In this document: one piece after another, positions 1 through 64,000 of the stretch
How positions within the stretch are numbered: the stretch's first letter is position 1
Layout of the letters: every line of letters starts with the position of its first letter
Source: a bacterium
Lineage (GTDB): Bacteria > Lindowbacteria > 2-12-FULL-62-27
Direction: 5' to 3'
Length of the DNA stretch: 64,000 nucleotides
Assembly (NCBI GenBank): GCA_016202645.1
Contig: JACQOF010000097.1
Span: forward strand, 1-64,000
Notes under the pieces: generated by a model
What the model saw: only the letters and a program-made list of their open reading frames with translations
Databases searched by the model: none
Told to the model about the DNA's origin: nothing
Made by a program: the position numbers and the translations under genes

Positions 1-2
1 AT

Positions 3-2267
3 CGAGCCGAGGCCCTCTCGATCATGTACCCGGGCGAAGGCATCAAAACCGTCGTGAGCGCGGCCGGCGAGGAAGTGAAAAAAGTCCTAGAGTCGGACAA
101 CGACGCGAGCCGCGCGGCGAAGGGCGTGCTGAACGTGGTCGATCCGAACACATGGGCGGCGCATTTTGACGAGTTCAATCTGGACCTTGCGGTTTCCGGG
201 TACCACAACACGATTCAGGGCAACAAAACGCGGTCGTTCCTCAAGGAAGGCGCGCACCATCAGGAGCTGTTCACGCTCAAGGGCAAGAAACGCTACGCGA
301 TGTTCCGCGGAGGGGAATTTGAGGCGAACTCGAGCGTCCGGTCGACGGAGGACCGGCAGGTCGACGCGAAGAAACGGTGGCGGTTGCAGGGACTGTACGG
401 CACGTTCTCGCGTCCGGAGGATTACACCCTGCGTCTCGGCAACGTGAGCGGGTCTTTCACATCGTACTCGCTTTCATCCAGCGCGAATGTCGGCGCGCAC
501 CTGACGAAACAGCTCGGCGGCAAAAACATGTTCAAAGAGATGCAGATATATCTCGCGCGTCCGAACCGGCACATCGAAGGCACGTCGTTCGAGCGGCTGG
601 TCGGCGGCGCGCGGCTTGCTGACCTCAAAGTCGAGGGCTGGGACGAATTGCAGAAGCTGGGATTAAGCTACGTAAAGACGAAAGACATCGTGGACAGCAT
701 CAAGGACACGAGCGCGCGGCCGGCGAACGCGGTGGAGAACCAGGTGGTGTCGGCGGACGCGAGTTTCAAATTCGGAGACGACGCGACGGTGCAAGCCGAG
801 TGGGCCTATTCGAAGACGGATCCGAACACGCAGGCGAGTTTGGCGGACGTCATTCATGGGTCGGCGTACAAGCTGAACGGCGCGTACCGCGCCAAACCAC
901 GGTTGGGATTCGATGCGACGAGCATGACGACGTCGTTCGAGGAGGTCGACCCGGACTTTCGCTCGACCAGCGGCGGCGGTTCGCCGGACGCGCGGCGCGT
1001 GACGCTGGGTCTGAACAGCGGGATGAAGCTGTACGGCAACCTGCCGGACGTGACGATGTCGTACAGCGGCAATTCGAGCCGGAACAATCTGGAGAACCAG
1101 ATCGCGCGACGGACGACGTCAACGGTGCACAATTTCAATTTCAGTTTCAAGCCGTTTCAGAAGAAAAAAATTACACCCTCACCCCAACCCTCTCCCTCTA
1201 AAGAGGGAGAGGGGGCTAACGGCAGTAACCCTCTCCCCCTTGGGGGAGAGGGCAGCGTGAGGGGGACGCTTGAGCTGTGGCAGAATTTCCAGAAGAATGC
1301 CAACGTCTCGACCGCATTCGGGCAGAACATCAGTAAGGCGAGCGACAACTCGACGAAGAGCGCGATCAACAATCAGAACTATCAGCTCTCCACGTCGAGC
1401 GGGCGGCACACGCTGTCGACGTTCTACCGTTACCAGATCACGCAGGAGAAGACGGCGGCGACGGGCGACCGGCGAAACGCGAGCAACGGGTTCACGTACG
1501 GTCTCAAGGAAATCGCGTGGAAGACGCCGATGTATCCGCAGAAGCCGTTCTCGACCGACCTGACGCTGAATGCCGCGCGCACACGGGACAAAAGCATCGA
1601 CGTGGCGGGCCGGTCGCACCAGCGGCAGTACGGCGTGAGCACGCAGACGAAGGTGAACGACGACGAGCGCCTCGATGTCGACTACAATCTGAACCTGACG
1701 GACAACTACGCGGCGAGCAGTGATCTCCGGACGATGAACTGGAAATGCGCGTACGTGGTGCAGAAATTTATTCAGGAGGACGGGAACTTCACGCTGTCCT
1801 ACACGTCGAACAAGACGGAGGAGGAAGTAACGACGCAGAACTACCGGGAGGCCGTGTGGCGCGCCGACGCGAACCTGAAGTGGGGCGGCCCGGCGCCGGA
1901 GGTGGTGGCGGCACGGGAGGCGGCGGAAGGCGCCGTGAAAGAGATACTGAACATTTACGCGGAAGAAGACATCCTCAAATTCATGCTGTTGGTCAGTAAG
2001 AATTTCAAAGCCGACCGCATCGCCTTCGAGAATCAAGCCCGCGCGACGTTCGACCGCGTGGACGCGATCAAATACGAGGGCGTGTGGGCGTCGAGCTTCG
2101 TCCCCGGCGACAACGTCCTCGAAATCACCTTCCGCTGGCAGCGCCGCTGGCGCGTCTACGCGACGGGCGCGGAGGAAACCGCCACTGGCGTCGCGCTCTT
2201 CCGGCTCGAAAAAGCCGGAGACAAATGGCTCCTGCAGGAAATCCGAGAGACCAGTCCGCTGTTCTAG
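3..2267 (+). CDS. Putative outer-membrane beta-barrel protein with C-terminal NTF2-like domain (5' partial)
   Basis: The frame is open to the left edge, so the true start lies outside the window; the first Met codon is at 24 (747 residues from there). Residues ~50-640 are rich in alternating polar/aromatic strand-like segments with Thr, Ser, Asn and Tyr, typical of an outer-membrane barrel or other extended beta structure, but no named family was recognised. The last ~110 residues look like a SnoaL/NTF2-type fold (helical start, then strands rich in Trp and Arg). A REP-like palindromic element is read through in frame at about residues 385-413, giving a low-complexity Pro/Ser/Gly/Glu stretch. 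The barrel call is an inference from composition; the reading frame itself is secure. Confidence 0.6.
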   Translation, partial: RAEALSIMYPGEGIKTVVSAAGEEVKKVLESDNDASRAAKGVLNVVDPNTWAAHFDEFNLDLAVSGYHNTIQGNKTRSFLKEGAHHQELFTLKGKKRYAMFRGGEFEANSSVRSTEDRQVDAKKRWRLQGLYGTFSRPEDYTLRLGNVSGSFTSYSLSSSANVGAHLTKQLGGKNMFKEMQIYLARPNRHIEGTSFERLVGGARLADLKVEGWDELQKLGLSYVKTKDIVDSIKDTSARPANAVENQVVSADASFKFGDDATVQAEWAYSKTDPNTQASLADVIHGSAYKLNGAYRAKPRLGFDATSMTTSFEEVDPDFRSTSGGGSPDARRVTLGLNSGMKLYGNLPDVTMSYSGNSSRNNLENQIARRTTSTVHNFNFSFKPFQKKKITPSPQPSPSKEGEGANGSNPLPLGGEGSVRGTLELWQNFQKNANVSTAFGQNISKASDNSTKSAINNQNYQLSTSSGRHTLSTFYRYQITQEKTAATGDRRNASNGFTYGLKEIAWKTPMYPQKPFSTDLTLNAARTRDKSIDVAGRSHQRQYGVSTQTKVNDDERLDVDYNLNLTDNYAASSDLRTMNWKCAYVVQKFIQEDGNFTLSYTSNKTEEEVTTQNYREAVWRADANLKWGGPAPEVVAAREAAEGAVKEILNIYAEEDILKFMLLVSKNFKADRIAFENQARATFDRVDAIKYEGVWASSFVPGDNVLEITFRWQRRWRVYATGAEETATGVALFRLEKAGDKWLLQEIRETSPLF
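1176..1263. repeat. REP-like double-hairpin element inside a coding gene
   Basis: The element is bounded by CCCTCAC and GTGAGGG. It contains two hairpins: CTCTCCCTCT-aa-AGAGGGAGAG (1190-1211) and CCCTCTCCCCC-tt-GGGGGAGAGGG (about 1229-1252). It lies in the reading frame of the putative outer-membrane protein and is translated without a stop. Its architecture is that of bacterial REP/MITE-like palindromes. Confidence 0.8.
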
Positions 2268-2301
2268 ACCTTCGATCCGAATCGTTACGCGGCAACTTGA
2301 A

Positions 2302-2333
2302 AATTGAGCCTTGAACATTGAGAATTGAGCCTT
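2302..2333. repeat. Short direct repeat upstream of the SpsF-like gene
   Basis: The 11-mer AATTGAGCCTT occurs at 2302-2312 and again at 2323-2333, ending at the ATG of the next gene. The spacer between the two genes is AT-richer than its surroundings. No clear ribosome-binding site is visible here. Confidence 0.5.
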
Positions 2334-3074
2334 ATGAAAGTCGTCGCGATCTTGCAAAGCCGCATGACTTCGACCCGCCTGCCCGGAAAAGCGCTGGTCG
2401 ATATTGCCGGGAAGCCTCTGACGGAATGGATCATCGATCGGATGAAACGTTGCCGCCGGATTGACGAGACGGTGCTGGCGATCCCGGATGAGCCGTCGGA
2501 CGATCCTCTGGAATCGCGGGCGCGCGGGCTGTGCCGGGTCTACCGCGGGTCTCTACAGGACGTGCTGGCCCGGTTTCATGGAGCGGCCGCGGCGGCCGGT
2601 GCCGAAGTTGTTATCCGGCTCACCGGAGACAACCCGCTTCTTGACCCGGCTCTGCTCGACGCGGCCGTGGCCGGGTTCATGGATCTTTCCGTGGATTATG
2701 CGGGCACCGCCGATTGCCCCCTGGGCATCGGCGCCGAAATTTTCACGAGGGCGGCGCTGGAGCGGGCACACCGGGAGGCGAAGGAAACCTACCAACGCGA
2801 GCATGTCACTCCATACTTTTACGACACCCCGGGCCGGTTTCGCACGGGCGCTCTGGACGTTCGGGACCATCTGTACAGCCTCACGCGGGGAAAAGTCCGT
2901 CTGACAGTGGATACCCCCGAGGACTTGGACGTTGTCCGACGGATTTTTGAGAGGCTCCTTCCTGTGAATCCGGACTTTGGCTTAAGGGAGATATCCAACC
3001 TCTACGCATCGGAACCGGAGATGTTCCAAAAAAATCTGCACGTCAGGCAGAAAGGATTCAAAGAAACGGAGTAA
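2334..3074 (+). CDS. SpsF-like cytidylyltransferase family protein (NTP-transferase, GT-A fold)
   Basis: This 246-residue protein has the nucleotidyltransferase signature QSRMTSTRLPGK at residues 8-19 and the metal/nucleotide segment LTGDNPLLDP at 96-105, as in spore-coat polysaccharide protein F and CMP-Kdo synthetase relatives. It probably transfers a nucleotide to a sugar for surface glycan synthesis; the sugar is unknown. ATG at 2334 is preferred over an in-frame TTG nine bases upstream. It is intact, unlike the SpsF-like regions at the N-termini of the two SPASM proteins at 25.7 and 36.5 kb. It is followed by a C-rich hairpin between its stop and the convergent glycosyltransferase gene. 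Confidence 0.85.
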   Translation: MKVVAILQSRMTSTRLPGKALVDIAGKPLTEWIIDRMKRCRRIDETVLAIPDEPSDDPLESRARGLCRVYRGSLQDVLARFHGAAAAAGAEVVIRLTGDNPLLDPALLDAAVAGFMDLSVDYAGTADCPLGIGAEIFTRAALERAHREAKETYQREHVTPYFYDTPGRFRTGALDVRDHLYSLTRGKVRLTVDTPEDLDVVRRIFERLLPVNPDFGLREISNLYASEPEMFQKNLHVRQKGFKETE

Positions 3075-3103
3075 CGATTGACGGCAGTGTATTCAAATTC
3101 ATC

Positions 3104-3139
3104 TCTCCCCCCCTCCCAACCTCCCCCTCAAGGGGGGAG
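3104..3139. repeat. C-rich hairpin between convergent genes, possible bidirectional terminator
   Basis: A run of CCCCCCCTCCCAACC leads into the hairpin CTCCCCCT-ca-AGGGGGGAG (3121-3139). It lies between the SpsF-like stop (3074) and the stop of the minus-strand glycosyltransferase (3153), where a shared terminator would be expected. A nearly identical C-rich lead-in occurs at about 5026, on the other side of the two-gene minus-strand block. Confidence 0.6.
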
Positions 3140-3152
3140 GAGTTCAATTGTA

Positions 3153-4013
3153 TCAGGCGGTCAGGTAACGGCGGCCGATCCGGGCGAAGTCGAGGTCGCG
3201 CCGTTTGAAACAGCGGCGGCGGTAGGGATTCGGATTTTTGACGATGTGGTCGAAGCGTGACAGTTCCACGCCGCAGGTTTTGACGATTTCCGGAACGCCG
3301 CCGGATTTGAGGTGGCAGACCGGAACGCCGCTGAGGATCGCTTCGACGACCGCGTTCGGGCAGGGGTCTCGTTCCGAGGGTATGACAAGCAGTTTCATTT
3401 TTCTGTAGAGGGCCGGCATCCGGGCGTGAGGCTGAGGCCCGAGCAGTTTGACGTTCGGGAACTTTGAAAAATCTATCTCGCCGGTAGAGTGTCTTCCCAC
3501 CAGCAAAAACTTTTCTTCCGGATGCCGGGCGATGATGCCGGCGAGCAGGTCCAGGCGTTTCTTGGGCGCCGCGCTCCACGTGACATGTCCAACCCATGGC
3601 CCAGGTTTTTCGGCGGGGCGGAACAGTCGTCTGTCCGCGCCGTTGTGAATGATGCGGTAGGCGCGGGGCCGGACGTGGGGATACACATTTTTTTTAACGA
3701 ACCGGCTCTGAAAGACGGTGATGTGGGCCAGTTTGTTGAGCTGGACGATTTTCTCGTGTTTCCGGACCCTGTGAGGCGAATCGTTCTGCTCAAAATCCTC
3801 GTCCAGCCGATGCACGATCCGGACTCCACGCTTGCGGGCCAGGGCCAGCCGGTCCGGATCCTCCATATGGGCAAACACGATGGCGCGGTCGGCCTGCTCG
3901 ATATCGGTGACCGTCCGAAACCCCTCGGATCGGATCCACCTGGCGAAGTTTCGCGCGAAGCTGTTGACGCCGCCGCCCATCGGTTCCGGATTTTTCGAAA
4001 GATATATTTTCAT
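3153..4013 (-). CDS. Glycosyltransferase, GT4 type
   Basis: 286 residues. It has the GT-B layout of GT4 enzymes: an N-terminal sugar-acceptor half with VRIVHRLDED near residue 65, a hinge with IIHNGAD at 121-127, and a C-terminal donor half with the acidic segment around SERDPCPNAVVEAILSGVPV (213-232), equivalent to the E-x7-E donor-binding motif. The ATG at 4013 overlaps the stop of the upstream GT2 gene (ATGA), so the two are translationally coupled. It probably adds a sugar to a lipid-linked or surface glycan on the cytoplasmic side. Donor and acceptor cannot be read from the sequence. It resembles the GT4 protein at 16.8 kb, with a matching Q/HRLDG/E region and donor site. Confidence 0.85.
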   Translation of the reverse strand: MKIYLSKNPEPMGGGVNSFARNFARWIRSEGFRTVTDIEQADRAIVFAHMEDPDRLALARKRGVRIVHRLDEDFEQNDSPHRVRKHEKIVQLNKLAHITVFQSRFVKKNVYPHVRPRAYRIIHNGADRRLFRPAEKPGPWVGHVTWSAAPKKRLDLLAGIIARHPEEKFLLVGRHSTGEIDFSKFPNVKLLGPQPHARMPALYRKMKLLVIPSERDPCPNAVVEAILSGVPVCHLKSGGVPEIVKTCGVELSRFDHIVKNPNPYRRRCFKRRDLDFARIGRRYLTA

Positions 4014-5023
4014 TGGGCGCGGGCTTTTTCGATTTCCCTCAGATGATGAAGCGCACCCGGCCGAAGATCTGTCGGACCCTTCCGGGCAAGCCCTCCAAAA
4101 AGAGTCCGGGCCTCCGGGAGTCTTCCCCGGCGGCGGCAGAGGGAGGCCAGCAAATAGGTTGTCAGGATATTTTCGGGCGCTCGCCGCCGGGCTTCCCTCA
4201 AACTGTCCATCGCGCCGCTCTCGTCACCCTCTTTCAGACGGGTCATGCCCAGAAAATGGTATTGCCATGCGCGGCGCCTGGCCCGGATGAATTGAAGGCG
4301 GTGATGGGGTTTGCCGGCCCACAGATAGGACGCGTAGGCGCTCTGCAAGTCCCGGAGCCGGCCATTCACGCCCTTCGGGTTTTTTCGCCACTGATACAGA
4401 CATCCCGGGACCGCCCCGAGTTTTCCGGTTTCGGCCAGCCGGACGTACAGGTCAAGATCCTGGCTGAAGCGCATCCGGGGATCGTAGCCGCCGATTTTTT
4501 CATAAGCCCACCGCCGCATCAGGATACTGCCGTGAGCGAAAACATTCCGCCAGGCCAGCGCGCTTGCGATGTTCTCCGGCTGACGCGGCAGCCGTTCAAG
4601 GGACAGGCGATCTCCCTGTTCATCGATGGTTTCAAAATCGCATCCGACGAGGACCAGATCGGTTTGTTTTCTCAATAGGCGAACCTGCCGGGCCAGCCGG
4701 TCCGGATGGGAGAGATCATCCGCGTCCTGCCGGGCGAGGATCTGCCCGACCGCGGCGCAGGCCGCCTCCCGCAGAGAAATCGTGATGCCCTGCCGCCGGC
4801 GGTGCCGGATCAGGGTGATCGGGAATCCCCAGTTCCTCGTCAGCAGAGCGTGCGAACCGTCCGTCGAGCCGTCATCCACGGCGACGACCTCGAACTTCCG
4901 GAAGGATTGCCGTCTGAGAGACTCGAGGGAAGATCGAAGAAACCGCCCCCCGTTCCAGACAGGCAGAAGCACGCTGACGAGCGTGTCAGGCATTCCGTGT
5001 GGTGTAGAATTCAAATCGGACAT
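4010..5023 (-). CDS. Glycosyltransferase family 2 protein
   Basis: 337 residues. The N-terminus carries the GT-A motif VSVLLPVWNGG (~16-26), then AVDDGSTDGS and the metal-binding region ARQDADDLSHPDRL. The C-terminal ~100 residues are helical and repeat-like, resembling TPR. The start at 5023 was chosen over longer reading because upstream codons run into the divergent asnB gene. It is preceded by a G-rich purine tract (the complement of the C-rich repeat at 5026) that can serve as ribosome-binding site; an internal Met at 4993 is the alternative. It is the first gene of a two-gene minus-strand operon with the GT4 gene. Confidence 0.88.
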   Translation of the reverse strand: MSDLNSTPHGMPDTLVSVLLPVWNGGRFLRSSLESLRRQSFRKFEVVAVDDGSTDGSHALLTRNWGFPITLIRHRRRQGITISLREAACAAVGQILARQDADDLSHPDRLARQVRLLRKQTDLVLVGCDFETIDEQGDRLSLERLPRQPENIASALAWRNVFAHGSILMRRWAYEKIGGYDPRMRFSQDLDLYVRLAETGKLGAVPGCLYQWRKNPKGVNGRLRDLQSAYASYLWAGKPHHRLQFIRARRRAWQYHFLGMTRLKEGDESGAMDSLREARRRAPENILTTYLLASLCRRRGRLPEARTLFGGLARKGPTDLRPGALHHLREIEKARAQ

Positions 5024-5070
5024 GTCCCCCCCTCCCAGCCTCCCCGACCGAAGGGCGGGTCGGGGAGAAG
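5024..5070. repeat. C-rich hairpin repeat upstream of the GT2 gene
   Basis: It starts with GTCCCCCCCTCCCAGCC, nearly the same as the lead-in at 3104, and forms the stem CTCCCCGACC/GGTCGGGGAG. Read on the minus strand, the G-rich arm sits just before the GT2 start and probably supplies its ribosome-binding site. Confidence 0.6.
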
Positions 5071-5140
5071 TTGGAAAAACCCCTGCAAAATAAGTTAGAG
5101 TCGGTTTGTTTTCAAGACCAGATAGAGGGGGCCAACAGTC

Positions 5141-6898
5141 GTGTGCGGGATTCACGGGTTTAACTTCCGGGATGAGAAGCTTATTGATCGGATGGTCGAT
5201 TCGACCGCCTACCGCGGGCCGGACGGGCGGGGTGTTTTTTGCGACGACCGGATTTCCATCGGGCATAATCTTCTCGCGATCACCGAATCTCCGGAGCAGG
5301 CCACTCAGCCGGTCAAATCTCCGGCGGGCGATCATGCGATGGTTTATAATGGAGAGGTCTATAATTACGTCGACCTGCGGGAAGACCTGCGTCGCCGGGG
5401 CCGGCGGTTCTCGACGGATGGCGACACGGAAGTTCTGTTTGCCGGATTGGAGATGGAGGGCGAGTCGTTCCTGCGGAAAGTGAATGGGATGTTTTCAATC
5501 GCCTATTATGACAAGCCCGGCGGCCGGCTGATCCTGTCGCGCGACCCGGCCGGCATGCGGCCTCTGTATTATTACCGGTCCGCCGGCAAGTTTATTTTTT
5601 CGTCGGAAATCCGCGGTATTCTCCGCCATCCGGTCCCGGCGCGGCTGGATATGGAAGCGCTCGACATCTTTCTCGACATCGGATATGTTCCCGGCCCAAG
5701 GACCCTGATCGAAGGGATCTTCAAGGTTTGTCCTGGGGAAATCATCGAAGTCAGCCTGGCCGACGGTCAAGTCAAATCCCGGTGGATGGATTTTTCGGAG
5801 GATCATGCGGATTCCAGGCCGTTTGATCCGCATGAGCTTCGCGGATTGATCAGCGCGGCCGTTTCGAGACACCTGATGGGCCGCCGGTCCGTGGGCCTGT
5901 ATCTCAGCGGGGGACTGGACTCGACGGTACTTCTATACGAAATCGCGCGGCTCAAGAAAACGGAAGTGAGGACATACTCGACGCGGTTTGAAGGAGCGGA
6001 AAGTTATTTCAACGAGGATTCGGATGCGGCCCGGCGGCTGGCCGGGGAGTACGGGATTCGTCACACGGAAATTCTGGTCACCGAATCGGATTACGCGCGC
6101 GCGATCGACGACGTGGTCGACGCGGTCGAGGAACCCCGGCACAATAATTCGCTCGCGGCGTATTACCTCCTCGCGGAGGCAGCCGCCCGGGATGTCGTTG
6201 TGACGCTCTCAGGAGAAGGCGGAGATGAATTGTTTGGAGGCTATCCCAAGTATCTCGAGTCCCGGAAACTTGGGCATGCCGCGCAGCCAATTGGGCGATG
6301 GCTGGATTTCGCGCGGTTCGGATTCGACGTGGACCGAAGATTTTTCCGATTTCAGAGAGCCGAAACCCGCCTGCGGGACTACCTGCAGTCCTGGTCGGGC
6401 GCGTTCATCGATGGGCTTTCATCCGACACCGAAAACGCGCTCATGGCCATCGACCGGCGTTTCTGGCTGTCGGACGAGGCGTTTCTTCGGTCGGACAAGA
6501 TCGGCATGCATTTCGGGATGGAGTCCCGTTTCCCGTTCGCCGACCGGACACTCTCAGCCTGGGCGGATCGGACCCCATCGGGGGACAAATTGAATTCGAA
6601 CGGCCATGCCTTGAAAACGCCGCTCCGCGCCGTCTACTCCGGGATTCTGCCGGATTACGTCATTCAAAAACGCAAGACGGGCTGGAAGGCGCCCGTCGGC
6701 ATGTGGATGTCCTCCCGGCTGGCCGAGCGGTTCCGGGAGACGCTGTCGGAGAATTACTGCGCCGAAACGTCCGGCCTGTTCGATTTTGAGGGAATCCTAA
6801 AAACCGGAAAAGACGACCCCGCTGTGCTGGCTTCGCGAAAGATATTTCCCATTTTTTCGTTTCAGGTCTGGGCCCGCCGGTTTCACGTGAGGCTGTAG
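5141..6898 (+). CDS. asnB: Asparagine synthase (glutamine-hydrolysing)-type amidotransferase
   Basis: 585 residues, starting at GTG so that Cys2 becomes the N-terminal nucleophile (start MCGIHGF). Residues 1-~200 form the Ntn-type glutaminase, and ~220-585 the ATP-pyrophosphatase synthase domain with PP-loop SGGLDS at about 255-260 and SGEGGDELFGGY near 357. A purine-rich ribosome-binding site (GATAGAGGGGG) precedes the GTG. In glycan islands such proteins often amidate sugar acids or activate carboxylates rather than make free asparagine (established pattern). The neighbouring transketolase and dehydrogenase genes support a sugar-modifying role. It heads a tightly coupled six-gene operon. 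Confidence 0.9.
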   Translation: MCGIHGFNFRDEKLIDRMVDSTAYRGPDGRGVFCDDRISIGHNLLAITESPEQATQPVKSPAGDHAMVYNGEVYNYVDLREDLRRRGRRFSTDGDTEVLFAGLEMEGESFLRKVNGMFSIAYYDKPGGRLILSRDPAGMRPLYYYRSAGKFIFSSEIRGILRHPVPARLDMEALDIFLDIGYVPGPRTLIEGIFKVCPGEIIEVSLADGQVKSRWMDFSEDHADSRPFDPHELRGLISAAVSRHLMGRRSVGLYLSGGLDSTVLLYEIARLKKTEVRTYSTRFEGAESYFNEDSDAARRLAGEYGIRHTEILVTESDYARAIDDVVDAVEEPRHNNSLAAYYLLAEAAARDVVVTLSGEGGDELFGGYPKYLESRKLGHAAQPIGRWLDFARFGFDVDRRFFRFQRAETRLRDYLQSWSGAFIDGLSSDTENALMAIDRRFWLSDEAFLRSDKIGMHFGMESRFPFADRTLSAWADRTPSGDKLNSNGHALKTPLRAVYSGILPDYVIQKRKTGWKAPVGMWMSSRLAERFRETLSENYCAETSGLFDFEGILKTGKDDPAVLASRKIFPIFSFQVWARRFHVRL

Positions 6899-7708
6899 AT
6901 GGACGATCTGAAACAGATGGCCCGTCGAATCCGCCTGAAGTTGGTGGAAATGTCGTGTATCGCAAAGACCCCCCATCTGGGATCCGCACTTTCGTGCGTG
7001 GACATCCTGGTCGCGGCCTATTGGGGCGCGATGAAGATAGACCCGGCCCGGCCTGACGATCCGGGTCGGGACCGGTTCATCCTCAGCAAAGGCCATGCGG
7101 CGACCGTCATCTACGCGGCGCTGGCCTACCGCGGATTTTATTCGATGGATTATCTGGATCAGTACAATCGCGCCGGCGGCAAGTTGCCGGAGCATCCCAG
7201 CCCCGGATGCGCCCCCGGGATCGAGTGCGCGTCCGGATCCCTGGGGCACGGACTTTCCATCGGCTGCGGCATGGCTCTGGCGGCCCGTCTGAACGGCCAT
7301 CCCTACCGTGTTTTTGTCTGCATGAGCGACGGTGAATGCAATGAGGGAACGGTGTGGGAGGCGGCGCTGTTCGCCCCGGCCCATCGTCTCGACAATCTGA
7401 TCGCCATCATCGACTACAACAAGTGGCAGGCCACAGGCCGGTCGGACGAGATCATGTCCCTGCGTCCCCTCCGGGAAAAATGGGAGTCCTTTGGCTGGGA
7501 CGCCGTGGACGTCGACGGTCACGACATCGGCGCGCTGATCGAAATCATGAGAAGCGTTCCTGGAAAGTCCGGAAAGCCCACCGCGTTGGTCGCCCATACC
7601 GTCAAGGGGAAGGGCATTTCATTCATGGAAGACAACAACGACTGGCATTACCGGATCGCGAAGGAAGACGACCTCCGCGCGGCCGAACGGGAGCTGGGGC
7701 CGGCGTGA
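6899..7708 (+). CDS. Transketolase, N-terminal (TPP-binding) subunit
   Basis: 269 residues, beginning on the base after the asnB stop. It holds the conserved HLGS and SKGHAA segments and the thiamine-diphosphate/Mg motif SDGECNEG at about 142-149 with Asn in IIDYNKW (~174). It is a half-size protein; the pyrimidine-binding half is encoded by the next gene, overlapping by GTGA. Split transketolases are common in bacteria. In a glycan operon they can move a two-carbon ketol unit onto a sugar intermediate to make branched or extended sugars; that use is inferred. Nothing indicates a truncated catalytic core. Confidence 0.92.
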   Translation: MDDLKQMARRIRLKLVEMSCIAKTPHLGSALSCVDILVAAYWGAMKIDPARPDDPGRDRFILSKGHAATVIYAALAYRGFYSMDYLDQYNRAGGKLPEHPSPGCAPGIECASGSLGHGLSIGCGMALAARLNGHPYRVFVCMSDGECNEGTVWEAALFAPAHRLDNLIAIIDYNKWQATGRSDEIMSLRPLREKWESFGWDAVDVDGHDIGALIEIMRSVPGKSGKPTALVAHTVKGKGISFMEDNNDWHYRIAKEDDLRAAERELGPA

Positions 7709-8640
7709 GAAACGCGTTCGCCGACGAAGTCGTGAAATTGGCCCAGTCAGCCCGGGATCTGGTTTTGCTCAGCGGCGACATCGGCAATCGGTTGTTTGAC
7801 GCCTACAAGAACGCGTACGCGGGCCGGTTTTATAATTGCGGAGTTGCGGAAGCCAACATGATCGGCGTGTCAGCCGGGCTGAGCCTTTGCGGCCTGCGGC
7901 CGGTCGTGTACACGATCGCGCCCTTCATCACCACCCGGTGTATCGAGCAGATCCGTGTCGATATTTGCTATCACAATCTGCCGGTTATTTTGGTCGGAGT
8001 GGGCGCCGGATTTTCGTATGCCTCCCTGAACGCCACGCATCACTCCTGCGAGGAAACGGCGATGTTGAGGATGCTGCCGAATATGCATGTGGTCTGTCCG
8101 GGGGACGCCGTTGAAGTCCGCCATGCGATTCAAGCCGCCTACCGTCTTGCCCGGCCGACGTATATTCGTCTCGGTAAAAAAGGCGAGCCGGCCGTCCATT
8201 CAACCGCCGCCATTTCGTTTTCCATCGGCCGGGCGATTGTGATTCGGCCGGGCAGGGATGTGTGCATCCTCAGTACGGGCGTGATGCTGCCGACGGCGAT
8301 GGAAGCGGCGGACCTGCTGTCGGGTCACGGGATTTCGGCCGAAGTCGTCAGTTTTCATACAATCAAGCCCCTGGATGAACCGTTCCTGCGCGAGGCCTTT
8401 GGCCGATTCAAGGTTGTCACAACGGTCGAGGAACACAGCCGTTCGGGAGGATTGGGCGGCGGCATCGCCGAATGGCTTTCCGATCAACCTCCTCAATCCG
8501 CCCGGTTGTGCCGGGTCGGAACGGACGATAGATTTCTATACGAGGCCGGCGGGCAGGGACATGCCCGCGCGTGTTTCGGATTAACGCCGATGGGAATTGC
8601 CGAAAAAACGCTGGCCACCCTTGGGCGGACTTGTCCATGA
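7705..8640 (+). CDS. Transketolase, C-terminal (pyrimidine-binding) subunit
   Basis: 311 residues from the GTG at 7705, which overlaps the TGA of the N-terminal subunit. This start is preferred over a long upstream in-frame extension that would lie inside the preceding gene. It has the Glu-containing NCGVAEANMIGVSAGL segment that activates thiamine diphosphate and a C-terminal transketolase domain with VVTTVEEHSRSGGLGG. Together with the preceding subunit it would form the complete enzyme. Its stop overlaps the next ATG by ATGA, so stoichiometric translation is likely. Confidence 0.92.
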   Translation: MRNAFADEVVKLAQSARDLVLLSGDIGNRLFDAYKNAYAGRFYNCGVAEANMIGVSAGLSLCGLRPVVYTIAPFITTRCIEQIRVDICYHNLPVILVGVGAGFSYASLNATHHSCEETAMLRMLPNMHVVCPGDAVEVRHAIQAAYRLARPTYIRLGKKGEPAVHSTAAISFSIGRAIVIRPGRDVCILSTGVMLPTAMEAADLLSGHGISAEVVSFHTIKPLDEPFLREAFGRFKVVTTVEEHSRSGGLGGGIAEWLSDQPPQSARLCRVGTDDRFLYEAGGQGHARACFGLTPMGIAEKTLATLGRTCP

Positions 8641-9677
8641 AGACCGTATCGGCGGTGCTGGTTGAAACCGGAAGGCCGCTGGAGCTTCTCGATTTGGACA
8701 TCCCGGACCTCAAACCCGGGCAGGCGCTCGTTCAGGTTGCGTTCAGCGGGGTATGCCATACCCAGGCGCTCGAGTGCCGCGGGCATCGCGGGGTGGACCG
8801 GTTTCTGCCTCATTGTCTGGGACACGAAGGCAGTGGAATCGTGCACACCGCGGGTCCCGGCGTGAGCAAGGTCAAAGAAGGTGACCGTGTGATTTTGTCG
8901 TGGATAAAAGGTTCCGGAGCCGACGTCCCGGGAAGCCTGTACCGTCTGGGATCGAACCCTGTCAACGCCGGCGCGATTACGACCTTTGGAACCTATTCCG
9001 TCATCAGCGAAAACCGTCTGACGCCGCTGCCGGAAGGTGTGGACCTCCGGCCGGCCGCGCTCCTTGGGTGCGCGATCCCGACTGGAATGGGCGCTGTCTG
9101 GAACACCGCCCGGCCCCGGCCCGGCCAATCTCTCGCCGTGTTCGGCGCCGGCGGCATCGGCCTTTGCTCCGTCGCCGCGGCGAAAATCGCCGGGTGTTCG
9201 CCCGTGATTGCCGTGGACGTGAATGCGGCCAAACTCGAATGGGCCGTGAAGCTGGGCGCGACGCATGTCATCCATGCGGGTCAGTCCGACGTTCGGCATG
9301 ACCTGTCGGCCATCTCACCGGGCGGACTGGATTTCGCCATAGAGGCCAGCGGCCGTCCCGAAGTGATGGGACTGGCTCTCGACGCGGTTCGGCCCCGGGG
9401 AGGCACGGCCGTCATCGTGGGCAACGCGCCCTTTGGAGAAAAAATGGAATTGGACCCGCTGCAGTTCAATCTGGGCAAACGAATCCTCGGGACATGGGGC
9501 GGAGACAACGATCCGGACCGGGATTTTCCGCGATACGCCCGGGTCATCCGGGACGGTCGCCTGAATCCCGACTCGCTTATCTCAAAAAGCTATGCGCTCC
9601 GGCAAATCAATCAGGCGATCGCCGATTTGGAGGCCGGCCTGGTGATCCGACCGCTGATCGACATGGGTCTGCCATGA
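8637..9677 (+). CDS. Zinc-dependent alcohol dehydrogenase family protein (MDR)
   Basis: 346 residues from the ATG at 8637 (ATGA overlap). Catalytic zinc ligands are visible: Cys40 in GVCHTQ, the His of GHE (62-64) and Cys145 in LLGCAIPTG. The Rossmann motif GAGGIG is at 170-175. The four-cysteine structural zinc lobe usual near residues 90-115 is absent. The sequence resembles class III/glutathione-dependent dehydrogenases in its layout. Given its operon it probably oxidises or reduces a carbohydrate intermediate, perhaps the transketolase product (inference). Confidence 0.88.
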   Translation: MKTVSAVLVETGRPLELLDLDIPDLKPGQALVQVAFSGVCHTQALECRGHRGVDRFLPHCLGHEGSGIVHTAGPGVSKVKEGDRVILSWIKGSGADVPGSLYRLGSNPVNAGAITTFGTYSVISENRLTPLPEGVDLRPAALLGCAIPTGMGAVWNTARPRPGQSLAVFGAGGIGLCSVAAAKIAGCSPVIAVDVNAAKLEWAVKLGATHVIHAGQSDVRHDLSAISPGGLDFAIEASGRPEVMGLALDAVRPRGGTAVIVGNAPFGEKMELDPLQFNLGKRILGTWGGDNDPDRDFPRYARVIRDGRLNPDSLISKSYALRQINQAIADLEAGLVIRPLIDMGLP

Positions 9678-11407
9678 TCATCGGCGTTGATTTTGACAAC
9701 ACGGTGGTTTGCTACGACAGGATTTTTCACCAGGTTGCCCTGGAGCGTGGGTTGATCCCAACCACCGTGCCGGCATCCAAACAAGGCGTGCGCGATTATT
9801 TGCGGTCAACCGGCCGGGAGAATGACTGGATCGAGATGCAGGGGCATGTCTACGGAGCCTGCATGCGCCGGGCCGCCCCGTTTCCGGGAGCGCTCGACTT
9901 TTTTCAACGGTGCCGCGCGTCGAATATCCAAGTTTATATCATCAGTCATCGGACCCTCCACCCGTTCAGCGGCCCGGCATACGATCTGCACGCGGCGGCC
10001 GGAGAATTTCTCGACGAGTTCGGATTTTTCGATCCTCGCCGGATTGGGTTGCTTCGCGAGCGGGTTTTTTTTGAGTTGACCAAAGAGGCCAAGATCCGTC
10101 GGATGTTGGAAATCGGATGCACGCATTTCGTCGACGATTTAATCGAGTTTCTGACGATGGAGGAATTTCCCGCCGGAATAGATCGCATTTTGTTCGATCC
10201 GAACGGGAACCATCCCGCGGACCCCCGAATCCGCCCCCTTCGCAGATTGAAGGAAATCCCGTCCTGGGATTTCCTGAGTCTGGAGCTTCGGGGACTGGAC
10301 TTCCCTGTCCGCCGGGCGGCGTCCTGGGACGAAATCACTTCGATGCTTCTGGATTCAGAACCGGCGCCGATCTCGGACCGCCTCCTGCAATCCGCGCGGC
10401 GTCTGATGATCAACCTCGGCAAACCGGGCGATGTATCCCTGGAAGCGCTGGAGGGCGGGACGAACAACCGGGTTTTCCGGCTGGATCATCCATCCGGCCG
10501 TTACCTCTTGAAAGCCTATTTCCATCACCCCGACGACCCCCGGGACAGGCTTGGCGTGGAATACGCCTTTTCCAGTTTTGCGTGGGAGAGCGGCATCCGG
10601 TCTCTGCCCAGACCTTTGGCGTCCGACATGGAAAATCATCTGGGTTTGTATGAATTCGTTCCGGGTCGAAAACTGTTTCCGGCCGAAATCAGCGACAGCC
10701 ACGTGGAAGCGGCCATCCGGTTTTACAGGGAGCTGAATCAGAATATAAATACCCCTGCCGCTCTCGCCATGCCGCGGGCCTCGGAATCCTGTTTCACGAC
10801 CGCGGAGCATCTGAGATGCGGCGGCCGCCGGATCGAGCGTCTCCTCGACATGGATGCGCCGGATGCCATCCATCGCGCCGCTTTGGACTTCATCCGGACC
10901 GGCCTTCGAAAAGCCTGGGAGGAGATTCTTGACGGCGTCCGGCGCCGGATGTCCAGATTCGAGTCGGACCCGGACGAATCTCTGCCGCCCCCCTTCCGGC
11001 GTCTTTCACCGTCGGATTTCGGTTTCCATAACGCGCTGGTGATGGAGGACGGCAGGCTCGCGTTCATCGACTTTGAATACGCCGGCTGGGACGACCCGGC
11101 CAAACTGGTGTGCGATTTTTTCGGCCAGCCGGAGGTCCCGGCGCCGATGCGGTACTTCCGGGAATTTTCCCTCGCTGTGGCCGGGGATTTGCCCGAGCCG
11201 GAGCGTCAGGTTGAACGGATGAACATCCTGCTGCCCGTCCACCGGTTCAAGTGGTGCTGTATTTTGCTCAATGATTTCCTGCCCATCGGGCGCCACCGCA
11301 GGCAATTCGCCATGGACCTCCGGGCGGAATCCCTGCTGGAGGAACAATTATCCAAAGCCCGTGAAGCGGTCCGGAGTTTGAGCCCGGAAATGGCCGAGGC
11401 CACATAA
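9674..11407 (+). CDS. Fusion of HAD-like phosphatase and aminoglycoside-phosphotransferase-like kinase
   Basis: 577 residues from the ATG at 9674 (ATGA overlap). The N-terminal domain (1-~230) starts with the HAD nucleophile motif VDFDNTV (5-11). The C-terminal domain (~255-570) is APH-like: an ATP-binding LEGGTNNRVF segment, DFGFHNALV at 448-456 as the catalytic loop, and DFEYAGWDD from about 466 as the metal-binding motif. So one chain carries a putative phosphatase and a putative kinase. An 81-bp palindromic repeat (10231-10311) is translated in the linker. Substrate unknown; sugar or sugar-phosphate is likely from context. Antibiotic resistance is not implied. Confidence 0.8.
   Translation: MIIGVDFDNTVVCYDRIFHQVALERGLIPTTVPASKQGVRDYLRSTGRENDWIEMQGHVYGACMRRAAPFPGALDFFQRCRASNIQVYIISHRTLHPFSGPAYDLHAAAGEFLDEFGFFDPRRIGLLRERVFFELTKEAKIRRMLEIGCTHFVDDLIEFLTMEEFPAGIDRILFDPNGNHPADPRIRPLRRLKEIPSWDFLSLELRGLDFPVRRAASWDEITSMLLDSEPAPISDRLLQSARRLMINLGKPGDVSLEALEGGTNNRVFRLDHPSGRYLLKAYFHHPDDPRDRLGVEYAFSSFAWESGIRSLPRPLASDMENHLGLYEFVPGRKLFPAEISDSHVEAAIRFYRELNQNINTPAALAMPRASESCFTTAEHLRCGGRRIERLLDMDAPDAIHRAALDFIRTGLRKAWEEILDGVRRRMSRFESDPDESLPPPFRRLSPSDFGFHNALVMEDGRLAFIDFEYAGWDDPAKLVCDFFGQPEVPAPMRYFREFSLAVAGDLPEPERQVERMNILLPVHRFKWCCILLNDFLPIGRHRRQFAMDLRAESLLEEQLSKAREAVRSLSPEMAEAT
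10231..10311. repeat. 81-bp palindromic element, copy A, inside the HAD-APH gene
   Basis: The reverse complement matches copy B at 33707-33787 in 80 of 81 positions (single T/A difference near 10301). It contains the inverted repeat AGGAAATCCC/GGGATTTCCT (10251-10275). Its length is 27 codons, so it keeps the reading frame of its host gene. It encodes a Leu/Arg-rich linker between the two enzyme domains. Confidence 0.88.
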
Positions 11408-12070
11408 ATGGCCTATATTGATTTTATCTCGGCATTGCATCGGCGGACCCAACGCGATTATGTCGGCCGGGTGAATGAATATTCCAAGGCGGAAGCGTCC
11501 GCGATCGCGCGAAAATTCGGAAGGGAATACTGGGACGGAGACCGCAAGTTTGGTTACGGCGGATATTTTTATGACGGACGCTGGCGTTCGGTGGCTGACG
11601 CGCTGGCCAAACACTATGGCCTGAAGGCGGGCGACACCGTGCTGGACGTCGGATGCGGCAAGGCGTTTCTGCTTTACGATCTGACGCAGGCCGTTCCCGG
11701 TCTGGCCGTACAGGGAATTGACATATCGCAATACGGCATCGAAAACGCCAAAGAGGAAGTCCGTCCGTTTTTACGGCCGGCCGACGCGGGCGAGCTTCCA
11801 TTTGAAGACCATTCTTTCGACCTGGTGATTTCCATCAACACCCTGCACAACCTCGAATGCCGCAGGCTGGATCGCGCGCTCCGGGAGATCGAGCGGGTTG
11901 GCCGGAAGCACAAATATCTGGTTGTGGAATCATTCCGGAATGAAGCGGAGAAGGTCAATCTCCTGTATTGGCAATTGACGTGCCGCAGTTTTTTTTCTCC
12001 GGAGGACTGGGACTGGTGGTTCAAACAAACCGGATACACGGGGGATCATTCGTTCATCTTTTTTGAATAG
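11408..12070 (+). CDS. Class I SAM-dependent methyltransferase
   Basis: 220 residues, starting directly after the preceding TAA. Motif I VLDVGCGKAF lies at 78-87, followed by an acidic motif (GIDIS) and the DLVISINTLHNL segment. It is the last gene of the asnB-transketolase operon and probably methylates the sugar made there, though target and position are unknown. Its last 17 bases overlap tail-to-tail with the minus-strand RmlD-like gene. Confidence 0.85.
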   Translation: MAYIDFISALHRRTQRDYVGRVNEYSKAEASAIARKFGREYWDGDRKFGYGGYFYDGRWRSVADALAKHYGLKAGDTVLDVGCGKAFLLYDLTQAVPGLAVQGIDISQYGIENAKEEVRPFLRPADAGELPFEDHSFDLVISINTLHNLECRRLDRALREIERVGRKHKYLVVESFRNEAEKVNLLYWQLTCRSFFSPEDWDWWFKQTGYTGDHSFIFFE

Positions 12071-12953
12071 GCGGTCCCTCTTTCCAGTTTTCCGCGACCT
12101 TTCGAATGGACTCCGATAAAGGAGTAATTTCCGAAAACCCCGCTTCGCTCGTTAGTCGGGAGCAGACCATGCTGGTATCCCGGGGTCGGCCCTTCATCGA
12201 GGGGATGTCATGAAGGCGGACGGGCCGTACCCGGGCGGAGTCCACGTTCATCTTCCCGGCCAGCCGTATCGCAAGGTCGTATCGGGAGAGGCGCTCCCGG
12301 CCGGCGACATTCATCACGCCGGTCAGTTGCCGGACCTGGACGGCGTCCGCCGCTTTCAGAAAATCATCCACATGCAGGGGGCAGAAATACTGGTCCGGGG
12401 CGGCGGTGATGTTCAATCCCGCCGCCAGGCCGGCCGCCATTTCGTCCAGGAGGGTGCCGTCCCCCCGGGTTGTGCCGAAGATCTTGCTCAACCGGAGTAC
12501 CAGGAAATTTTTCGACAAGGAGGGCAATGCCCGCTCCACCGCCGCCTTCTGACGGCCATATTCCGTTTCCGGCGCGGTCGGGTGCCCGTCGTCATAGCGG
12601 CCGCCGCGGCCATCGAAGACGTAGTCGGAAGACGGGAAAATCACCTGCATGGACGTCCGGCCCACCTGCCGGATGACGTCCAAAGTGCCCGTCACGTTCA
12701 CAGAATAAGATGCCTCGGGGCCGTCTTCGCAATCCGTCACGCCCGATTTGGCGGCGCAAATGAAGACCGCCCTGTGCCCGGTTTCCTCAAGACGCAGGGG
12801 ACAAATATCCGGATGATGAAGGTCGAATTTGACAAGGCCGCCGCGGGGATTTGAGAAAACAGTGCCGACGCAATCGGGATATTCCTTTCGATACATGTTC
12901 CACAGGCGACGGCCCAGATATCCATCCGCGCCGATGACCGCCGTCTTGATCAC
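12054..12953 (-). CDS. RmlD-like NAD(P)-dependent sugar reductase
   Basis: 299 residues from the GTG at 12953, four bases after the upstream gene's stop; a longer ATG start at 12992 would overlap that gene by 35 bases. The N-terminus has the Rossmann motif AVIGADGYLG (5-14), and EYGRQK supplies the Tyr-x3-Lys catalytic pair of short-chain dehydrogenases. The overall pattern resembles dTDP-4-dehydrorhamnose reductase, so it may reduce a 4-keto deoxysugar. It is the last gene of a three-gene minus-strand operon with an oxidoreductase and a C-methyltransferase, all of which suit a branched deoxysugar (inference). Confidence 0.82.
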   Translation of the reverse strand: MIKTAVIGADGYLGRRLWNMYRKEYPDCVGTVFSNPRGGLVKFDLHHPDICPLRLEETGHRAVFICAAKSGVTDCEDGPEASYSVNVTGTLDVIRQVGRTSMQVIFPSSDYVFDGRGGRYDDGHPTAPETEYGRQKAAVERALPSLSKNFLVLRLSKIFGTTRGDGTLLDEMAAGLAAGLNITAAPDQYFCPLHVDDFLKAADAVQVRQLTGVMNVAGRERLSRYDLAIRLAGKMNVDSARVRPVRLHDIPSMKGRPRDTSMVCSRLTSEAGFSEITPLSESIRKVAENWKEGPPIQKR

Positions 12954-12957
12954 GCGA

Positions 12958-14010
12958 TCAAAGGCCCAGGTTCCGCCGCCACATTTCTTCAAATAGCCGC
13001 AGATCCTCCAGCGCGTCGTCGCCGGAACTGATGGCGTCCCGGCCTTCCCGAACGTCCTTCACAAACGCCTCGGCCTGCCGGCGAAAGGACCAGCTCCAGG
13101 AGACTTGAGGACGGATCACCTCCTGGACAAGACCCGCTCTGTAGACTTCCACCGTCGCCGGAACATTCCGGAGAAGGGCGGGCGGCGTTTTGATTGTCAA
13201 TCGTCCGGCCTCGAAGAATATTTCTATGACTTCGTCCCATTCCCGGCTGGACCCGCGGCCGGTTTCAAAGGCGGCTGAAAATTCCCCGAAGTCCAGCAGG
13301 GCGACGCGGGCATTTTGGCGGGTCACATGGACATGCTCGATCCGCGGGGTCCGGCCCAATAAATAACGCAGGAGATTCAGCGTGTGCGAATAGGTATTGA
13401 CGTGATCGGTGTAGGCATCCCGCCATTTTTCCGGAAGCCATTCCGGGAACATCGGCCAGCCGCTGTCCGGATAGTCCGTTTTTTCGTCCGTCACCACATG
13501 ACCGTCCAAGTTGCAGTAGGATTCCCCCCTGAAGCAATGGGCCCGGGCGTAGATCACAGGTCCTACGGAACCGGAGGATAGGAATTCATCGAGGATTTTT
13601 TTTGCGGCCTGCACGCCCTCATCATGCCGTCTCATATAGCCGACCGAGTAATGAACTCCTTTTTCACGCGCCGCCGCCACCAGGCGCCCGCCCTGCGCCG
13701 CCGTCCCGGCCATCGGTTTTTCCGAGAGGACCGGTTTGCCCGCCGCGATGCAATCCAGGACGATGGGCGCAAGATACGGCCGCGGCGTGACGACCACGAC
13801 CGCATCGACCCGTCCATCGCTCAGGAGGTCGAGATGCCCGGCGTAGGTGTGGGGAATGCCAAACCGCCCGGCGACCCGCCGGCGCAGTTCCGGCCGGAAT
13901 TCCGCGAGGGCTGTGACTTGGCAGTCCTCGATTTCTACATAGTTCATCAAGTGCGCCAGTTGGCCGATGAAGCCGGCGCCGACCATGCCGATCTTGAGTT
14001 TTCCGCTCAA
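12958..14010 (-). CDS. Gfo/Idh/MocA family oxidoreductase
   Basis: 350 residues from a TTG at 14010 that overlaps the stop of the upstream gene (TTGA). The N-terminus has IGMVGAGFIG (7-16) for NAD(P) binding, the middle has the conserved EKPMAGT segment with the catalytic Lys, and the C-terminal half is the usual open beta-sheet dimer domain. The long N-terminal extension available upstream is rejected because it is Arg/Pro-rich shadow coding. Such enzymes oxidise or reduce sugar hydroxyl/keto groups, for example making 3-keto sugars. It sits between a C-methyltransferase and an RmlD-like reductase. Confidence 0.87.
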   Translation of the reverse strand: MSGKLKIGMVGAGFIGQLAHLMNYVEIEDCQVTALAEFRPELRRRVAGRFGIPHTYAGHLDLLSDGRVDAVVVVTPRPYLAPIVLDCIAAGKPVLSEKPMAGTAAQGGRLVAAAREKGVHYSVGYMRRHDEGVQAAKKILDEFLSSGSVGPVIYARAHCFRGESYCNLDGHVVTDEKTDYPDSGWPMFPEWLPEKWRDAYTDHVNTYSHTLNLLRYLLGRTPRIEHVHVTRQNARVALLDFGEFSAAFETGRGSSREWDEVIEIFFEAGRLTIKTPPALLRNVPATVEVYRAGLVQEVIRPQVSWSWSFRRQAEAFVKDVREGRDAISSGDDALEDLRLFEEMWRRNLGL

Positions 14011-15281
14011 ACGGACAGCTTTTCTCCCGCGCCGACGACCCGGACGTCCGGACAGCAAACCACGAACGATCCGCCGTCTTCGAGGTACCTGCGGTTCTCG
14101 CCGATGATTTTCCGGGCGTGGACCCATGCCAGGATGACAGTATAATCCGGGGTTCGCCGGTACAGTTCTTCCGTCGGCACCACGGGGATGCGGTCGCCCG
14201 GAGAAAACTTGTTCACCTTTTGCGGGTGATCATCGAGAATATACCGGATCGCGTTTTTCAGGCCGAATTGGGCGATCAGGGTGGGGCCGCTGCGCGCCGC
14301 GCCATATCCGGCCGCCACCGCGCCCCGCCGGTCCCAGTCAGTCATGAGCCCGGCGAAGACCTGTCTCATCCGTTCAAGCCTCACCCCGAATTGTTTCACC
14401 GTTTCCGGCCGGTCGAGCTTCCTCCGCTCCTCCAGGGCCAACAGTTCTCCGACAGCCGGCCGGACCGGTCTTGGTCCGCCCTTCAGCTGGGCCGTTCCGA
14501 CAATGGATCCGTGTTGGATGTGATTCCTCTCAACGTCGATCAGTTCCAGACCATGCCGGTCCAGAAACCGGGCCATGGGTTTCAGCGAATGGTGGGACAT
14601 GTGCTCATGGAAAATGGTCCCCACCAGCATCCGGTCCAGGATATCGAGAAGATACTGGACTTCGAAAACAAACACGCCGTCCGGCCCGAGCAGGCGCTGG
14701 ATGCTATCGGCCATGCCGCCCATGTCGTCGGCGTGCGCGAACACATTGAACGCGGTGACGACAGCCGCGGGTCCATGTCTTTTCCGGATGTCCCGCGCCA
14801 GGTCCGGCGTCAAAACACTCGGAATCGTTTCAATGCCCGATTCGGTTGCCGCCCGCGCGATGTCCTTCGCCGGATCCACGCCGAGCACAGGGTATCCTTT
14901 TTGCTTGAAGGGCCGCAGGAGACTGCCGTCGTTGCTGCCGATGTCAATGACCAGCCGCCGGGGGTCCGGCCGGTGCCGTCGGACGACCGCATCGGCCGCC
15001 TCCTGGAAGTGATCCACCATCAGTCCGGCCTGCCCGGAGCGATACGTGTAATCATCCCACAGCGCGCCGGAATCGACGACGTCGAGCAGCTGCACGTGCC
15101 CGCAAGCGCCGCACATGTACAAGTCGATCGGGTATACGGCGGAGTCCCCCTCCGATTCCAACTCGGTATATTTCTCCGCAAGAGGCACGGGCGCGAGTTC
15201 AACAACCCGTCCGACATCCCGGCTGTCGCACAGCCGGCAAATTTCTCTTCGATACAGAAGAGATTTTCCCTTTCCAACCAT
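14007..15281 (-). CDS. NDP-sugar C-methyltransferase (zinc-binding N-terminus)
   Basis: 424 residues. The N-terminus has a four-cysteine zinc site (C15, C18, C57, C60), then a SAM-binding domain with VIDIGSNDGS (111-120), the catalytic HEHMSHHS segment, and a C-terminal Rossmann-like domain. This three-part layout is that of TylC3/EvaC-type C-3 methyltransferases acting on 4-keto deoxysugars. It heads the minus-strand operon with the Gfo/Idh and RmlD-like genes, which together could complete a branched deoxysugar. The precise sugar is not determinable. Confidence 0.88.
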   Translation of the reverse strand: MVGKGKSLLYRREICRLCDSRDVGRVVELAPVPLAEKYTELESEGDSAVYPIDLYMCGACGHVQLLDVVDSGALWDDYTYRSGQAGLMVDHFQEAADAVVRRHRPDPRRLVIDIGSNDGSLLRPFKQKGYPVLGVDPAKDIARAATESGIETIPSVLTPDLARDIRKRHGPAAVVTAFNVFAHADDMGGMADSIQRLLGPDGVFVFEVQYLLDILDRMLVGTIFHEHMSHHSLKPMARFLDRHGLELIDVERNHIQHGSIVGTAQLKGGPRPVRPAVGELLALEERRKLDRPETVKQFGVRLERMRQVFAGLMTDWDRRGAVAAGYGAARSGPTLIAQFGLKNAIRYILDDHPQKVNKFSPGDRIPVVPTEELYRRTPDYTVILAWVHARKIIGENRRYLEDGGSFVVCCPDVRVVGAGEKLSV

Positions 15282-15340
15282 GCGCGGAGCATCTCATAAT
15301 CGACGGACTGGATCAATCGGGGGTTCGCGCCGAAATAATT

Positions 15341-15370
15341 CCCGGGACTGAATCGCCCGGGACTGAATCG
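15341..15370. repeat. Exact 15-bp tandem duplication
   Basis: CCCGGGACTGAATCG occurs twice without a gap (15341-15355 and 15356-15370). It lies just upstream of the -35 box of the AAA ATPase gene, between divergent genes. Confidence 0.85.
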
Positions 15371-15378
15371 CCGGCCTA

Positions 15379-15413
15379 TTGACAAAGACTAAAATTTCGG
15401 AGAATATTTAGTC
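15379..15413 (+). promoter_or_regulatory. Promoter and overlapping inverted repeat for the AAA/DUF4143 gene
   Basis: TTGACA (15379-15384) with a 17-base spacer to GAATAT (15402-15407). The arms GACTAAA (15387-15393) and TTTAGTC (15407-15413) form an inverted repeat covering spacer and -10, a layout expected for an operator. The -10 lies only seven bases before the ATG, so a transcript from it would be leaderless or nearly so. Confidence 0.55.
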
Positions 15414-15414
15414 C

Positions 15415-16605
15415 ATGCGCTATATCGAACGGCGGCAGGAGAGACGGCTGAAGGAGGCGGTCCGAAGAGGCCGGAGCGTCCTGCTGTTGGGGCCGCGGCA
15501 GACGGGGAAGACCACGCTGGTGGAACGGCTCAACGCAGACCTCCGCGTGTCGCTCGTCCGGCCCGACGTGCGGCAGCTTTACGAACGGGACCCGGGCCGG
15601 CTTACCGGAGAAGTCGAATCGATCCGAAAGGGGCGATCCGGCCGGCCGCTGGTGACAATTGACGAGGTCCAGAAAGTTCCCGCGTTGATGGACGCCGTCC
15701 AGGACCTGATCGACCGCCGGCGCGCCGTATTCATCCTCACCGGATCGTCCGCGCGAAAACTTCGGCGGGGCGACCGGATCAACCTGCTCCCTGGCCGGGT
15801 CGTGCCCTTGCGGCTTGATCCCCTGGTTCTGGATGAGATGCCGGATCGGTTGCTGATGGACAGCCTGCTGTTTGGCGCTCTGCCGGCGATCTGCGGCCGG
15901 AAAGACAGGCATTTGATCGAAACGGATCTGGAATCCTATGTCACCATCTACCTCGAGGAGGAGATCCGGGCGGAGGCGGCGGTGCGGAACCTCGGCTCAT
16001 TTGGCCGATTCTTGGAATTGGCGGCAGCGGAATCGGGACTCACGGTCAATTTCCTAAAATTGTCTCAGGAAGTCGGCGTCGCCCATACGACGATCCAGGG
16101 ATATTATCAGATCCTCGAGGACTGCCTGATCGCCGAGCGGGTTGAACCGCTGACGGCAAGCCGGACGCGCAAGAAACTGGTCAAGGCCCAGAAATATCTT
16201 TTCTTCGACCTCGGCGTGCGCCGGGTCGCGGCGCGTGAGGGCATCCGTCCTCCCCGGGACACCCTGGGCCGCTGGTTCGAGCAGTGGGTCGGACTGGAAC
16301 TCATCCGCCGCGCGCGGCTCGCCGGCCGCCCCTGCCGGATCCGTTTCTGGCGCGACCCGGACGGCCCGGAAGTCGACTGGGTGATCGATCTGGGTGGGAA
16401 GTTCATCCCGGTGGAGGTCAAATGGACCGACACGCCCTCGAATAGGGATATCCGGTATCTCAACGTTTTCATGGCCGAACATCCAACCGCCAAAAAAGCC
16501 TATGTCGTCTGCCGAGTCCCACGCCGGATGTCCCTTGCCCCGCACATCGACGCGATCCCGTGGCAGCGACTCGACAGCCTGATCGCCCCTGCGCGGGAGT
16601 TGTAA
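15415..16605 (+). CDS. AAA ATPase with DUF4143 domain
   Basis: 396 residues. Walker A GPRQTGKTTL is at 26-35 and a Walker B-like LVTIDEVQK at 79-87; the C-terminal part (~190-350) is the DUF4143 domain with a late segment (PEVDWVIDLGGKFIPVEVK) resembling a degenerate PD-(D/E)xK nuclease fold. These proteins are widespread, often mobile, and of unknown role. This one stands alone between two glycan operons with its own promoter and operator-like repeat. It shows no link to glycan synthesis and looks like an independent insertion. Confidence 0.88.
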   Translation: MRYIERRQERRLKEAVRRGRSVLLLGPRQTGKTTLVERLNADLRVSLVRPDVRQLYERDPGRLTGEVESIRKGRSGRPLVTIDEVQKVPALMDAVQDLIDRRRAVFILTGSSARKLRRGDRINLLPGRVVPLRLDPLVLDEMPDRLLMDSLLFGALPAICGRKDRHLIETDLESYVTIYLEEEIRAEAAVRNLGSFGRFLELAAAESGLTVNFLKLSQEVGVAHTTIQGYYQILEDCLIAERVEPLTASRTRKKLVKAQKYLFFDLGVRRVAAREGIRPPRDTLGRWFEQWVGLELIRRARLAGRPCRIRFWRDPDGPEVDWVIDLGGKFIPVEVKWTDTPSNRDIRYLNVFMAEHPTAKKAYVVCRVPRRMSLAPHIDAIPWQRLDSLIAPAREL

Positions 16606-16722
16606 AATCCACAAGGCTCAGATAGCGCCCGGAGGTTCCTGACAATAATTGAACGATGACTTTCAGAGAGTGAAAAAAATCCTGAACCGATCCGGCGCGT
16701 GACCGGGCAGCACATGGCGGTC

Positions 16723-16751
16723 TTGACCCTTCCCGGCGGACTTGAAATAAT
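16723..16751 (+). promoter_or_regulatory. Candidate sigma-70-type promoter for the GT4 gene
   Basis: TTGACC (16723-16728), 17-base spacer, AATAAT (16746-16751). The -10 ends eight bases before the ATG at 16760, so the message would be nearly leaderless. Confidence 0.4.
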
Positions 16752-16759
16752 CCTTCCTG

Positions 16760-17767
16760 ATGATGCGCGTGTATGTGGCGCCTCGTCCGTCCGAGGAGGG
16801 GGGACCAGGTCAATTCTTGGGAGCGCTGATCCGTGCGCTCTCTCAGCTTGGGGTTACCGTGGCCGACCGGCTTGATGACCGGCCGGATGTCGTGCTTGTG
16901 CCAGGCGGCGCTCCTGCTGGATTTTTGGACGCTGTCCGCGAGAGGGGCATCTCGGTCGTGCAGCGTCTGGATGGGGTTTTTTTTGATGCCAACGGAAATT
17001 ACCGGAAACAAAATCAGCCATTGAAAGACGTGTACGACCTGGCTGACCATGTGATTTTTCAGAGCGAATTCAGCCTGGAGATGGCAAGCCGGTATCTGGG
17101 GCGGCCAGGCCGGCACCGGATCATTTACAACGCCGCGGATCCGGCCGTGTTCAATCCCGATGGATCGACCCGCCGCCCCCCCTATGACCACGTTCTTCTG
17201 GCGGCGTCCCGCTGGCGTCCCCACAAACGTCTGAGAGACCTCCTGGCCGCGTTTGATCATCTTCGAGACGGAAAAACGTGCCTTGTGCTTGCCGGGTCCG
17301 CCGCTGGGCTGAGTGAATTGCCCCGGCCGGGTGCGGACGTGCTGACGCTGGGGGATATTTCCCAGTTGGAACTGTCCGAGTGGATGCGCGGCGCGGACGT
17401 TTTCGTCCATCCCGCCTGGCGGGACTGGTGCCCGAATGTTGTCGTGCAGTCTCTGGCCTGCGGCGTTCCCGTCGTCTGCCCGGATATGGGCGGAACGAAA
17501 GAGATTGTGGGGGAGGCCGGGCTGGTTCTGGATTCCGGAGAGACAGAGACATACGAGCCGCTGCCCCTATACGACGAATCTCAGATCGCCCGCCTTGATT
17601 CTTTGAAACTCGCGGAAGCCATCACGTCGGTCCTGGCCCGCAAAGCGGAGTATTGGGTCCGGGCCGTCAGACGCACGGAGACTGTTCTTTCCATGAACCT
17701 TGCCGCGCGGTCCTATCTCGAAGTTTTCGAGCAGGCCATGCGTCGCGAGGAAGTCAGCGTCGGCTGA
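16760..17767 (+). CDS. Glycosyltransferase, GT4 type
   Basis: 335 residues; a second Met codon follows at once. GT-B features include VVQRLDGVFFD in the N-terminal half, IIYNAADPAVF at the hinge and the donor region HPAWRDWCPNVVVQSLACG ahead of a Gly-rich segment. It is related to the GT4 at 3.15 kb. It begins a plus-strand run of glycan genes separated by REP elements. The last residues contain no membrane segment, so it should be cytosolic or peripheral. Acceptor and donor unknown. Confidence 0.85.
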   Translation: MMRVYVAPRPSEEGGPGQFLGALIRALSQLGVTVADRLDDRPDVVLVPGGAPAGFLDAVRERGISVVQRLDGVFFDANGNYRKQNQPLKDVYDLADHVIFQSEFSLEMASRYLGRPGRHRIIYNAADPAVFNPDGSTRRPPYDHVLLAASRWRPHKRLRDLLAAFDHLRDGKTCLVLAGSAAGLSELPRPGADVLTLGDISQLELSEWMRGADVFVHPAWRDWCPNVVVQSLACGVPVVCPDMGGTKEIVGEAGLVLDSGETETYEPLPLYDESQIARLDSLKLAEAITSVLARKAEYWVRAVRRTETVLSMNLAARSYLEVFEQAMRREEVSVG

Positions 17768-17787
17768 TGTTTCGTAACGATTCAGAT

Positions 17788-17878
17788 CGTCATTCCCGCG
17801 AAAGCGGGAATCCAGATTATCGCAGGGCGGACTGGATTCCCGCTTTCGCGGGAATGACGGAGAGGGCCGAATAGTAAC
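17788..17878. repeat. REP element, family 1, copy 1
   Basis: Outer arms CGTCATTCCCGCGAAAGCGG and the complementary CCGCTTTCGCGGGAATGACG enclose a short unique centre. The 91-bp unit recurs at 52329-52419 with three mismatches, including the flanking GAGAGGG and AATAG segments. It fills the gap between two glycosyltransferase genes. Confidence 0.92.
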
Positions 17879-17879
17879 G

Positions 17880-19079
17880 ATGTTTCAGAAATTTCTGTGT
17901 CTGGTCGGGCGGCACTGGTACAATGATATTCTTCTGCGCCAGTTTCAGGCCCACGGTCTGAATGCCCATACCTGTTCGCTTCCCGCCCCTCTTTCGGATT
18001 CACCGCCGCTCGATTCCAGCCTGCTCTATGATCTCCCACGGGATGACACCACCCCCCCGGACGCCGTCCTGGTGGACGACATGTTCTGGAACGCGTGTCT
18101 CAGGAAATTCGGCGCCCCGGCGATCCGCTCCCTCGTCCGGGATCTGTCCCGTGGCGGCGCGGTGCCGGTCGTGGCGCTGGATCACGGAGACACCCTTCAA
18201 TCGAAATTCCGCTCCAGCGACGTCGGTGAATTTGACCTTATTCTCAAGGCCCACGGCCTGCCGCGCGACCGGGACCTCATGAACTGGGAGGTTGGCGTTC
18301 GGTGGGGACTCAATCGCCGGGAAAAAATCCGGAAAATTTCCAACCCTGAATGGCGCTACAGCCCCCGACAGCTCGACAAGTTCCGTCTTTCTTTCGATCT
18401 CGGCATGGCCTACTGCGGCCGCCGGATTCACCCTCTGCCTGGATTTTTCGAACCCTTTGACGTTTTCTTTGCCGGCGCATTCAACAGCCTGAACCGTCTC
18501 GAAGGCCTGAAGCTTTGCAAGCGCCGGTTCCGGACGCTCGGGCGGCTTGTCCGTCTGGCCGCCGATCATCCGATCGTGGGTCTGGAGGAGGGCGGCGCCC
18601 GCCGCGAAACCCTGGTGTGGGACGAGATTTATGCGCGGCGGCGCAAGTTGAGCGCGGAATGGATTGATCGTCACCCGGAGCTTTTCGGCCGCCCGATTTC
18701 GTCCGGACGGTTCACGGCGATGGCAGTCTTATCCAAAATCATGCCGGCCTTTTCAGGCATCGGCGAGCTCGGTCCGCGCCACTATCAGGCTCTTTCTTTC
18801 GGAAAACTTCTCTTGTGCGAGGATCTCAGTCACGTCGAGACTCATTTTCCGTTTCGGGACGGCGAGACCTGTGTCCATGTCTCGGACCGTCTGGAGGATC
18901 TTGAAACCCGGGTCCGGGAACTGTTGACGGACGCCGCCCGGCGCAAGCGAATCGCCCGGGAGGGATTTGAGCGGTTCCGGGAATGTTATGGGGACGGTTC
19001 AAAAATGTTCCGGGACTGTTTTCTCCGGCATCTGGAAGATGCCGCCCACGTGTCCATCACCGCGGCCGCCGGTTACTAA
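17880..19079 (+). CDS. Probable glycosyltransferase with GT1/CgeB-like C-terminus
   Basis: 399 residues, beginning two bases after a REP copy. The N-terminal half was not recognised; it has a VLVDDMFWNACL segment and a DHGDTLQSKF region. The C-terminal ~100 residues, with LGPRHYQALSFGKLLLCED and REGFERFRECYG, resemble the C-terminal domain of CgeB-like and other GT-B glycosyltransferases, where a Glu/His-containing loop binds the donor. It sits between a GT4 enzyme and a methyltransferase. No signal or membrane segment is visible. The enzyme class is a moderate-confidence call; it could be a non-catalytic relative. Confidence 0.6.
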   Translation: MFQKFLCLVGRHWYNDILLRQFQAHGLNAHTCSLPAPLSDSPPLDSSLLYDLPRDDTTPPDAVLVDDMFWNACLRKFGAPAIRSLVRDLSRGGAVPVVALDHGDTLQSKFRSSDVGEFDLILKAHGLPRDRDLMNWEVGVRWGLNRREKIRKISNPEWRYSPRQLDKFRLSFDLGMAYCGRRIHPLPGFFEPFDVFFAGAFNSLNRLEGLKLCKRRFRTLGRLVRLAADHPIVGLEEGGARRETLVWDEIYARRRKLSAEWIDRHPELFGRPISSGRFTAMAVLSKIMPAFSGIGELGPRHYQALSFGKLLLCEDLSHVETHFPFRDGETCVHVSDRLEDLETRVRELLTDAARRKRIAREGFERFRECYGDGSKMFRDCFLRHLEDAAHVSITAAAGY

Positions 19080-19109
19080 GGGAGCAGATAATGTCCGACA
19101 TGTCCCGCT

Positions 19110-19193
19110 CGTCATTCCCGCGAAAGCGGGAATCCAGAGGCTGTCGCGTCCTCAGATACGGCGACTGGACCCCCGCTTTCGCGGGGGTGACGG
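19110..19193. repeat. REP element, family 1, diverged copy
   Basis: Begins CGTCATTCCCGCGAAAGCGG and ends CCCGCTTTCGCGGGGGTGAC. The outer arms match the copies at 17788 and 52329, but the centre differs. It lies 11 bases before the ATG of the methyltransferase, so a hairpin could affect its translation. Confidence 0.85.
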
Positions 19194-19203
19194 TCTCGCC
19201 GAC

Positions 19204-19836
19204 ATGAAGGTGGATGTCAGGGATCAGCTGATTTCGCTCATTCGGAAATGGGACGATCTCTACCGCGAATGGAGCGATCTCACGATATCCTACTGCGGCG
19301 GCGTCCACGCCAAACACCGGTTCAGCCCGAGGGAGGACTGGTTCCGCCCGTGGCTCGGCCGGGAGGACACAGTGATCGATCTTGGGTGCGCCCACGGGAA
19401 AATCCTGCATGCGCTTGCCCCCCATATCCGGCGGGGAATCGGGCTGGATCACAATCCCGAACATATTCGGACGGCGCGGACACGCTTTCAGGCGCCGAAC
19501 ATCCAGTTTTACGAGGGGGAGATAGAATCGAGTCCCTGGCCGTTTGACGACCGCGCGGATGGGGTCATCCTGTCGCACGTTCTGGAACATGTCGAAGACT
19601 CGGTGGGACTTCTTCGCCGCCTGAACACCCGCCGGGTTCTGATTCTGGTGCCCGGCACGGACGATTGGATTTCACAGCTGAAACACGAACTGGGGTATGA
19701 CCGGTTCCGGGACGACGACCACAAGCGCGAGTACGGCCGGGAGGATCTGATCCGGGAAGTTGAAGCGGCTGGGTTTTCCGTCAGAGACATCCGATACACG
19801 GAAACCGGAAACCTGTTTTGCGTGGCGGATCATTGA
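19204..19836 (+). CDS. Class I SAM-dependent methyltransferase
   Basis: 210 residues from the ATG at 19204; the frame extends upstream through a REP element, which is not credible coding. Motif I VIDLGCAHGKIL is at 57-68, followed by GLDHN (motif II) and GVILSHVLEHVED. The pattern is that of small-molecule/sugar methyltransferases. It ends the GT4 run and is followed by a clear promoter for the epimerase operon. Substrate unknown. Confidence 0.83.
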   Translation: MKVDVRDQLISLIRKWDDLYREWSDLTISYCGGVHAKHRFSPREDWFRPWLGREDTVIDLGCAHGKILHALAPHIRRGIGLDHNPEHIRTARTRFQAPNIQFYEGEIESSPWPFDDRADGVILSHVLEHVEDSVGLLRRLNTRRVLILVPGTDDWISQLKHELGYDRFRDDDHKREYGREDLIREVEAAGFSVRDIRYTETGNLFCVADH

Positions 19837-19848
19837 CCGTATCTTCGC

Positions 19849-19877
19849 TTGACAGTTCCCGCCGCCTCTCCTAACAT
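19849..19877 (+). promoter_or_regulatory. Sigma-70-type promoter of the epimerase-heptose operon
   Basis: TTGACA (19849-19854), exact 17-base spacer, TAACAT (19872-19877). It is 30 bases upstream of the TTG start at 19908, with the purine-rich ribosome-binding site GAGAGGGGG between. Confidence 0.65.
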
Positions 19878-19907
19878 TTTTACCGGCCATGAGAGTGAGA
19901 GGGGGAT

Positions 19908-20924
19908 TTGGAGATCTTGGTTAAAGCCATTGTTGTGGGTGGAATGGGGTTTATCGGGAGTCATTTAACGGAGAGGCTTCTGGCGGAGGGTGTCGACGTA
20001 ACGGTCCTCGATAATCTCTCCACCGGGCGCCGGTCCAATCTCGAACATCTGGAACCTCACCCCCGTTTGAAATTTTTTGAGGTGGATGTCGCATCCTCCG
20101 AACCTCTGGAACCCCTCTTTGAGGGCGCGGACTGGGTATTTCATCTGGCCGGCCTGGCCGATTTGATTCCTTCCATCGAAAAACCCTTCGATTACTTCAC
20201 CCACAACGTAACGGGAACCGTCCGGGTGCTGGAGGCGGCCAGAAATCAGGGTGTCTCCAGGCTGGTCTATGCCGCATCCTCGTCGTCGTATGGTCTCCCG
20301 GATATTTTCCCGACACCCGAAACGGCGCCCCTCCGGCCGGAACACCCCTATGCCTTCAGCAAATACCTGGGAGAACAGGCCGTTCTCCACTGGGGCAGGG
20401 TCTATCATCTGGGTGTGGTGTCTCTCCGTCTTTTCAACGTCTTCGGCCCGCGCGCCCGCACGACGGGCGCGTACGGCGCGGTGTTCGGCGTGTTTCTGGC
20501 CCAGAAACTTCGAAATCACCCTCTCACGATTGTGGGAGACGGCAATCAGACCCGTGATTTTATCTACGTGACGGACGTCGCGGAGGCGTTTGTCAGCGCC
20601 GCCCGAAGCGGCGTCCAGGGGGAAGTATTCAACGTCGGCTCGGGCGGAACCTGCTCCATTCGATATCTGGCCCAATTGATCGGAGGGCCGCGGGTGTTCG
20701 TTCCCAAGCGTCCGGGGGAACCGGATTGCACGTTCGCCGACATTTCCAAAATTCAGAACACCCTGGGTTGGAAACCGCGCGTCCCCTTTGAGGAGGGCGT
20801 CCGGCGGCTTTTGGAACATCTGGGGGACTGGAAGGACGCGCCGGTGTGGACACCCGACGCCATAGCCGGGGCCACTCGGGAATGGTTCCAGCGTCTGTCG
20901 CCGCGGATGGCGGAGGTCGGCTGA
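19908..20924 (+). CDS. NAD-dependent epimerase/dehydratase (UDP-sugar 4-epimerase type)
   Basis: 338 residues from a TTG at 19908, chosen because GAGAGGGGG lies at good spacing; the upstream ATG at 19890 is out of frame, and a second in-frame TTG follows at 19917. Motif GGMGFIGSHL (11-20) binds NAD; Y148 and K152 (YAFSK) form the catalytic pair after an SSSSYG segment. The family covers UDP-glucose/galactose 4-epimerases and related 4,6-dehydratases. It is the first gene of a six-gene operon that also makes a heptose. Confidence 0.88.
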   Translation: MEILVKAIVVGGMGFIGSHLTERLLAEGVDVTVLDNLSTGRRSNLEHLEPHPRLKFFEVDVASSEPLEPLFEGADWVFHLAGLADLIPSIEKPFDYFTHNVTGTVRVLEAARNQGVSRLVYAASSSSYGLPDIFPTPETAPLRPEHPYAFSKYLGEQAVLHWGRVYHLGVVSLRLFNVFGPRARTTGAYGAVFGVFLAQKLRNHPLTIVGDGNQTRDFIYVTDVAEAFVSAARSGVQGEVFNVGSGGTCSIRYLAQLIGGPRVFVPKRPGEPDCTFADISKIQNTLGWKPRVPFEEGVRRLLEHLGDWKDAPVWTPDAIAGATREWFQRLSPRMAEVG

Positions 20925-20929
20925 ATCCC

Positions 20930-22459
20930 ATGCGATCCACTCTGGAAAAAATTCTGTCTCTGGAAGAATTAACGGAACGGCTGACGGAGGAACGCGAACA
21001 GGGGCGGCGGATCGTCCATTGCCACGGCGTATTTGATCTCCTCCATCCGGGACATATCCATCACTTGAAATCCGCCCGTAAACTGGGAGACCTGCTCGTG
21101 GTCACGGTCACCCCCGATCCATTCGTCAACAAAGGCCCGGGTCGGCCCATTTTCCGGCAGGAACTGCGGGTGGAAACATTGTCGACCCTGGAGTATGTCG
21201 ACTATGTGGCCCTGAATCTCTGGCCCACGGCCGTTGAAACCATCCGCAGGCTCAAGCCCCACATTTACGTCAAAGGAAAAGAATACGCGAATGCGGCCAG
21301 GGACGTCACGGGGAAAATCTCCGAAGAGGCCGGGGCCGTCGAGGAGGTGGGCGGCCGGATCGTGTTTACGGACGGCGAAACCTTCAGTTCCAGCCACTTG
21401 ATCAACCGCTTCTTCAGCCCCTATCCGCCGGCCACGGACACGTTCCTCAGGGAGTTTCGAAAAATCCATTCGGCCGATGACGTGATCGAAAATTTGAAAC
21501 GCCTGTCGGCGCTCAGGGTGATGGTGGTCGGCGAGGCCATCATTGACGAGTATTGCTACTGCAACCCGCTCGGGAAATCCCCCAAGGAAACCATCGTCGC
21601 GACGCGATTTCTTCAGGAAGAACGCTTCGCCGGCGGCGCCCTGGCGACGGCCAACCATCTGGCAAATTTTTGCGAACGCGTCACGCTGGTCACGCCGTTC
21701 GGCCAGGACCCGAGAGACATCGATTTCGTGCGGTCGAAAATGCACCCCGGCGTGGATCTTCGGACCCTGACCACCGACAACCGCCCCACGGTGATCAAAC
21801 GCCGCTATGTGGAGCCGGCTTTCATGACGAAAATGTTTGAAATCCAGTATTTGGATGACCGTCCGATGTCGGCTGAGCTTGAGGAGGCCGCGGTATCGAT
21901 TTTTGAGGAAAGGGCGGCCCAGACGGATTTGATCGTCGTCAATGATTTCGGCCATGGATTTCTAACCGAACGGCTCCGCCGGTGGCTGGCCGGCTCTGGA
22001 AAATTTTTGGCGGTGAACGCCCAGACCAACAGCGCCAACCATGGTTTCAATCCGGTGACCAAATACGAGCGCGCGGACTACGTCTGCATCGACGAACCGG
22101 AATTACATCTGGCTTCCGGCACGCGGTACCGGGAGACCCACCATCTGGCCATGGATTTGAAACGGAAAATGAAGGCCCATTACCTGACGGTGAGCCGGGG
22201 GCCGGAGGGATGTGTCGTGCTGAACAACCGGCCGGAAGCCGCGCGCGTCCCTGTGATGTCGACTCGCGTCATCGATCGGACCGGGGCGGGTGATGCTCTC
22301 TTTGCCGTGACATCTCCCTGCGTCTACAGGGAATTCGATCCCGTCCTCCTCGGATTTATCGGGAATTGCGTGGGCGCCCTGGCCGTCGAGACGGTCTGCA
22401 ACCGGGAGCCCATTCGGGCCGCGAATCTTTTCAAATTTATTTCCGCCCTGTTGAAATAA
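20930..22459 (+). CDS. HldE-like bifunctional heptose enzyme with reversed domain order
   Basis: 509 residues from the ATG at 20930. Residues ~25-160 form a nucleotidyltransferase domain with the HxGH motif (HPGH, 39-42) and KGKEY. Residues ~185-505 form a PfkB/ribokinase-type sugar kinase ending in DRTGAGDALFA (449-459), with the catalytic Asp. In standard HldE the kinase comes first and the nucleotidyltransferase second; here the order is reversed. The following gmhA gene supports a heptose-phosphate substrate. No GmhB phosphatase is visible in the window. The nucleotide used (ATP or CTP/GTP) cannot be told. Confidence 0.85.
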   Translation: MRSTLEKILSLEELTERLTEEREQGRRIVHCHGVFDLLHPGHIHHLKSARKLGDLLVVTVTPDPFVNKGPGRPIFRQELRVETLSTLEYVDYVALNLWPTAVETIRRLKPHIYVKGKEYANAARDVTGKISEEAGAVEEVGGRIVFTDGETFSSSHLINRFFSPYPPATDTFLREFRKIHSADDVIENLKRLSALRVMVVGEAIIDEYCYCNPLGKSPKETIVATRFLQEERFAGGALATANHLANFCERVTLVTPFGQDPRDIDFVRSKMHPGVDLRTLTTDNRPTVIKRRYVEPAFMTKMFEIQYLDDRPMSAELEEAAVSIFEERAAQTDLIVVNDFGHGFLTERLRRWLAGSGKFLAVNAQTNSANHGFNPVTKYERADYVCIDEPELHLASGTRYRETHHLAMDLKRKMKAHYLTVSRGPEGCVVLNNRPEAARVPVMSTRVIDRTGAGDALFAVTSPCVYREFDPVLLGFIGNCVGALAVETVCNREPIRAANLFKFISALLK

Positions 22460-22467
22460 CCCCATCC

Positions 22468-23082
22468 ATGACACCCGATTCCGCCATCCAATTTTTGAAG
22501 CGGCTGGATCAAATCCGGACGGACACCCGCGTCACTTCCCAGGGCCGGGACATCCCGCTGGCGGAGGGGTTGGGGCTTGGCGTGGATCTTCTGCGCAAGT
22601 CCCATCGGCTGGGGCACAAGCTCATGTTCATCGGAAACGGCGGAAGCGCCGCCATCGCCAGCCATCTGACGCTCGATTTCTGGAGGGCCGCCGGATTCAA
22701 CACCCTGGGGTTTAACGATCCCAGCCAGCTGACCTGCATGGCCAACGATTTCGGATTCGAAAACGTTTTCGCCGAACCCATCCGCCGCGACGCCCGTCTC
22801 GGGGATGTTCTCGTGGCGATCAGCAGTTCCGGCAAATCGCCCAATATTCTCATCGGGACGGCCGCCGCGAAAAAAAAGGGGTGCGCGGTCATCACGTTTT
22901 CCGGATTTGAGCCGGCCAATCCATTGCGGTCCCTCGGAGATTTGAATTTTTATGTTCCTTCAGCCTCTTACGCCCTCGTCGAAATCGCCCATCTGGCGCT
23001 CCTGGGCGCCATGATGGAGGAGAGCATCGCCCGGGGGAAATCCCCGGCCGGGAGGAAAAAATCGGCCCCGGCCGTCCGATGA
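22468..23082 (+). CDS. gmhA: Sedoheptulose-7-phosphate isomerase-like SIS protein
   Basis: 204 residues from the ATG at 22468, eight bases after the HldE-like stop. It has the SIS-domain phosphate-binding segment FIGNGGSAAIASHL (54-67) and AISSSGKSPN, both typical of GmhA, which converts sedoheptulose 7-phosphate to D-glycero-D-manno-heptose 7-phosphate. Length and placement match the family. Its ATGA overlap with the following epimerase couples them. Confidence 0.88.
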   Translation: MTPDSAIQFLKRLDQIRTDTRVTSQGRDIPLAEGLGLGVDLLRKSHRLGHKLMFIGNGGSAAIASHLTLDFWRAAGFNTLGFNDPSQLTCMANDFGFENVFAEPIRRDARLGDVLVAISSSGKSPNILIGTAAAKKKGCAVITFSGFEPANPLRSLGDLNFYVPSASYALVEIAHLALLGAMMEESIARGKSPAGRKKSAPAVR

Positions 23083-24092
23083 AAAAAATCGCCATCCTGG
23101 GCGGCGCCGGCTACGTGGGTTCTGCGCTTACGCCGTATCTGCTCTCCCTCGGATATGCCGTCAACGTCATTGACCTCTTCTTCTATGGGGAGCGGGTCTT
23201 TGACGATATCCGCGCCCACCCGGCCCTCCGATTGATCCGCGGCGACGTCCGGGACACGGACCTCCTGGAAAAGGAATTGAAAGGCATGGACGCCGTCGTG
23301 CATCTTGCCTGCATCTCGAACGATCCGAGTTTTGAACTCGACCCACAGCTTGGGAAATCCATCAATTATGACGCCTTCGACGGGATTTTGCGGGCGACGG
23401 TGTCCGGCGGCGCGGCGCGGTTTCTATACGCGTCAAGCTCCAGCGTCTATGGGGTAAGCGATGCGCCGGAGGTCCGGGAGGATTGCCCCTGCGCGCCGCT
23501 GACGGATTATTCAAAATACAAATGGATGTGCGAGGACCTCCTGAACCACACCGATCTGGGTCAATGCGCTCCTGTCATTTTAAGGCCGGCCACCGTCTGC
23601 GGTTACGCCCCCCGCCTGAGACTCGACCTCATCGTCAACATCCTCGCGGCGCAGGCCCTCATCACCAAAAAAATCACCGTACACGGCGGGGAGCAACGAA
23701 GACCGAACATCCACATTCGGGACATGATCGAGGCCTACAGGGTTCTCTTGGAAGCGCCGGCCGACAAAGTGGCGGGGGAGACATTCAACGTGGGATTCGA
23801 AAACCAGACCGTCGCGGATCTTGCCGAAATGGTGCGGGCGGAAACAGGCCCGGACGATGTGTCCATCGAAACCCTTCCGGTGATGGACAGCCGATCCTAC
23901 CGCATCAATTCTGAAAAAATGACCCGGCGCCTCGGATTCCGGGCCTCCCGGACGATTCGGGACGCCGTTCGGAGCCTCGCCGAGGCCTTGCAAAAAGGCC
24001 TCATCACGGATCCGCTGAACAATTCCCTCTATTACAACGTCCGACGGATGCGGGAAATCCGCGCCGCCGACTGGCAGCCGGTGTATGGCTGA
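23079..24092 (+). CDS. NAD-dependent epimerase/dehydratase
   Basis: 337 residues starting at an ATGA overlap with gmhA. Rossmann motif LGGAGYVGSAL (7-17), active-site SSSSVYG, then Y144 and K148 of the Tyr-x3-Lys pair. The C-terminal half resembles nucleotide-sugar 4-epimerases and 4,6-dehydratases. Being coupled to the heptose genes, it may modify the NDP-heptose (for example to a 6-deoxy or epimerised form); this is inferred only from position. Confidence 0.87.
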   Translation: MKKIAILGGAGYVGSALTPYLLSLGYAVNVIDLFFYGERVFDDIRAHPALRLIRGDVRDTDLLEKELKGMDAVVHLACISNDPSFELDPQLGKSINYDAFDGILRATVSGGAARFLYASSSSVYGVSDAPEVREDCPCAPLTDYSKYKWMCEDLLNHTDLGQCAPVILRPATVCGYAPRLRLDLIVNILAAQALITKKITVHGGEQRRPNIHIRDMIEAYRVLLEAPADKVAGETFNVGFENQTVADLAEMVRAETGPDDVSIETLPVMDSRSYRINSEKMTRRLGFRASRTIRDAVRSLAEALQKGLITDPLNNSLYYNVRRMREIRAADWQPVYG

Positions 24093-24110
24093 AGCCGCGC
24101 CGCGATTGTG

Positions 24111-25100
24111 ATGAAGACCTGCGTGGTCCTGGGGAGCAACTGTTTCTCGGGGAGCCATCTGATCGACGCCCTCATGGACGATCCCCGGTACAGGGTCATC
24201 GGCGTCAGCCGGTCGCCGGAGCCGTCGGATCTGTATCTTCCCTACAAGCGCAGGTCCGCCGGGAATTTTTCTTTCCACAGGTGCGACCTGGCCGCCGGGA
24301 TGGACGAGTTCATTCCGTGGCTGGACGAGATCCGCCCGGACATCATCGTCAACTTCGCCGCCCTCAGCGAAGTGTTTCAGAGCAATCTCACGCCGGAGGA
24401 ATACTACAGGATCAATTGCTCGGCCGTGGTCCAATTGTCCAATGCGCTGAGATCGAGGGATTATCTGGAGCGCTACGTTCACATATCCTCCGCCGAAGTC
24501 TATGGGAATTGCTCCCGGCCTGTTTCTGAATCAGAGCCTCTCCGGCCCACAACGCCGTATGCGGCCTCCAAAGCCGCCGCGGACATGTATCTGGCCACTC
24601 TCATCCGGCATTTCCGCTTTCCGGCCGTCATCATTCGCTCGACCAATGTTTACGGAATGCGGCAGCAACTCTACAAGATTATTCCAAGAACGGTCATCCG
24701 CCTGCGACTCGATGAAAAAATTGAACTGCATGGCGGCGGCTTGATGATCCGGCCGTTTGTCCACATCCGGGACGTGGTTGCCGGGATTAAAGCGGTCATC
24801 GAGCGCGGCAATCCCGGGGAAATCCACCATTTCTCGACGGATCTCCACCTGAGCATTTCGGACGTGGTTCGCCGAATCTGCGAGGCTCTCGAATATGACT
24901 TCGATGAGTCCACGACGGCGGTGGACGAGCGGAGCGGACAGGACCAGGCCTATCTGTTGGATGATTCAAAAGCCCGGCGGGAATTGGGATGGGAACCGAA
25001 AATATCCTTCGATGAGGGCCTGGAAGAAGTCATCCGGTGGATCGACCGGGACTGGGATGCCATTCTGGCTGAAACATTGACGTACATCCACCGCCCATGA
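24111..25100 (+). CDS. NAD-dependent epimerase/dehydratase, GDP-mannose-dehydratase-like
   Basis: 329 residues; ATG at 24111 is preferred to the adjacent GTG at 24108. The nucleotide motif is GSNCFSGSHL (8-17), in which the second Gly of GxxGxxG is Cys. SSAEVYGN and TPYAASKAA give the catalytic Ser/Tyr/Lys. The middle region, with NFAALSEVFQSNL and YGMRQQLYKIIP, resembles dTDP-glucose or GDP-mannose 4,6-dehydratases. It ends with an ATGA overlap to a small membrane protein. Confidence 0.85.
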   Translation: MKTCVVLGSNCFSGSHLIDALMDDPRYRVIGVSRSPEPSDLYLPYKRRSAGNFSFHRCDLAAGMDEFIPWLDEIRPDIIVNFAALSEVFQSNLTPEEYYRINCSAVVQLSNALRSRDYLERYVHISSAEVYGNCSRPVSESEPLRPTTPYAASKAAADMYLATLIRHFRFPAVIIRSTNVYGMRQQLYKIIPRTVIRLRLDEKIELHGGGLMIRPFVHIRDVVAGIKAVIERGNPGEIHHFSTDLHLSISDVVRRICEALEYDFDESTTAVDERSGQDQAYLLDDSKARRELGWEPKISFDEGLEEVIRWIDRDWDAILAETLTYIHRP

Positions 25101-25636
25101 AGGCCGCGGTCCTCTTCATCCGGTCGGGAACGCTGGATCATTCCCGGAGGCTTCTCCGCGAGGCCCGGGAACGCCGCCGCCCGGCGGAGGGCGTGGATTG
25201 GATTTTGATTCTTCAGCCGGGCGTGGAAAAGGAATTTCAGGATTTCATCCGGGAAACCGGCGCCGTTGTCCTCACGTACGACCGGCCCGTATTCTCGTTC
25301 AATGACCTGAATGCGGCTTTTGGCGCCCGGCTCTCGACCGAGACCTTTCTGGAGGCCTATGTGCCGTTCAACAACCCGGAAGGCCATGGATATTTCCATA
25401 TCCTTCGTTTCTTGTCGGGCCTCGGAGTCCCCCGCATTCTGATCCAGCGGGTGGATGGGCCCATCGAGGATATGTCCCTGAAAAAATTCGTCCTGCAGCA
25501 CGCGTTCTTCAAAGCTCTGTGGATTTCGGAAACGGCCATCCTCGTGATTTTAATTCCGTTCATCGCCCTCTATTATCTGTTCAAGTCCATTTTCATGCGC
25601 CTGCAAAACCGGCTGCGGACCGCGCGAAATGCCTGA
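25097..25636 (+). CDS. Uncharacterised protein with C-terminal membrane segment
   Basis: 179 residues, coupled by an ATGA overlap to the dehydratase. The N-terminal ~140 residues look like a soluble alpha/beta domain (VLFIRSGTLDHSRRLLREA; VDWILILQPGV). Residues ~145-165 are strongly hydrophobic (AILVILIPFIALYYLFKSI) and followed by basic residues, so the protein is probably anchored with the N-domain in the cytosol or membrane-adjacent. No family was recognised. As the last gene of a sugar-nucleotide operon it may be a membrane partner or a divergent glycosyltransferase; there is no direct evidence for either. Confidence 0.65.
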   Translation: MKAAVLFIRSGTLDHSRRLLREARERRRPAEGVDWILILQPGVEKEFQDFIRETGAVVLTYDRPVFSFNDLNAAFGARLSTETFLEAYVPFNNPEGHGYFHILRFLSGLGVPRILIQRVDGPIEDMSLKKFVLQHAFFKALWISETAILVILIPFIALYYLFKSIFMRLQNRLRTARNA

Positions 25637-25685
25637 GACCCCTGTCCGCGTTCCGCTGCCGATTTAAAGCGGGGAGGGTCCGCGG

Positions 25686-27437
25686 TCAATCCACCGGTGT
25701 GGACCAATCCTCGCACTGTCCGCAACGGTCGTAAACCTCGGAATAGCGGCCTTCCCGGTGCAATCTCCTCCCGGATTCCATTTGATCCCAGATATCTTGA
25801 AATGACGTGACCTCCATGACGTTGGCAATCCTCGTATCCGGGGATGGCGCAAATACCCGGTCACACAAAACGATACTGCCATCCGTCTTGATAAACACGC
25901 TGCGTGCCAATCGACTGCACATAAACCGTTTTAAAGGAGTATAGACGGCAAGCCGTTTGTCCGGAGTTTGTCCGGCGTAGGTGGATGCCCCCTGAATGAC
26001 CAGATGCTCGACCATATGACCTTCTCTGTAATATTGCCGGCGCGCGGAAACCTTCATGTCATTTGGCGGATTTTTACCCAGCCGGGCCATGTATTGATCG
26101 ACGCGCGTATAAGAGGACATGAATTCGTCGATGTGATCATCCAATTCCGCAATTAACGTGGTCGTCAGCGCAACGACGGGATTGACGTTCGCAGTATCCT
26201 GGTGTTGCAGGTGATGACGTTTCAGTTCCAGGAAGCGATGAATATTCTTCCGGACGGTATGGAAATCACCGCCCGGACGGACTCTGAGGTAATGCTCCTG
26301 ATCCACCGCGTCCAGGGATATCATCACGGAATAAACAAAAGGGTGCAGCAATTCCCGGGCGATTTCCTCTGTCAGACATCTCCCGTCTGTATAAATATGG
26401 ATGGGAGACCATGGGGCTTGGCGCTCCGCCGCCCGCTTGACAATATTCAGAATGTCCGGAAAGGATGGATTCTGCAATGGCTCGCCCAATCCACTCAAAT
26501 GCAGGGGTATCCTCTCCCGGCCGGCCAGAGTATATATCCGATCAAAGATTTCGGGTGTCATGTAGGGGGGAAGAGTATCCGGCTTTCGCCAATGGTTTAA
26601 AGGAGAGTAGATCGCCGGATGATCATTGACCGCGGAGACTTCAAGCCAGAGCGATCGGATTCGATGAGTTTCCAGAAAATCGCTCGTTTCCTGAAGCGTC
26701 AGGATTTTATAAACATCCAGGTGAGACACCGGCTCCTTCAGAATATTGCCGATTTTTCGATAGGCGCTGATCATGCCCCCATATGTAAAATCGAGCAGCC
26801 CACTGCTCAGGAAGTTGGAGTCCGGCTTCCGCCCCCTTTTTTTTGAGATGTCCGCGCGATACGAGGTGACCGCAGGACCGTACTGAGCATTGAGTGACGT
26901 GAATAATTCATGCGGAGATATGGTTGGCCGGGATTCCGCCAGGCTGATCAATTCCGGCATTTTGGAATGAAGTGAACGATGGATGAGAACCATCTGCCAT
27001 CCGGTAAAAGCGCCGTTGATCACACAGACATGGTTGTTCCGGCTGGCCTGCTCAAGCGCGAATTTAAACGCATCCGAATCGAAGAAGGTCGACAAAGGCG
27101 GAAGAGGCGCGGTCATCCAGGGCGTGTTCATAACCTGGATGGCGGACTGAAAAAGCTTAAGGATGGAAGATATATTGAAGATCGAGGTGGATTCACTTGC
27201 TTCGATCAACGTAATCGGACGGCCGATCTTCCCAATCTCGTTTTCACAGGCCGCCCGGGTTTGAGGTGTCACCGCCGCATACACAGACCGAATTTCCTCA
27301 CAGCTTTCACCTCTCTTCACCACGGCCGCAAACAGGCTCTCCTCTCCAATCGGCTCAAACCACTTCAAATCAATGGCGGGAATTAACAAGCCGGACGTCA
27401 TTTCAAACCCTCTGACTCCGGGATCCTGTCCACCCAT
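25686..27437 (-). CDS. SPASM protein with degenerate radical-SAM core and SpsF-like N-terminus (paralog 1)
   Basis: 583 residues from the ATG at 27437, chosen for the strong GAGGAGG ribosome-binding site five bases upstream. Residues ~15-215 resemble a degraded SpsF-type nucleotidyltransferase. Residues ~260-480 follow the radical-SAM barrel: EVSAVNDHPAIYSP (266-279) lies where EVT..C...C..C is expected, but the three cysteines are Asn, Ala and Ser; LSGLGEPL (314-321) matches the usual Gly-rich SAM segment and MISLDAV the later strand. A C-terminal SPASM region keeps four cysteines (507, 525, 572, 575). So radical chemistry is unlikely. It lies downstream of a Maf glycosyltransferase gene. 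Spirochaete proteins called spiro-SPASM may be relatives (from memory). Confidence 0.8.
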   Translation of the reverse strand: MGGQDPGVRGFEMTSGLLIPAIDLKWFEPIGEESLFAAVVKRGESCEEIRSVYAAVTPQTRAACENEIGKIGRPITLIEASESTSIFNISSILKLFQSAIQVMNTPWMTAPLPPLSTFFDSDAFKFALEQASRNNHVCVINGAFTGWQMVLIHRSLHSKMPELISLAESRPTISPHELFTSLNAQYGPAVTSYRADISKKRGRKPDSNFLSSGLLDFTYGGMISAYRKIGNILKEPVSHLDVYKILTLQETSDFLETHRIRSLWLEVSAVNDHPAIYSPLNHWRKPDTLPPYMTPEIFDRIYTLAGRERIPLHLSGLGEPLQNPSFPDILNIVKRAAERQAPWSPIHIYTDGRCLTEEIARELLHPFVYSVMISLDAVDQEHYLRVRPGGDFHTVRKNIHRFLELKRHHLQHQDTANVNPVVALTTTLIAELDDHIDEFMSSYTRVDQYMARLGKNPPNDMKVSARRQYYREGHMVEHLVIQGASTYAGQTPDKRLAVYTPLKRFMCSRLARSVFIKTDGSIVLCDRVFAPSPDTRIANVMEVTSFQDIWDQMESGRRLHREGRYSEVYDRCGQCEDWSTPVD

Positions 27438-27473
27438 CCCATCCTCCTCTCTCACACTGCGTGAATGGCGGAC

Positions 27474-27502
27474 ATTGCACCTGATCGTGGATAGCAAGTC
27501 AA
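27474..27502 (-). promoter_or_regulatory. Candidate promoter of SPASM paralog 1
   Basis: On the minus strand TTGACT (27502-27497), a 17-base spacer and TGCAAT (27479-27474). It lies 37 bases from the ATG at 27437 and is followed by a strong GAGGAGG ribosome-binding site. Confidence 0.5.
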
Positions 27503-27543
27503 GAATTCGATTCGCGTCATGGGGTCGTGGACGGCTTATGAGA

Positions 27544-29364
27544 TCATGAGATCAGGGCAGCCTCCAGGGCGTCTAGAAAGGGGTCGATAAAGGTCCGCGC
27601 GGCCCGGACCGCCTGCTGCCGCCGGCCGGCATGGTCCCTTTCCGGCTCGATCCGGAGTACCGTTTTCAGCCGGATCCCGATATCGTAAGAACCCATCGTG
27701 GCCATGTCGTCCAGCGATATGCCGCAGATGTCCCGCAAGTCCTGAAAATCGTCGAGCCTGTCGAGTTCGCGGCGGACATGGCGCAACCGAAGGATCGACG
27801 CGTTCCGATCAATATCGTGGCCCACGGCCGCACAGCGCGCAAGTCGGTCATCAATGTCATTACGGTCAGATATCCGGCCGTGAGCGGCCCTGTTCAGAAA
27901 CTCCTCCACGCTCATGAGCGGATATCCCTTCAGAACCGCGCCCCGGCTGTTGCCGATGACCGCGCAGGCAATGCCGGTGTCGGCGGAGGCACTTTCCATC
28001 CAGTGTTTATACATCAGCAGAACCCGGTTCGTGTCGACCCGCCCGCCGGAGTATGCCTGGACTTTCACGCGGGCTTTATCGGATACGTCCGAATAAACTC
28101 GATATTCCGGCGGTATAAAACGGCTCGGCTGTGGAAACATGCTTCGGTACTGGTTGCTGGATCGGCTGTGGGTCAGGCGGCCGGGATAAGACAGATCCAC
28201 GCCGACCAATCCAATGGGCCGGCATCCGGCTCTCCATGCCAGGTCAAAAGCCGCGGTGATGACGGAGCCGCCGTTCTGAAGAAACCCGGTATGTGTCCGC
28301 AGGATATGTTCGAGCAGGGGCAAAAGGCCATTCTTGAATTCAACCACCCGGTCGCCCGTTTGGGTCAGAAGATGTCCGGTCATTGACATGATTCGCCGCC
28401 GCGCGGGATACCGGACAGGGATCAGGGGATGGCAGAAACTGTCAAACAGCAGGATGGATTCATGCGCCGGAAGGTTCTCAAAGTCCCTGACGTTGGCGGG
28501 CAGGGAATCGACGGCAAGGATGACGTCCGGGATGACCCCGGCGGCCAGCAACGTGGCCAGTGCGGTGTCAACCGCGATGATCAGGCTTCGGGGTCGCAGA
28601 CGGGCCAGCGTATCCATGTTGTCATCGAGACTGGGGCCGGCGCCCACGAGAACCGCCGGAATATCCTGAAACGCGCCATGAAATCCACGGACCGGCGCGG
28701 ACGTCAGCAGCGGCTTCAGGTTCTCAATCAAATTCCGGTTCCAAATGTCCCATAAAACGGATTTGGTCCGTTCATCGATATCGATCTCATTTAGATGGCG
28801 CGCCACGACGGCCCGGAGATTGTTCAATTCGACTGAGAAAATGTCCGCGTAGGACGACAATGATTGAATATGGCCGGATAGATCAAGCCCATCCTGATGA
28901 AACTCCCGAAGGGCCTGCACGGCCAGGTCGTCCGCCCGCCGACCCGCGACCAGTTTCACCCGGGCGTCGCCCAGCAGGGCCCGCAGATCGACGCATTCCA
29001 GAAGGCTCCGGAAAATCCGTATGTCGGGTTCAACCATAATGATCCCGCCGCCGGCCGGCAGGCGTCCCAGGACCGCTTCCGCCAGATATCCCATTCCAAT
29101 ACCGAATACAACGTGCGCGGCAGGCGCCCGTCCGGGCCGCGGGACACCCTGCGCCATCCGCTCCGCTTCCCTGACGGGATCGCGCGGACTGTGAATGTAT
29201 TTTCCGCATAACCGAAAATTGTTGATGCGTCCACCGCCCCGGTCATCGCCGTGAATCCATTCAATGTCCGGATGCCCCCCGGCGCGGGCCAGCTCCTCGG
29301 CCAGGTCCGGGTACCGATGTTTGAGAATCAGCAGGTGATCAGAGAGGTGAGTGTGCTGTTTCAT
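27544..29364 (-). CDS. Maf/DUF115 glycosyltransferase (MptE-like), motility-associated factor family
   Basis: 606 residues. The central VGAGPSLDDNM segment (240-250), a Rossmann-like region around VVFGIGMGYL (85-93) and the SVITAAFDLAWRAGCRPIGLVGVDLSY block are characteristic of Maf proteins, which transfer nonulosonic acids (pseudaminic, legionaminic) onto flagellin Ser/Thr in other bacteria. NeuB and a NeuA-PseG fusion occur 15 kb away, which fits a nonulosonate donor. Flagellar genes are not in the window, so flagellin as acceptor is only a likely guess. No signal peptide is visible. Confidence 0.85.
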   Translation of the reverse strand: MKQHTHLSDHLLILKHRYPDLAEELARAGGHPDIEWIHGDDRGGGRINNFRLCGKYIHSPRDPVREAERMAQGVPRPGRAPAAHVVFGIGMGYLAEAVLGRLPAGGGIIMVEPDIRIFRSLLECVDLRALLGDARVKLVAGRRADDLAVQALREFHQDGLDLSGHIQSLSSYADIFSVELNNLRAVVARHLNEIDIDERTKSVLWDIWNRNLIENLKPLLTSAPVRGFHGAFQDIPAVLVGAGPSLDDNMDTLARLRPRSLIIAVDTALATLLAAGVIPDVILAVDSLPANVRDFENLPAHESILLFDSFCHPLIPVRYPARRRIMSMTGHLLTQTGDRVVEFKNGLLPLLEHILRTHTGFLQNGGSVITAAFDLAWRAGCRPIGLVGVDLSYPGRLTHSRSSNQYRSMFPQPSRFIPPEYRVYSDVSDKARVKVQAYSGGRVDTNRVLLMYKHWMESASADTGIACAVIGNSRGAVLKGYPLMSVEEFLNRAAHGRISDRNDIDDRLARCAAVGHDIDRNASILRLRHVRRELDRLDDFQDLRDICGISLDDMATMGSYDIGIRLKTVLRIEPERDHAGRRQQAVRAARTFIDPFLDALEAALIS

Positions 29365-29455
29365 TCATTCCGGTTTGCCGGTTAGGAAATTCGATCCGGA
29401 GTTCACGGCCGGATCGAATCATGGGGCGGCACGGCAGTCAACAGAGGAACGGGCA

Positions 29456-29484
29456 TTGCGGCCCGAATCAGGATGATGTATACA
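29456..29484 (+). promoter_or_regulatory. Candidate promoter for the radical SAM-glycosyltransferase operon
   Basis: TTGCGG (29456-29461), 17-base spacer, TATACA (29479-29484). It is 32 bases upstream of the ATG at 29516, with GGGGGCGAGGA just before the start. The whole 29365-29515 spacer separates this operon from the divergent Maf gene. Confidence 0.5.
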
Positions 29485-29515
29485 TCGGGCCGGCATTGGA
29501 AATCGGGGGCGAGGA

Positions 29516-31612
29516 ATGGGAATTCGTGCGGAGGTACCCAGGAAAATTTATTTTGCGGACTTGACGCACACCGCGCAAGGCATCAGTGCGGCGACGTTCC
29601 CGCTGGGCGTCAGTTTTGTCGCGTCCTACGCGAGAAAGATGCTGGGGCCGGCCTATGACGTCCGCCTTTTTAAATTTCCAAACGATCTGGATGAGGCCCT
29701 CAGAGAGGATCCGCCCGATTTTCTCGGCATGTCCAACTACAGTTGGAATTTTCGCCTGGCGTCGACGGCGGCCGCGGCCGCGAAACGCCGGGATCCGCGT
29801 CTAACGGTGATTTTCGGCGGCCCTAATTTCCCCATCGATCCTGGTGAAAAAACGGATTTCCTGACAAACCATCCATCGATTGATTTCTATGTCGAGCTTG
29901 AAGGGGAACTTGGATTTGTAGCGCTGATCCAGGCCTTGGAACGGAATGGCCGGGATGCGGGCCGCCTGAAGGAATCCGGCGAGAAAATCCTGAATACCAC
30001 GTATCTTTCGGATGGGGTCCTGATCAGCGGTCCCATCGAGCGGATCCACGACGTCAATCTGATTCCATCCCCCTATTTGACGGGGGTGCTAGACCACTTT
30101 TTTACTCAGCCGCTCGCGCCGATGATCGAAACCACCCGCGGGTGTCCTTTCACCTGCACGTTTTGCGCGGACGGCCTGGACATCAAAGGCCAGGTGCGCC
30201 GGTTTACGGACGGCCGCGTCCGGGAGGAGTTGCGGTATATTGCCGGGAAAATCCGGAAAAGCGATGAGATCATCATCACGGACCTGAATTTTGGCATGTA
30301 CAAGGAGGATCGGGAGACCTGCGAGGCCATCGCCGACGTTCAACGAACGTATGACTGGCCGGTTCTGGTCAAGGGGTCGGCCGGAAAAAACAAGCCGGAA
30401 CGGATCATTGAAGCCGCGTCGATTCTCAAGGGATCGTGGCTGATCGGATCGTCCATCCAGTCGTCCGACCCGGACGTCCTCAGGTCCATCAAGCGCGGGA
30501 ACATCTCCCGGGAGGCGTTCACGCGGTTTATCGAGTACGGAAACAGCCTCAGCGGAGATTCGCTGACGTATACGGAGATCATCCTGGGCCTGCCGGGCGA
30601 CACACGGGACAAGCATTTCGAGTCACTCCGCTACGGCGTTGAGAACCGCGTCAACAGCCTGCGGATGTATCAGGCCATTTTGCTCATGGGTACGGAGATG
30701 GCCACGCCGGAGTGCCGCCGGCAATTCGGTTTAACCACCCGATTCCGAACGATTCCGGGATGCGTGGGCATCTACCGGTTCCTGGGCGAGGATCTGCCGG
30801 TGGCTGAAATCGAGGAGATCATCGTCGGAAGCCGCACAATGTCCTTCTCGGACTATGTGGACTGCCGGGTGATGAATCTCTTCATCGAGACGTTTTACAA
30901 CAATGCTCTCTTTGAGGAAGTTTTTCAAATGGTTCGAACATTGGGAATGTCCGTATTTGACTGCCTGGTCTATATGAAAACCCATCCGGAATTATACAGC
31001 CCTAAAATTCGCTCCGTCCTGGACAGTTTTGTGAATCAAACGCAGAACGACCTCTATGAAACATTGGAACAGGCGGAGTCCCGTCTTCTGACGCCGGAGA
31101 TCATCAACCGGTACATCGGCGGCGAAATGGGGATCAACGAGCTTTTGGTCCACAAGGCCTGTCTCTATCTGGAACTCGACGACCTCGCGGATCTTCTTCG
31201 GAAATCCGTCCGGAGCATTCTGGAGGAAGCCGGGCTCTATACGCCTCCCGTGGCGGAATACCTGGGTCAGCTGATTCGATTTTTGGTCCATCGAAAAAAG
31301 AACATCACGAATACCCGGCACAGGATCGCTGACCGGTTCACGTACGATTTTGAGGCCTTCAGTCAGCTCGATTACCGGGTTGACCCCAACCGGATTGCCC
31401 CTGGAAACGAAATCGAATACGTTTTTTTTCATGATGACAAACAGCAAAAACATATCCAGACCCAGTACACCCTGTATTCGGATACGCCCATGGGGTTGGG
31501 CCGTTTTATTCAGAGATGTAATTTCAAGAAAATGTACAGACGCTTTCGCCCACAATCCATCGAGTCCCGGTCGGCGCCGGATCCGGCGGTCCTGGCGTCC
31601 CAGACCGCCTGA
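29516..31612 (+). CDS. Radical SAM protein with B12-binding-like N-terminal domain
   Basis: 698 residues. The N-terminal ~150 residues have the fold pattern of B12-binding radical SAM enzymes (PLGVSFVASYARK; VIFGGPNFP), but the DxHxxG cobalamin-His motif is not seen. The iron-sulfur motif CPFTCTFC is intact at C210, C214 and C217, following ETTRG. A helical C-terminal region of about 250 residues follows. A homolog of similar length lies at 46946-49093. Such enzymes do methylations, cyclisations or other radical steps. Being the first gene of an operon with a glycosyltransferase, methyltransferase and aminotransferase, it probably acts on a glycan or glycolipid precursor. Confidence 0.85.
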   Translation: MGIRAEVPRKIYFADLTHTAQGISAATFPLGVSFVASYARKMLGPAYDVRLFKFPNDLDEALREDPPDFLGMSNYSWNFRLASTAAAAAKRRDPRLTVIFGGPNFPIDPGEKTDFLTNHPSIDFYVELEGELGFVALIQALERNGRDAGRLKESGEKILNTTYLSDGVLISGPIERIHDVNLIPSPYLTGVLDHFFTQPLAPMIETTRGCPFTCTFCADGLDIKGQVRRFTDGRVREELRYIAGKIRKSDEIIITDLNFGMYKEDRETCEAIADVQRTYDWPVLVKGSAGKNKPERIIEAASILKGSWLIGSSIQSSDPDVLRSIKRGNISREAFTRFIEYGNSLSGDSLTYTEIILGLPGDTRDKHFESLRYGVENRVNSLRMYQAILLMGTEMATPECRRQFGLTTRFRTIPGCVGIYRFLGEDLPVAEIEEIIVGSRTMSFSDYVDCRVMNLFIETFYNNALFEEVFQMVRTLGMSVFDCLVYMKTHPELYSPKIRSVLDSFVNQTQNDLYETLEQAESRLLTPEIINRYIGGEMGINELLVHKACLYLELDDLADLLRKSVRSILEEAGLYTPPVAEYLGQLIRFLVHRKKNITNTRHRIADRFTYDFEAFSQLDYRVDPNRIAPGNEIEYVFFHDDKQQKHIQTQYTLYSDTPMGLGRFIQRCNFKKMYRRFRPQSIESRSAPDPAVLASQTA

Positions 31613-31628
31613 AGACATCCCCACCCTT

Positions 31629-32852
31629 TTGGACTTGAAACCCGCCGCGGCGCTCTCCTTTCCGGATCGGATTCTGCTTGCTCTGCTTAAATTCTCCTTC
31701 AGACTGCTCCAATCCGTGGTGGATATTCGTGTCGGAATGCTCACCGCGGAGAGACTGGGGCATCTGGTCCTCGATGCGGAAGACTGGATGCGCAGCTCGA
31801 TCAACTCATCCCGGGGCATTCCTCAAATCTCCCTGTTTTTTTGCGGGCGGTCCTGCAACCCGCGGCTTCTGGGCATGCTGAAACGCCAAATGTCCATCTG
31901 GAGCGGCCTCCCGGCGCTCCGGCTGTACGAATTGTTGACGACAAGGGTTCTTCCCGCGGCTTCACGGATTGAATTCAAAAAACATCAGGAAGCCGACTGG
32001 GAAATGTGGACACATGGACGGCCGAATCTGACGTTTACGACTGCCGAAAAGAGGGAAGGGGAAGCGTTATTAAGATCCATGGGGATTCCGGAGGGATCAC
32101 CGTTTGTCTGCATCCACACCCGGGATTCCGCCTATTTGGAGGATGGCAGATCGGTCCGGTCGAGAATGGGGGATTGGCGGTACCATGACTACCGCGATGG
32201 CCAAATCGAAAATTATCTGCCGGCGGCCGAGTGGCTCGCCGATCAGGGCTTTTTTGTGCTGAGAATGGGCGCGGTGGTCGAGCGCCCGATTCCGAGTCGT
32301 CATCCACGGGTGATCGACTATGCCTCCCGCCATCGGACGGATTTAGGCGACGTCTATCTCATGGCGAATTGCCGTTTTTATATCGGCAGCACCTCCGGCC
32401 TTCTGGTCCTGGCCATGGCCTTCAACATTCCCTACGTCATGATCAATACGGTGCCGTTGATGTTAAAAGCCTCCAGCGCCCGGGATCTGTTCATTCTCAA
32501 AAAATACCGAAGCATCCGGGAGAACCGCATCCTGACCTTTCCGGAAATTTTTTCCAGCGGCGGTCACCGCTGGATGACGACGGCAAGCTTCGAGCGCGCG
32601 GAGATTGAACTCGTCGAAAATTCAGCGGAGGAAATTCTTGCCGTCACGCGGGAAATGAAGGCCCGCCTGGACGGGACTTGGGTATCGACTCCGGAGGATG
32701 AGCTCTTACAAGCCCGGTTTGACGCCCTTTTCCCGCCGGCCAGTCCCTATGCCGGACATCCTTCAAGAATTGGCGCCGAATTTCTGCGCCGGAATGCGGA
32801 CCTCCTGGAGGCCGGAATACCGGCGGGTGCGCGCAAGGCGGTTGCCGGATGA
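31629..32852 (+). CDS. TIGR04372-like glycosyltransferase (paralog 1)
   Basis: About 407 residues from a TTG at 31629; another TTG follows at 31635 and no upstream ATG is free of the preceding gene. The N-terminus has a hydrophobic stretch (RILLALLKFSFRLLQSVV), then a GT-B-like body with GDWRYHDYRD (181-190), YLPAAEWLADQGFFVLRMG and RVIDYASRHRTDLGDVYLMA. These segments match the family known as TIGR04372 glycosyltransferases (from memory). A paralog lies at 54929-56122 with GWRYHDFRD and the same downstream blocks. Donor and acceptor unknown. It overlaps the following methyltransferase start by four bases (ATGA). Confidence 0.75.
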   Translation: MDLKPAAALSFPDRILLALLKFSFRLLQSVVDIRVGMLTAERLGHLVLDAEDWMRSSINSSRGIPQISLFFCGRSCNPRLLGMLKRQMSIWSGLPALRLYELLTTRVLPAASRIEFKKHQEADWEMWTHGRPNLTFTTAEKREGEALLRSMGIPEGSPFVCIHTRDSAYLEDGRSVRSRMGDWRYHDYRDGQIENYLPAAEWLADQGFFVLRMGAVVERPIPSRHPRVIDYASRHRTDLGDVYLMANCRFYIGSTSGLLVLAMAFNIPYVMINTVPLMLKASSARDLFILKKYRSIRENRILTFPEIFSSGGHRWMTTASFERAEIELVENSAEEILAVTREMKARLDGTWVSTPEDELLQARFDALFPPASPYAGHPSRIGAEFLRRNADLLEAGIPAGARKAVAG

Positions 32853-34024
32853 ACTGCAGTCTTTGCGGACGGCCCGAACTGGATGCGATCCACGTTCCGC
32901 ATCCATTTTTCCGGCACATGGATTTTGAGATGATACGACCCTCGGCCTGCTTGTACCGCTGCCGTCTCTGCCGTCTTCTTCAGACGGAGCACGGAAAAAA
33001 TGAGGCGGCGGCGTTGGATCGGATGTACCGGGGAAAACGATATGCCCGAAGCCGTCAGACTGAACAGACCGTTCAAGTCCCGGAATATCGCGGGCCCGTC
33101 ACGCGATCGTTTTTGCAGGCGGACATTCTTGCCAATGGGATGGACCGGGAGCCGGCGTCGATCCTGGACATCGGCTGTTTTGACGGCCGGCTTTTGAATG
33201 AGTTTGTATCCAGGTTTCCCTCGGCCCAACTTCATGGGTTTGACGTCAACGAACCGGTCCGGCGGCTTTTCCCTTCCGGAAAAAGATTTCAATTCTGGAC
33301 AGGGTCTTTGGAAAACGTAACCGGGGTGTTTGATCTGGTGTGCCTGTCTCACTCCCTGATCTGTATTCCGGACATCGGAACCGCTCTTCGACGGATTTTG
33401 GATCTCCTGGCGCCCTCCGGCCGCGTTTTCATCCAATTGCCGGATATTTCGAAAAATCCCTACGCGATTCTGTTTGCCGATCAATACACCTATTTTACGA
33501 ATACCATCCTGTCCAACGCACTTTCCGTGGCTGGATTTGATTGGTCGCCCATTCTGTCTTCATGGTTTCCGCGGGAAATCCTTGGGATCGCCCGGCCGCG
33601 CGGGGCGGCCCTTCCGGCGCCTGTCTGCGAAGATACCACCATATACGGGACACTTGCCTATCTGAATTCCGCCGCCGATCAAATGAAACGTGTCTCCGAT
33701 GCCCATCGGACAGGGATGTCCAGTCCCCGAAGCTCCAGACTCAGGAAATCCCAGGACGGGATTTCCTTCAATCTGCGAAGGGGGCGGACGGGCGTTCTGG
33801 GAACGACCCTGAATGCGGCGTGGGCGGATCAGCTGTGTCCGACGATGCAATTTTTTGTCGACGAAAATCCGGCGAAGATTGGCCGAAGATTTCGCGGGAA
33901 GCCTGTGATCCATCCGGAATCGCTGAAACCGGACGACCAAATCCTTCTGCCGTACGGTCTCAGCGGAGCGGCCTTGCGGGAGAAATTTGAAAAGTCATAT
34001 TCCGGAAATTTCGTGAACTTTTAA
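32849..34024 (+). CDS. SAM-dependent methyltransferase with zinc-binding N-terminus
   Basis: 391 residues. The N-terminus has paired cysteines (C3, C6; C38, C41) that form a likely zinc site. SAM motif ILDIGCFDGRLL is at 105-116. The C-terminal part (VLGTTLNAAWADQ) resembles the C-terminal domain of related sugar methyltransferases. A 27-residue insert (287-313) is encoded by an 81-bp repeat; the residues RTG occur on both sides of it, as expected if the host sequence was ...HRTGVLG before insertion. The gene remains open throughout. Substrate unknown. Confidence 0.82.
   Translation: MNCSLCGRPELDAIHVPHPFFRHMDFEMIRPSACLYRCRLCRLLQTEHGKNEAAALDRMYRGKRYARSRQTEQTVQVPEYRGPVTRSFLQADILANGMDREPASILDIGCFDGRLLNEFVSRFPSAQLHGFDVNEPVRRLFPSGKRFQFWTGSLENVTGVFDLVCLSHSLICIPDIGTALRRILDLLAPSGRVFIQLPDISKNPYAILFADQYTYFTNTILSNALSVAGFDWSPILSSWFPREILGIARPRGAALPAPVCEDTTIYGTLAYLNSAADQMKRVSDAHRTGMSSPRSSRLRKSQDGISFNLRRGRTGVLGTTLNAAWADQLCPTMQFFVDENPAKIGRRFRGKPVIHPESLKPDDQILLPYGLSGAALREKFEKSYSGNFVNF
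33707..33787. repeat. 81-bp palindromic element, copy B, inside a methyltransferase gene
   Basis: The reverse complement of copy A at 10231-10311, 80 of 81 positions identical. It includes AGGAAATCCC/GGGATTTCCT arms and GGACA/TGTCC arms. It occupies exactly 27 codons. An 8-bp near-direct repeat (CGGACAGG at 33707 and CGGACGGG at 33785) brackets it and may be a target-site duplication. Confidence 0.88.
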
Positions 34025-34042
34025 ATGAGTTCCTTATAACCC

Positions 34043-35212
34043 ATGCCCGGATATGATTTGTTTGACCGGCGGGAGATGGAAAGCCTGCAACGCTTGTTTG
34101 AGGAGGGGGGCTTGCTCAATCGATATGCGGCCCAACTGCGCGGGCGGTCTTATGTGGAATCCTTCGAGGCGGCCATCCGGCAGACCTATTCATTCCGGCA
34201 GACCCTGGCCGTCAGCTCCGGCACGGCGGCTTTAAAATGCGCTCTCAAGGCCTACCGCGTGGGTCCGGGAGACGAAGTGATCCTTCCGGCTTTCGGATAT
34301 ATCGCCGCCGCCCTGGCGGTCCTGGACGTGGGCGCTGTTCCCAGGTTTGTTCCAATGCGGGACCCGTATACCATGGACTCTCGGGCTCTCCCTCGACTTT
34401 TGTCCGGAAAAACAAAAGCGGCCTGTTTGATTCACATGCTCGGCGTGTTTCATGCGCCGCCGGACGTCGTGGATTTTTTTGCCGGGCGGGACATTCCGCT
34501 GATCCATGACATGGCCCAATGTTTCGGCTCGGAAATTCCTCCAATCTGGGCCGCCGACCGGCTGCATGCGTTTGTTTTCAGTTTCGATTTCAATAAAACG
34601 ATCACCACCGGAGAAGGCGGGATGCTGGCCGTGGCCGACCCGGATCTTTTTCAAACGGCCCACGCCTACAGCAACATGGGTCATGAAAACCGGCCGGGCC
34701 TCCCGAAATACCTCGATCCGCCGCTCATGCCCGGAATTAATTTCCGGATGGGCGAGATGGAGGGATGCCTGGGCCTGGTGCAATTGGAGAAATTTTTGAG
34801 ACTCAGGTCTCCCCGGCAAAAGTTTGTGACCGAGCTGGAGATCCTGCTCTCGCATGCGGGCGCCTCCATTCCTCGTCCGGCGCTCGCCGCCGTCAACGGC
34901 GATTACGCGACGTTGGAGATGGCCTCTGCGGAGGAAGCGGAATCGGCGCGCCGGCATTTGGTTTCAGAGGGCGTCGAGGTCCGAACCCTCCCCAATGGAC
35001 TTCAGTGGAACTGGTGCGGCAACTGGGGCCATTTGGGGCCGGATGTTCTTTTATCGTCCTATCCGAAAGCGGACCGGGATTCCGACCGCGCTCTGCTGGA
35101 ACGCTGCATTGCCGTCTGCGTGCATTTTGGAAAGGAGGAATCCTGCCGGCAGATTCTTGAGCGCTGGCGCCGCGCTAGGACGGAAGGGCGCAGTTTGAAT
35201 AAAACTGTCTGA
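34043..35212 (+). CDS. DegT/DnrJ/EryC1/StrS family PLP aminotransferase
   Basis: 389 residues. The N-terminal SSGTAALKCALKA and the PLP Schiff-base Lys185 in FSFDFNKTITTGEGG are typical of sugar aminotransferases that convert a keto-sugar to an amino sugar. The C-terminus is of normal length. It ends a plus-strand operon and its last 38 bases overlap the second DegT gene tail-to-tail. A source of amino sugars fits the nonulosonate genes elsewhere in the window. Confidence 0.9.
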   Translation: MPGYDLFDRREMESLQRLFEEGGLLNRYAAQLRGRSYVESFEAAIRQTYSFRQTLAVSSGTAALKCALKAYRVGPGDEVILPAFGYIAAALAVLDVGAVPRFVPMRDPYTMDSRALPRLLSGKTKAACLIHMLGVFHAPPDVVDFFAGRDIPLIHDMAQCFGSEIPPIWAADRLHAFVFSFDFNKTITTGEGGMLAVADPDLFQTAHAYSNMGHENRPGLPKYLDPPLMPGINFRMGEMEGCLGLVQLEKFLRLRSPRQKFVTELEILLSHAGASIPRPALAAVNGDYATLEMASAEEAESARRHLVSEGVEVRTLPNGLQWNWCGNWGHLGPDVLLSSYPKADRDSDRALLERCIAVCVHFGKEESCRQILERWRRARTEGRSLNKTV

Positions 35213-36344
35213 TCTGATCCGCCACGTAGCGAATCTCATCTTCCTCCAGATATTGATGAATGGGCAACGACAGGATCGCGCCCGCCTGCCGCTCAGATAC
35301 CGGGAAATCCCCGCGGCGATAGCCCAGATGCCGTGCCGCCTCCTGCAAATGAATCGGGATCGGATAATGAACTTTGGTCTCAACGCCCCGGTCTGACAGG
35401 AACGGAATGAGGGTCTCCCTGAATTTCACCTGAAGGACATAAGTGTGGAAAACCTGCCGGACATCCTCGCGTCTTGGGGGAATCGTGACGAAGGGCTGCA
35501 AGTCCGAAAGGAGGTGGTCATACAGCGCCGCGTTCCGGATTCGTTTTTCGGTGACGTCATCCATGTTTTCGGCCAACTTGAGGAGGAGCGCGGCCTGAAT
35601 CGAGTCGAGCCGGGAGTTCAAGGCAAAAAAAGCGCATTCATCCCGGTTGACGAGGCCGTGATTTCTCCACAATCTCAGCTGCTCCGCGATCTCCTCCGAG
35701 TTCGTGGTAACCGCGCCGCCGTCTCCCCATCCATTGAGGTTTTTGAGGGGATGGAAGCTGAAGGCCGCCGCGACTCCCAGAGATCCCGACGGGCGGCCCC
35801 GGTAGACGGCATCGATCGCCTGTGACGCGTCCTCGATAACGTGAAGCCGATGCCGGTTTGCGATATCCAGAATCGGATCCATATCCGCCGGCAGGCCGGT
35901 CAGATGAACCGGGATAATCGCCCGTGTCCTGGGCGTGATGCGGCCAACGATTTGCGCCGGATCGATGGTGTAATCTTCCCGCACATCCACGAACACCGGC
36001 CTGGCACGGGTTTGCGCGATGGCGCCGGCGGTGGCGATGAAGCTGTTCGGCGCGGTGATGACCTCGTCGCCATCTCCGATCCCGCAGGCCCGCATCGCCA
36101 AAATGAGGGCGTCCGTTCCGGAGGCCACGCCGACGGCAAACCGCGCGCCGCACCGGGCCGCCAGAAACGCCTCGAATCGCTCAACCTCTTTTCCGAGCGT
36201 AAACTGGCCGGACTTCACCACGCTCTCGACACCCTCGAACAACGTTCGCAACGCCGCCGGCCCGGCAAACTGCCGGTCCAGATAGGAATAGCGAACGATT
36301 TTCCGTGTTTCGGTTGGGATTCCCCTCGATTGAAGTCTGGTCAT
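35175..36344 (-). CDS. DegT/DnrJ/EryC1/StrS family PLP aminotransferase
   Basis: 389 residues. SGTDALILAM, HLTGLPADMD, EDASQA and the PLP Lys201 in FSFHPLKNLNGWGDGG identify a sugar aminotransferase. It differs clearly from the neighbouring DegT protein, so the two are not recent duplicates. Its 3' end overlaps that gene by 38 bases on the opposite strand. It is transcribed alone, divergent from the SPASM paralog 2 gene. Substrate unknown. Confidence 0.9.
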   Translation of the reverse strand: MTRLQSRGIPTETRKIVRYSYLDRQFAGPAALRTLFEGVESVVKSGQFTLGKEVERFEAFLAARCGARFAVGVASGTDALILAMRACGIGDGDEVITAPNSFIATAGAIAQTRARPVFVDVREDYTIDPAQIVGRITPRTRAIIPVHLTGLPADMDPILDIANRHRLHVIEDASQAIDAVYRGRPSGSLGVAAAFSFHPLKNLNGWGDGGAVTTNSEEIAEQLRLWRNHGLVNRDECAFFALNSRLDSIQAALLLKLAENMDDVTEKRIRNAALYDHLLSDLQPFVTIPPRREDVRQVFHTYVLQVKFRETLIPFLSDRGVETKVHYPIPIHLQEAARHLGYRRGDFPVSERQAGAILSLPIHQYLEEDEIRYVADQIRQFYSNCALPS

Positions 36345-36423
36345 AAAATCGCCGCCACGCTAACTTGGCGTCCCGGTCAAGTCAAACCTCCCTCTGACCT
36401 CCCTCCTCCCTCGACATTCCGTC

Positions 36424-36452
36424 TTGACAACCATGAGGCTGGGACGTACAGA
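36424..36452 (+). promoter_or_regulatory. Candidate promoter of SPASM paralog 2
   Basis: TTGACA (36424-36429), 17-base spacer, TACAGA (36447-36452). It overlaps the first possible ATG (36452); transcription would start near 36459, suiting the internal Met codon at 36464. Confidence 0.35.
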
Positions 36453-38188
36453 TGTGTCTTGAAATGACTGTGTCGGCCGGGCTGATCATCCCTGTGTTTG
36501 ATTTGAAATGGTTCGAAACAATTGGTGAAGAGCACCGGTTTTTGGCCGCCGTTCGGAATGCGCAGAGGTGCGCTGAAATCCGATCCATTTTTGCGGCTGT
36601 CACACCGCGGACGCGAAAGACCTGCGAAATCGAAATTCAAAAATTTGGACTGCCGGTTACGCTTTTGGAAATGGGTGATTCCATTCCCAGACAGACGGCG
36701 TTGCTGTTGAAGTTCTTTCAAGCCGCTTTCGAATCTGGAGAAACGGAGTGGCTGGTCGGCCTGGCAGCGCCCTATTCCAGCTTTTTTGACAGGCAGGCGT
36801 TTACATTTGGTCTGCAGATGGCCGTCCGGGCCAATTCCACATCCGCGGTCTGTGGAGCCATTCCCGACTGGTCGATGTTGTTTTTACACCGGTCGGTCAT
36901 TCCCGGATTGAACAATTTGATCCATCTCGCCGAATCCTGCGACGGCGAAAATTTACATTCGGTGCTTCAGACGCTGAATGACCGGTATTCGGTTTTGATC
37001 CACGCTTACCGGGCGGAAATTTCCAAGTCGCTGGGCAAAGCGTTTAACGCCGGCTTGTTTAGGAGCTGTTTTGTCTCCTATTCCGGCAAGACAATCGATC
37101 ATTACCGAAAAATAACCGAACGGTTGGGTTGCCCGCTTTCCGAATTGCGAATGGACAGGATTCATGGCCTTCTGGAAACGGGTGATTTCTTAAACGTGGG
37201 TCGACCGAATTCCCTGTGGGTTGAAATTTCCGCGGTCAACGATGTTCCTCCCATCTACTCACCGTTAAATCATTGGAAAATCCCGAAAGAGTATCCCCCC
37301 TATATGCCCTTCCCCGTATTCTCCAGGCTGTGGAGCCTGGTGACCTGGGATATCGCTTCCTGCCCTGCCATACATCTGGGCGGATTGGGAGAACCGCTGC
37401 AGCATCCGGATTTCATGGAATTTTTGGAGCTGATCCATCATACGCAGGAGGGAGGGGCATTAATTCCCAATGTTCACTGCTACACGGATGGCCGATGCCT
37501 GACCGAAGACATCGCGCGGAAACTCGTTCTGGGTGTCATCCAATCCGTCATGATTTCACTGGATGCCGTGGAAGAATCCTATTACCGGAAGGTCCGGCCG
37601 AACGGTGATTTTCAGGCGGTGAAGAGGAATCTGGATCAACTGCTGGAATTGAAGAGGCAAAAGCAGGCGCAGGGGAAGGGTTCGGGAGTGCTGCCGGGCG
37701 TGGCCCTCGCGACCACGATGATATCCGAGCTGGTAGATCATCTGGATGCCTTCATGACGTCCCATATGACGCTCCACCGCTTTGGCTTGAAACTCGGTAA
37801 GAATCCCTTGCTTGAAGCCAAGCGGGCCAGTGCGGCTCAATATTTTAAAGAGGGGCACGTCGTCGAGCATCTGGTCATTCAGGGCGCATCGACCTTTGCC
37901 GGCCAAAATCCGGACCGGCGGCTTGCCATCTACACCCCACTCAAACGCTTCGCCTGCCGCCGGTTGTCCCAGACGCTTTTTGTCAAGACGGACGGGAGCA
38001 TCGTTTTATGTGACCGGGTCTTTTCCCCGGACGCATCAACCCGGATCGGAAATGTGATGGAGGTCGACACGTTGCAGGAACTCTGGGATCGCCTGGATTC
38101 GAAACGGCGGATGCACAGCGATGGAAAATATACGGAAGCGTATGAAAGATGTGGTTCTTGCGAAGACTGGTTTATACCGGTCGACTAG
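36452..38188 (+). CDS. SPASM protein with degenerate radical-SAM core and SpsF-like N-terminus (paralog 2)
   Basis: 578 residues from 36452; the Met at 36464 (MTVSAGL) aligns with MTSGLL of paralog 1 and may be the real start. The N-terminal ~220 residues match the paralog's SpsF-like region. EISAVNDVPPIYSP (258-271) replaces the canonical radical-SAM cysteine motif: the three Cys positions are Asn, Pro and Ser. HLGGLGEPL (308-316) and MISLDAV (367-373) are kept, as are four SPASM cysteines (502, 520, 567, 570) at the same spacing as paralog 1. The two proteins share long near-identical blocks. Probably non-catalytic for SAM cleavage but able to bind an auxiliary cluster. It lies immediately before the sulfation genes cysQ and sulfotransferase. 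Confidence 0.8.
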   Translation: MCLEMTVSAGLIIPVFDLKWFETIGEEHRFLAAVRNAQRCAEIRSIFAAVTPRTRKTCEIEIQKFGLPVTLLEMGDSIPRQTALLLKFFQAAFESGETEWLVGLAAPYSSFFDRQAFTFGLQMAVRANSTSAVCGAIPDWSMLFLHRSVIPGLNNLIHLAESCDGENLHSVLQTLNDRYSVLIHAYRAEISKSLGKAFNAGLFRSCFVSYSGKTIDHYRKITERLGCPLSELRMDRIHGLLETGDFLNVGRPNSLWVEISAVNDVPPIYSPLNHWKIPKEYPPYMPFPVFSRLWSLVTWDIASCPAIHLGGLGEPLQHPDFMEFLELIHHTQEGGALIPNVHCYTDGRCLTEDIARKLVLGVIQSVMISLDAVEESYYRKVRPNGDFQAVKRNLDQLLELKRQKQAQGKGSGVLPGVALATTMISELVDHLDAFMTSHMTLHRFGLKLGKNPLLEAKRASAAQYFKEGHVVEHLVIQGASTFAGQNPDRRLAIYTPLKRFACRRLSQTLFVKTDGSIVLCDRVFSPDASTRIGNVMEVDTLQELWDRLDSKRRMHSDGKYTEAYERCGSCEDWFIPVD

Positions 38189-38216
38189 TGGGGACAAGAT
38201 AGTTTCTCTGACGGAA

Positions 38217-38990
38217 GTGGAGCGTATCCTGCGCGCTGCCGCGGACATCGTCCATTGCATTTACAGGCAGGGGACGGATTCTTCCAGAAAGGCCGACGGC
38301 TCCTATCTGACCCGCGCCGATACCGAGGCAAATCAATTCCTGCAGCAGGAACTCCTCAGGATCCTTCCGGCCGCGGCGTGGATATCCGAAGAAAGCGCGG
38401 CTGACGCGGACCGTCTGAAAAAGGACTGGGCCTGGGTGGTTGATCCGCTGGATGGAACGAAGGAATTTGTGCGCCGCGTCCCGGAATTCGCCATTTCGGT
38501 TGGGCTGGTTTTCCGACAGCAGGTCCGGCTGGGGGGGATTGTGAATCCCGTGACGGGAGAAGGCGCCGTGGCCGAAGTCGGCGGCGAGTCCCGTTTTTGG
38601 AATCTCCCCACGCCCCGCGCGCCGGCGGCGGCGCTTGCGGAGGCATATGCTTGTGTGAGCCGGACGGAAACGGAGAAGGGTCTTCTCAAGCCGTATCTGA
38701 ACATGGTGGGGTTCACACAGCCGGTGGGAAGTATCGCCTACAAGTTGTTGCGGGTGGCGGCCGGCGTGGATCATCTGACATTTTCCGTCGAGCCGAAATC
38801 CGAATGGGACATCTGTGGGGGTGTTGCGTTGCTCACCGCGGTCGGGAAGACGTATCGCCGTCTGGACGGCCGCCCATTGCGGTTCGGACAGCCGGATCTT
38901 CGGATTCCCTGCGGAGCCGCCGCCGGCCCTGAAACCCTGGTATCGGCGTTTGTGTCGTCCTGGGAACGCTTATTTTCCGGCGTCCGCTGA
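38217..38990 (+). CDS. cysQ: 3'(2'),5'-bisphosphate nucleotidase (PAP phosphatase), CysQ-like
   Basis: 257 residues from a GTG at 38217; in-frame ATGs at 38121 and 38142 would overlap the preceding gene and are less likely. The metal-binding signatures EE (58-59), DPLDGT (76-81) and the late EWDICGG segment place it in the inositol monophosphatase/CysQ family. It would hydrolyse PAP released by sulfotransferases, and the next gene is one. With Sat and CysC nearby, the assignment is well supported. An inositol-phosphate phosphatase role cannot be excluded from sequence alone. Confidence 0.85.
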   Translation: MERILRAAADIVHCIYRQGTDSSRKADGSYLTRADTEANQFLQQELLRILPAAAWISEESAADADRLKKDWAWVVDPLDGTKEFVRRVPEFAISVGLVFRQQVRLGGIVNPVTGEGAVAEVGGESRFWNLPTPRAPAAALAEAYACVSRTETEKGLLKPYLNMVGFTQPVGSIAYKLLRVAAGVDHLTFSVEPKSEWDICGGVALLTAVGKTYRRLDGRPLRFGQPDLRIPCGAAAGPETLVSAFVSSWERLFSGVR

Positions 38991-40174
38991 TGGATGACGC
39001 GCCGGTCGCGATGCCGACCCGGGTCGTGGCGATCCTGACCTATACGCGCGCCGGCAGCGGATTGATGGCAAGCCTGCTGGATTCCCATCCAAACATTCTC
39101 AGTACGCCGGACTGTCTGCTCATGGATTTTTATGAATTTTGGGAGGAATACGGTTCTGAGAGCGCCGATCAGATCATCCCGGCGTTCATGGACCACTATG
39201 CCGTCATTTTTGACGCCCGGGCGGAAATCCGGTCGTCACGGATCCCCCCGGGCGAAGGAGACTATTTGAATCTGACACGTCTGGGAGAGAGCCGCTCGGA
39301 ATGTCTGCATGTCGATCAAGCCCTCTTTCGACGGCATCTGTCTCAACTGCTGGGCGCTTCGCGCGTTTCGCGAAGATTGTTTTTTCAAGGGATTCACACA
39401 GCCTACACTCGCGCGCTCGGCCGCACGGTGACGCGGCCCCTCATTCAATTCAGTCTTCACATTCCGAAACCGGCCTCCGTTCGGAAATTGCTCGAAGATT
39501 TCCCCGACACCTATTTTTTACAAATGGTCCGCCATCCCCTGCGGGGGATGGCTTCCCACTTCAGGCTGGCGTGTCGTTTCAACATCCACACGGAACCCCG
39601 CCGCGCGCTCAAGATTATCCATGCCGCGTTCCAGGGCGGGGTGCCCGTTCCCGCGGAATTTCGGGATCGCTGGCGGGCTGTCCGGCTGGAGGACGTGCAT
39701 ACCCGTCCCCGCGAAACCCTGGAGAAAATATGCGAATGGCTTGATCTCCCGTGGAATGACATTCTTCTCAAAAGCACTGTAAACGGAAAACTCTGGTGGA
39801 ATGAAAAAAACACGGTTCAGGTCAGCGGATTCAGCCAGGCCATCCTCTCGCAGAAATTTGAGGAATACCTGCCGGCATTTGACCGGATTCGATTCCAGAT
39901 CATTTTTGCGCGGAAATGCGCGGCATGGAATTATCCGGCGCCGGCGTGGAGCCGGAATTTTTTTGTAAAGATGCTTCTTTTTCCGCTGGCGCTGGTTGTC
40001 CCGTTTAAAATGGAAAGAATCTGTTTGATGGCGAGTCTGGATGCCCCGCCGCCGCGGGCCTTTTGGAAACGGATGTGGTCCGTCTTCCACGCCCTGTATC
40101 TTGGGCGAAGATTCGTATTTCGAGCCTGGATCCCGTCTGTTCGGCCCTCTCCGGAGGAGGTTTCTCTGATCTGA
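38990..40174 (+). CDS. Sulfotransferase (paralog 1)
   Basis: 394 residues. The 5'-phosphosulfate loop resembles TYTRAGSGLMASLLDSHPNI (17-36), and a 3'-phosphate segment MVRHPLRGMASHF (179-191) follows at usual spacing. The C-terminal region is hydrophobic around residues 320-335 (FVKMLLFPLALVVPF), suggesting membrane association. PAPS would come from the Sat/CysC operon. It is coupled to cysQ by a TGATG overlap. The acceptor is presumably a glycan of this island (inference). A second sulfotransferase lies at 53.5 kb. Confidence 0.85.
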   Translation: MDDAPVAMPTRVVAILTYTRAGSGLMASLLDSHPNILSTPDCLLMDFYEFWEEYGSESADQIIPAFMDHYAVIFDARAEIRSSRIPPGEGDYLNLTRLGESRSECLHVDQALFRRHLSQLLGASRVSRRLFFQGIHTAYTRALGRTVTRPLIQFSLHIPKPASVRKLLEDFPDTYFLQMVRHPLRGMASHFRLACRFNIHTEPRRALKIIHAAFQGGVPVPAEFRDRWRAVRLEDVHTRPRETLEKICEWLDLPWNDILLKSTVNGKLWWNEKNTVQVSGFSQAILSQKFEEYLPAFDRIRFQIIFARKCAAWNYPAPAWSRNFFVKMLLFPLALVVPFKMERICLMASLDAPPPRAFWKRMWSVFHALYLGRRFVFRAWIPSVRPSPEEVSLI

Positions 40175-40179
40175 ACCGA

Positions 40180-41229
40180 TCAGCCCGGCGTACCGGGCAA
40201 ATCAATGCTCTCCACCCGCCTGCTGTTCTCAACCGCGGGGAAGAGGCGCGCCTGGGCGGCGTCGATGATGCGCCGCATGTGCATGACACTCTCCAGCGGA
40301 TATCTTCCCACCGCCGTCTCTCCGGAAAGCATGATGGCGCCTGCGCCGTCCAGCACCGCCGTCGTGACGTCCGTCACCTCGGCGATGGTCGGGAACGGCT
40401 TTTTGATCATGGAGTGCAGCGTTTCCGTCGCGATGATGACCGATTTCGAAAGCCGCCGGGCTTCCACCAGCACATCTTTCTGGACCAGCGCAATGGCGGC
40501 CAGCCGGGTTTCGGCGGACAGGTCGCCGCGATCGAGCATCAGCATGTCCGAGGCCTCCATGATTTCTTGAAGGCGTTCGAGCGCGCCGCGGGTCTCTATT
40601 TTTGAGACGATCCGCGCGCCGGACTTTCCAATCAGCCGGCGGACACTTTCCACATCGCGCGAATGTTCGACATAACTCAGGCCCAGGTAATCGACCGGGG
40701 ACTCGGCGGCGAAGGCGATCAGCCGCCGGTCCTGATCCGAGAGGAACTCCAGCCGCGGCGTCAAATGAGGAATATGCACGCCCTTCCGGCTTCGTAATTT
40801 CCCGCCCACCCGGACCCGGCAGTAGATGTCCCTGTCGCGGATTTCTTCGACAGACATCTGGATCGTGCCGTCCGTCGCGAAGATGGGTTCTCCCGGTTTC
40901 ACAAACAAGTGCAGATCTTCAAACGTCACCGAGACCTTGACGCGGCCGTCATGGCCCGGTTCAGACGTCAGCACAATCGCGTCTCCGGGCGCCAGATCCG
41001 GTTCATGCGCAAGCTGACCTGTCCGGATTTTCTTTCCCGGAACGTCGAACAGAATGAGTACGTCCGGCGCGATCCTTCTTAACCGGCGGATGACACGGGC
41101 ATGCCAGTTCAAATCGGCTTGCGAACCGTTCAGCCGGGCGATATTCATCCCATTCTGGGAGAGAAGCCGCAGGGCCGTCGGAGACTGGGTGCGCGGTCCA
41201 ATCGTGGCGACAATTTGAACGGGAGTCAT
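40180..41229 (-). CDS. Pyruvate kinase-like protein lacking the C-terminal domain
   Basis: 349 residues, about 120 shorter than usual pyruvate kinases: the C-terminal (alpha/beta) regulatory domain is missing. Catalytic residues are mostly kept: RLN (32-34), D62 and R69 in FDVPGKKIRTG, K210 and E212 in SKIET, D236 in RGD, T268 in IATET, and LSGETAVGRYP. Changes include Q for His in the SH region and PGKK for KGPE. It is the last gene of a sat-cysC operon (ATGA overlap with sat). It may regenerate ATP for sulfate activation or have another role; both are inferences. Confidence 0.82.
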   Translation of the reverse strand: MTPVQIVATIGPRTQSPTALRLLSQNGMNIARLNGSQADLNWHARVIRRLRRIAPDVLILFDVPGKKIRTGQLAHEPDLAPGDAIVLTSEPGHDGRVKVSVTFEDLHLFVKPGEPIFATDGTIQMSVEEIRDRDIYCRVRVGGKLRSRKGVHIPHLTPRLEFLSDQDRRLIAFAAESPVDYLGLSYVEHSRDVESVRRLIGKSGARIVSKIETRGALERLQEIMEASDMLMLDRGDLSAETRLAAIALVQKDVLVEARRLSKSVIIATETLHSMIKKPFPTIAEVTDVTTAVLDGAGAIMLSGETAVGRYPLESVMHMRRIIDAAQARLFPAVENSRRVESIDLPGTPG

Positions 41230-42311
41230 TCTTCCTGGGTGATAAACAGATCAAAATCCCGGATGCTCGCCAGAACTTCCGGCCGCATGATTTCCGGCGG
41301 GATCTGACGGCCGTTTGAAAGGATGGCGCGCAGATCGGTGCCGCTGATGTCCTGGATCGTTCCGGAATTCAGGCCGGCATGCGGGCACGTCCGTTCCGTG
41401 GCGATGCCATCGCATCGGGAGCAATAGAAGGGACCGGCGAATCGAAAGATGCGGATGCCGAGTTCCGGCTCAAAATGTTTTGTCAGTTCATGGGCGTCGT
41501 ATTTGCCGTAATAGGAACCAACCCCGGCATGATCCCGTCCGACAATAAAATGGGTGCAGCCGTAATTTTTACGAATGATGGCGTGAAAGACCGCCTCCCG
41601 GGGGCCCGCATAGCGCATGAATGTCGAGAGGACGCCGAGAAGGACCCGCTGGGCCGGAAGAAACTGATCGACCAGGGTACGGTAGGCCGCCAAAATGGCG
41701 TGGGGGGCAAAATCCCCGCGTTTTTTCTGGCCGACCAGGGGCTGGATGAACAATCCGTCAACTTGTTCCAGGGCGAGGCGCTGCAGATATTCGTGCGCCC
41801 GGTGGGGAATGTTTCTGGTTTGGAAACCGGCCACCGTTTTCCATCCCAGTTCCCGGAATCGCGCCCGCGTTTCCTCGGGCGTCAGTTCATATTCAGAAAA
41901 TTCAAACTCCACCCGTTCAAGGAGCCGCGCCTTTCCCCCGACAAAGAAGTTTCCGGCGGACATAAACGCCGCCACCCCTGGATGCCGGACGTCCGTTGTG
42001 CCGAAGACCCGTTCGGCGACGTCTAATTTATCGCACCTGTACACGCTTTCCGTATGGACCTCCCCAACCGGCCGGTTCTGGAAGACGAGCCGGATCATGC
42101 CGGCCCGGCGGGCTTCGGCGGCCTGTTCTTCCGCGAGATCGAGAACGATTGGCAGGGGGAAAGGCTGCCCGTCGGGCAGACGCATCTCATTGACGACGGA
42201 ATGAAATTCCCGCTCGGTCATGAATCCGCTCACGGGCGCAAACGCGCCGAAGGATATTTTTTCGAGTTCCAGGTACTGGTTCCGGTTGATGGGAATCGTC
42301 GCGGTCGTCAT
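41226..42311 (-). CDS. sat: Sulfate adenylyltransferase (ATP sulfurylase)
   Basis: 361 residues. Catalytic QTRNIPHRAH (164-173), GRDHAGVG (258-265) and a zinc site C297, C300, C309, H311 identify the homo-oligomeric Sat family, without a fused kinase domain. It makes APS from sulfate and ATP for the following CysC reaction. The gene overlaps both neighbours by ATGA, forming cysC-sat-pyk. Its location among sulfotransferases suggests assimilation for glycan sulfation rather than for cysteine, since no APS/PAPS reductase is nearby. Confidence 0.95.
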   Translation of the reverse strand: MTTATIPINRNQYLELEKISFGAFAPVSGFMTEREFHSVVNEMRLPDGQPFPLPIVLDLAEEQAAEARRAGMIRLVFQNRPVGEVHTESVYRCDKLDVAERVFGTTDVRHPGVAAFMSAGNFFVGGKARLLERVEFEFSEYELTPEETRARFRELGWKTVAGFQTRNIPHRAHEYLQRLALEQVDGLFIQPLVGQKKRGDFAPHAILAAYRTLVDQFLPAQRVLLGVLSTFMRYAGPREAVFHAIIRKNYGCTHFIVGRDHAGVGSYYGKYDAHELTKHFEPELGIRIFRFAGPFYCSRCDGIATERTCPHAGLNSGTIQDISGTDLRAILSNGRQIPPEIMRPEVLASIRDFDLFITQEE

Positions 42312-42835
42312 ACCGGCGGGAGGACCCGGGCAAATCGGGGAATGGTCATCGCCACGCGTCCGGCCAGATCGTCCGGCGGCTCAAGCTCGTCCATCCGGAG
42401 GGTCAAATCGGCCCTGGCCGGCGGGTGCCAGGGGATGTCGATGCCGACGACGTCCCGGATTTCTCCGGCCTGGGCCCGGGCATAGAGGCCTTTGGAATCC
42501 CGCTGTTTGAGCGCGTCAAGGGAGGATTGGAGATAGATCTCAAAGTATTCGTGGAGGTGTTCCCGATTCCAGCGGAGGAGATCCGGATGGGAATAGACAA
42601 CGGCGACCAGGACGATCAGACCCTGGTCCGAAAGCATCTTCGCGAATCTCTGGACCCGTTTGATCTGAATGGTTCGATCCGCTTCTGTATGACTCAGATC
42701 GTTTCCGAAAACCTCGCGGATTCCGTCTCCATCCAGAAGCACGATTTCCGGAAATTCAGGTTTCAGGAGCCGGCCCAAGGCCCGGCACAGAGTGGTCTTG
42801 CCGGCGCCCGAGAGGCCCGTCACCCAGATCACCAT
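42308..42835 (-). CDS. cysC: Adenylylsulfate (APS) kinase
   Basis: 175 residues with P-loop GLSGAGKTT (7-15), LLDGDGIR and the later GLYARAQAGEI segment of APS kinases. It phosphorylates APS to PAPS, the donor for the two sulfotransferases. It is the first gene of the three-gene minus-strand operon; a divergent AT-rich spacer separates it from a methyltransferase. Confidence 0.95.
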   Translation of the reverse strand: MVIWVTGLSGAGKTTLCRALGRLLKPEFPEIVLLDGDGIREVFGNDLSHTEADRTIQIKRVQRFAKMLSDQGLIVLVAVVYSHPDLLRWNREHLHEYFEIYLQSSLDALKQRDSKGLYARAQAGEIRDVVGIDIPWHPPARADLTLRMDELEPPDDLAGRVAMTIPRFARVLPPV

Positions 42836-42977
42836 GTCAACATCCGCCGAGCATGACGAATACCTTCACCCGCATCCCCCCACCCACCGAATTACAAGCC
42901 CGCCCTTGTACCATATATTTTTTATAGCGTGCAAGAACGGCTTGTTTGGGCGGGTGGCTTCTAGATAGTCTGGCCTG
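42836..42977. promoter_or_regulatory. AT-rich divergent intergenic region between cysC and a methyltransferase
   Basis: In an otherwise GC-rich window this spacer contains CCATATATTTTTTATAGCG. For the plus strand TTGTTT (42942-42947), an 18-base spacer and TAGTCT (42966-42971) lie just before the ATG at 42978. For the minus strand TATAAA/TATATG elements lie within the same AT island. It likely carries both promoters. Confidence 0.45.
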
Positions 42978-44123
42978 ATGAATCCTTCACCCAAGTGGGT
43001 CAGATCGGCGCCGCTGTCGCAGACCGATGGAACGGACTCTGAAGAAATCTGGACATCGACGGATCCTGCGTCCGGAGATTCCTGCGTTCATCCTCTGCGG
43101 GTGCGTCTTGGAAAACCGCTGAATGTTCTGGAACTGAAATCCGATGTTCTGGCCCAGTATGGCGCGGCGGTCGAAAAACACCGCCGACGGTGCGAGGAAC
43201 TTTTTTCCGGAGAACTGGAACGCGTCATTTCGTGTCCGATTTGCGGAGAATCCACGGAAAAGAGCGAACGTCGATTGAGCGTCTATCGCGCGGACTATCA
43301 TGAATGCGCCGCCTGCCGCCATCATTTTGTCATTCGCCGGCCTTCCCGCGACGCCCTGGACGCTTTTTACTCGCGGGGCGAGGCCCTCTCACCGGTGTAT
43401 GTGGATGATAAATCGTTGACTCGCCGGCTGGATGAAGTTTCCCGGCCGAAGGCGGAATGGATGCTGGATGCGTTTCGCCGCCGGCATGGCCGGCTGCCGC
43501 GCCGGGTGGTGGATGTCGGCGCCGGAGGGGGGCATTTCGTTCAGGTTTGCCGGGAGAAAGGCATCGAGGCGGAGGGGGTCGAGCTCAGCGGGCGAAACCT
43601 GGAATTTTGCCGGGACCGGTTTGGTTTCGATTTGATTCAGGCTGATTTTGTAAAGGAATGGACAAGGTGGGCCGGCGCGGAGATCATCACGTTCTGGGGC
43701 GTGCTGGAGCACACGCCCGATCCCATGTCTTTTCTGGCCGCCGCGGGCCGGGCCTTGAGCCGGGACGCGGGGGTTGTGGTGGCTGCCGTTCCCCGATGGG
43801 AGTGTATGGGGACCGCTGTACAATCCATTTTTACAGATTCGATCGTCCGTCATCTTGATCCGAGCGGCCACCTGCACGTTTTCTCGGACGACTCTCTGGC
43901 AACGGCCCTTGTGATGAACCGTTTGACCCCCATCGCCGCCTGGTATTACGGCATGGACGCCTACGAGCTCGTCAGCCAACTGGCGCATCGATTTCGAAAC
44001 GGAGATGCCATTCAGGCCCTGGGGAGGCAGATTGGGGAATGGCAGTCACGGATGGACCGCGCGCATTTTTCGGATGAAATCGCGGTGGCGGCTATATTCA
44101 CCGGGGATGATGTCCGGCCTTGA
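42978..44123 (+). CDS. SAM-dependent methyltransferase with zinc-binding N-terminus
   Basis: 381 residues. Paired cysteines C86/C89 and C110/C113 suggest a zinc site; VVDVGAGGGHF (177-187) is SAM motif I, followed by GVELS and ITFWGVLEHTPDP. The N-terminal 80 residues are unusual and Glu-rich. It is transcribed alone from the divergent spacer and convergent with the NeuA-PseG gene. It is similar in layout, not closely in sequence, to the methyltransferase at 32.8 kb. Substrate unknown. Confidence 0.82.
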   Translation: MNPSPKWVRSAPLSQTDGTDSEEIWTSTDPASGDSCVHPLRVRLGKPLNVLELKSDVLAQYGAAVEKHRRRCEELFSGELERVISCPICGESTEKSERRLSVYRADYHECAACRHHFVIRRPSRDALDAFYSRGEALSPVYVDDKSLTRRLDEVSRPKAEWMLDAFRRRHGRLPRRVVDVGAGGGHFVQVCREKGIEAEGVELSGRNLEFCRDRFGFDLIQADFVKEWTRWAGAEIITFWGVLEHTPDPMSFLAAAGRALSRDAGVVVAAVPRWECMGTAVQSIFTDSIVRHLDPSGHLHVFSDDSLATALVMNRLTPIAAWYYGMDAYELVSQLAHRFRNGDAIQALGRQIGEWQSRMDRAHFSDEIAVAAIFTGDDVRP

Positions 44124-44130
44124 AATCCGG

Positions 44131-45852
44131 TCAGGCAACGGCCGCGGCTGCCTGCTCGCTTCTGAGGATGATGTCGACGATGCGTTCCACGCCGCGGCCG
44201 TCGTAGAGGAGGCGGCCGTTTCGGCTCATTTTTTTTCTCCGCGATGAATCAGCCGCCAGCCGGCGCAGGGCCGACCGGATGTCTTCGACCGAGACGTCCG
44301 ATTCATTCCCGAGGTATTCGATGGTCCCCAGTTCCATGAATTTTTGCACCCGCTGGGCCTCCCGATCGTTCTGAGAAATGACGACAGCCGGGATGCCGAA
44401 ACAGGCAAGCTCGTGGAGCGTCAATCCGCCGCCGCAGACGGCCACATCCGCTCCCGACATGGTTGCGCCCATGTCTTTCATCTGCCGCAGGATTTCAAAC
44501 GGCCGGGATATCCGCCCGAGCAGGGATTCAAGGCCCTGCTCATGGGCGAACGCCGGGCCCAGCACGATCTTCACGTCCACGGCCGCGCCCAACTCCGCCG
44601 CGGCCTCCACGGCTTTGAGGGTCAGTCCGTTTGGATCGCTTCCGCCGAACGTGATCAGGAGCTGCCGGACGTTTTTCCGAAACCCCCGGGTCCGGCCTCC
44701 GGCCCGTTCGGCGAATTCCCGGCCCAGGGCCGCGAAAGACGGGCCTGAATAACAGGGCACCGGCGGGTCGACGTTCGATTTCAGATAACTGACGATAACG
44801 TCGGTGAGCGTGTCTGTCAGGTCCATTGGAATGTCGTCAAGACTGTCGACCACGTTCACAGTAAAGACATTGAAGGCTTTTAATTGCGCCAGATAGTCTT
44901 CATCCAGTATGGGCAAATCGTTCACGACCACGTTCGGTGAAAATTTGATGATTTCATCCATCACGGCCGAGCCGTCCTTTTCCGGGCAGACGGCCAGATC
45001 GTAGCCCCGGCTTTGAATTTCCGCGGCGGCGGGAGTGTCGGCCTGAGTGATGAGAAATCGCATGATCGCGGAAGACCGCCGTTTGATTTCATCGGCGATT
45101 CTCAACGAGCTGACCACATGGCCCATCCCCATCTGGGCCGACCCATCCGTCTTGAACATGATTCTCGGCCCCTGGAGCATCTGTTCGGCCATCCAAAAAT
45201 CATTCAGGCTGTGGACGCTGACGGCGGCTTGCCGGGGCAGAAGATGCATGCCAAGCCGTCCGGCGTATCTCTGCCGCCGGTCGGCGTTTTTACGGGTGTA
45301 GATATAAATGGCGCCATTCTCCAAATAAATGGGCCGGCGACGCTCGCGTTCAATTCTCGGGAGGTTCCGGTATTCCACATCGTGGAGCGGCCGCGGCACG
45401 CCGCCCTCTTCCGTCCACAAAAAACCGTCCTCTTCGGTCACGCTGAACAAGGCGTCCAGCCGGTCCTCCCGGAATTTCTCCCACGCATCCTCAATGTGCC
45501 GCGCGGTGCGAAAGGGCGTGCTGCACGGCAGGAGCACCACAACGTCATAGGCGACACGGTCCATCGATTCGGCCACCTCCAGGGCATGGCGGACGACGTC
45601 GTCCAGGGACCGGTTGGTCTGCGAGAGTTCCCTGGGACGCAGGACCGGCACGGAGGCGCCGTAGGACTGGCTGATGGCGCGGATGCGGGAGTCATCGGTC
45701 GACACAAAAATGCGGTGAATGAAATCGCACTCCCGCGCCGCGCGGATCGTGTAGGCCAGAAGCGGAATGCCGTTCAGAGGTTTGATGTTCAGGTATGGAA
45801 TCTTGTCATTCCCGGCGCGCGCGGGAATGACCGCGAGGACTTTCGGCGTCAC
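44131..45852 (-). CDS. Fusion of acylneuraminate cytidylyltransferase and PseG-like glycosyl hydrolase
   Basis: 573 residues. Residues 1-~228 form a CMP-nonulosonate synthetase domain starting VIPARAGNDKIPYLN (8-22), with LLPCSTPFR in the middle. Residues ~230-573 resemble PseG (FKTDGSAQMGMGHVVSS; VNDLPILD; FGGSDPNG; GGGLTLHE), which removes UDP from a UDP-linked amino sugar in pseudaminic acid synthesis. Such fusions put two nonconsecutive steps in one chain. Its 5' end contains a palindrome with arms like REP family 1 (45805-45831). It follows neuB with 22 bases between and is probably co-transcribed. Confidence 0.88.
   Translation of the reverse strand: MTPKVLAVIPARAGNDKIPYLNIKPLNGIPLLAYTIRAARECDFIHRIFVSTDDSRIRAISQSYGASVPVLRPRELSQTNRSLDDVVRHALEVAESMDRVAYDVVVLLPCSTPFRTARHIEDAWEKFREDRLDALFSVTEEDGFLWTEEGGVPRPLHDVEYRNLPRIERERRRPIYLENGAIYIYTRKNADRRQRYAGRLGMHLLPRQAAVSVHSLNDFWMAEQMLQGPRIMFKTDGSAQMGMGHVVSSLRIADEIKRRSSAIMRFLITQADTPAAAEIQSRGYDLAVCPEKDGSAVMDEIIKFSPNVVVNDLPILDEDYLAQLKAFNVFTVNVVDSLDDIPMDLTDTLTDVIVSYLKSNVDPPVPCYSGPSFAALGREFAERAGGRTRGFRKNVRQLLITFGGSDPNGLTLKAVEAAAELGAAVDVKIVLGPAFAHEQGLESLLGRISRPFEILRQMKDMGATMSGADVAVCGGGLTLHELACFGIPAVVISQNDREAQRVQKFMELGTIEYLGNESDVSVEDIRSALRRLAADSSRRKKMSRNGRLLYDGRGVERIVDIILRSEQAAAAVA
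45805..45831. repeat. Palindrome with REP-like arms in the start region of the NeuA-PseG gene
   Basis: Arms GTCATTCCCG (45805-45814) and CGGGAATGAC (45822-45831) equal the terminal arms of REP family 1. They encode the conserved VIPARAGND segment of the cytidylyltransferase. Convergence or a REP remnant are both possible. Confidence 0.6.
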
Positions 45853-45874
45853 AATCGTCTTCCCCCTGTGCCGA

Positions 45875-46936
45875 TCACGCGCTCAGCATGTCCCAGGACA
45901 GAACGTCGCCGCGGGCGATGTCCCGCCGCGCAATTTTTCCCAGGATCTGTTCCAAGTCCTTCGGCGCAATGCCCGTCCCGGGGCGCTTGATCCCGACCGC
46001 ATCCGCGGAAATTTCCCGGCCCGCGGGGATGTTCCGGACCGCGACGACGCTTCGCCTGGCCAGGCGCCGGGATTCCGCTTCCGAGTCGGCGGGGCATTTC
46101 ACGGCTGATCCTGCCGCAGTCCTGATGTTTTCGGCCATTCGCCGGAGTTCCCGGAGTTGATCCGGAGTCATGGAAAAATGCTGATCCGGGCCGGGAAGGG
46201 CGCGGTCGATGGTGAAATGTTTTTCGATGGCGCAGGCGCCCATCGCGATGGCCGCCAGAGAAATTTCGATGCCGTCCGTGTGGTCGGAAAATCCAACCGG
46301 GCAGCGAAATTGGCGGAGGGCCTCCATCTTGCGCAGATGCGCGTCCCGGGGCTGTGTTGGATAATTGTTCACGCAGTGCAGAAGCACCCGTTGGCGGTTT
46401 CCCTCGGACTCAATGACCTCCACGGCCTCTTCCACTTCATCCAGCGTCGACATGCCGGTGGACAGAATGATGGCCTTTCCGGTCCGGGCGGTTTTTCGGA
46501 GCAGCTGAACATAGGTGAGATCGCCGGAGGCAATCTTGTAGCAGTCGACATTCATGGATTCGAGGAAATCCACCTTGTCCTCGCTGAAGACGGACGCGAA
46601 GAACAGAACTCCCAGCCGGTCCGACAGGGACTTCAAGTCCCTCCATGCCTGGTCGGACAATTCCATCCTGCGAAAGAGGTCCATCTGTGTACCTTCAGCT
46701 TTTACGGCATAAACCCCCGCCTTTTCGACGACCAGCGACTCCGCGGAAAAACACTGGAACTTGACGGCGCTGGCCCCCGCCAGAAACGCCTCCCGGATCA
46801 TTCGTTCCGCCAGACGCGGATCGCCATTGTGATTGATGCCGATTTCAGCGATGAGAAACACAGGCTGATCCGGGCCGACTTGATGGGACCCGATGGAAAC
46901 GCCCGCCCCGGCGCCGGTCATGGTTTCCGCCGACAT
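45875..46936 (-). CDS. neuB: N-acetylneuraminate/pseudaminate/legionaminate synthase family protein
   Basis: 353 residues. The NeuB TIM-barrel domain (~20-275) has AEIGINHNG (30-38), AVKFQ and SDHTDG; the C-terminal SAF/antifreeze-like domain is ~285-350 (RSVVAVRNIPAGREI). It condenses phosphoenolpyruvate with a hexosamine to a nine-carbon nonulosonic acid. Downstream CMP-activation and PseG-like domains favour a pseudaminic- or legionaminic-type product over sialic acid, but not decisively. Start at 46936 has an AGGGGGGC ribosome-binding site. The gene lies nine bases after a radical SAM gene. Confidence 0.9.
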   Translation of the reverse strand: MSAETMTGAGAGVSIGSHQVGPDQPVFLIAEIGINHNGDPRLAERMIREAFLAGASAVKFQCFSAESLVVEKAGVYAVKAEGTQMDLFRRMELSDQAWRDLKSLSDRLGVLFFASVFSEDKVDFLESMNVDCYKIASGDLTYVQLLRKTARTGKAIILSTGMSTLDEVEEAVEVIESEGNRQRVLLHCVNNYPTQPRDAHLRKMEALRQFRCPVGFSDHTDGIEISLAAIAMGACAIEKHFTIDRALPGPDQHFSMTPDQLRELRRMAENIRTAAGSAVKCPADSEAESRRLARRSVVAVRNIPAGREISADAVGIKRPGTGIAPKDLEQILGKIARRDIARGDVLSWDMLSA

Positions 46937-46945
46937 GATGCCCCC

Positions 46946-49093
46946 CTATGCGGAGGGGGAGGATCCCATCAGGCCTGAAGCCACGAGGGGGGCCGCGGCG
47001 GCGTCCTCCGCCGGCCCGGCGATTCGCAGTGCGTTCCTGAAGAATTCACGGACGGTGACGACGCGGGACAAAATAATTCCCAATCCGATCGGGGACGATC
47101 CATATCGGCGGATGGCGTTTTTCAATATCGTTTGCTGGGTTTCCGTATGAGAGAAAAGATACCTGACGGCGCTGCCGCCGGGTCGGTGATAGTCCTCCAG
47201 CGGCCGTGCATGCCGTTCTTCCTTCCAGCCCAAAATATCATATTGAAATTCCACTTCCCGGCGCTCCAACTGACTTGCGATTTCAAAAAGATTCGACAGT
47301 TTATGCCAGATAAACGTTCGAATATCCGCCAGTTCGGCCCGGCACATCGCCCGATCCTCTTCGGTGGAATATTTTGCGGCCAGGAGCTTCAAAGCCGTCG
47401 AAATGCCGTAGTCCAGAAAATCCTCAAATGCGTAGACAAATATCTTCCCGCAAGTGTTGAAGAGCAGATTTCCGCCGCTTTCGCCGTTCGTCAGTTTCCG
47501 ATAGTTTTCGGGTTTTTGATAAAAGGCGTTGATCTCCTCAGGACTGTCCCAGACTTCCTCCTTTGTGGCCTTGATAAAATCCGCGAGGGTCTGCCGCAGC
47601 CCCGATGGGGCGGAATGGTCAATCTGGCTGTACATTTCAGTCAGCCAATCAAAAGGCGATATTTCTTTTTGGGTTAAATATTCCAGGAGTTCGACGAAAT
47701 AATCATCGTTGTAATAACAGGCCGCCATCAAGTGAAATCCCCGCAGATACAGGTAATCCTCAAAGCGCAGCGTATTCGTTTCCGTGCACACTTCCTCGAT
47801 TTCAATCGCCTGTATTCCGTGATAGGTCCCGAAATCGCGCGGGATAATTCGGAATTTCCCCTTCATTCCATATCGCGCGCGGCTTGCCGGCGAGTTCAAT
47901 TCCGTTCCGTCGAGCATCATCAGCGTGTGCATCCGGATGTTTTTGACGCCGGTATGGATGAGCGCCTTCATGCCCCGCAGGTAGCTCTCCCGCGATTCGC
48001 CCGGCAAACCGAGAATGACCTCCGCATAGGAATGCCGCCCGCGGCTTTTTAAATCGTCGTGAATTTTCATGTAGGTGTCCAGCTTGATATTGGACCGGCG
48101 GATATTTTTCAAAACGTTTTCGTCCATCGATTGTACCGACATGCTCATGGTGATCCCGCTGCCGATGGTTTCGATGGCCTCCACAATGCGCTCATGCTTG
48201 TTTTTCCCGGTCGTCACGGAAATATTGGTTGGCCATCCCGTTTTTTCCCTCACCTGGCGGATGGTCCGGCAAATTTCAAAATCCTGCGGATACATCGCGA
48301 AATTCGAATCGGCCACCTGCAATGTCTTCACCAGGGAGTCGCGCATTCTCTCCCCGATATAGGCGAGTTCTTCCTTGATTCGTTCCGGGCTGAAGATATG
48401 GACCTTGTTGAAATAGTCCGCGCCCTCGTGACAGAAGGAACAGGTGAAGGGACACCCGCGGTTGGATTGGATCATGGGTGTGAGGCGGCCGTCAAAAAAG
48501 GCGTCCAGAGCGCCGGATAAATAGGGAGACGGGATTTCATCCAAATTTTTAATCCGGTCCGGCAGGCCCCCCCGGACCAGAAGCCGGCTTTCGGCGGAAT
48601 AAAAATGGCAGCCAAGGATCGGGGACTGTTTCATTTTTTGGATGTCCCCGCCGCAGTTCATGAACCGTTCGATTAATTTGCTGAAAGAGATCTCCCCCTC
48701 CAGGTGAACGTAGAAATCGACAAAGGGCCTCTTTTTTAAATAGGTGTCCTGGTCTTTCTCATTCGCCGGATATCCCGATCCGCCCCAAACCGTCACCGGC
48801 GCCGGCCGGCGGCTTTCCTTCCCGAATTTCAATATCGCCTCGGAAAGCGCGCTGCACCAGGGATAATTGCTGAGGCCGAGAATGTGGGGGGTTTCCTCCT
48901 TGAGCGCTGAAATGAGATCATCCGGGTATTTGAACAAACGGATGTCCACTTCGTCCCGGAATATTTTTCGAGCGTAGGTTGATACGAAACCGATGTTCAA
49001 CGGAAAGATATCGGAGGCGATCGATACAGATGTATGCGAAAGATCCCCCAGATATATTTTTATTCCGGCGATGGCCCTGTCCCCCCTCCCCAT
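46946..49093 (-). CDS. Radical SAM protein with B12-binding-like N-terminal domain (homolog of 29.5 kb gene)
   Basis: 715 residues. The N-terminal part (SDIFPLNIGFVSTYARK; WGGSGYP) matches the 29516-31612 protein, and the iron-sulfur motif CPFTCSFC is intact at C214, C218 and C221. As in the homolog no DxHxxG cobalamin motif is evident. It heads the operon with neuB and the NeuA-PseG fusion, so it may modify the nonulosonic acid or its carrier (inference). It starts at a GGCGGAAATGTC-ATG region driven by one side of a divergent promoter. Confidence 0.85.
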   Translation of the reverse strand: MGRGDRAIAGIKIYLGDLSHTSVSIASDIFPLNIGFVSTYARKIFRDEVDIRLFKYPDDLISALKEETPHILGLSNYPWCSALSEAILKFGKESRRPAPVTVWGGSGYPANEKDQDTYLKKRPFVDFYVHLEGEISFSKLIERFMNCGGDIQKMKQSPILGCHFYSAESRLLVRGGLPDRIKNLDEIPSPYLSGALDAFFDGRLTPMIQSNRGCPFTCSFCHEGADYFNKVHIFSPERIKEELAYIGERMRDSLVKTLQVADSNFAMYPQDFEICRTIRQVREKTGWPTNISVTTGKNKHERIVEAIETIGSGITMSMSVQSMDENVLKNIRRSNIKLDTYMKIHDDLKSRGRHSYAEVILGLPGESRESYLRGMKALIHTGVKNIRMHTLMMLDGTELNSPASRARYGMKGKFRIIPRDFGTYHGIQAIEIEEVCTETNTLRFEDYLYLRGFHLMAACYYNDDYFVELLEYLTQKEISPFDWLTEMYSQIDHSAPSGLRQTLADFIKATKEEVWDSPEEINAFYQKPENYRKLTNGESGGNLLFNTCGKIFVYAFEDFLDYGISTALKLLAAKYSTEEDRAMCRAELADIRTFIWHKLSNLFEIASQLERREVEFQYDILGWKEERHARPLEDYHRPGGSAVRYLFSHTETQQTILKNAIRRYGSSPIGLGIILSRVVTVREFFRNALRIAGPAEDAAAAPLVASGLMGSSPSA

Positions 49094-49107
49094 GACATTT
49101 CCGCCAA

Positions 49108-49136
49108 GATATAAATGTTTTTGATTGTCGTGTCAA
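49108..49136 (-). promoter_or_regulatory. Minus-strand half of a divergent promoter
   Basis: TTGACA (49136-49131 on the minus strand), 17-base spacer, TATATC (49113-49108). It drives the radical SAM-neuB operon starting at 49093. Its -35 is one arm of the palindrome CGTGTCAAG-ctt-CTTGACACG (49129-49149). Confidence 0.55.
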
Positions 49137-49141
49137 GCTTC

Positions 49142-49170
49142 TTGACACGCGCGCCCGGGAATCATAATCT
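49142..49170 (+). promoter_or_regulatory. Plus-strand half of a divergent promoter
   Basis: TTGACA (49142-49147), exact 17-base spacer, TAATCT (49165-49170), about 46 bases before the GTG at 49216. The -35 is the other arm of the palindrome at 49129-49149, so one bound protein could control both directions. Confidence 0.6.
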
Positions 49171-49215
49171 TCCGGAGATGAGGGGATTGGGCCATTTCAA
49201 TTCAGGCATCAGAGG

Positions 49216-50103
49216 GTGACCGTGCGGATTTCCCGAATGGAGGAGCGTCTCCGGGGATGGGTGGATTTCTACGCCAACCGGTACGTCGGAATGATCGAGA
49301 GATTCGAAAATTACGTGAGAACGAGGGATATGAAGTTCACCGTGCTCACCCTGGAAGAGGCGCGGCGGAGAAAAAAGAGTGACACGATTTTTTTGCTGGG
49401 AAGCGGCCCTTCGATCAACCAAATGACCGAAAGCGCGTGGCGGGAAGTGGCGCGCCACGACTCGCTCGCGATCAATTTGTTTATCCTGCACCCCTTTGTT
49501 CCGACGTTTTATCACACCGAGGTCAGCAAAAACCCCCGGATCCGGGGATTTTTCATGGAGGTTGTCCGGCGAAGGCGGAAGGACTACTCAAATACGGTTG
49601 TTTTGGTCCACCCCAAAAGCCGAAGGTACGGCATGCACCCGAGATTTTGTCCGGGATTGTTTCCGGAAAGGCCGATTGTCTGTTTTCCAAAATTTCCGAA
49701 AATCATCCAAGTCCCCGCCTCACGACCCTTTGCCGCGGCGGACTTCAAAGAGAGCATGATCTACCGCGGAACCATGAACAACGCCATCTACTTGGCCTGT
49801 GAATTGGGATTTCAGAACATTGTTCTTCTCGGGGTGGACCTGAAAACCAATGAATACTTTTACGATGATTTTGAATCTGTTCAGTGGATGAAGGAAATAA
49901 AGGGCGCCCCGGTCGAAGAACGTAAAAAGCACCCCTACGGCATGGATCATATTCCGGAAATCGGAAAATCCAAACACAGCTATCCAAACCTCTACTATGC
50001 GTTGAGGGATTTTGTACTGAACCCCAGGGGCATCCGCCTGTCCGTGGGTTCCACGGAGAGTCTGCTCCATCCTAAAATACCGTTGTATCCGTGGCCGGCC
50101 TGA
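49216..50103 (+). CDS. DUF115/GT42-like glycosyltransferase (sialyltransferase-like)
   Basis: 295 residues from a GTG at 49216; the ATG at 49237 is an alternative. The segment FLLGSGPSINQM (59-70), followed by a conserved region (SLAINLFI), resembles the CMP-sugar-binding part of CstI-type alpha-2,3-sialyltransferases and of DUF115/Maf proteins. MNNAIYLACELGFQNIVLLGVDL also fits that fold. It is adjacent to the CMP-nonulosonate genes but transcribed divergently from a shared promoter. It is a good candidate for nonulosonate transfer (inference). Confidence 0.72.
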   Translation: MTVRISRMEERLRGWVDFYANRYVGMIERFENYVRTRDMKFTVLTLEEARRRKKSDTIFLLGSGPSINQMTESAWREVARHDSLAINLFILHPFVPTFYHTEVSKNPRIRGFFMEVVRRRRKDYSNTVVLVHPKSRRYGMHPRFCPGLFPERPIVCFPKFPKIIQVPASRPFAAADFKESMIYRGTMNNAIYLACELGFQNIVLLGVDLKTNEYFYDDFESVQWMKEIKGAPVEERKKHPYGMDHIPEIGKSKHSYPNLYYALRDFVLNPRGIRLSVGSTESLLHPKIPLYPWPA

Positions 50104-50107
50104 CTCT

Positions 50108-51385
50108 TCACTCCTCCCGCAGGAGACCCGCCGTCCGCAGTTCGGCCGAAACGGAAATCAGGGTTTTTAAGGGCTGACCTGAACGTTCGGCGATGTGCAT
50201 CAGATCGTTGGCGCCATCGGCGAGATTTAACACCCAAAATTTCGCCCGGTCTCTGTCCTGCTTGCCTTGCGGGGTCCCATTGGTGATATAGAGTCCCCGG
50301 CGTCCCATTTGGGGTTCTCCATCCAGGACCGTGCCGCGCCAGCGGACATTGTTTTCAAGCGCGCAAACCATGCCGAAATAAGCGTCAATGCTGCCGGTCA
50401 TCGCTTCAAAACTGATGAAGTCTTTGTTGTCCAGGGAGGTGTGATACTCCGGATACCGCATATACCTCGTGCGCATGAGCGACCCGAACGGCAGATCGAA
50501 TCCGGGCGAACAATACTGTCGTTCGTCACTACCGAGAGGATCAAACGGAATGATCTCATGCGGGCCCATATCTCTGAGGACCAGACGCGCCGCGCGGTCC
50601 GCGAGGGTATCGCCCCGCCTGGAGAGCTTATAGGTGAAATGCCCGCGATCTCCGATGCACGTCATTTGAAAGCCGGCGTCCATCCGTTGTTTCAAGTGAT
50701 CCCCGCGTACGCTCAGGTAACAGACGGCTCCAATGGTTTCCGGAGCAACGACAAACCGATACGAAAACCGGCGATTCGGAAGCGAGGCAATCCGGTCATA
50801 CAGAAAAGCCATGACCAGGGGACCCGACAATTCATTGTTGGCCAGGGAGGGATGGCAGAGATTCGTTGAGAAGAAAATTTCCCGGTCGGTTGATCCCGGA
50901 AGGACAGCCTCGCCAACCTCAACATGCCCGTCTGTCAATTCCGTATCCACAACGACCTGGTAGTCGCCCTCCGGAAGAGATTGGAGTTCCCGATGCGTCA
51001 TGCAAAGTCCCCACGCTTCAGTGTAGTAGGATATGACATAGGGAATGGCATCCGGTTGGGCCGGTATGGAATGAAGGTGAGGCCGCAAATCCGAAAGGTT
51101 CAGCGTACCGTTAAACGGAATGGAATACCCGACGAGATGAAGATTGTTCGACTTGAAATCCGCCCGTTTGACGCCATTGGGATCGATCAGATAGGCGTCC
51201 CGCGCAATCCATTCCTTCGGAACGATCCAGTCCAGGACCCTTCGGCCGCTTTCAAATTTGAGCCGCTCCATCGGCATGACTTCAGACAAAATATCGAGAG
51301 ACCGGCGATAGCCTTCGCCCGTAAGACTGCGGCAGAGCGGCCACAGCCGGTCAAAATATGTTTCCAGGCTGTTTTTCAAATCCAT
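50108..51385 (-). CDS. DUF4910 aminopeptidase-like protein
   Basis: 425 residues. Likely metal-binding residues are visible: H178 in STNLCHPS, E216 in APETIGA, D287 in SDERQ and H315 in EYHTSLDN. The layout is that of DUF4910/DUF2172 proteins, an M28-like aminopeptidase fold that recurs in polysaccharide clusters with unclear roles, possibly deacylation of sugars. The C-terminal ~70 residues look like a winged-helix domain. It is downstream of a methyltransferase (gap of seven bases) and convergent with the DUF115-like gene. Confidence 0.8.
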   Translation of the reverse strand: MDLKNSLETYFDRLWPLCRSLTGEGYRRSLDILSEVMPMERLKFESGRRVLDWIVPKEWIARDAYLIDPNGVKRADFKSNNLHLVGYSIPFNGTLNLSDLRPHLHSIPAQPDAIPYVISYYTEAWGLCMTHRELQSLPEGDYQVVVDTELTDGHVEVGEAVLPGSTDREIFFSTNLCHPSLANNELSGPLVMAFLYDRIASLPNRRFSYRFVVAPETIGAVCYLSVRGDHLKQRMDAGFQMTCIGDRGHFTYKLSRRGDTLADRAARLVLRDMGPHEIIPFDPLGSDERQYCSPGFDLPFGSLMRTRYMRYPEYHTSLDNKDFISFEAMTGSIDAYFGMVCALENNVRWRGTVLDGEPQMGRRGLYITNGTPQGKQDRDRAKFWVLNLADGANDLMHIAERSGQPLKTLISVSAELRTAGLLREE

Positions 51386-51392
51386 GGAGGCC

Positions 51393-52292
51393 TTATGATT
51401 TCACCGCCTCGACGACAAAAGCCGAGCAGAGGAACAAGCCCCGCCAATCCGAGGACTCCTGTTCGAGTCGAAATCCCTCCTGGCGGAACAGACCAGGATC
51501 CACGGTTTCCAAAAAAGGCATTGCCGGATGATAGTGATACCAAAGCAGGCGAATATCCCGAAACCCCGTTTTTTTAAAGAGATTCTGAACTTCAAAGGGA
51601 TTATGAAATCGGGACAGGATGGCGTCGTATCCCGGCGCATCCGGCCGGCGGCTCTCCTCCACGCGACTGCGCACGGGCGGCTGATCCATCCGCAATTTCG
51701 GTTCAATTTCCGCGCGGACCAACTCTTTCATCCTCGGATCCACATCCCGCAGGAGGTCATCCAGAATAAACGAGAGTGTCAGGCGGTTAAAGGTGAAAAG
51801 CGAAAAAAATTTGTTTCGGAATTCGACCAGGATGGTTCCGCCGGGCTTGAGGCAGACGGCCATATTTTTCAATACCTCTTCGTCATGCTCGACATGGGGC
51901 ATCACCCCCAGAGCCATGAGACCGTCAAAAAGGCCCCCGCGCAGGCAGTACGCATACGAAACGGGATCCTGTATATCCGCCCGAAAAATATGCCCTGGAT
52001 CCAGACCCTCTTTTCGCATGTTTTCCTTCGCCCGTTCGACCATCTCGTGGGAAATATCAAATCCCCATCCTTCAATCCCGGTTTTCGCCAAAGTGACCAG
52101 AGGAGTCCCCTCTCCCACACCGACATCCAGAACTCTTCCGACATTTTTTGAAATAAAAGAGTTCACCACCAACCGCAGACGGAAATAGTTGGCGGGATAA
52201 AACCCCAAAGTTTTTAGATTTTGCTTTTCGTATTGCTCGTGGTATTTGTCGGAAATCGCGTCGTAATGATTTTCGATATCTTTTTTTCCCAT
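51393..52292 (-). CDS. Class I SAM-dependent methyltransferase
   Basis: 299 residues from the ATG at 52292; longer reading would run through a REP element. Motif I VLDVGVGEGT is at 54-63, then GFDIS and ALGVMPHVEHDEEVL. The upstream GAGGAG lies somewhat far from the start. It precedes DUF4910 in a two-gene minus-strand operon. Substrate unknown, likely a sugar. Confidence 0.83.
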   Translation of the reverse strand: MGKKDIENHYDAISDKYHEQYEKQNLKTLGFYPANYFRLRLVVNSFISKNVGRVLDVGVGEGTPLVTLAKTGIEGWGFDISHEMVERAKENMRKEGLDPGHIFRADIQDPVSYAYCLRGGLFDGLMALGVMPHVEHDEEVLKNMAVCLKPGGTILVEFRNKFFSLFTFNRLTLSFILDDLLRDVDPRMKELVRAEIEPKLRMDQPPVRSRVEESRRPDAPGYDAILSRFHNPFEVQNLFKKTGFRDIRLLWYHYHPAMPFLETVDPGLFRQEGFRLEQESSDWRGLFLCSAFVVEAVKS

Positions 52293-52328
52293 GATAGAAC
52301 CCCGCTCCTCATTATTCCGCCGCCAGGT

Positions 52329-52419
52329 CGTCATTCCCGCGAAAGCGGGAATCCAGATTATCGCAGTGCGGACTGGATTCCCGCTTTCGCGGGAATGACG
52401 GAGAGGGCTGAATAGCAAC
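52329..52419. repeat. REP element, family 1, copy 2
   Basis: 91 bp matching the copy at 17788-17878 with three mismatches, in the same orientation, including the flanking AATAG segment. It lies in the divergent spacer between a methyltransferase and an unknown gene. Confidence 0.92.
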
Positions 52420-52541
52420 CGACATTTAACATTTGAAGTCATATGAATTCAAGCTTTCAACTCTTGCATCTTTTATGGTGGAATATTAGTCTCCGCGGAC
52501 TGCCTGAATATATTGGCGGTGAAAGATGGAGGGGGTTGAGA

Positions 52542-53492
52542 ATGTCTGACGTCAAAGAGCGCAGAAACATGAATACGGGAACCATTTTACTCGACTTATA
52601 TTCAATCGAAGACCAGGGGGAGGCAGTAGAACAGGCGTCCCGCCTGTCCCTCACACCCCGGACCGCCGTCCCCGAAAAAGTGTTGTTCCGCCGGATCGAG
52701 GGGAGGGATGCGTACGACACCTGGATCCTGCAGGAGTTTTTCAAAGAGATCCTGATCTACAAGCGTCTTCTTTCCGGGGGGAGATTTCCCCTGTCCAAAA
52801 TACCGCGGAATGAGAAAAATCTGCTGGTGTATCTTCTTTTGGCGGTCACCAGCCCCGGCGCGGCGATTTTGGAGCTGGGGTCGTCTCTGAATGAGCTGAT
52901 CGACGGCTTGGAGGTCGTGGACCGTTATTTTGTCGACCGGGAATCTTCGGTCCGCTGCCCGGACATCCCGAAACGGCGGTTTGGAGGCATCGAGATTTCC
53001 GAGTTTTTGTCGTTTGCGGGCCGGGTGCTTCATCCCGGGTATGACATTCGGATATATCCCCACGCCGGAAAAGTCGACCAACCGTATGGAATCCTCTATG
53101 ATCGAAACGTCAGTTCGGACGCGTTCACAACGTCGGAAGAACTGGCCGCGTTCATCCGGCGCGCCGACGCGGCGATCCTCAATATCTTTGTCTCCCGGGA
53201 CGAGACATTTCAGACACCGCGCCTCGGCCGGGCCATTACCTATTTTCATCTGAACTCGCTTTTGGACGGCCTTGACAAACCGTTGTTTCACCTCTTCGGC
53301 AGGAAATCCCCCGGCGGCCCGGTCAACTTTGATCTCAGCCAGGGGAGAGACGTGGTGGAGGGATTTTTCCTGTATGGGAGCGAGGAGACCGCGCGCCGGT
53401 GGCACGCGGCTGCGCAGGTGGATGCAGAGGTAAGGGCTTATTTTCAGCGGAAGAATATTTCCCTGAAGCCCGCACAGGCGCTGTTTGAATGA
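52542..53492 (+). CDS. Uncharacterised glycan-island protein
   Basis: 316 residues from the ATG at 52542, which has a GGAGGGGG ribosome-binding site at good spacing; the frame also has an ATG at 52443, without such a site. No family was recognised. It has an ILELGSSLNELIDGLEVVD segment that loosely resembles a Rossmann nucleotide-binding strand-turn-helix. The stop overlaps the following sulfotransferase start (ATGA), so a role with sulfation is possible. A hairpin ACAGGCG-tcc-CGCCTGT is read through near its 5' end. Confidence 0.65.
   Translation: MSDVKERRNMNTGTILLDLYSIEDQGEAVEQASRLSLTPRTAVPEKVLFRRIEGRDAYDTWILQEFFKEILIYKRLLSGGRFPLSKIPRNEKNLLVYLLLAVTSPGAAILELGSSLNELIDGLEVVDRYFVDRESSVRCPDIPKRRFGGIEISEFLSFAGRVLHPGYDIRIYPHAGKVDQPYGILYDRNVSSDAFTTSEELAAFIRRADAAILNIFVSRDETFQTPRLGRAITYFHLNSLLDGLDKPLFHLFGRKSPGGPVNFDLSQGRDVVEGFFLYGSEETARRWHAAAQVDAEVRAYFQRKNISLKPAQALFE
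52631..52647. repeat. Short hairpin read through in a coding gene
   Basis: ACAGGCG-tcc-CGCCTGT, a perfect seven-base stem inside the 5' part of the 52542 gene. Such a palindrome resembles short dispersed repeats in other genomes, though no second copy was noticed here. Confidence 0.45.
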
Positions 53493-54955
53493 AGACCGCG
53501 ATTTCGCGCACGCCTCAACACCGGTCGGATCCGCGCGCCGGGTTTCTCAAAATGGCGGCGCTGACCTGTGTCGGACGCGCCGGAACGAAACTCGTCCAAA
53601 GCTATCTGGACGGCCACCCGAATCTTCGGATGATCCCGGGATACCCCCTGATGTATCTCTATCCCCACTGGGAGACATGGCGGCGGGAATACGGGAATCG
53701 GCTGACTTGGCACAGGGTGATCGACCTGTTTTGCGAAAAACACGCCTCCGTCATCGACACCCGCAGGCTCAATGACCTCCTTGGGTTGGACCGCCTGGGG
53801 CCAACCCGGCAGGATTTTCTGGCCATCAACGAGTCCGGATTTCGAAAGCGGTTGCTTGAAATTCTGTCCGGCAGCCCGATTTGCCGAAAAACATTTCTGC
53901 TGGCCGTCCATGAAGCTTACGCCGAATCAGCCGGCGCGCCGTGCGACCGGCATACCGTTGTGCTCTATCATATCCATGAGCCGGACTTCGTCCGGGATCT
54001 GGTTGATGATTTTCCGGAGATGAAACTCATCGTGATGGTCCGTGAGCCCAAGGCATCTTTCGCGTCGACCAAGGTCGCGGAGGATTTTGTGGACCAAGCC
54101 AAGCTCAATCCAACGGATTGCATGATCCTTTCCGGCAAGAACGTCGTTCAGGCATGTTACTACCAGCAGAAGGTCATGGAGTCGCTCGGCGACATTGTCC
54201 GGGACCATCCCGGGGTCGATCTACTGGCAGTTCGCCACGATGACCTGCACCTGCGCCGCGACCAGACCCTCACTGCTATTTTGCGGTGGCTTGGGATCCC
54301 CGAACACCCGGCCATGCGCGTAAGCACCTTCGGAGGGAAACTCTGGTGGGGCGATGCGACCAACCGGACGCCGGTGAACGGGTACAACGCGGATGCCCTG
54401 TCAGACAAGTGGCGCAAGACACTGAGTTGCGGCGACGGGTTTCTGATCGAAGGTTTACAATATGAACTCTGCCGGGCGGCCGGATATGAGCCGGCGTACT
54501 ATCGGAAGGATGACCGTCATAACCGGATCCGCCTGATCCTGAGGGTCCTGCTTCCCATGCGGGAGGAATGGAGGCTGTTGGGCCGGGCACTCGACCCACG
54601 ACAGCATATGGCCTTTATTTGGCATGCATGGGCGGAATCGGCGTCGAGCCGCATCGATTATTCGTGGAGCGCGACGTACCGTTACAAACGGGCCTATCAA
54701 AGATGGGGTCTGTGGCGGCGCCGATGGGAGGAAGGGTTGCTTTCGGCAAGCCCCAAACGGCCGGCTCGAATCGTCTTCGTTATCGTCCGTTATCTGAGGT
54801 TTCTGGGCGCTGCCCTGCGGGCGCCGCTATGGGTTCTTCACAGATACCGGATGAATCTGGGGACACTGCGCTACCGTTTGACAGGCAAATCCTATTGTCC
54901 TTTGGTGCTGCGGCCGGAGACGGTGGAATCAGTCGAGCAAGTGCCGATATTTTAG
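53489..54955 (+). CDS. Sulfotransferase (paralog 2)
   Basis: 488 residues. The 5'-phosphosulfate loop is TCVGRAGTKLVQSYLDGHPN (26-45) and the 3'-phosphate region VREPKASFAS (184-193), matching the layout of the sulfotransferase at 39 kb though it is longer by ~95 residues, mostly at the C-terminus. The C-terminal part is basic and Arg/Trp-rich with a hydrophobic stretch. It depends on PAPS from the sat-cysC operon. Its 3' end overlaps the GT gene tail-to-tail by 27 bases. Acceptor unknown. Confidence 0.83.
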   Translation: MKTAISRTPQHRSDPRAGFLKMAALTCVGRAGTKLVQSYLDGHPNLRMIPGYPLMYLYPHWETWRREYGNRLTWHRVIDLFCEKHASVIDTRRLNDLLGLDRLGPTRQDFLAINESGFRKRLLEILSGSPICRKTFLLAVHEAYAESAGAPCDRHTVVLYHIHEPDFVRDLVDDFPEMKLIVMVREPKASFASTKVAEDFVDQAKLNPTDCMILSGKNVVQACYYQQKVMESLGDIVRDHPGVDLLAVRHDDLHLRRDQTLTAILRWLGIPEHPAMRVSTFGGKLWWGDATNRTPVNGYNADALSDKWRKTLSCGDGFLIEGLQYELCRAAGYEPAYYRKDDRHNRIRLILRVLLPMREEWRLLGRALDPRQHMAFIWHAWAESASSRIDYSWSATYRYKRAYQRWGLWRRRWEEGLLSASPKRPARIVFVIVRYLRFLGAALRAPLWVLHRYRMNLGTLRYRLTGKSYCPLVLRPETVESVEQVPIF

Positions 54956-56122
54956 GAGAAAGGCCGTGGCGACGCGTGAGGGATGGCGTCGGATCGGGTG
55001 CGTTTCAGGAAAGAGGCGGCGGTACTTTTCCTGCAGAAGTTCGTCCTCGGCCCGGTCTGCCCAGGCGCCGTCCACGCGGCTGATTAATTCGACGGAGGCA
55101 TCCAGAATTTCATCCGGGCCATTCTCGATCACCTCGATCCCGGCGCGGTTGTACGAATCAGAATCGGTCCACTGGTGCATCCCACATGCGATCACCTCCC
55201 CAAACCGGAGAATCCGGCCCCCACGCATATCCCGGTAAAGTTTCGGTATAAACAGGCTGTGGCGATGCGCCGCGGCGATCGCCAATGGCGTCTGATTGGC
55301 CAGAAGATAGGGAACATTGAAGACTGCGGCAAGGTTGAGGAGGCCGGCGGTATTGCCGATGAAGCATTTGCAATGGGCGACCAGGTAAATGTCGCCGAAA
55401 TCCGAACGGTGACGCGTGGCGTAGTCAATAACACGGGGATGAATGGCGCCGATCTCTGTTTCAACCATCGACCCCATGCGCAGCGCCCATACGCCCGATT
55501 CAGCAGCCCACAGGGCCGCCGGAATATAGTTTTCGATTGTGCAGTCCCGGAAGTCATGGTACCGCCACCCGCCGATGCGCCCGGAGGGCAGCGCCGCGTC
55601 CAAGTACGCGCGGTCGCGTGCATGAAAACAGACGAAGGGCGCGCCGTCCGGGACACCCATTTCCGCCAGCAGGGCCCGACCGCGGCGATGTTCCGCCGGA
55701 GTGAACGTGAGAGAAGGATGTTGGGTATTCCAGACAGACCAATCCTGCCAGCCGGAAGGTTTGAGGTCGATCCAGATGTCGTCCTCACTCAGCCATGACC
55801 GGAGGGCATGATAGATCCGCAGGGCGATGCGGCCCTGAAAGACACGGATCCGTCGTTTGATCATACGGAGAACCTGCCGGTTGGTCGCTGAGCCGCAGAA
55901 GAAGATCTCAACACCGGCCGAATGGGACTCAGGCTGACTCCGTTTTTTCCTCAGGAAATACTCCGTGTTGGCGATCAGGTGTCCGAAGCGCTCGGAATTG
56001 ATGCGTCCGAAGCGGATGAGGTTTTGTTTGGGAAGGAGATGAACGAGAAGCCAAACCGGCCAGATCAATAAAAATTCCAGCGCCCTTTGGGCGCGCCCCC
56101 CCTTGAAACTACAGGCGGCCAA
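54929..56122 (-). CDS. TIGR04372-like glycosyltransferase (paralog 2)
   Basis: 397 residues from a TTG at 56122; the start is uncertain because it overlaps the end of the upstream membrane protein gene by 14 bases. GGWRYHDFRD (184-193), YIPAALWAAESGVWALRMG and RVIDYATRHRSDFGDIYLVA align with paralog 1 at 31.6 kb. An N-terminal hydrophobic segment (LEFLLIWPVWLLVHLL) suggests membrane contact. Both paralogs lie next to sulfotransferase or methyltransferase genes. Donor unknown. Confidence 0.75.
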   Translation of the reverse strand: MAACSFKGGRAQRALEFLLIWPVWLLVHLLPKQNLIRFGRINSERFGHLIANTEYFLRKKRSQPESHSAGVEIFFCGSATNRQVLRMIKRRIRVFQGRIALRIYHALRSWLSEDDIWIDLKPSGWQDWSVWNTQHPSLTFTPAEHRRGRALLAEMGVPDGAPFVCFHARDRAYLDAALPSGRIGGWRYHDFRDCTIENYIPAALWAAESGVWALRMGSMVETEIGAIHPRVIDYATRHRSDFGDIYLVAHCKCFIGNTAGLLNLAAVFNVPYLLANQTPLAIAAAHRHSLFIPKLYRDMRGGRILRFGEVIACGMHQWTDSDSYNRAGIEVIENGPDEILDASVELISRVDGAWADRAEDELLQEKYRRLFPETHPIRRHPSRVATAFLLKYRHLLD

Positions 56123-57740
56123 GAAGCCTCACAGAAAGTTGCCGCCAGACCAGGTAGACCAGTCCGTGCAAGCCAAAATAAATTCCGGACAGAACGAGAA
56201 TGGGTTTCAAGTACACGGCGGAAAGCGGGACCGTCAGCATTTGTTTGTAGATCGGGGCGGAGAAGTACGCGATGGTGCCCGCGATGTAGAGGGAGCCGAG
56301 GATCATGAAGAGAAGGCCGCCCGTCGATCCCGCCGCGCGCTCGAGACTGCTCTGGCTCCGCGGGGGCATGACCAGCGCCGCCCAGAGGGCAAGGCCGACG
56401 ATGGCGAGAGTCTGGACGGCGTTGACGGCGTGGGAAAACACCGCAAAAAATGTTGAGACTCCGGTCTGGCTGTTGGCGATGAAGAGGAGGGACTGGGAGA
56501 GGACGAGCAGGAGCAGGGCGTGGGTCCAGAATTTCGCGCGGAGGATGACGCGCGGGCGGATGGGGAGCGTCTTCAAAAGATACGCGCTCTCGCCCTCGAG
56601 CGAAAAGGTCGGATAGACGAACCGGACCGACACCGCGACGATGAGAAGGCCTGACACGGTGAGGTTGACGAAGGAGACGAAGTTGATGAGGTAGGCCTGG
56701 TCGAGCGGCAGGTCCCGGATGTTGATGATGTGGATGAAGATGAGCGTCAGGAGCACCAGCATCTGGGACCATTCGGCGATGTCCCGGTGGAGGAATTTGA
56801 AATCCTTGAGGCACAGCGTCAGCGCCGGGCTGCGGCGGGGCCACGCCGCCGAAAATTTTATCAGCGTGGCAACCTTGACCTGCGCGTCGGCCTGGGACCG
56901 CCAGCCCCGTAGAAACAGCGGATAAGACAGCGTCATGAGAATCACGAGACCCAAGCTGTTGGCAAGCCACAGGATGCCGAGGTTGAGCCACGCGCCGCCG
57001 ATATCCCCCCGCGCCATGCACGCGATGGCCTGGGCCGAAAGCGTGTCCGGCGTATAGGGATGCGTGGGGACTTCGATCGATTTGAGAATCGCGCCCATCT
57101 GGAACGTGTCGAACTCCATCGAAAAGAGGACGCCGATGTCGATCCGGCCCGCGAAGTCGATCGTCACGTAGGAACCGAGGAGCGCGAGCACGAGCGCGAG
57201 GGTTTTGAGGCGATGTCTCGGGAGGGTTGCGTAGGTGGCGCAGAGCAATGTCACGCCGAGCGCCGTCGGCAGAACCGTGAGGCCGAGGAGGGCCAGCACC
57301 GCGACGACAATGTAATCCCAGCCGAGAATGAAACTGCGGCCCAGGCCGACGGCGATGGGCGTTCCGAAGAGAAACACCATCCAGCCGGTTGCCGCCATGC
57401 ACTCGATGAACTGGACCGCGAAGAGTTTCCGGGGCGGGATCGGCAGGGAAAAAAGCAGGTCGGATTCCGGGTTTGAATAGAGGATCAGGGCGCCGGACAC
57501 CAGACTTGAAAACGTCAGCATGATGCAAAACGACAGGTGCGCCATCGCCACGACCCGGAACACAAGGGCCGTTCCGATCTCGGGCGTGAGGCGCAGGGTG
57601 TCGAAGAGCTGTGTGGAGACCCGGGACGTGAGGACCACGAAGAACGCAAACAGCGCCACGACCACCATGTTGCGGCGGCCTTCCGGCGACGCTTTGAATG
57701 TCAGGAGTCTTTTGAGAAGCCGCCACCGGAGTTGCCACAT
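56109..57740 (-). CDS. Polytopic membrane protein, ABC-2-type permease-like
   Basis: 543 residues with about 12 hydrophobic segments, for example VVVALFAFFVVLTSR, VLALLGLTVLPTALGVTLLC and LLLVLSQSLLFIA. Segment order and the soluble loop near the N-terminus (YSNPESDLLFSLPIPPRK) match ABC-2-type exporter permeases of the EcsB-like group. No ATPase subunit is adjacent in the window; upstream lies a radical SAM gene. A same-region overlapping minus-strand frame is Arg/Pro-rich and not credible. It may export a glycan or unrelated substrate. Confidence 0.78.
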   Translation of the reverse strand: MWQLRWRLLKRLLTFKASPEGRRNMVVVALFAFFVVLTSRVSTQLFDTLRLTPEIGTALVFRVVAMAHLSFCIMLTFSSLVSGALILYSNPESDLLFSLPIPPRKLFAVQFIECMAATGWMVFLFGTPIAVGLGRSFILGWDYIVVAVLALLGLTVLPTALGVTLLCATYATLPRHRLKTLALVLALLGSYVTIDFAGRIDIGVLFSMEFDTFQMGAILKSIEVPTHPYTPDTLSAQAIACMARGDIGGAWLNLGILWLANSLGLVILMTLSYPLFLRGWRSQADAQVKVATLIKFSAAWPRRSPALTLCLKDFKFLHRDIAEWSQMLVLLTLIFIHIINIRDLPLDQAYLINFVSFVNLTVSGLLIVAVSVRFVYPTFSLEGESAYLLKTLPIRPRVILRAKFWTHALLLLVLSQSLLFIANSQTGVSTFFAVFSHAVNAVQTLAIVGLALWAALVMPPRSQSSLERAAGSTGGLLFMILGSLYIAGTIAYFSAPIYKQMLTVPLSAVYLKPILVLSGIYFGLHGLVYLVWRQLSVRLLGRL

Positions 57741-57753
57741 GCGGTGAGTCTGC

Positions 57754-58710
57754 TTAGAGGGGGGTGTCTATGGCGTTGGCGAAGCGGTTCAATGAAGTCA
57801 GGAAGCGTGTTTTCAATGTTCGACCGCCGTGAGTTGGACCCCGGTAGGACTCGTGGGGGTTGACGATTCGGCGAAATCCCGAATAGTCGCATTTGGCGCA
57901 TAACGGAATCGCCGCGCGGTCGCCGGCCAGCAATCTTCGCCGGATCTCCCGGAACCGGTCGCAGAACCAGATGTCCTTGAGACTTTGCGCCCTCACGCTG
58001 CCAATTCGTTCGGAGAAATAAAAATCATGTTCGCACAGTCCCACGACGCCTTCCGCGCTGATCATGATTTTTTCAAACGGCCTCTGGCAAAACGATTTTA
58101 AGGGCCGCGACAGGACGGAACCGTTGGGACTGGAGCCGGCGCGATTGTTTAATTGCGCCGTCAGTTTCCGGCGGTTCAGCCGGACCCGGCCGGGAAAGTC
58201 CGGCGCCACCACATCCATAAAGCTCCGAATATTCGGAAACACCGTATCGGTATCGGAGTAGTTGTTGATTTCCAGAATATCCAGGCCGTTTTCCAGGAGA
58301 AGCCGGCCAAGATCATGGGTCAGAGACTTGCCGTTGGTCATGACATGCAATGAGGCGTTCGAGCAGACCCGCCGGGCCATCGCGACCCAGCGCGGCAGGC
58401 GTTTGTCGAGAAGGGGTTCGGTATTGATAAAAAAACAGAGCCGTCCTGTGTACTTCAGGCCGCCCAGCTCGTCGATGATTTTTTGAAATATGTCTTCCGG
58501 CATGGATACATCGGGTCTGGTGTCGAACTGCGCCGCCGCCGCGCAAAAAGAGCACGTCCCATTACACTTCTTGCGAAGTTCCAATTCCACGGTATTGAAC
58601 AGGGCCGGCCGGTTGGCGTCGAAGTGTGCCCGGCCGACCGCCAGCGAAAGTTTTTCTTTGATCAGGCGTTTCATGCGCCGTTTGATGGTCTGAAGCATGG
58701 GTCTGAGCAT
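57754..58710 (-). CDS. Radical SAM/SPASM protein with intact cysteine motif
   Basis: 318 residues. The canonical motif CNGTCSFC gives C49, C53 and C56, and a SPASM region has Cys in FCQRPF, LCEHDF and LCAKCDY. The central INTEPLLDKRL replaces the usual Gly-Gly-Glu-Pro block. It is a useful comparison for the two degenerate SPASM proteins because its cluster motif is complete. It precedes the permease gene by 13 bases and is likely co-transcribed with it and the GT gene. Substrate unknown. Confidence 0.85.
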   Translation of the reverse strand: MLRPMLQTIKRRMKRLIKEKLSLAVGRAHFDANRPALFNTVELELRKKCNGTCSFCAAAAQFDTRPDVSMPEDIFQKIIDELGGLKYTGRLCFFINTEPLLDKRLPRWVAMARRVCSNASLHVMTNGKSLTHDLGRLLLENGLDILEINNYSDTDTVFPNIRSFMDVVAPDFPGRVRLNRRKLTAQLNNRAGSSPNGSVLSRPLKSFCQRPFEKIMISAEGVVGLCEHDFYFSERIGSVRAQSLKDIWFCDRFREIRRRLLAGDRAAIPLCAKCDYSGFRRIVNPHESYRGPTHGGRTLKTRFLTSLNRFANAIDTPL

Positions 58711-58801
58711 ATCTTATCAGCGGGATGCCACAAAGCGGCCCAGGCCGACGGCGCGGGAGTCTGCTTTGCGTTTTGGGGGTAATCAAGGTAACTGTGGGGG
58801 G

Positions 58802-59710
58802 ATGAACCGGAAAATTGTGATTTGCCTTCTGTGCGTAATGTTTTTGGCGGCTTGCAAGTCAGGTCGAGCCCCGGTTACGCAGACTTCTCTTTCGCCGATG
58901 CCTTTGAAAACCCGCCTGGCTGTCGTGCCCGTTCAGGGCGGCGGGCCCCTGCAATCAGGCTTGACGGAACTTCTGACGGCGGAGCTGATCCAAACGGGAC
59001 GGTTTATCGTGGTGGAGAGGTCGAGTTTGGCGGAAGTACAGGCGGAACAAGCGCGAGGCAGTGAGCCGGGATTTTGGGCGGAGGGCAAGGTCACGCCTCG
59101 GATGATTCCGGCGCATCTTCTGCTCATGGTCAAGGCGCTCAGTTCCGGCCTGGAGCAGGACGCGCTGGTGGGGACCATCACGGAGGGAAAGGGCGGGGGA
59201 TTTCGGCTCAAGCGCGCGAAGTCTGTTCTGGAAGTGCGGCTTCTGGATGTCGGCACCGGGCAGATTCTGGAGAGCCGCGTGGTGGAGGCAAGCGCGACCG
59301 GCGGGGATCTGGCGGCCGGCGTCGGCGCGGAGGGCGTGATGGTGGGCACGGCCGTGTTCAACTCGAGCGCCGCTGGGCGCGCGGCGAAGGACGCGATCAA
59401 GAAAGCGGCGCGGGCGCTCATGGAAAAATTTCCGAATGAGCGGTGGGAGACGCGCGTCGCGGATGTAGGCGAGGACGGGAAGGTCTACATCGCGGCGGGT
59501 CTGGATGACGGACTCCAGGCCGGCCGCCTGCTGAATTTGCACCGGCCGGGTCGGGCCGTGGTGGATCCGACGACAGGCGTACAGCTCGCCGTCACGGACG
59601 TGCAGATTGGCCAGGTGCGGGTGGATCAAGCGTGGCCGGCGTATTCGACCGGCACGGCGATATCCGATACGGCGCCGCGGCGGGGGGATATACTCCGGCC
59701 CCGCTTTTAG
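58802..59710 (+). CDS. CsgG-like outer-membrane lipoprotein
   Basis: 302 residues from the ATG at 58802, close behind a GTGGGGGG ribosome-binding site. A lipoprotein signal ends at LAAC (Cys18). Residues ~40-230 match the CsgG/curli-transport fold (AVVPVQGGG; LLTAELIQTGRFIVVERSSL; LEVRLLDVGTGQI), which in curli systems forms an outer-membrane secretion pore. No other curli genes are seen. A C-terminal beta-rich part (GLDDGLQAGRLLNLHRPG) is extra. It may form a pore or be a FlgT-like structural protein. Confidence 0.85.
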   Translation: MNRKIVICLLCVMFLAACKSGRAPVTQTSLSPMPLKTRLAVVPVQGGGPLQSGLTELLTAELIQTGRFIVVERSSLAEVQAEQARGSEPGFWAEGKVTPRMIPAHLLLMVKALSSGLEQDALVGTITEGKGGGFRLKRAKSVLEVRLLDVGTGQILESRVVEASATGGDLAAGVGAEGVMVGTAVFNSSAAGRAAKDAIKKAARALMEKFPNERWETRVADVGEDGKVYIAAGLDDGLQAGRLLNLHRPGRAVVDPTTGVQLAVTDVQIGQVRVDQAWPAYSTGTAISDTAPRRGDILRPRF

Positions 59711-59776
59711 AGGATCCTTGCCAAACAGGGCCCGGCGGGCGACAATAACAACGAGAAATAAAAGAGGAGGCATACG

Positions 59777-60037
59777 ATGAAAGGGTCCAAGGCGCGGAGG
59801 CGGGTGAAACAGGCAGCCGGTTACAACCCCGATCCGAACGACGATAAAATTTTGAGAGAGAAGATGGATGAGCTTTTCAGAAAATATCCGGGACAATATG
59901 TCGTCGTTTGTGGTGGAGAGATTTTTGTCGGGCGCAATGCGGCGGCGCTCGATCGTAAGGCTCGTCGCAAGCATCCGGGAATAACTCCGCACGGTTGTCC
60001 AATCCCGCGCCCGCAGGACCTCGTTTGCGTCCTGTAG
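59777..60037 (+). CDS. Small DUF5678-like protein
   Basis: 86 residues, with a strong AGAGGAGG ribosome-binding site before the ATG at 59777. The KMDELFRKYPGQYVVVCGGEIF segment resembles DUF5678 proteins (from memory). It overlaps the following retropepsin-like gene, giving a two-gene unit. Function unknown; paired small protein and protease-like genes may act as a regulatory or toxin-antitoxin-like pair, but this is only a suggestion. Confidence 0.7.
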   Translation: MKGSKARRRVKQAAGYNPDPNDDKILREKMDELFRKYPGQYVVVCGGEIFVGRNAAALDRKARRKHPGITPHGCPIPRPQDLVCVL

Positions 60038-60495
60038 TTTTTCCTTACCGTTTATTTGGCGGCGTGCTGTGTCCCTTCATTGAATTTGGCATCAAGGGTG
60101 TAAGCGGGGAGTGGGTCAAAGCTGACGCCTATGTCGATTCCGGAGCTTTCCTTTCAGTTTTTTCAATCAGGGATGCAGAAAGGTTGGGTCTTCGTCTCAC
60201 TGCGGGTGATCTGATTTACGCAAGTGGTGTAGACGGCAAATCAATCCCGGTCTACGTCCACCGCATGCCGGTGCAGATCGGGCCACACAAATTTCAGGCG
60301 CACATGGGTTTTTCTGAAAAACTCGGTTCCGGATTCAATCTGCTGGGCCGCGAAGATTTTTTCTCGCGCTTCGACGTTACATTCAGCGACACGAGTCGGC
60401 GGCTGATGTTTCAACCGATCAAAGGAAAACCGAAGGCGGGCGGCAAAAGTATTGTGGCGCTGATGAAGGCACGTCGAAAGAGAAAAGCGTATTGA
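60025..60495 (+). CDS. Retropepsin-like aspartic protease domain protein
   Basis: 156 residues from a TTG at 60025 with AGGA upstream; an in-frame TTG at 59995 would give 166 residues. AYVDSGAFLSVFS contains the DSGA catalytic motif of retropepsin-type aspartic proteases, and the following strand pattern (YVHRMPVQIGPHKFQAH) fits a single-lobe protease that would need to dimerise. The C-terminus is basic. The second conserved Gly-rich flap region is likely IYASGVDG. Overlaps the DUF5678-like gene by 13 bases. Substrate unknown. Confidence 0.75.
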   Translation: MRPVVFPYRLFGGVLCPFIEFGIKGVSGEWVKADAYVDSGAFLSVFSIRDAERLGLRLTAGDLIYASGVDGKSIPVYVHRMPVQIGPHKFQAHMGFSEKLGSGFNLLGREDFFSRFDVTFSDTSRRLMFQPIKGKPKAGGKSIVALMKARRKRKAY

Positions 60496-60861
60496 AGTCG
60501 CCGCCCCTGGGTACGAGATTCGGGGACTGGTCCACTCGAATTGTGGGGAGGCTGGTAAACATCACCTGGGTGGTGGAGGAAGGGCCTCCCGCTCCATCGC
60601 GAGGACAGGGATGTCCGAGTGTCGGCCGCTCAGGGATGGCCGCTTTTGTCGCGGGTGCGTCCGCCTTTGGCGGACGCCGGGAGCGCGAGCGCTCCCGCGC
60701 CCGCGACCCATCCCACGCGCCGCGAGAAGCGCCGACGGAGTGCGTCTATGACGGTCATAGACGCACGGGTTCAATCGCATTCACGCGCTGTGGCCTGTTG
60801 ATTTTCTTTTGATGCATTTCTCTCCTTTTGAAATTATCCGGAACAAATTAGAATAACCCAT
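60496..60861. other. Hairpin-rich noncoding spacer
   Basis: No convincing gene. It contains four perfect or near-perfect stems: GGACA/TGTCC (60603-60616), GCGTCCGCC/GGCGGACGC (60657-60677), GGGAGCGC/GCGCTCCC (60679-60696), and a 13-base stem GTGCGTCTATGAC/GTCATAGACGCAC (60740-60766). An outer stem GTCGCGGG (60648-60655)/CCCGCGAC (60700-60707) with GGGATGG/CCATCCC outside it encloses the middle two hairpins. The rest, up to the ATG at 60862, is AT-richer and probably carries the next promoter. Confidence 0.75.
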
Positions 60862-61701
60862 ATGCTGATTTGGATATTACTCGCGATTGCCTTCGGTATG
60901 ATTGTTGTTGAACGCATCTATCCCGCGATGGATCTGCCCCGTGTCCGTGCGTGGTGGTTACGGGTTATTCTTGTGAATCTGATTCAACTTGGCATCATCG
61001 TTCTGGCCGGACACACGTGGGAACTTTGGTTCTCGTCCGTGTCTCTGTTGCGGCTCCAAGACCATTTCGGCGATATTGCTTCCGGATTTATTGCCTACTT
61101 TATTTCAACCTTCGTCTATTATTGGTGGCACCGCATCCGTCATGAATCCCAATGGTTCTGGCTCCTTTGCCACCAGCTCCACCATTCGCCGCGGCGGATC
61201 GAGGTTCTTACTTCTTTTTACAAACATCCGGTCGAAATCACGCTGAATTCTCTCTTGAGCGCTGCGATCGTATATCTGTTGCTTGGATGCTCCATCACAG
61301 CCGGAGCCATCTACACGTTTTTAACCGCCATCGCCGAATATTTCTATCACTGGAACATCCATACTCCCCAATGGATCGGGTACATTCTCCAGAGGCCGGA
61401 TTCGCACCGGATTCATCATCAGTACCGGCACCATACCCAAAATTTTGCTGATCTGCCGGTTTGGGACATGATGTTCAAAACGTTCAAAAATCCGGCCAGA
61501 TTCGATGCCACCTGCGGATTCGACGACTGGCGGGAAGACAGATTTGAGGACGTTTTGGCGTTCCGGGACATGCATGCCGAGGGCATTGAAAACATCGCAC
61601 CGCTTCAGTTTCTGCCAACCTGCATCGGCTGCGGCAAACGCTGGGCATGCTATGAATCAAAGCGCCGCGATCCGGATGTGAAGGACACCAACGTCCCTTG
61701 A
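60862..61701 (+). CDS. Sterol desaturase/fatty acid hydroxylase family membrane enzyme
   Basis: 279 residues with several hydrophobic segments and the di-iron histidine boxes HRIRH (90-94), HQLHH (104-108) and HRIHHQYRHH (182-191). These bind a di-iron centre that hydroxylates or desaturates lipids. The C-terminal tail has a Cys cluster (CIGCGKRWAC, ~256-265) not usual in the family; it may bind metal. Active site faces the cytosol in known relatives. Substrate unknown; lipid A or other lipid modification is possible. It is convergent with the HTTM gene. Confidence 0.87.
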   Translation: MLIWILLAIAFGMIVVERIYPAMDLPRVRAWWLRVILVNLIQLGIIVLAGHTWELWFSSVSLLRLQDHFGDIASGFIAYFISTFVYYWWHRIRHESQWFWLLCHQLHHSPRRIEVLTSFYKHPVEITLNSLLSAAIVYLLLGCSITAGAIYTFLTAIAEYFYHWNIHTPQWIGYILQRPDSHRIHHQYRHHTQNFADLPVWDMMFKTFKNPARFDATCGFDDWREDRFEDVLAFRDMHAEGIENIAPLQFLPTCIGCGKRWACYESKRRDPDVKDTNVP

Positions 61702-61714
61702 AGGGTTGAATGTT

Positions 61715-62953
61715 TTACGGAAGGAAGCGACTCCGCACAGAGGGTTCTGGCAGTCGGCAGGCATCGTAGCGCCCAAACCACTTGTAACGATTCCTGGCGA
61801 CCCACCGATAAACCACATCGCGTATCGCCTGAGGCACGACCCTCGATCCTGAAACCACGCGCCAAAAGCCGCCGAGATCATCCAGCATTTCAAGAACAGC
61901 TTGGGATCGAATCGCAACCGATTCTTCCGGCGTTCCAAAGCTCCGAACAACTATAATTGTTTGAAGATCCCGCTCGATTCCGGGATGCCGAGCCAGAACT
62001 GCCGCGGCTGTTTCGCCTTGTAATGGAGCGAATTTGAAACTTCCCATCGTGTCCTGGTCCAGGAGAAATTGGACGGTTCTATCACAGAGTCCGCAAACAC
62101 CGTCAAACAGAACGACCCCTATCCCAGCCGTCCGAACACGAGGCGGCAGCCACGACGGATCGAAAGTGAATAGATGGATCATCAACATTCCAAAAGTCAG
62201 ATCGGCAAAATCCACTATCGACAAAATTCCGAAGTGCATCGCCACCATTGACAGCCATGCCAGGGGCCGCGTTTTCGGATGGAGACAGAGAGGAAGGAAC
62301 GCTATTTCCATGACCAACGATCCCCATGTTGCGCACCTCAAGACCCATGTCGGCAACCCCAGAAAAATCTCTCTGACGCATCCGGGTCGGGCAAGCGGAT
62401 TGCTCGCCACGTGTATGAGCGCCGTTCCATCAACCCAACTCGGACTCGATAGTTTCACAATTCCGCTGAATGAGTAACCGGCCGCCATTAACATCCATGC
62501 AGTCACAAAAAGACTCGCCGGCATTCTCCAATCCGCCTTGGTTTTTGCCTGTCGTAGTAAAGCCGGCTCTCCCGGGGGAATAATGGCGGAAAAAAGCAAG
62601 AGAAGTCCTACATAAGGAATCGACGGATTGCCGATCAAATTATTCCTGTTGTACAGACAGGCCCATCCGAACCATAAGAGGAGCGCACATCCCTGACGGA
62701 AAATCCCAAGCGTGTACGCGGCAGAAATGAGCAGTAACAAACTCAGAAAGGTGGTCACACTTCCTGGTGAATCCCATCGCTCAAGCGGGTTTGGAAGAAT
62801 CCCGTGTGTGAAGTTCAGAGTGGAGTCCGCCACGACGCCTTTATCGCTGAAGAGTTCGGTTCCGTATGGGATCAGGCCGGAAAAATGGACACACAGATAC
62901 AAACCAAACACGATCCGAAATGCGGCAAACTGATATTTTGAAACCGGATTCAT
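61715..62953 (-). CDS. HTTM-domain membrane protein fused to a DCC (DUF393) domain
   Basis: 412 residues from the ATG at 62953, which overlaps the upstream stop (ATGA). Residues 1-~265 hold several membrane helices as in HTTM/vitamin-K-carboxylase-like proteins (e.g. IPYVGLLLLFSAIIPPGEP). Residues ~278-412 form a DCC domain with DGVCGLC (284-290; C287, C290), the Asp-x-x-Cys-x-x-Cys motif of thioredoxin-like DUF393 proteins. This HTTM plus DCC pairing suggests a redox partner fused to an integral membrane enzyme. Function unknown. Confidence 0.83.
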   Translation of the reverse strand: MNPVSKYQFAAFRIVFGLYLCVHFSGLIPYGTELFSDKGVVADSTLNFTHGILPNPLERWDSPGSVTTFLSLLLLISAAYTLGIFRQGCALLLWFGWACLYNRNNLIGNPSIPYVGLLLLFSAIIPPGEPALLRQAKTKADWRMPASLFVTAWMLMAAGYSFSGIVKLSSPSWVDGTALIHVASNPLARPGCVREIFLGLPTWVLRCATWGSLVMEIAFLPLCLHPKTRPLAWLSMVAMHFGILSIVDFADLTFGMLMIHLFTFDPSWLPPRVRTAGIGVVLFDGVCGLCDRTVQFLLDQDTMGSFKFAPLQGETAAAVLARHPGIERDLQTIIVVRSFGTPEESVAIRSQAVLEMLDDLGGFWRVVSGSRVVPQAIRDVVYRWVARNRYKWFGRYDACRLPEPSVRSRFLP

Positions 62954-63459
62954 GGAAAACACTCCGGCCGGAGAAGCCATGTGTCCGATCTCCCCCGCGT
63001 CTTTGTCCTGATGACTATGCTCACCCTTTGGGTATCTTCCGGTAAACCAAACTCTTTTCGCAGAGGGCCCGTGGCTCCGAAACCAGAACAAAAAACCGAT
63101 TCGAAAAGCCTTTGTGGAATTCGAGGGGCGTAGGACAGCGCCGCGCCATAGACATTGCGGCGATTATAAGGACCGCCCATGTGTTGATACAATTCAGGAG
63201 TAATCGAGATTTCCAGTTGCTGACCTGACGAGGTTTCTACACGCATCTCAAAATCGGATGCGAAAGTTTCCAATCCCTCAACGTCGGAAAAAACTTTGGG
63301 TAGGGGCGACGCGGCTGTCGCGGCCCCCACTCCCCTCAAAATCTTGGACCCTGCGATGTATCCAGCCATTTGAAGAAGACCTACGATTAAAAGAACAACG
63401 GCGGCGGCATCACGCCAATCTATTTTGCGCCGTTGACTTTCTTTGTCGGTCGGAGCCAT
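62950..63459 (-). CDS. Uncharacterised membrane-anchored partner of the HTTM-DCC protein
   Basis: 169 residues from the ATG at 63459; a longer frame to 63519 would run into hairpin sequence. One N-terminal membrane segment (DAAAVVLLIVGLLQMAGYI) anchors a periplasmic domain of about 125 residues. Short proteins of this kind often precede HTTM genes. It overlaps the HTTM gene by four bases, so the two are translationally coupled. No motif recognised. Confidence 0.65.
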   Translation of the reverse strand: MAPTDKESQRRKIDWRDAAAVVLLIVGLLQMAGYIAGSKILRGVGAATAASPLPKVFSDVEGLETFASDFEMRVETSSGQQLEISITPELYQHMGGPYNRRNVYGAALSYAPRIPQRLFESVFCSGFGATGPLRKEFGLPEDTQRVSIVIRTKTRGRSDTWLLRPECFP

Positions 63460-63840
63460 TGCAAAAACATACCATCTCAAATCGCCGAAGGGGAGAACCC
63501 CTTTCTCCCCTTCGGGCATCCCCTCTTACCCATTTCCCCTCTCGAATTTCAAAATGACTTACGACTTTTTTCCGCTCCGATTTCACTGCCCTTTCACTGC
63601 CCTTTTCCCCCCGAAAAAGGGCGCTTTCGGGCAGTTGGCGCGTCCACGCGCGTGTTGACGAAACACGCGCTAACAGTTTGAATCACAAAAAGTTTTCCGC
63701 GCTTGTCGGAATTTTCGGAGTGGTCGGCGCCGGTCACTCCTAAGGACAAGGTCGGCGAGCGACTGCGCTCGGGATATACGTGCCAAATAGGGTGCATCGG
63801 GCGACAAGAAGAACAAGAAAACGCTGATGAGGTCAGAACG
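63460..63840. other. Intergenic region with two hairpins, no gene seen
   Basis: It holds the hairpin CGAAGGGGAGA/TCTCCCCTTCG (63486-63514, 11-base arms), the direct repeat TTTCACTGCCC twice at 63581-63602, and the hairpin GCGCGTGTT/AACACGCGC (63648-63670). It separates the HTTM operon from truA. The first hairpin could be a terminator or 5' structure. No credible coding frame or RNA gene was found. Confidence 0.6.
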
Positions 63841-64000
63841 TCAATAATAAACCTTCATCAAACATAGTCCAGACGCCGGCGCGGCGTAGAGAGGTTCCCT
63901 GCGCGCCGATCCCAGCGCCGTTTCCACGAGGTAGGCGACCATCCGGCGGACCATGCGGTGGAGGAAGGCGTCGGCGACGAAGCGGATCCGCAGTTCGTCG
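63841..64000 (-). CDS. truA: tRNA pseudouridine synthase A, C-terminal fragment (5' end outside window)
   Basis: Reverse-strand reading from the right edge gives FLHRMVRRMVAYLVE followed by PASGLCLMKVYY and a stop at 63843-63841. These match the end of TruA, which makes pseudouridine at tRNA positions 38-40: the conserved FLxxMVRxxV and PAxGLxL motifs are present. About 52 residues are visible; the rest lies beyond the window. Confidence 0.9.
   Translation of the reverse strand, partial: DELRIRFVADAFLHRMVRRMVAYLVETALGSARREPLYAAPASGLCLMKVYY

Follow-up and report, generated by a model that had tools for sequence, protein, structure and literature searches.

Paired spiro-SPASM-like proteins of Lindowbacteria without the radical-SAM cysteine triad, and sequence evidence for repeated triad loss across their family

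Radical-SAM chemistry requires a cluster held by a CxxxCxxC motif, and in active enzymes a GGE motif holds the amino group of SAM. Look-alikes of the pseudo-radical-SAM/SPASM kind are already named in NCBIfam; these include TIGR04347 (pseudo-SAM/SPASM), for which we know of no N-terminal cytidylyltransferase domain. The family nearest to the proteins described here, TIGR04321 (spiro-SPASM), is also known, and our literature search found no text that names it. BtrN offers a direct view of an auxiliary cluster in the absence of the catalytic one, since its C16A/C20A/C23A triple mutant retains the auxiliary cluster; the purpose of twitch and SPASM clusters in general is considered an open question (PMC9012708). 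The flagellins of Treponema denticola bear an essential glycan (PMC9481697).

We analyzed a window of 64,000 nucleotides, the whole stretch of Lindowbacteria contig JACQOF010000097.1 under study, which encodes two such look-alikes. W1 (36452–38188, + strand, 578 residues) joins a cytidylyltransferase-like N-domain to a radical-SAM-fold barrel without the Cys triad and a twitch domain; its paralog W2 (25686–27401, − strand) comprises 572 residues counted from an ATG, with a possible upstream TTG start at 27497, and is 49% identical to W1 over the full length. The original prediction, made from the window alone, held that all three radical-SAM Cys are replaced in both proteins, and this is what we find. 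Alignment with Cys-bearing relatives places the altered motif of W1, EISAVNDVPPIYSP, at residues 258–271 (37223–37264, + strand), where N263, P267, and S270 occupy the Cys positions, and that of W2, EVSAVNDHPAIYSP, at 26601–26642 (− strand), with N, A, and S. The features then listed as common to both paralogs, PLNHW, GLGEP, MISLDAV, and four C-terminal Cys (C502, C520, C567, and C570 in W1), are recovered in the alignment as well. GLGEP (37382–37396, + strand) corresponds to the GGE motif and, apart from an L/I exchange, does not vary among the five Lindowbacteria proteins; with this element retained, the proteins might still bind SAM or a different ligand.

Besides W1 and W2, close relatives were found only in two other genera of the same taxonomic family, both Candidatus Lindowbacteria in public records; one of these genomes encodes a pair of paralogs and the other a single protein. 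These three full-length proteins also lack the triad, which is missing in 5/5 Lindowbacteria proteins from three genera, and all five conform to a cysteine-free E[ILV]S[AS]VNDxPx[IV]Y. Five concordant genes rule out a frameshift or assembly error and confirm that the altered motif is real, a product of neither chance nor assembly. The only Cys invariant across the five proteins are C40, C502, C520, C567, and C570. The original prediction had considered that a different Cys trio within the barrel might complete a 4Fe–4S site; C342 is the only Cys of W2 from the motif to the twitch domain, which leaves nothing from which such a trio could be formed, and a replacement trio is ruled out. No further full-length copy, Cys-bearing or otherwise, was detected in the genome from which the window comes (G000; 2.9 Mb, 82% complete) at the search sensitivity used.

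The profile searches and structure prediction suggested at the outset were carried out and agree on the domain assignment. Both window proteins exceed the Pfam gathering scores for Radical_SAM (PF04055; 33.7 and 36.7 bits versus 29.5) and SPASM (PF13186; 29.3 and 26.9 bits versus 21.5), and TIGR04321 is their best NCBIfam match. By its Cys spacing, the auxiliary site follows the one-cluster twitch pattern rather than the two-cluster SPASM pattern. This putative twitch (half-SPASM) site, C502-X17-C520-X46-C567-X2-C570 (37955–38161, + strand), has the CX17C…CX2C spacing found in 75/75 aligned proteins, every canonical relative aligned included. Two AlphaFold models of W1 of moderate confidence (pLDDT 67.5 for the whole protein and 64.1 for the C-terminal part) predict a radical-SAM/SPASM barrel, with residues 248–578 matching anSMEcpe (Z 15.8), SuiB (15.7), MoaA (14.5), BtrN (13.9), and also PqqE (13.8–15.8 over all five); confidence is lowest for the altered loop and for the twitch region, so the position of the loop rests on the sequence alignment. 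BtrN is the first match of the family profile among solved structures (4m7t, E 1e-27), and a PDB search with the five-sequence Lindowbacteria profile alone returned only noise. An HxxEH stretch at W1 residues 469–473 was considered as a sign of an M16 peptidase and dropped, since the segment of relatives with which it aligns is the barrel strand VIIQKYDxFCG.

The N-terminal part of W1, residues 6–245 (36467–37186, + strand), is predicted to adopt an SpsF-like cytidylyltransferase fold (VIA-align to 6oew_A, Z 17.6 over 219 residues). In the model, residues 6–253 superpose on nucleotidyltransferases, best on the Leptospira cytidylyltransferase 6oew, which the N-domain family profile also matches with E 4.4e-7. 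The glycine-rich NTP loop of 6oew (ARMGSTRLPGK) has no counterpart in any of the five Lindowbacteria N-domains and is likewise missing from the aligned spirochaete N-domains; the D-x-P-F strand is kept by most spirochaete members and lost in Lindowbacteria. A W1-type protein therefore looks dead in both enzyme domains. Across the five Lindowbacteria genes, in which synonymous sites are near saturation and the comparison is restricted to pN, pN is 0.28 in the twitch domain, 0.29 in the altered motif region, 0.36 in the barrel, and 0.46 in the N-domain. The altered loop thus matches the twitch domain in conservation and is not in decay; recent decay of W1 and W2 is ruled out by this comparison.

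W1 and W2 match TIGR04321 with E 2e-27 and 6e-22 (95.9 and 77.9 bits), below its cut-off of 250 bits, and we therefore call them spiro-SPASM-like. They show the domain order of that family (cytidylyltransferase-like, radical-SAM-like, twitch) and are ~20% identical to its spirochaete members. In a family tree computed without the motif columns, they fall outside the spirochaete clade (support 99/95); the Lindowbacteria clade (100/99) groups instead with L138, L059, and L066 on long branches, and L138, a triad-bearing protein of 584 residues from genome G120, is sister to Lindowbacteria (98/89), itself on a long branch. The kinship with spirochaete spiro-SPASM proteins, originally offered as a possibility, is thus supported by profile and tree, though both proteins lie under the family cut-off. 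The canonical radical-SAM/SPASM protein encoded at 57754–58710 of the window, with its Cys present, served as an outgroup; one alignment that misplaced its motif was set aside.

TIGR04321 is near-universal in Spirochaetota, occurring in 177 of 198 sampled genomes at E<=1e-50; the phylum concerned, that of genome G305, is taken to be Spirochaetota because the family is named for spirochaetes. The copy in genome G432 lies at 300 kb, which we take to be the expected place of TPASS_0285. One paper annotates the product of this T. pallidum gene as an iron-sulfur SPASM protein (PMC4403809). Among 72 TIGR04321 members, CxxxCxxC is intact in 22 and lost in 49, with the remaining one having three Cys at altered spacing, and all four twitch Cys are kept in 71. 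The sole spirochaete member with a replaced twitch Cys (CCCS; L123, 298–1908) has lost the triad too and may be without any cluster. The tree requires 14 changes of triad state (bootstrap 13–15), at least ten of which are imposed by branches with good support, and a topology constrained to unite the triad-less proteins in a single clade is rejected (p 0.0003). Given triad-bearing outgroups, these changes are mainly losses, and on this tree the triad appears to have been lost at least ten times across the family. The Lindowbacteria loss looks separate from those in spirochaetes, and a single loss common to Lindowbacteria and two other triad-less lineages, L059 and L066, is not rejected (p 0.076). 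Recurrent triad loss is described in no paper that we found, most subscription journals lying outside the search. This recurrence, the degenerate cytidylyltransferase domain, and the twitch-type auxiliary site go beyond the original prediction.

The surroundings of the two genes support the earlier guess of a part in glycan or flagellin modification. Directly upstream of W2 lies a gene for an MptE-like/PseD-like (Maf-type) protein (27544–29364, − strand; Pfam PF01973, E 2e-32), which matches NCBIfam FlagModPseD with E 5e-11, under its cut-off; W1, unlike W2, does not adjoin a Maf gene. The window also encodes a NeuB/PseI-type nonulosonate synthase (45875–46936, − strand; NeuB_NnaB, E 2e-107), a fusion of a PseF-like cytidylyltransferase and a PseG-like hydrolase identified by NCBIfam profile search (44131–45852, − strand), and a stand-alone nucleotidyltransferase of SpsF-like type, whose RMTSTRLPGK loop is intact and which has homologues in related loci (2325–3074, + strand), together with aminotransferase and sulfation genes. 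Genes for sulfate activation and transfer, which include ATP-sulfurylase-like and APS-kinase-like genes and two sulfotransferases, occupy 38121–42835 and 53489–54955 and suggest a sulfated glycan; a CysQ-like phosphatase ORF overlaps the end of W1. The locus also encodes two KedN5-like B12-binding radical-SAM proteins, at 29516–31612 and 46946–49093 (E 1e-46 and 6e-57, both under the cut-off). In two genera of Lindowbacteria, a 179-residue protein without a Pfam match is encoded beside the pseudo-radical-SAM gene (window, 25097–25636; L146, 8316–8855). ORFs at 18967–19836, 24–2267, and ~52330 contain translated repeats (DPRFRGGDG, RESGNP..WIPAFAGM, SPSPQPSPSKEGEG) that look like REP/MITE-type inserts.

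Related loci have a similar composition. The Cys-bearing relative in G120 is located between two Maf-like genes in a pseudaminic acid–Maf–flagellin locus, accompanied within ~40 kb by PseB and NeuB (PseI/NeuB) above cut-off, PseG just below it, a PseC-like gene and a weak PseH match, as well as FliD-like, FlaG-like, and several flagellin genes, and the relatives in G069 and G210 have NeuB, PseF/PseG-like, and SpsF-like genes as neighbors. Among 58 spirochaete genomes picked by hand for comparison, a CTP_transf_3 (SpsF-type) gene follows the spiro-SPASM gene directly, on the same strand and within 1.4 kb, in at least 36, the count being a lower bound, with gaps of 15–1310 nt; many spirochaete copies, for example those of G461 and G166, do not adjoin a cytidylyltransferase. 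Three of the CTP_transf_3 loci continue with genes for a fusion of PseG-like or methyltransferase type and for an ATP-grasp protein. A conserved gene for ~317 residues without a Pfam match sits between the spiro-SPASM and SpsF-type genes in three Treponema-like genomes (L187, 11236–12339; L188, 10067–11017; L189, 7439–8389). Flagellin is found in 197 and an MptE-like protein (PF01973) in 190 of the 198 Spirochaetota genomes, and spiro-SPASM is missing from all eight that lack PF01973, a joint absence that amounts to about two events, one family of seven genomes plus G529. The Lindowbacteria genomes have flagellin and six to seven MptE-like genes.

The overall best explanation, and in our judgment a probable one, is that W1 and W2 are accessory Fe–S proteins of CMP-sugar glycosylation that are dead for SAM chemistry. 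With the triad gone, the radical-SAM cluster cannot form and SAM cannot be cleaved reductively, and W1 and W2 almost certainly perform no radical-SAM chemistry. The case for a pseudo-enzyme is strong, and the original reading that fold and auxiliary-cluster site were kept agrees with a predicted barrel, a triad missing in all five proteins, and a retained CX17C-X46-CX2C arrangement. By analogy with BtrN, whose triad-less mutant keeps its auxiliary cluster, one [4Fe–4S] cluster is probably held by the four remaining Cys, and the twitch site quite likely holds Fe–S. A role in nonulosonate-type glycosylation is favored to a somewhat lesser degree by gene context: the protein would be an accessory in decorating flagellin or some other surface protein with CMP-activated, nonulosonate-type sugars, and would work alongside a cytidylyltransferase (SpsF/PseF) and a transferase of Maf/PseD type. 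How it would do so is a matter of conjecture. The dead cytidylyltransferase domain may pair with an active SpsF/PseF enzyme or hold the CMP-sugar, the barrel and twitch domain may dock the acceptor protein or the Maf-type transferase, and the cluster may be a structural or redox-sensing element; that a W1-type protein is specifically the partner of an SpsF-type enzyme is a tentative guess.

Of the other readings, the most probable makes W1 and W2 zinc proteins, with Zn on the four Cys and a pure scaffold role without redox function. A four-Cys site that includes a CX2C pair is able to bind zinc, but spacing and domain match those of BtrN, where four Cys are the established ligands of an auxiliary [4Fe–4S] cluster (PMC9012708), and the spacing is also that of the canonical radical-SAM/SPASM proteins in our alignment; we regard zinc as unlikely. 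Less probable still is a surviving catalyst with a barrel cluster or metal on non-Cys ligands, such as N263 and D264 or invariant His, Asp, and Glu (e.g., H308, H342, and D346), and a non-canonical use of SAM. The invariance of VNDxPxxY in five proteins, the retention of GLGEP, and the strong constraint on the loop would fit such an enzyme, whereas the barrel has no conserved Cys (just one Cys in W2), and the replacing residues vary so widely among triad-less spirochaete members that the family cannot share a common new ligand set.

It is highly improbable that the N-domain is a real cytidylyltransferase carrying out the main function with the barrel as an appendage, for despite a fold that matches CMP-sugar synthetases and IspD, the NTP loop of 6oew is missing in the aligned N-domains of Lindowbacteria and spirochaetes alike, the D-x-P-F strand present in most of the latter is gone in Lindowbacteria, and intact SpsF/PseF genes occur in the same loci. 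Least credible of all is a decaying relic under weak selection whose fold persists by chance. The frequency of triad loss in the family would fit decay, as would an N-domain that is the least constrained part of the protein (pN 0.46), but the genes are open and full-length in three genera, two genomes keep two copies, the altered loop is constrained like the twitch domain, and the twitch Cys persist in 71/72 spirochaete members. The relic reading is largely refuted.

More surprising than W1 and W2 themselves is the frequent convergent triad loss in a near-universal spirochaete family with the auxiliary site untouched. If the explanation as accessory Fe–S proteins holds, radical-SAM folds can be retained for an auxiliary cluster and a barrel function without radical chemistry; the fold has repeatedly been retained in this way, probably as an aid to sugar attachment on proteins such as flagellin. 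At least ten evolutionary repeats in one family would then provide a natural experiment on the purpose of twitch/SPASM clusters, and a near-universal, uncharacterized spirochaete family, T. pallidum included, would probably take part in nonulosonate-type or flagellar glycosylation. A bolder and more doubtful extension is that the radical-SAM cluster is dispensable family-wide, the working part being the lone twitch [4Fe–4S] site with the dead cytidylyltransferase; these proteins might then be Fe–S accessories or redox sensors of CMP-sugar protein glycosylation that evolved from radical-SAM enzymes many times, with Lindowbacteria gaining the conserved loop VNDxPxxY at the old cluster position.

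Among described systems, classical Maf/PseD flagellin glycosylation (e.g., Aeromonas caviae Maf1, PMC4065374) brings together Pse/NeuB functions, a Maf-type transferase, and flagellin, all of which are likewise found beside relatives of W1 and W2, whereas a need for a radical-SAM-like protein is not reported in the papers found on these systems. TIGR04347 resembles W1 and W2 in being a radical-SAM look-alike with a SPASM domain, but W1 matches it with E 0.14 and 11.4 bits against a cut-off of 525. TIGR04321 shares the three-domain architecture and the link to SpsF-type genes, and many of its members are also triad-less; W1 and W2 differ from it in forming a separate clade under its cut-off, at the low identity given above. 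Finally, BtrN (4m7t) has, as W1 and W2 do, a barrel followed by a twitch domain and an auxiliary site of four Cys spaced as CX17C and CX2C; unlike W1 and W2, it keeps its CxxxCxxC cluster, oxidizes a free aminocyclitol, and has no N-terminal cytidylyltransferase domain.
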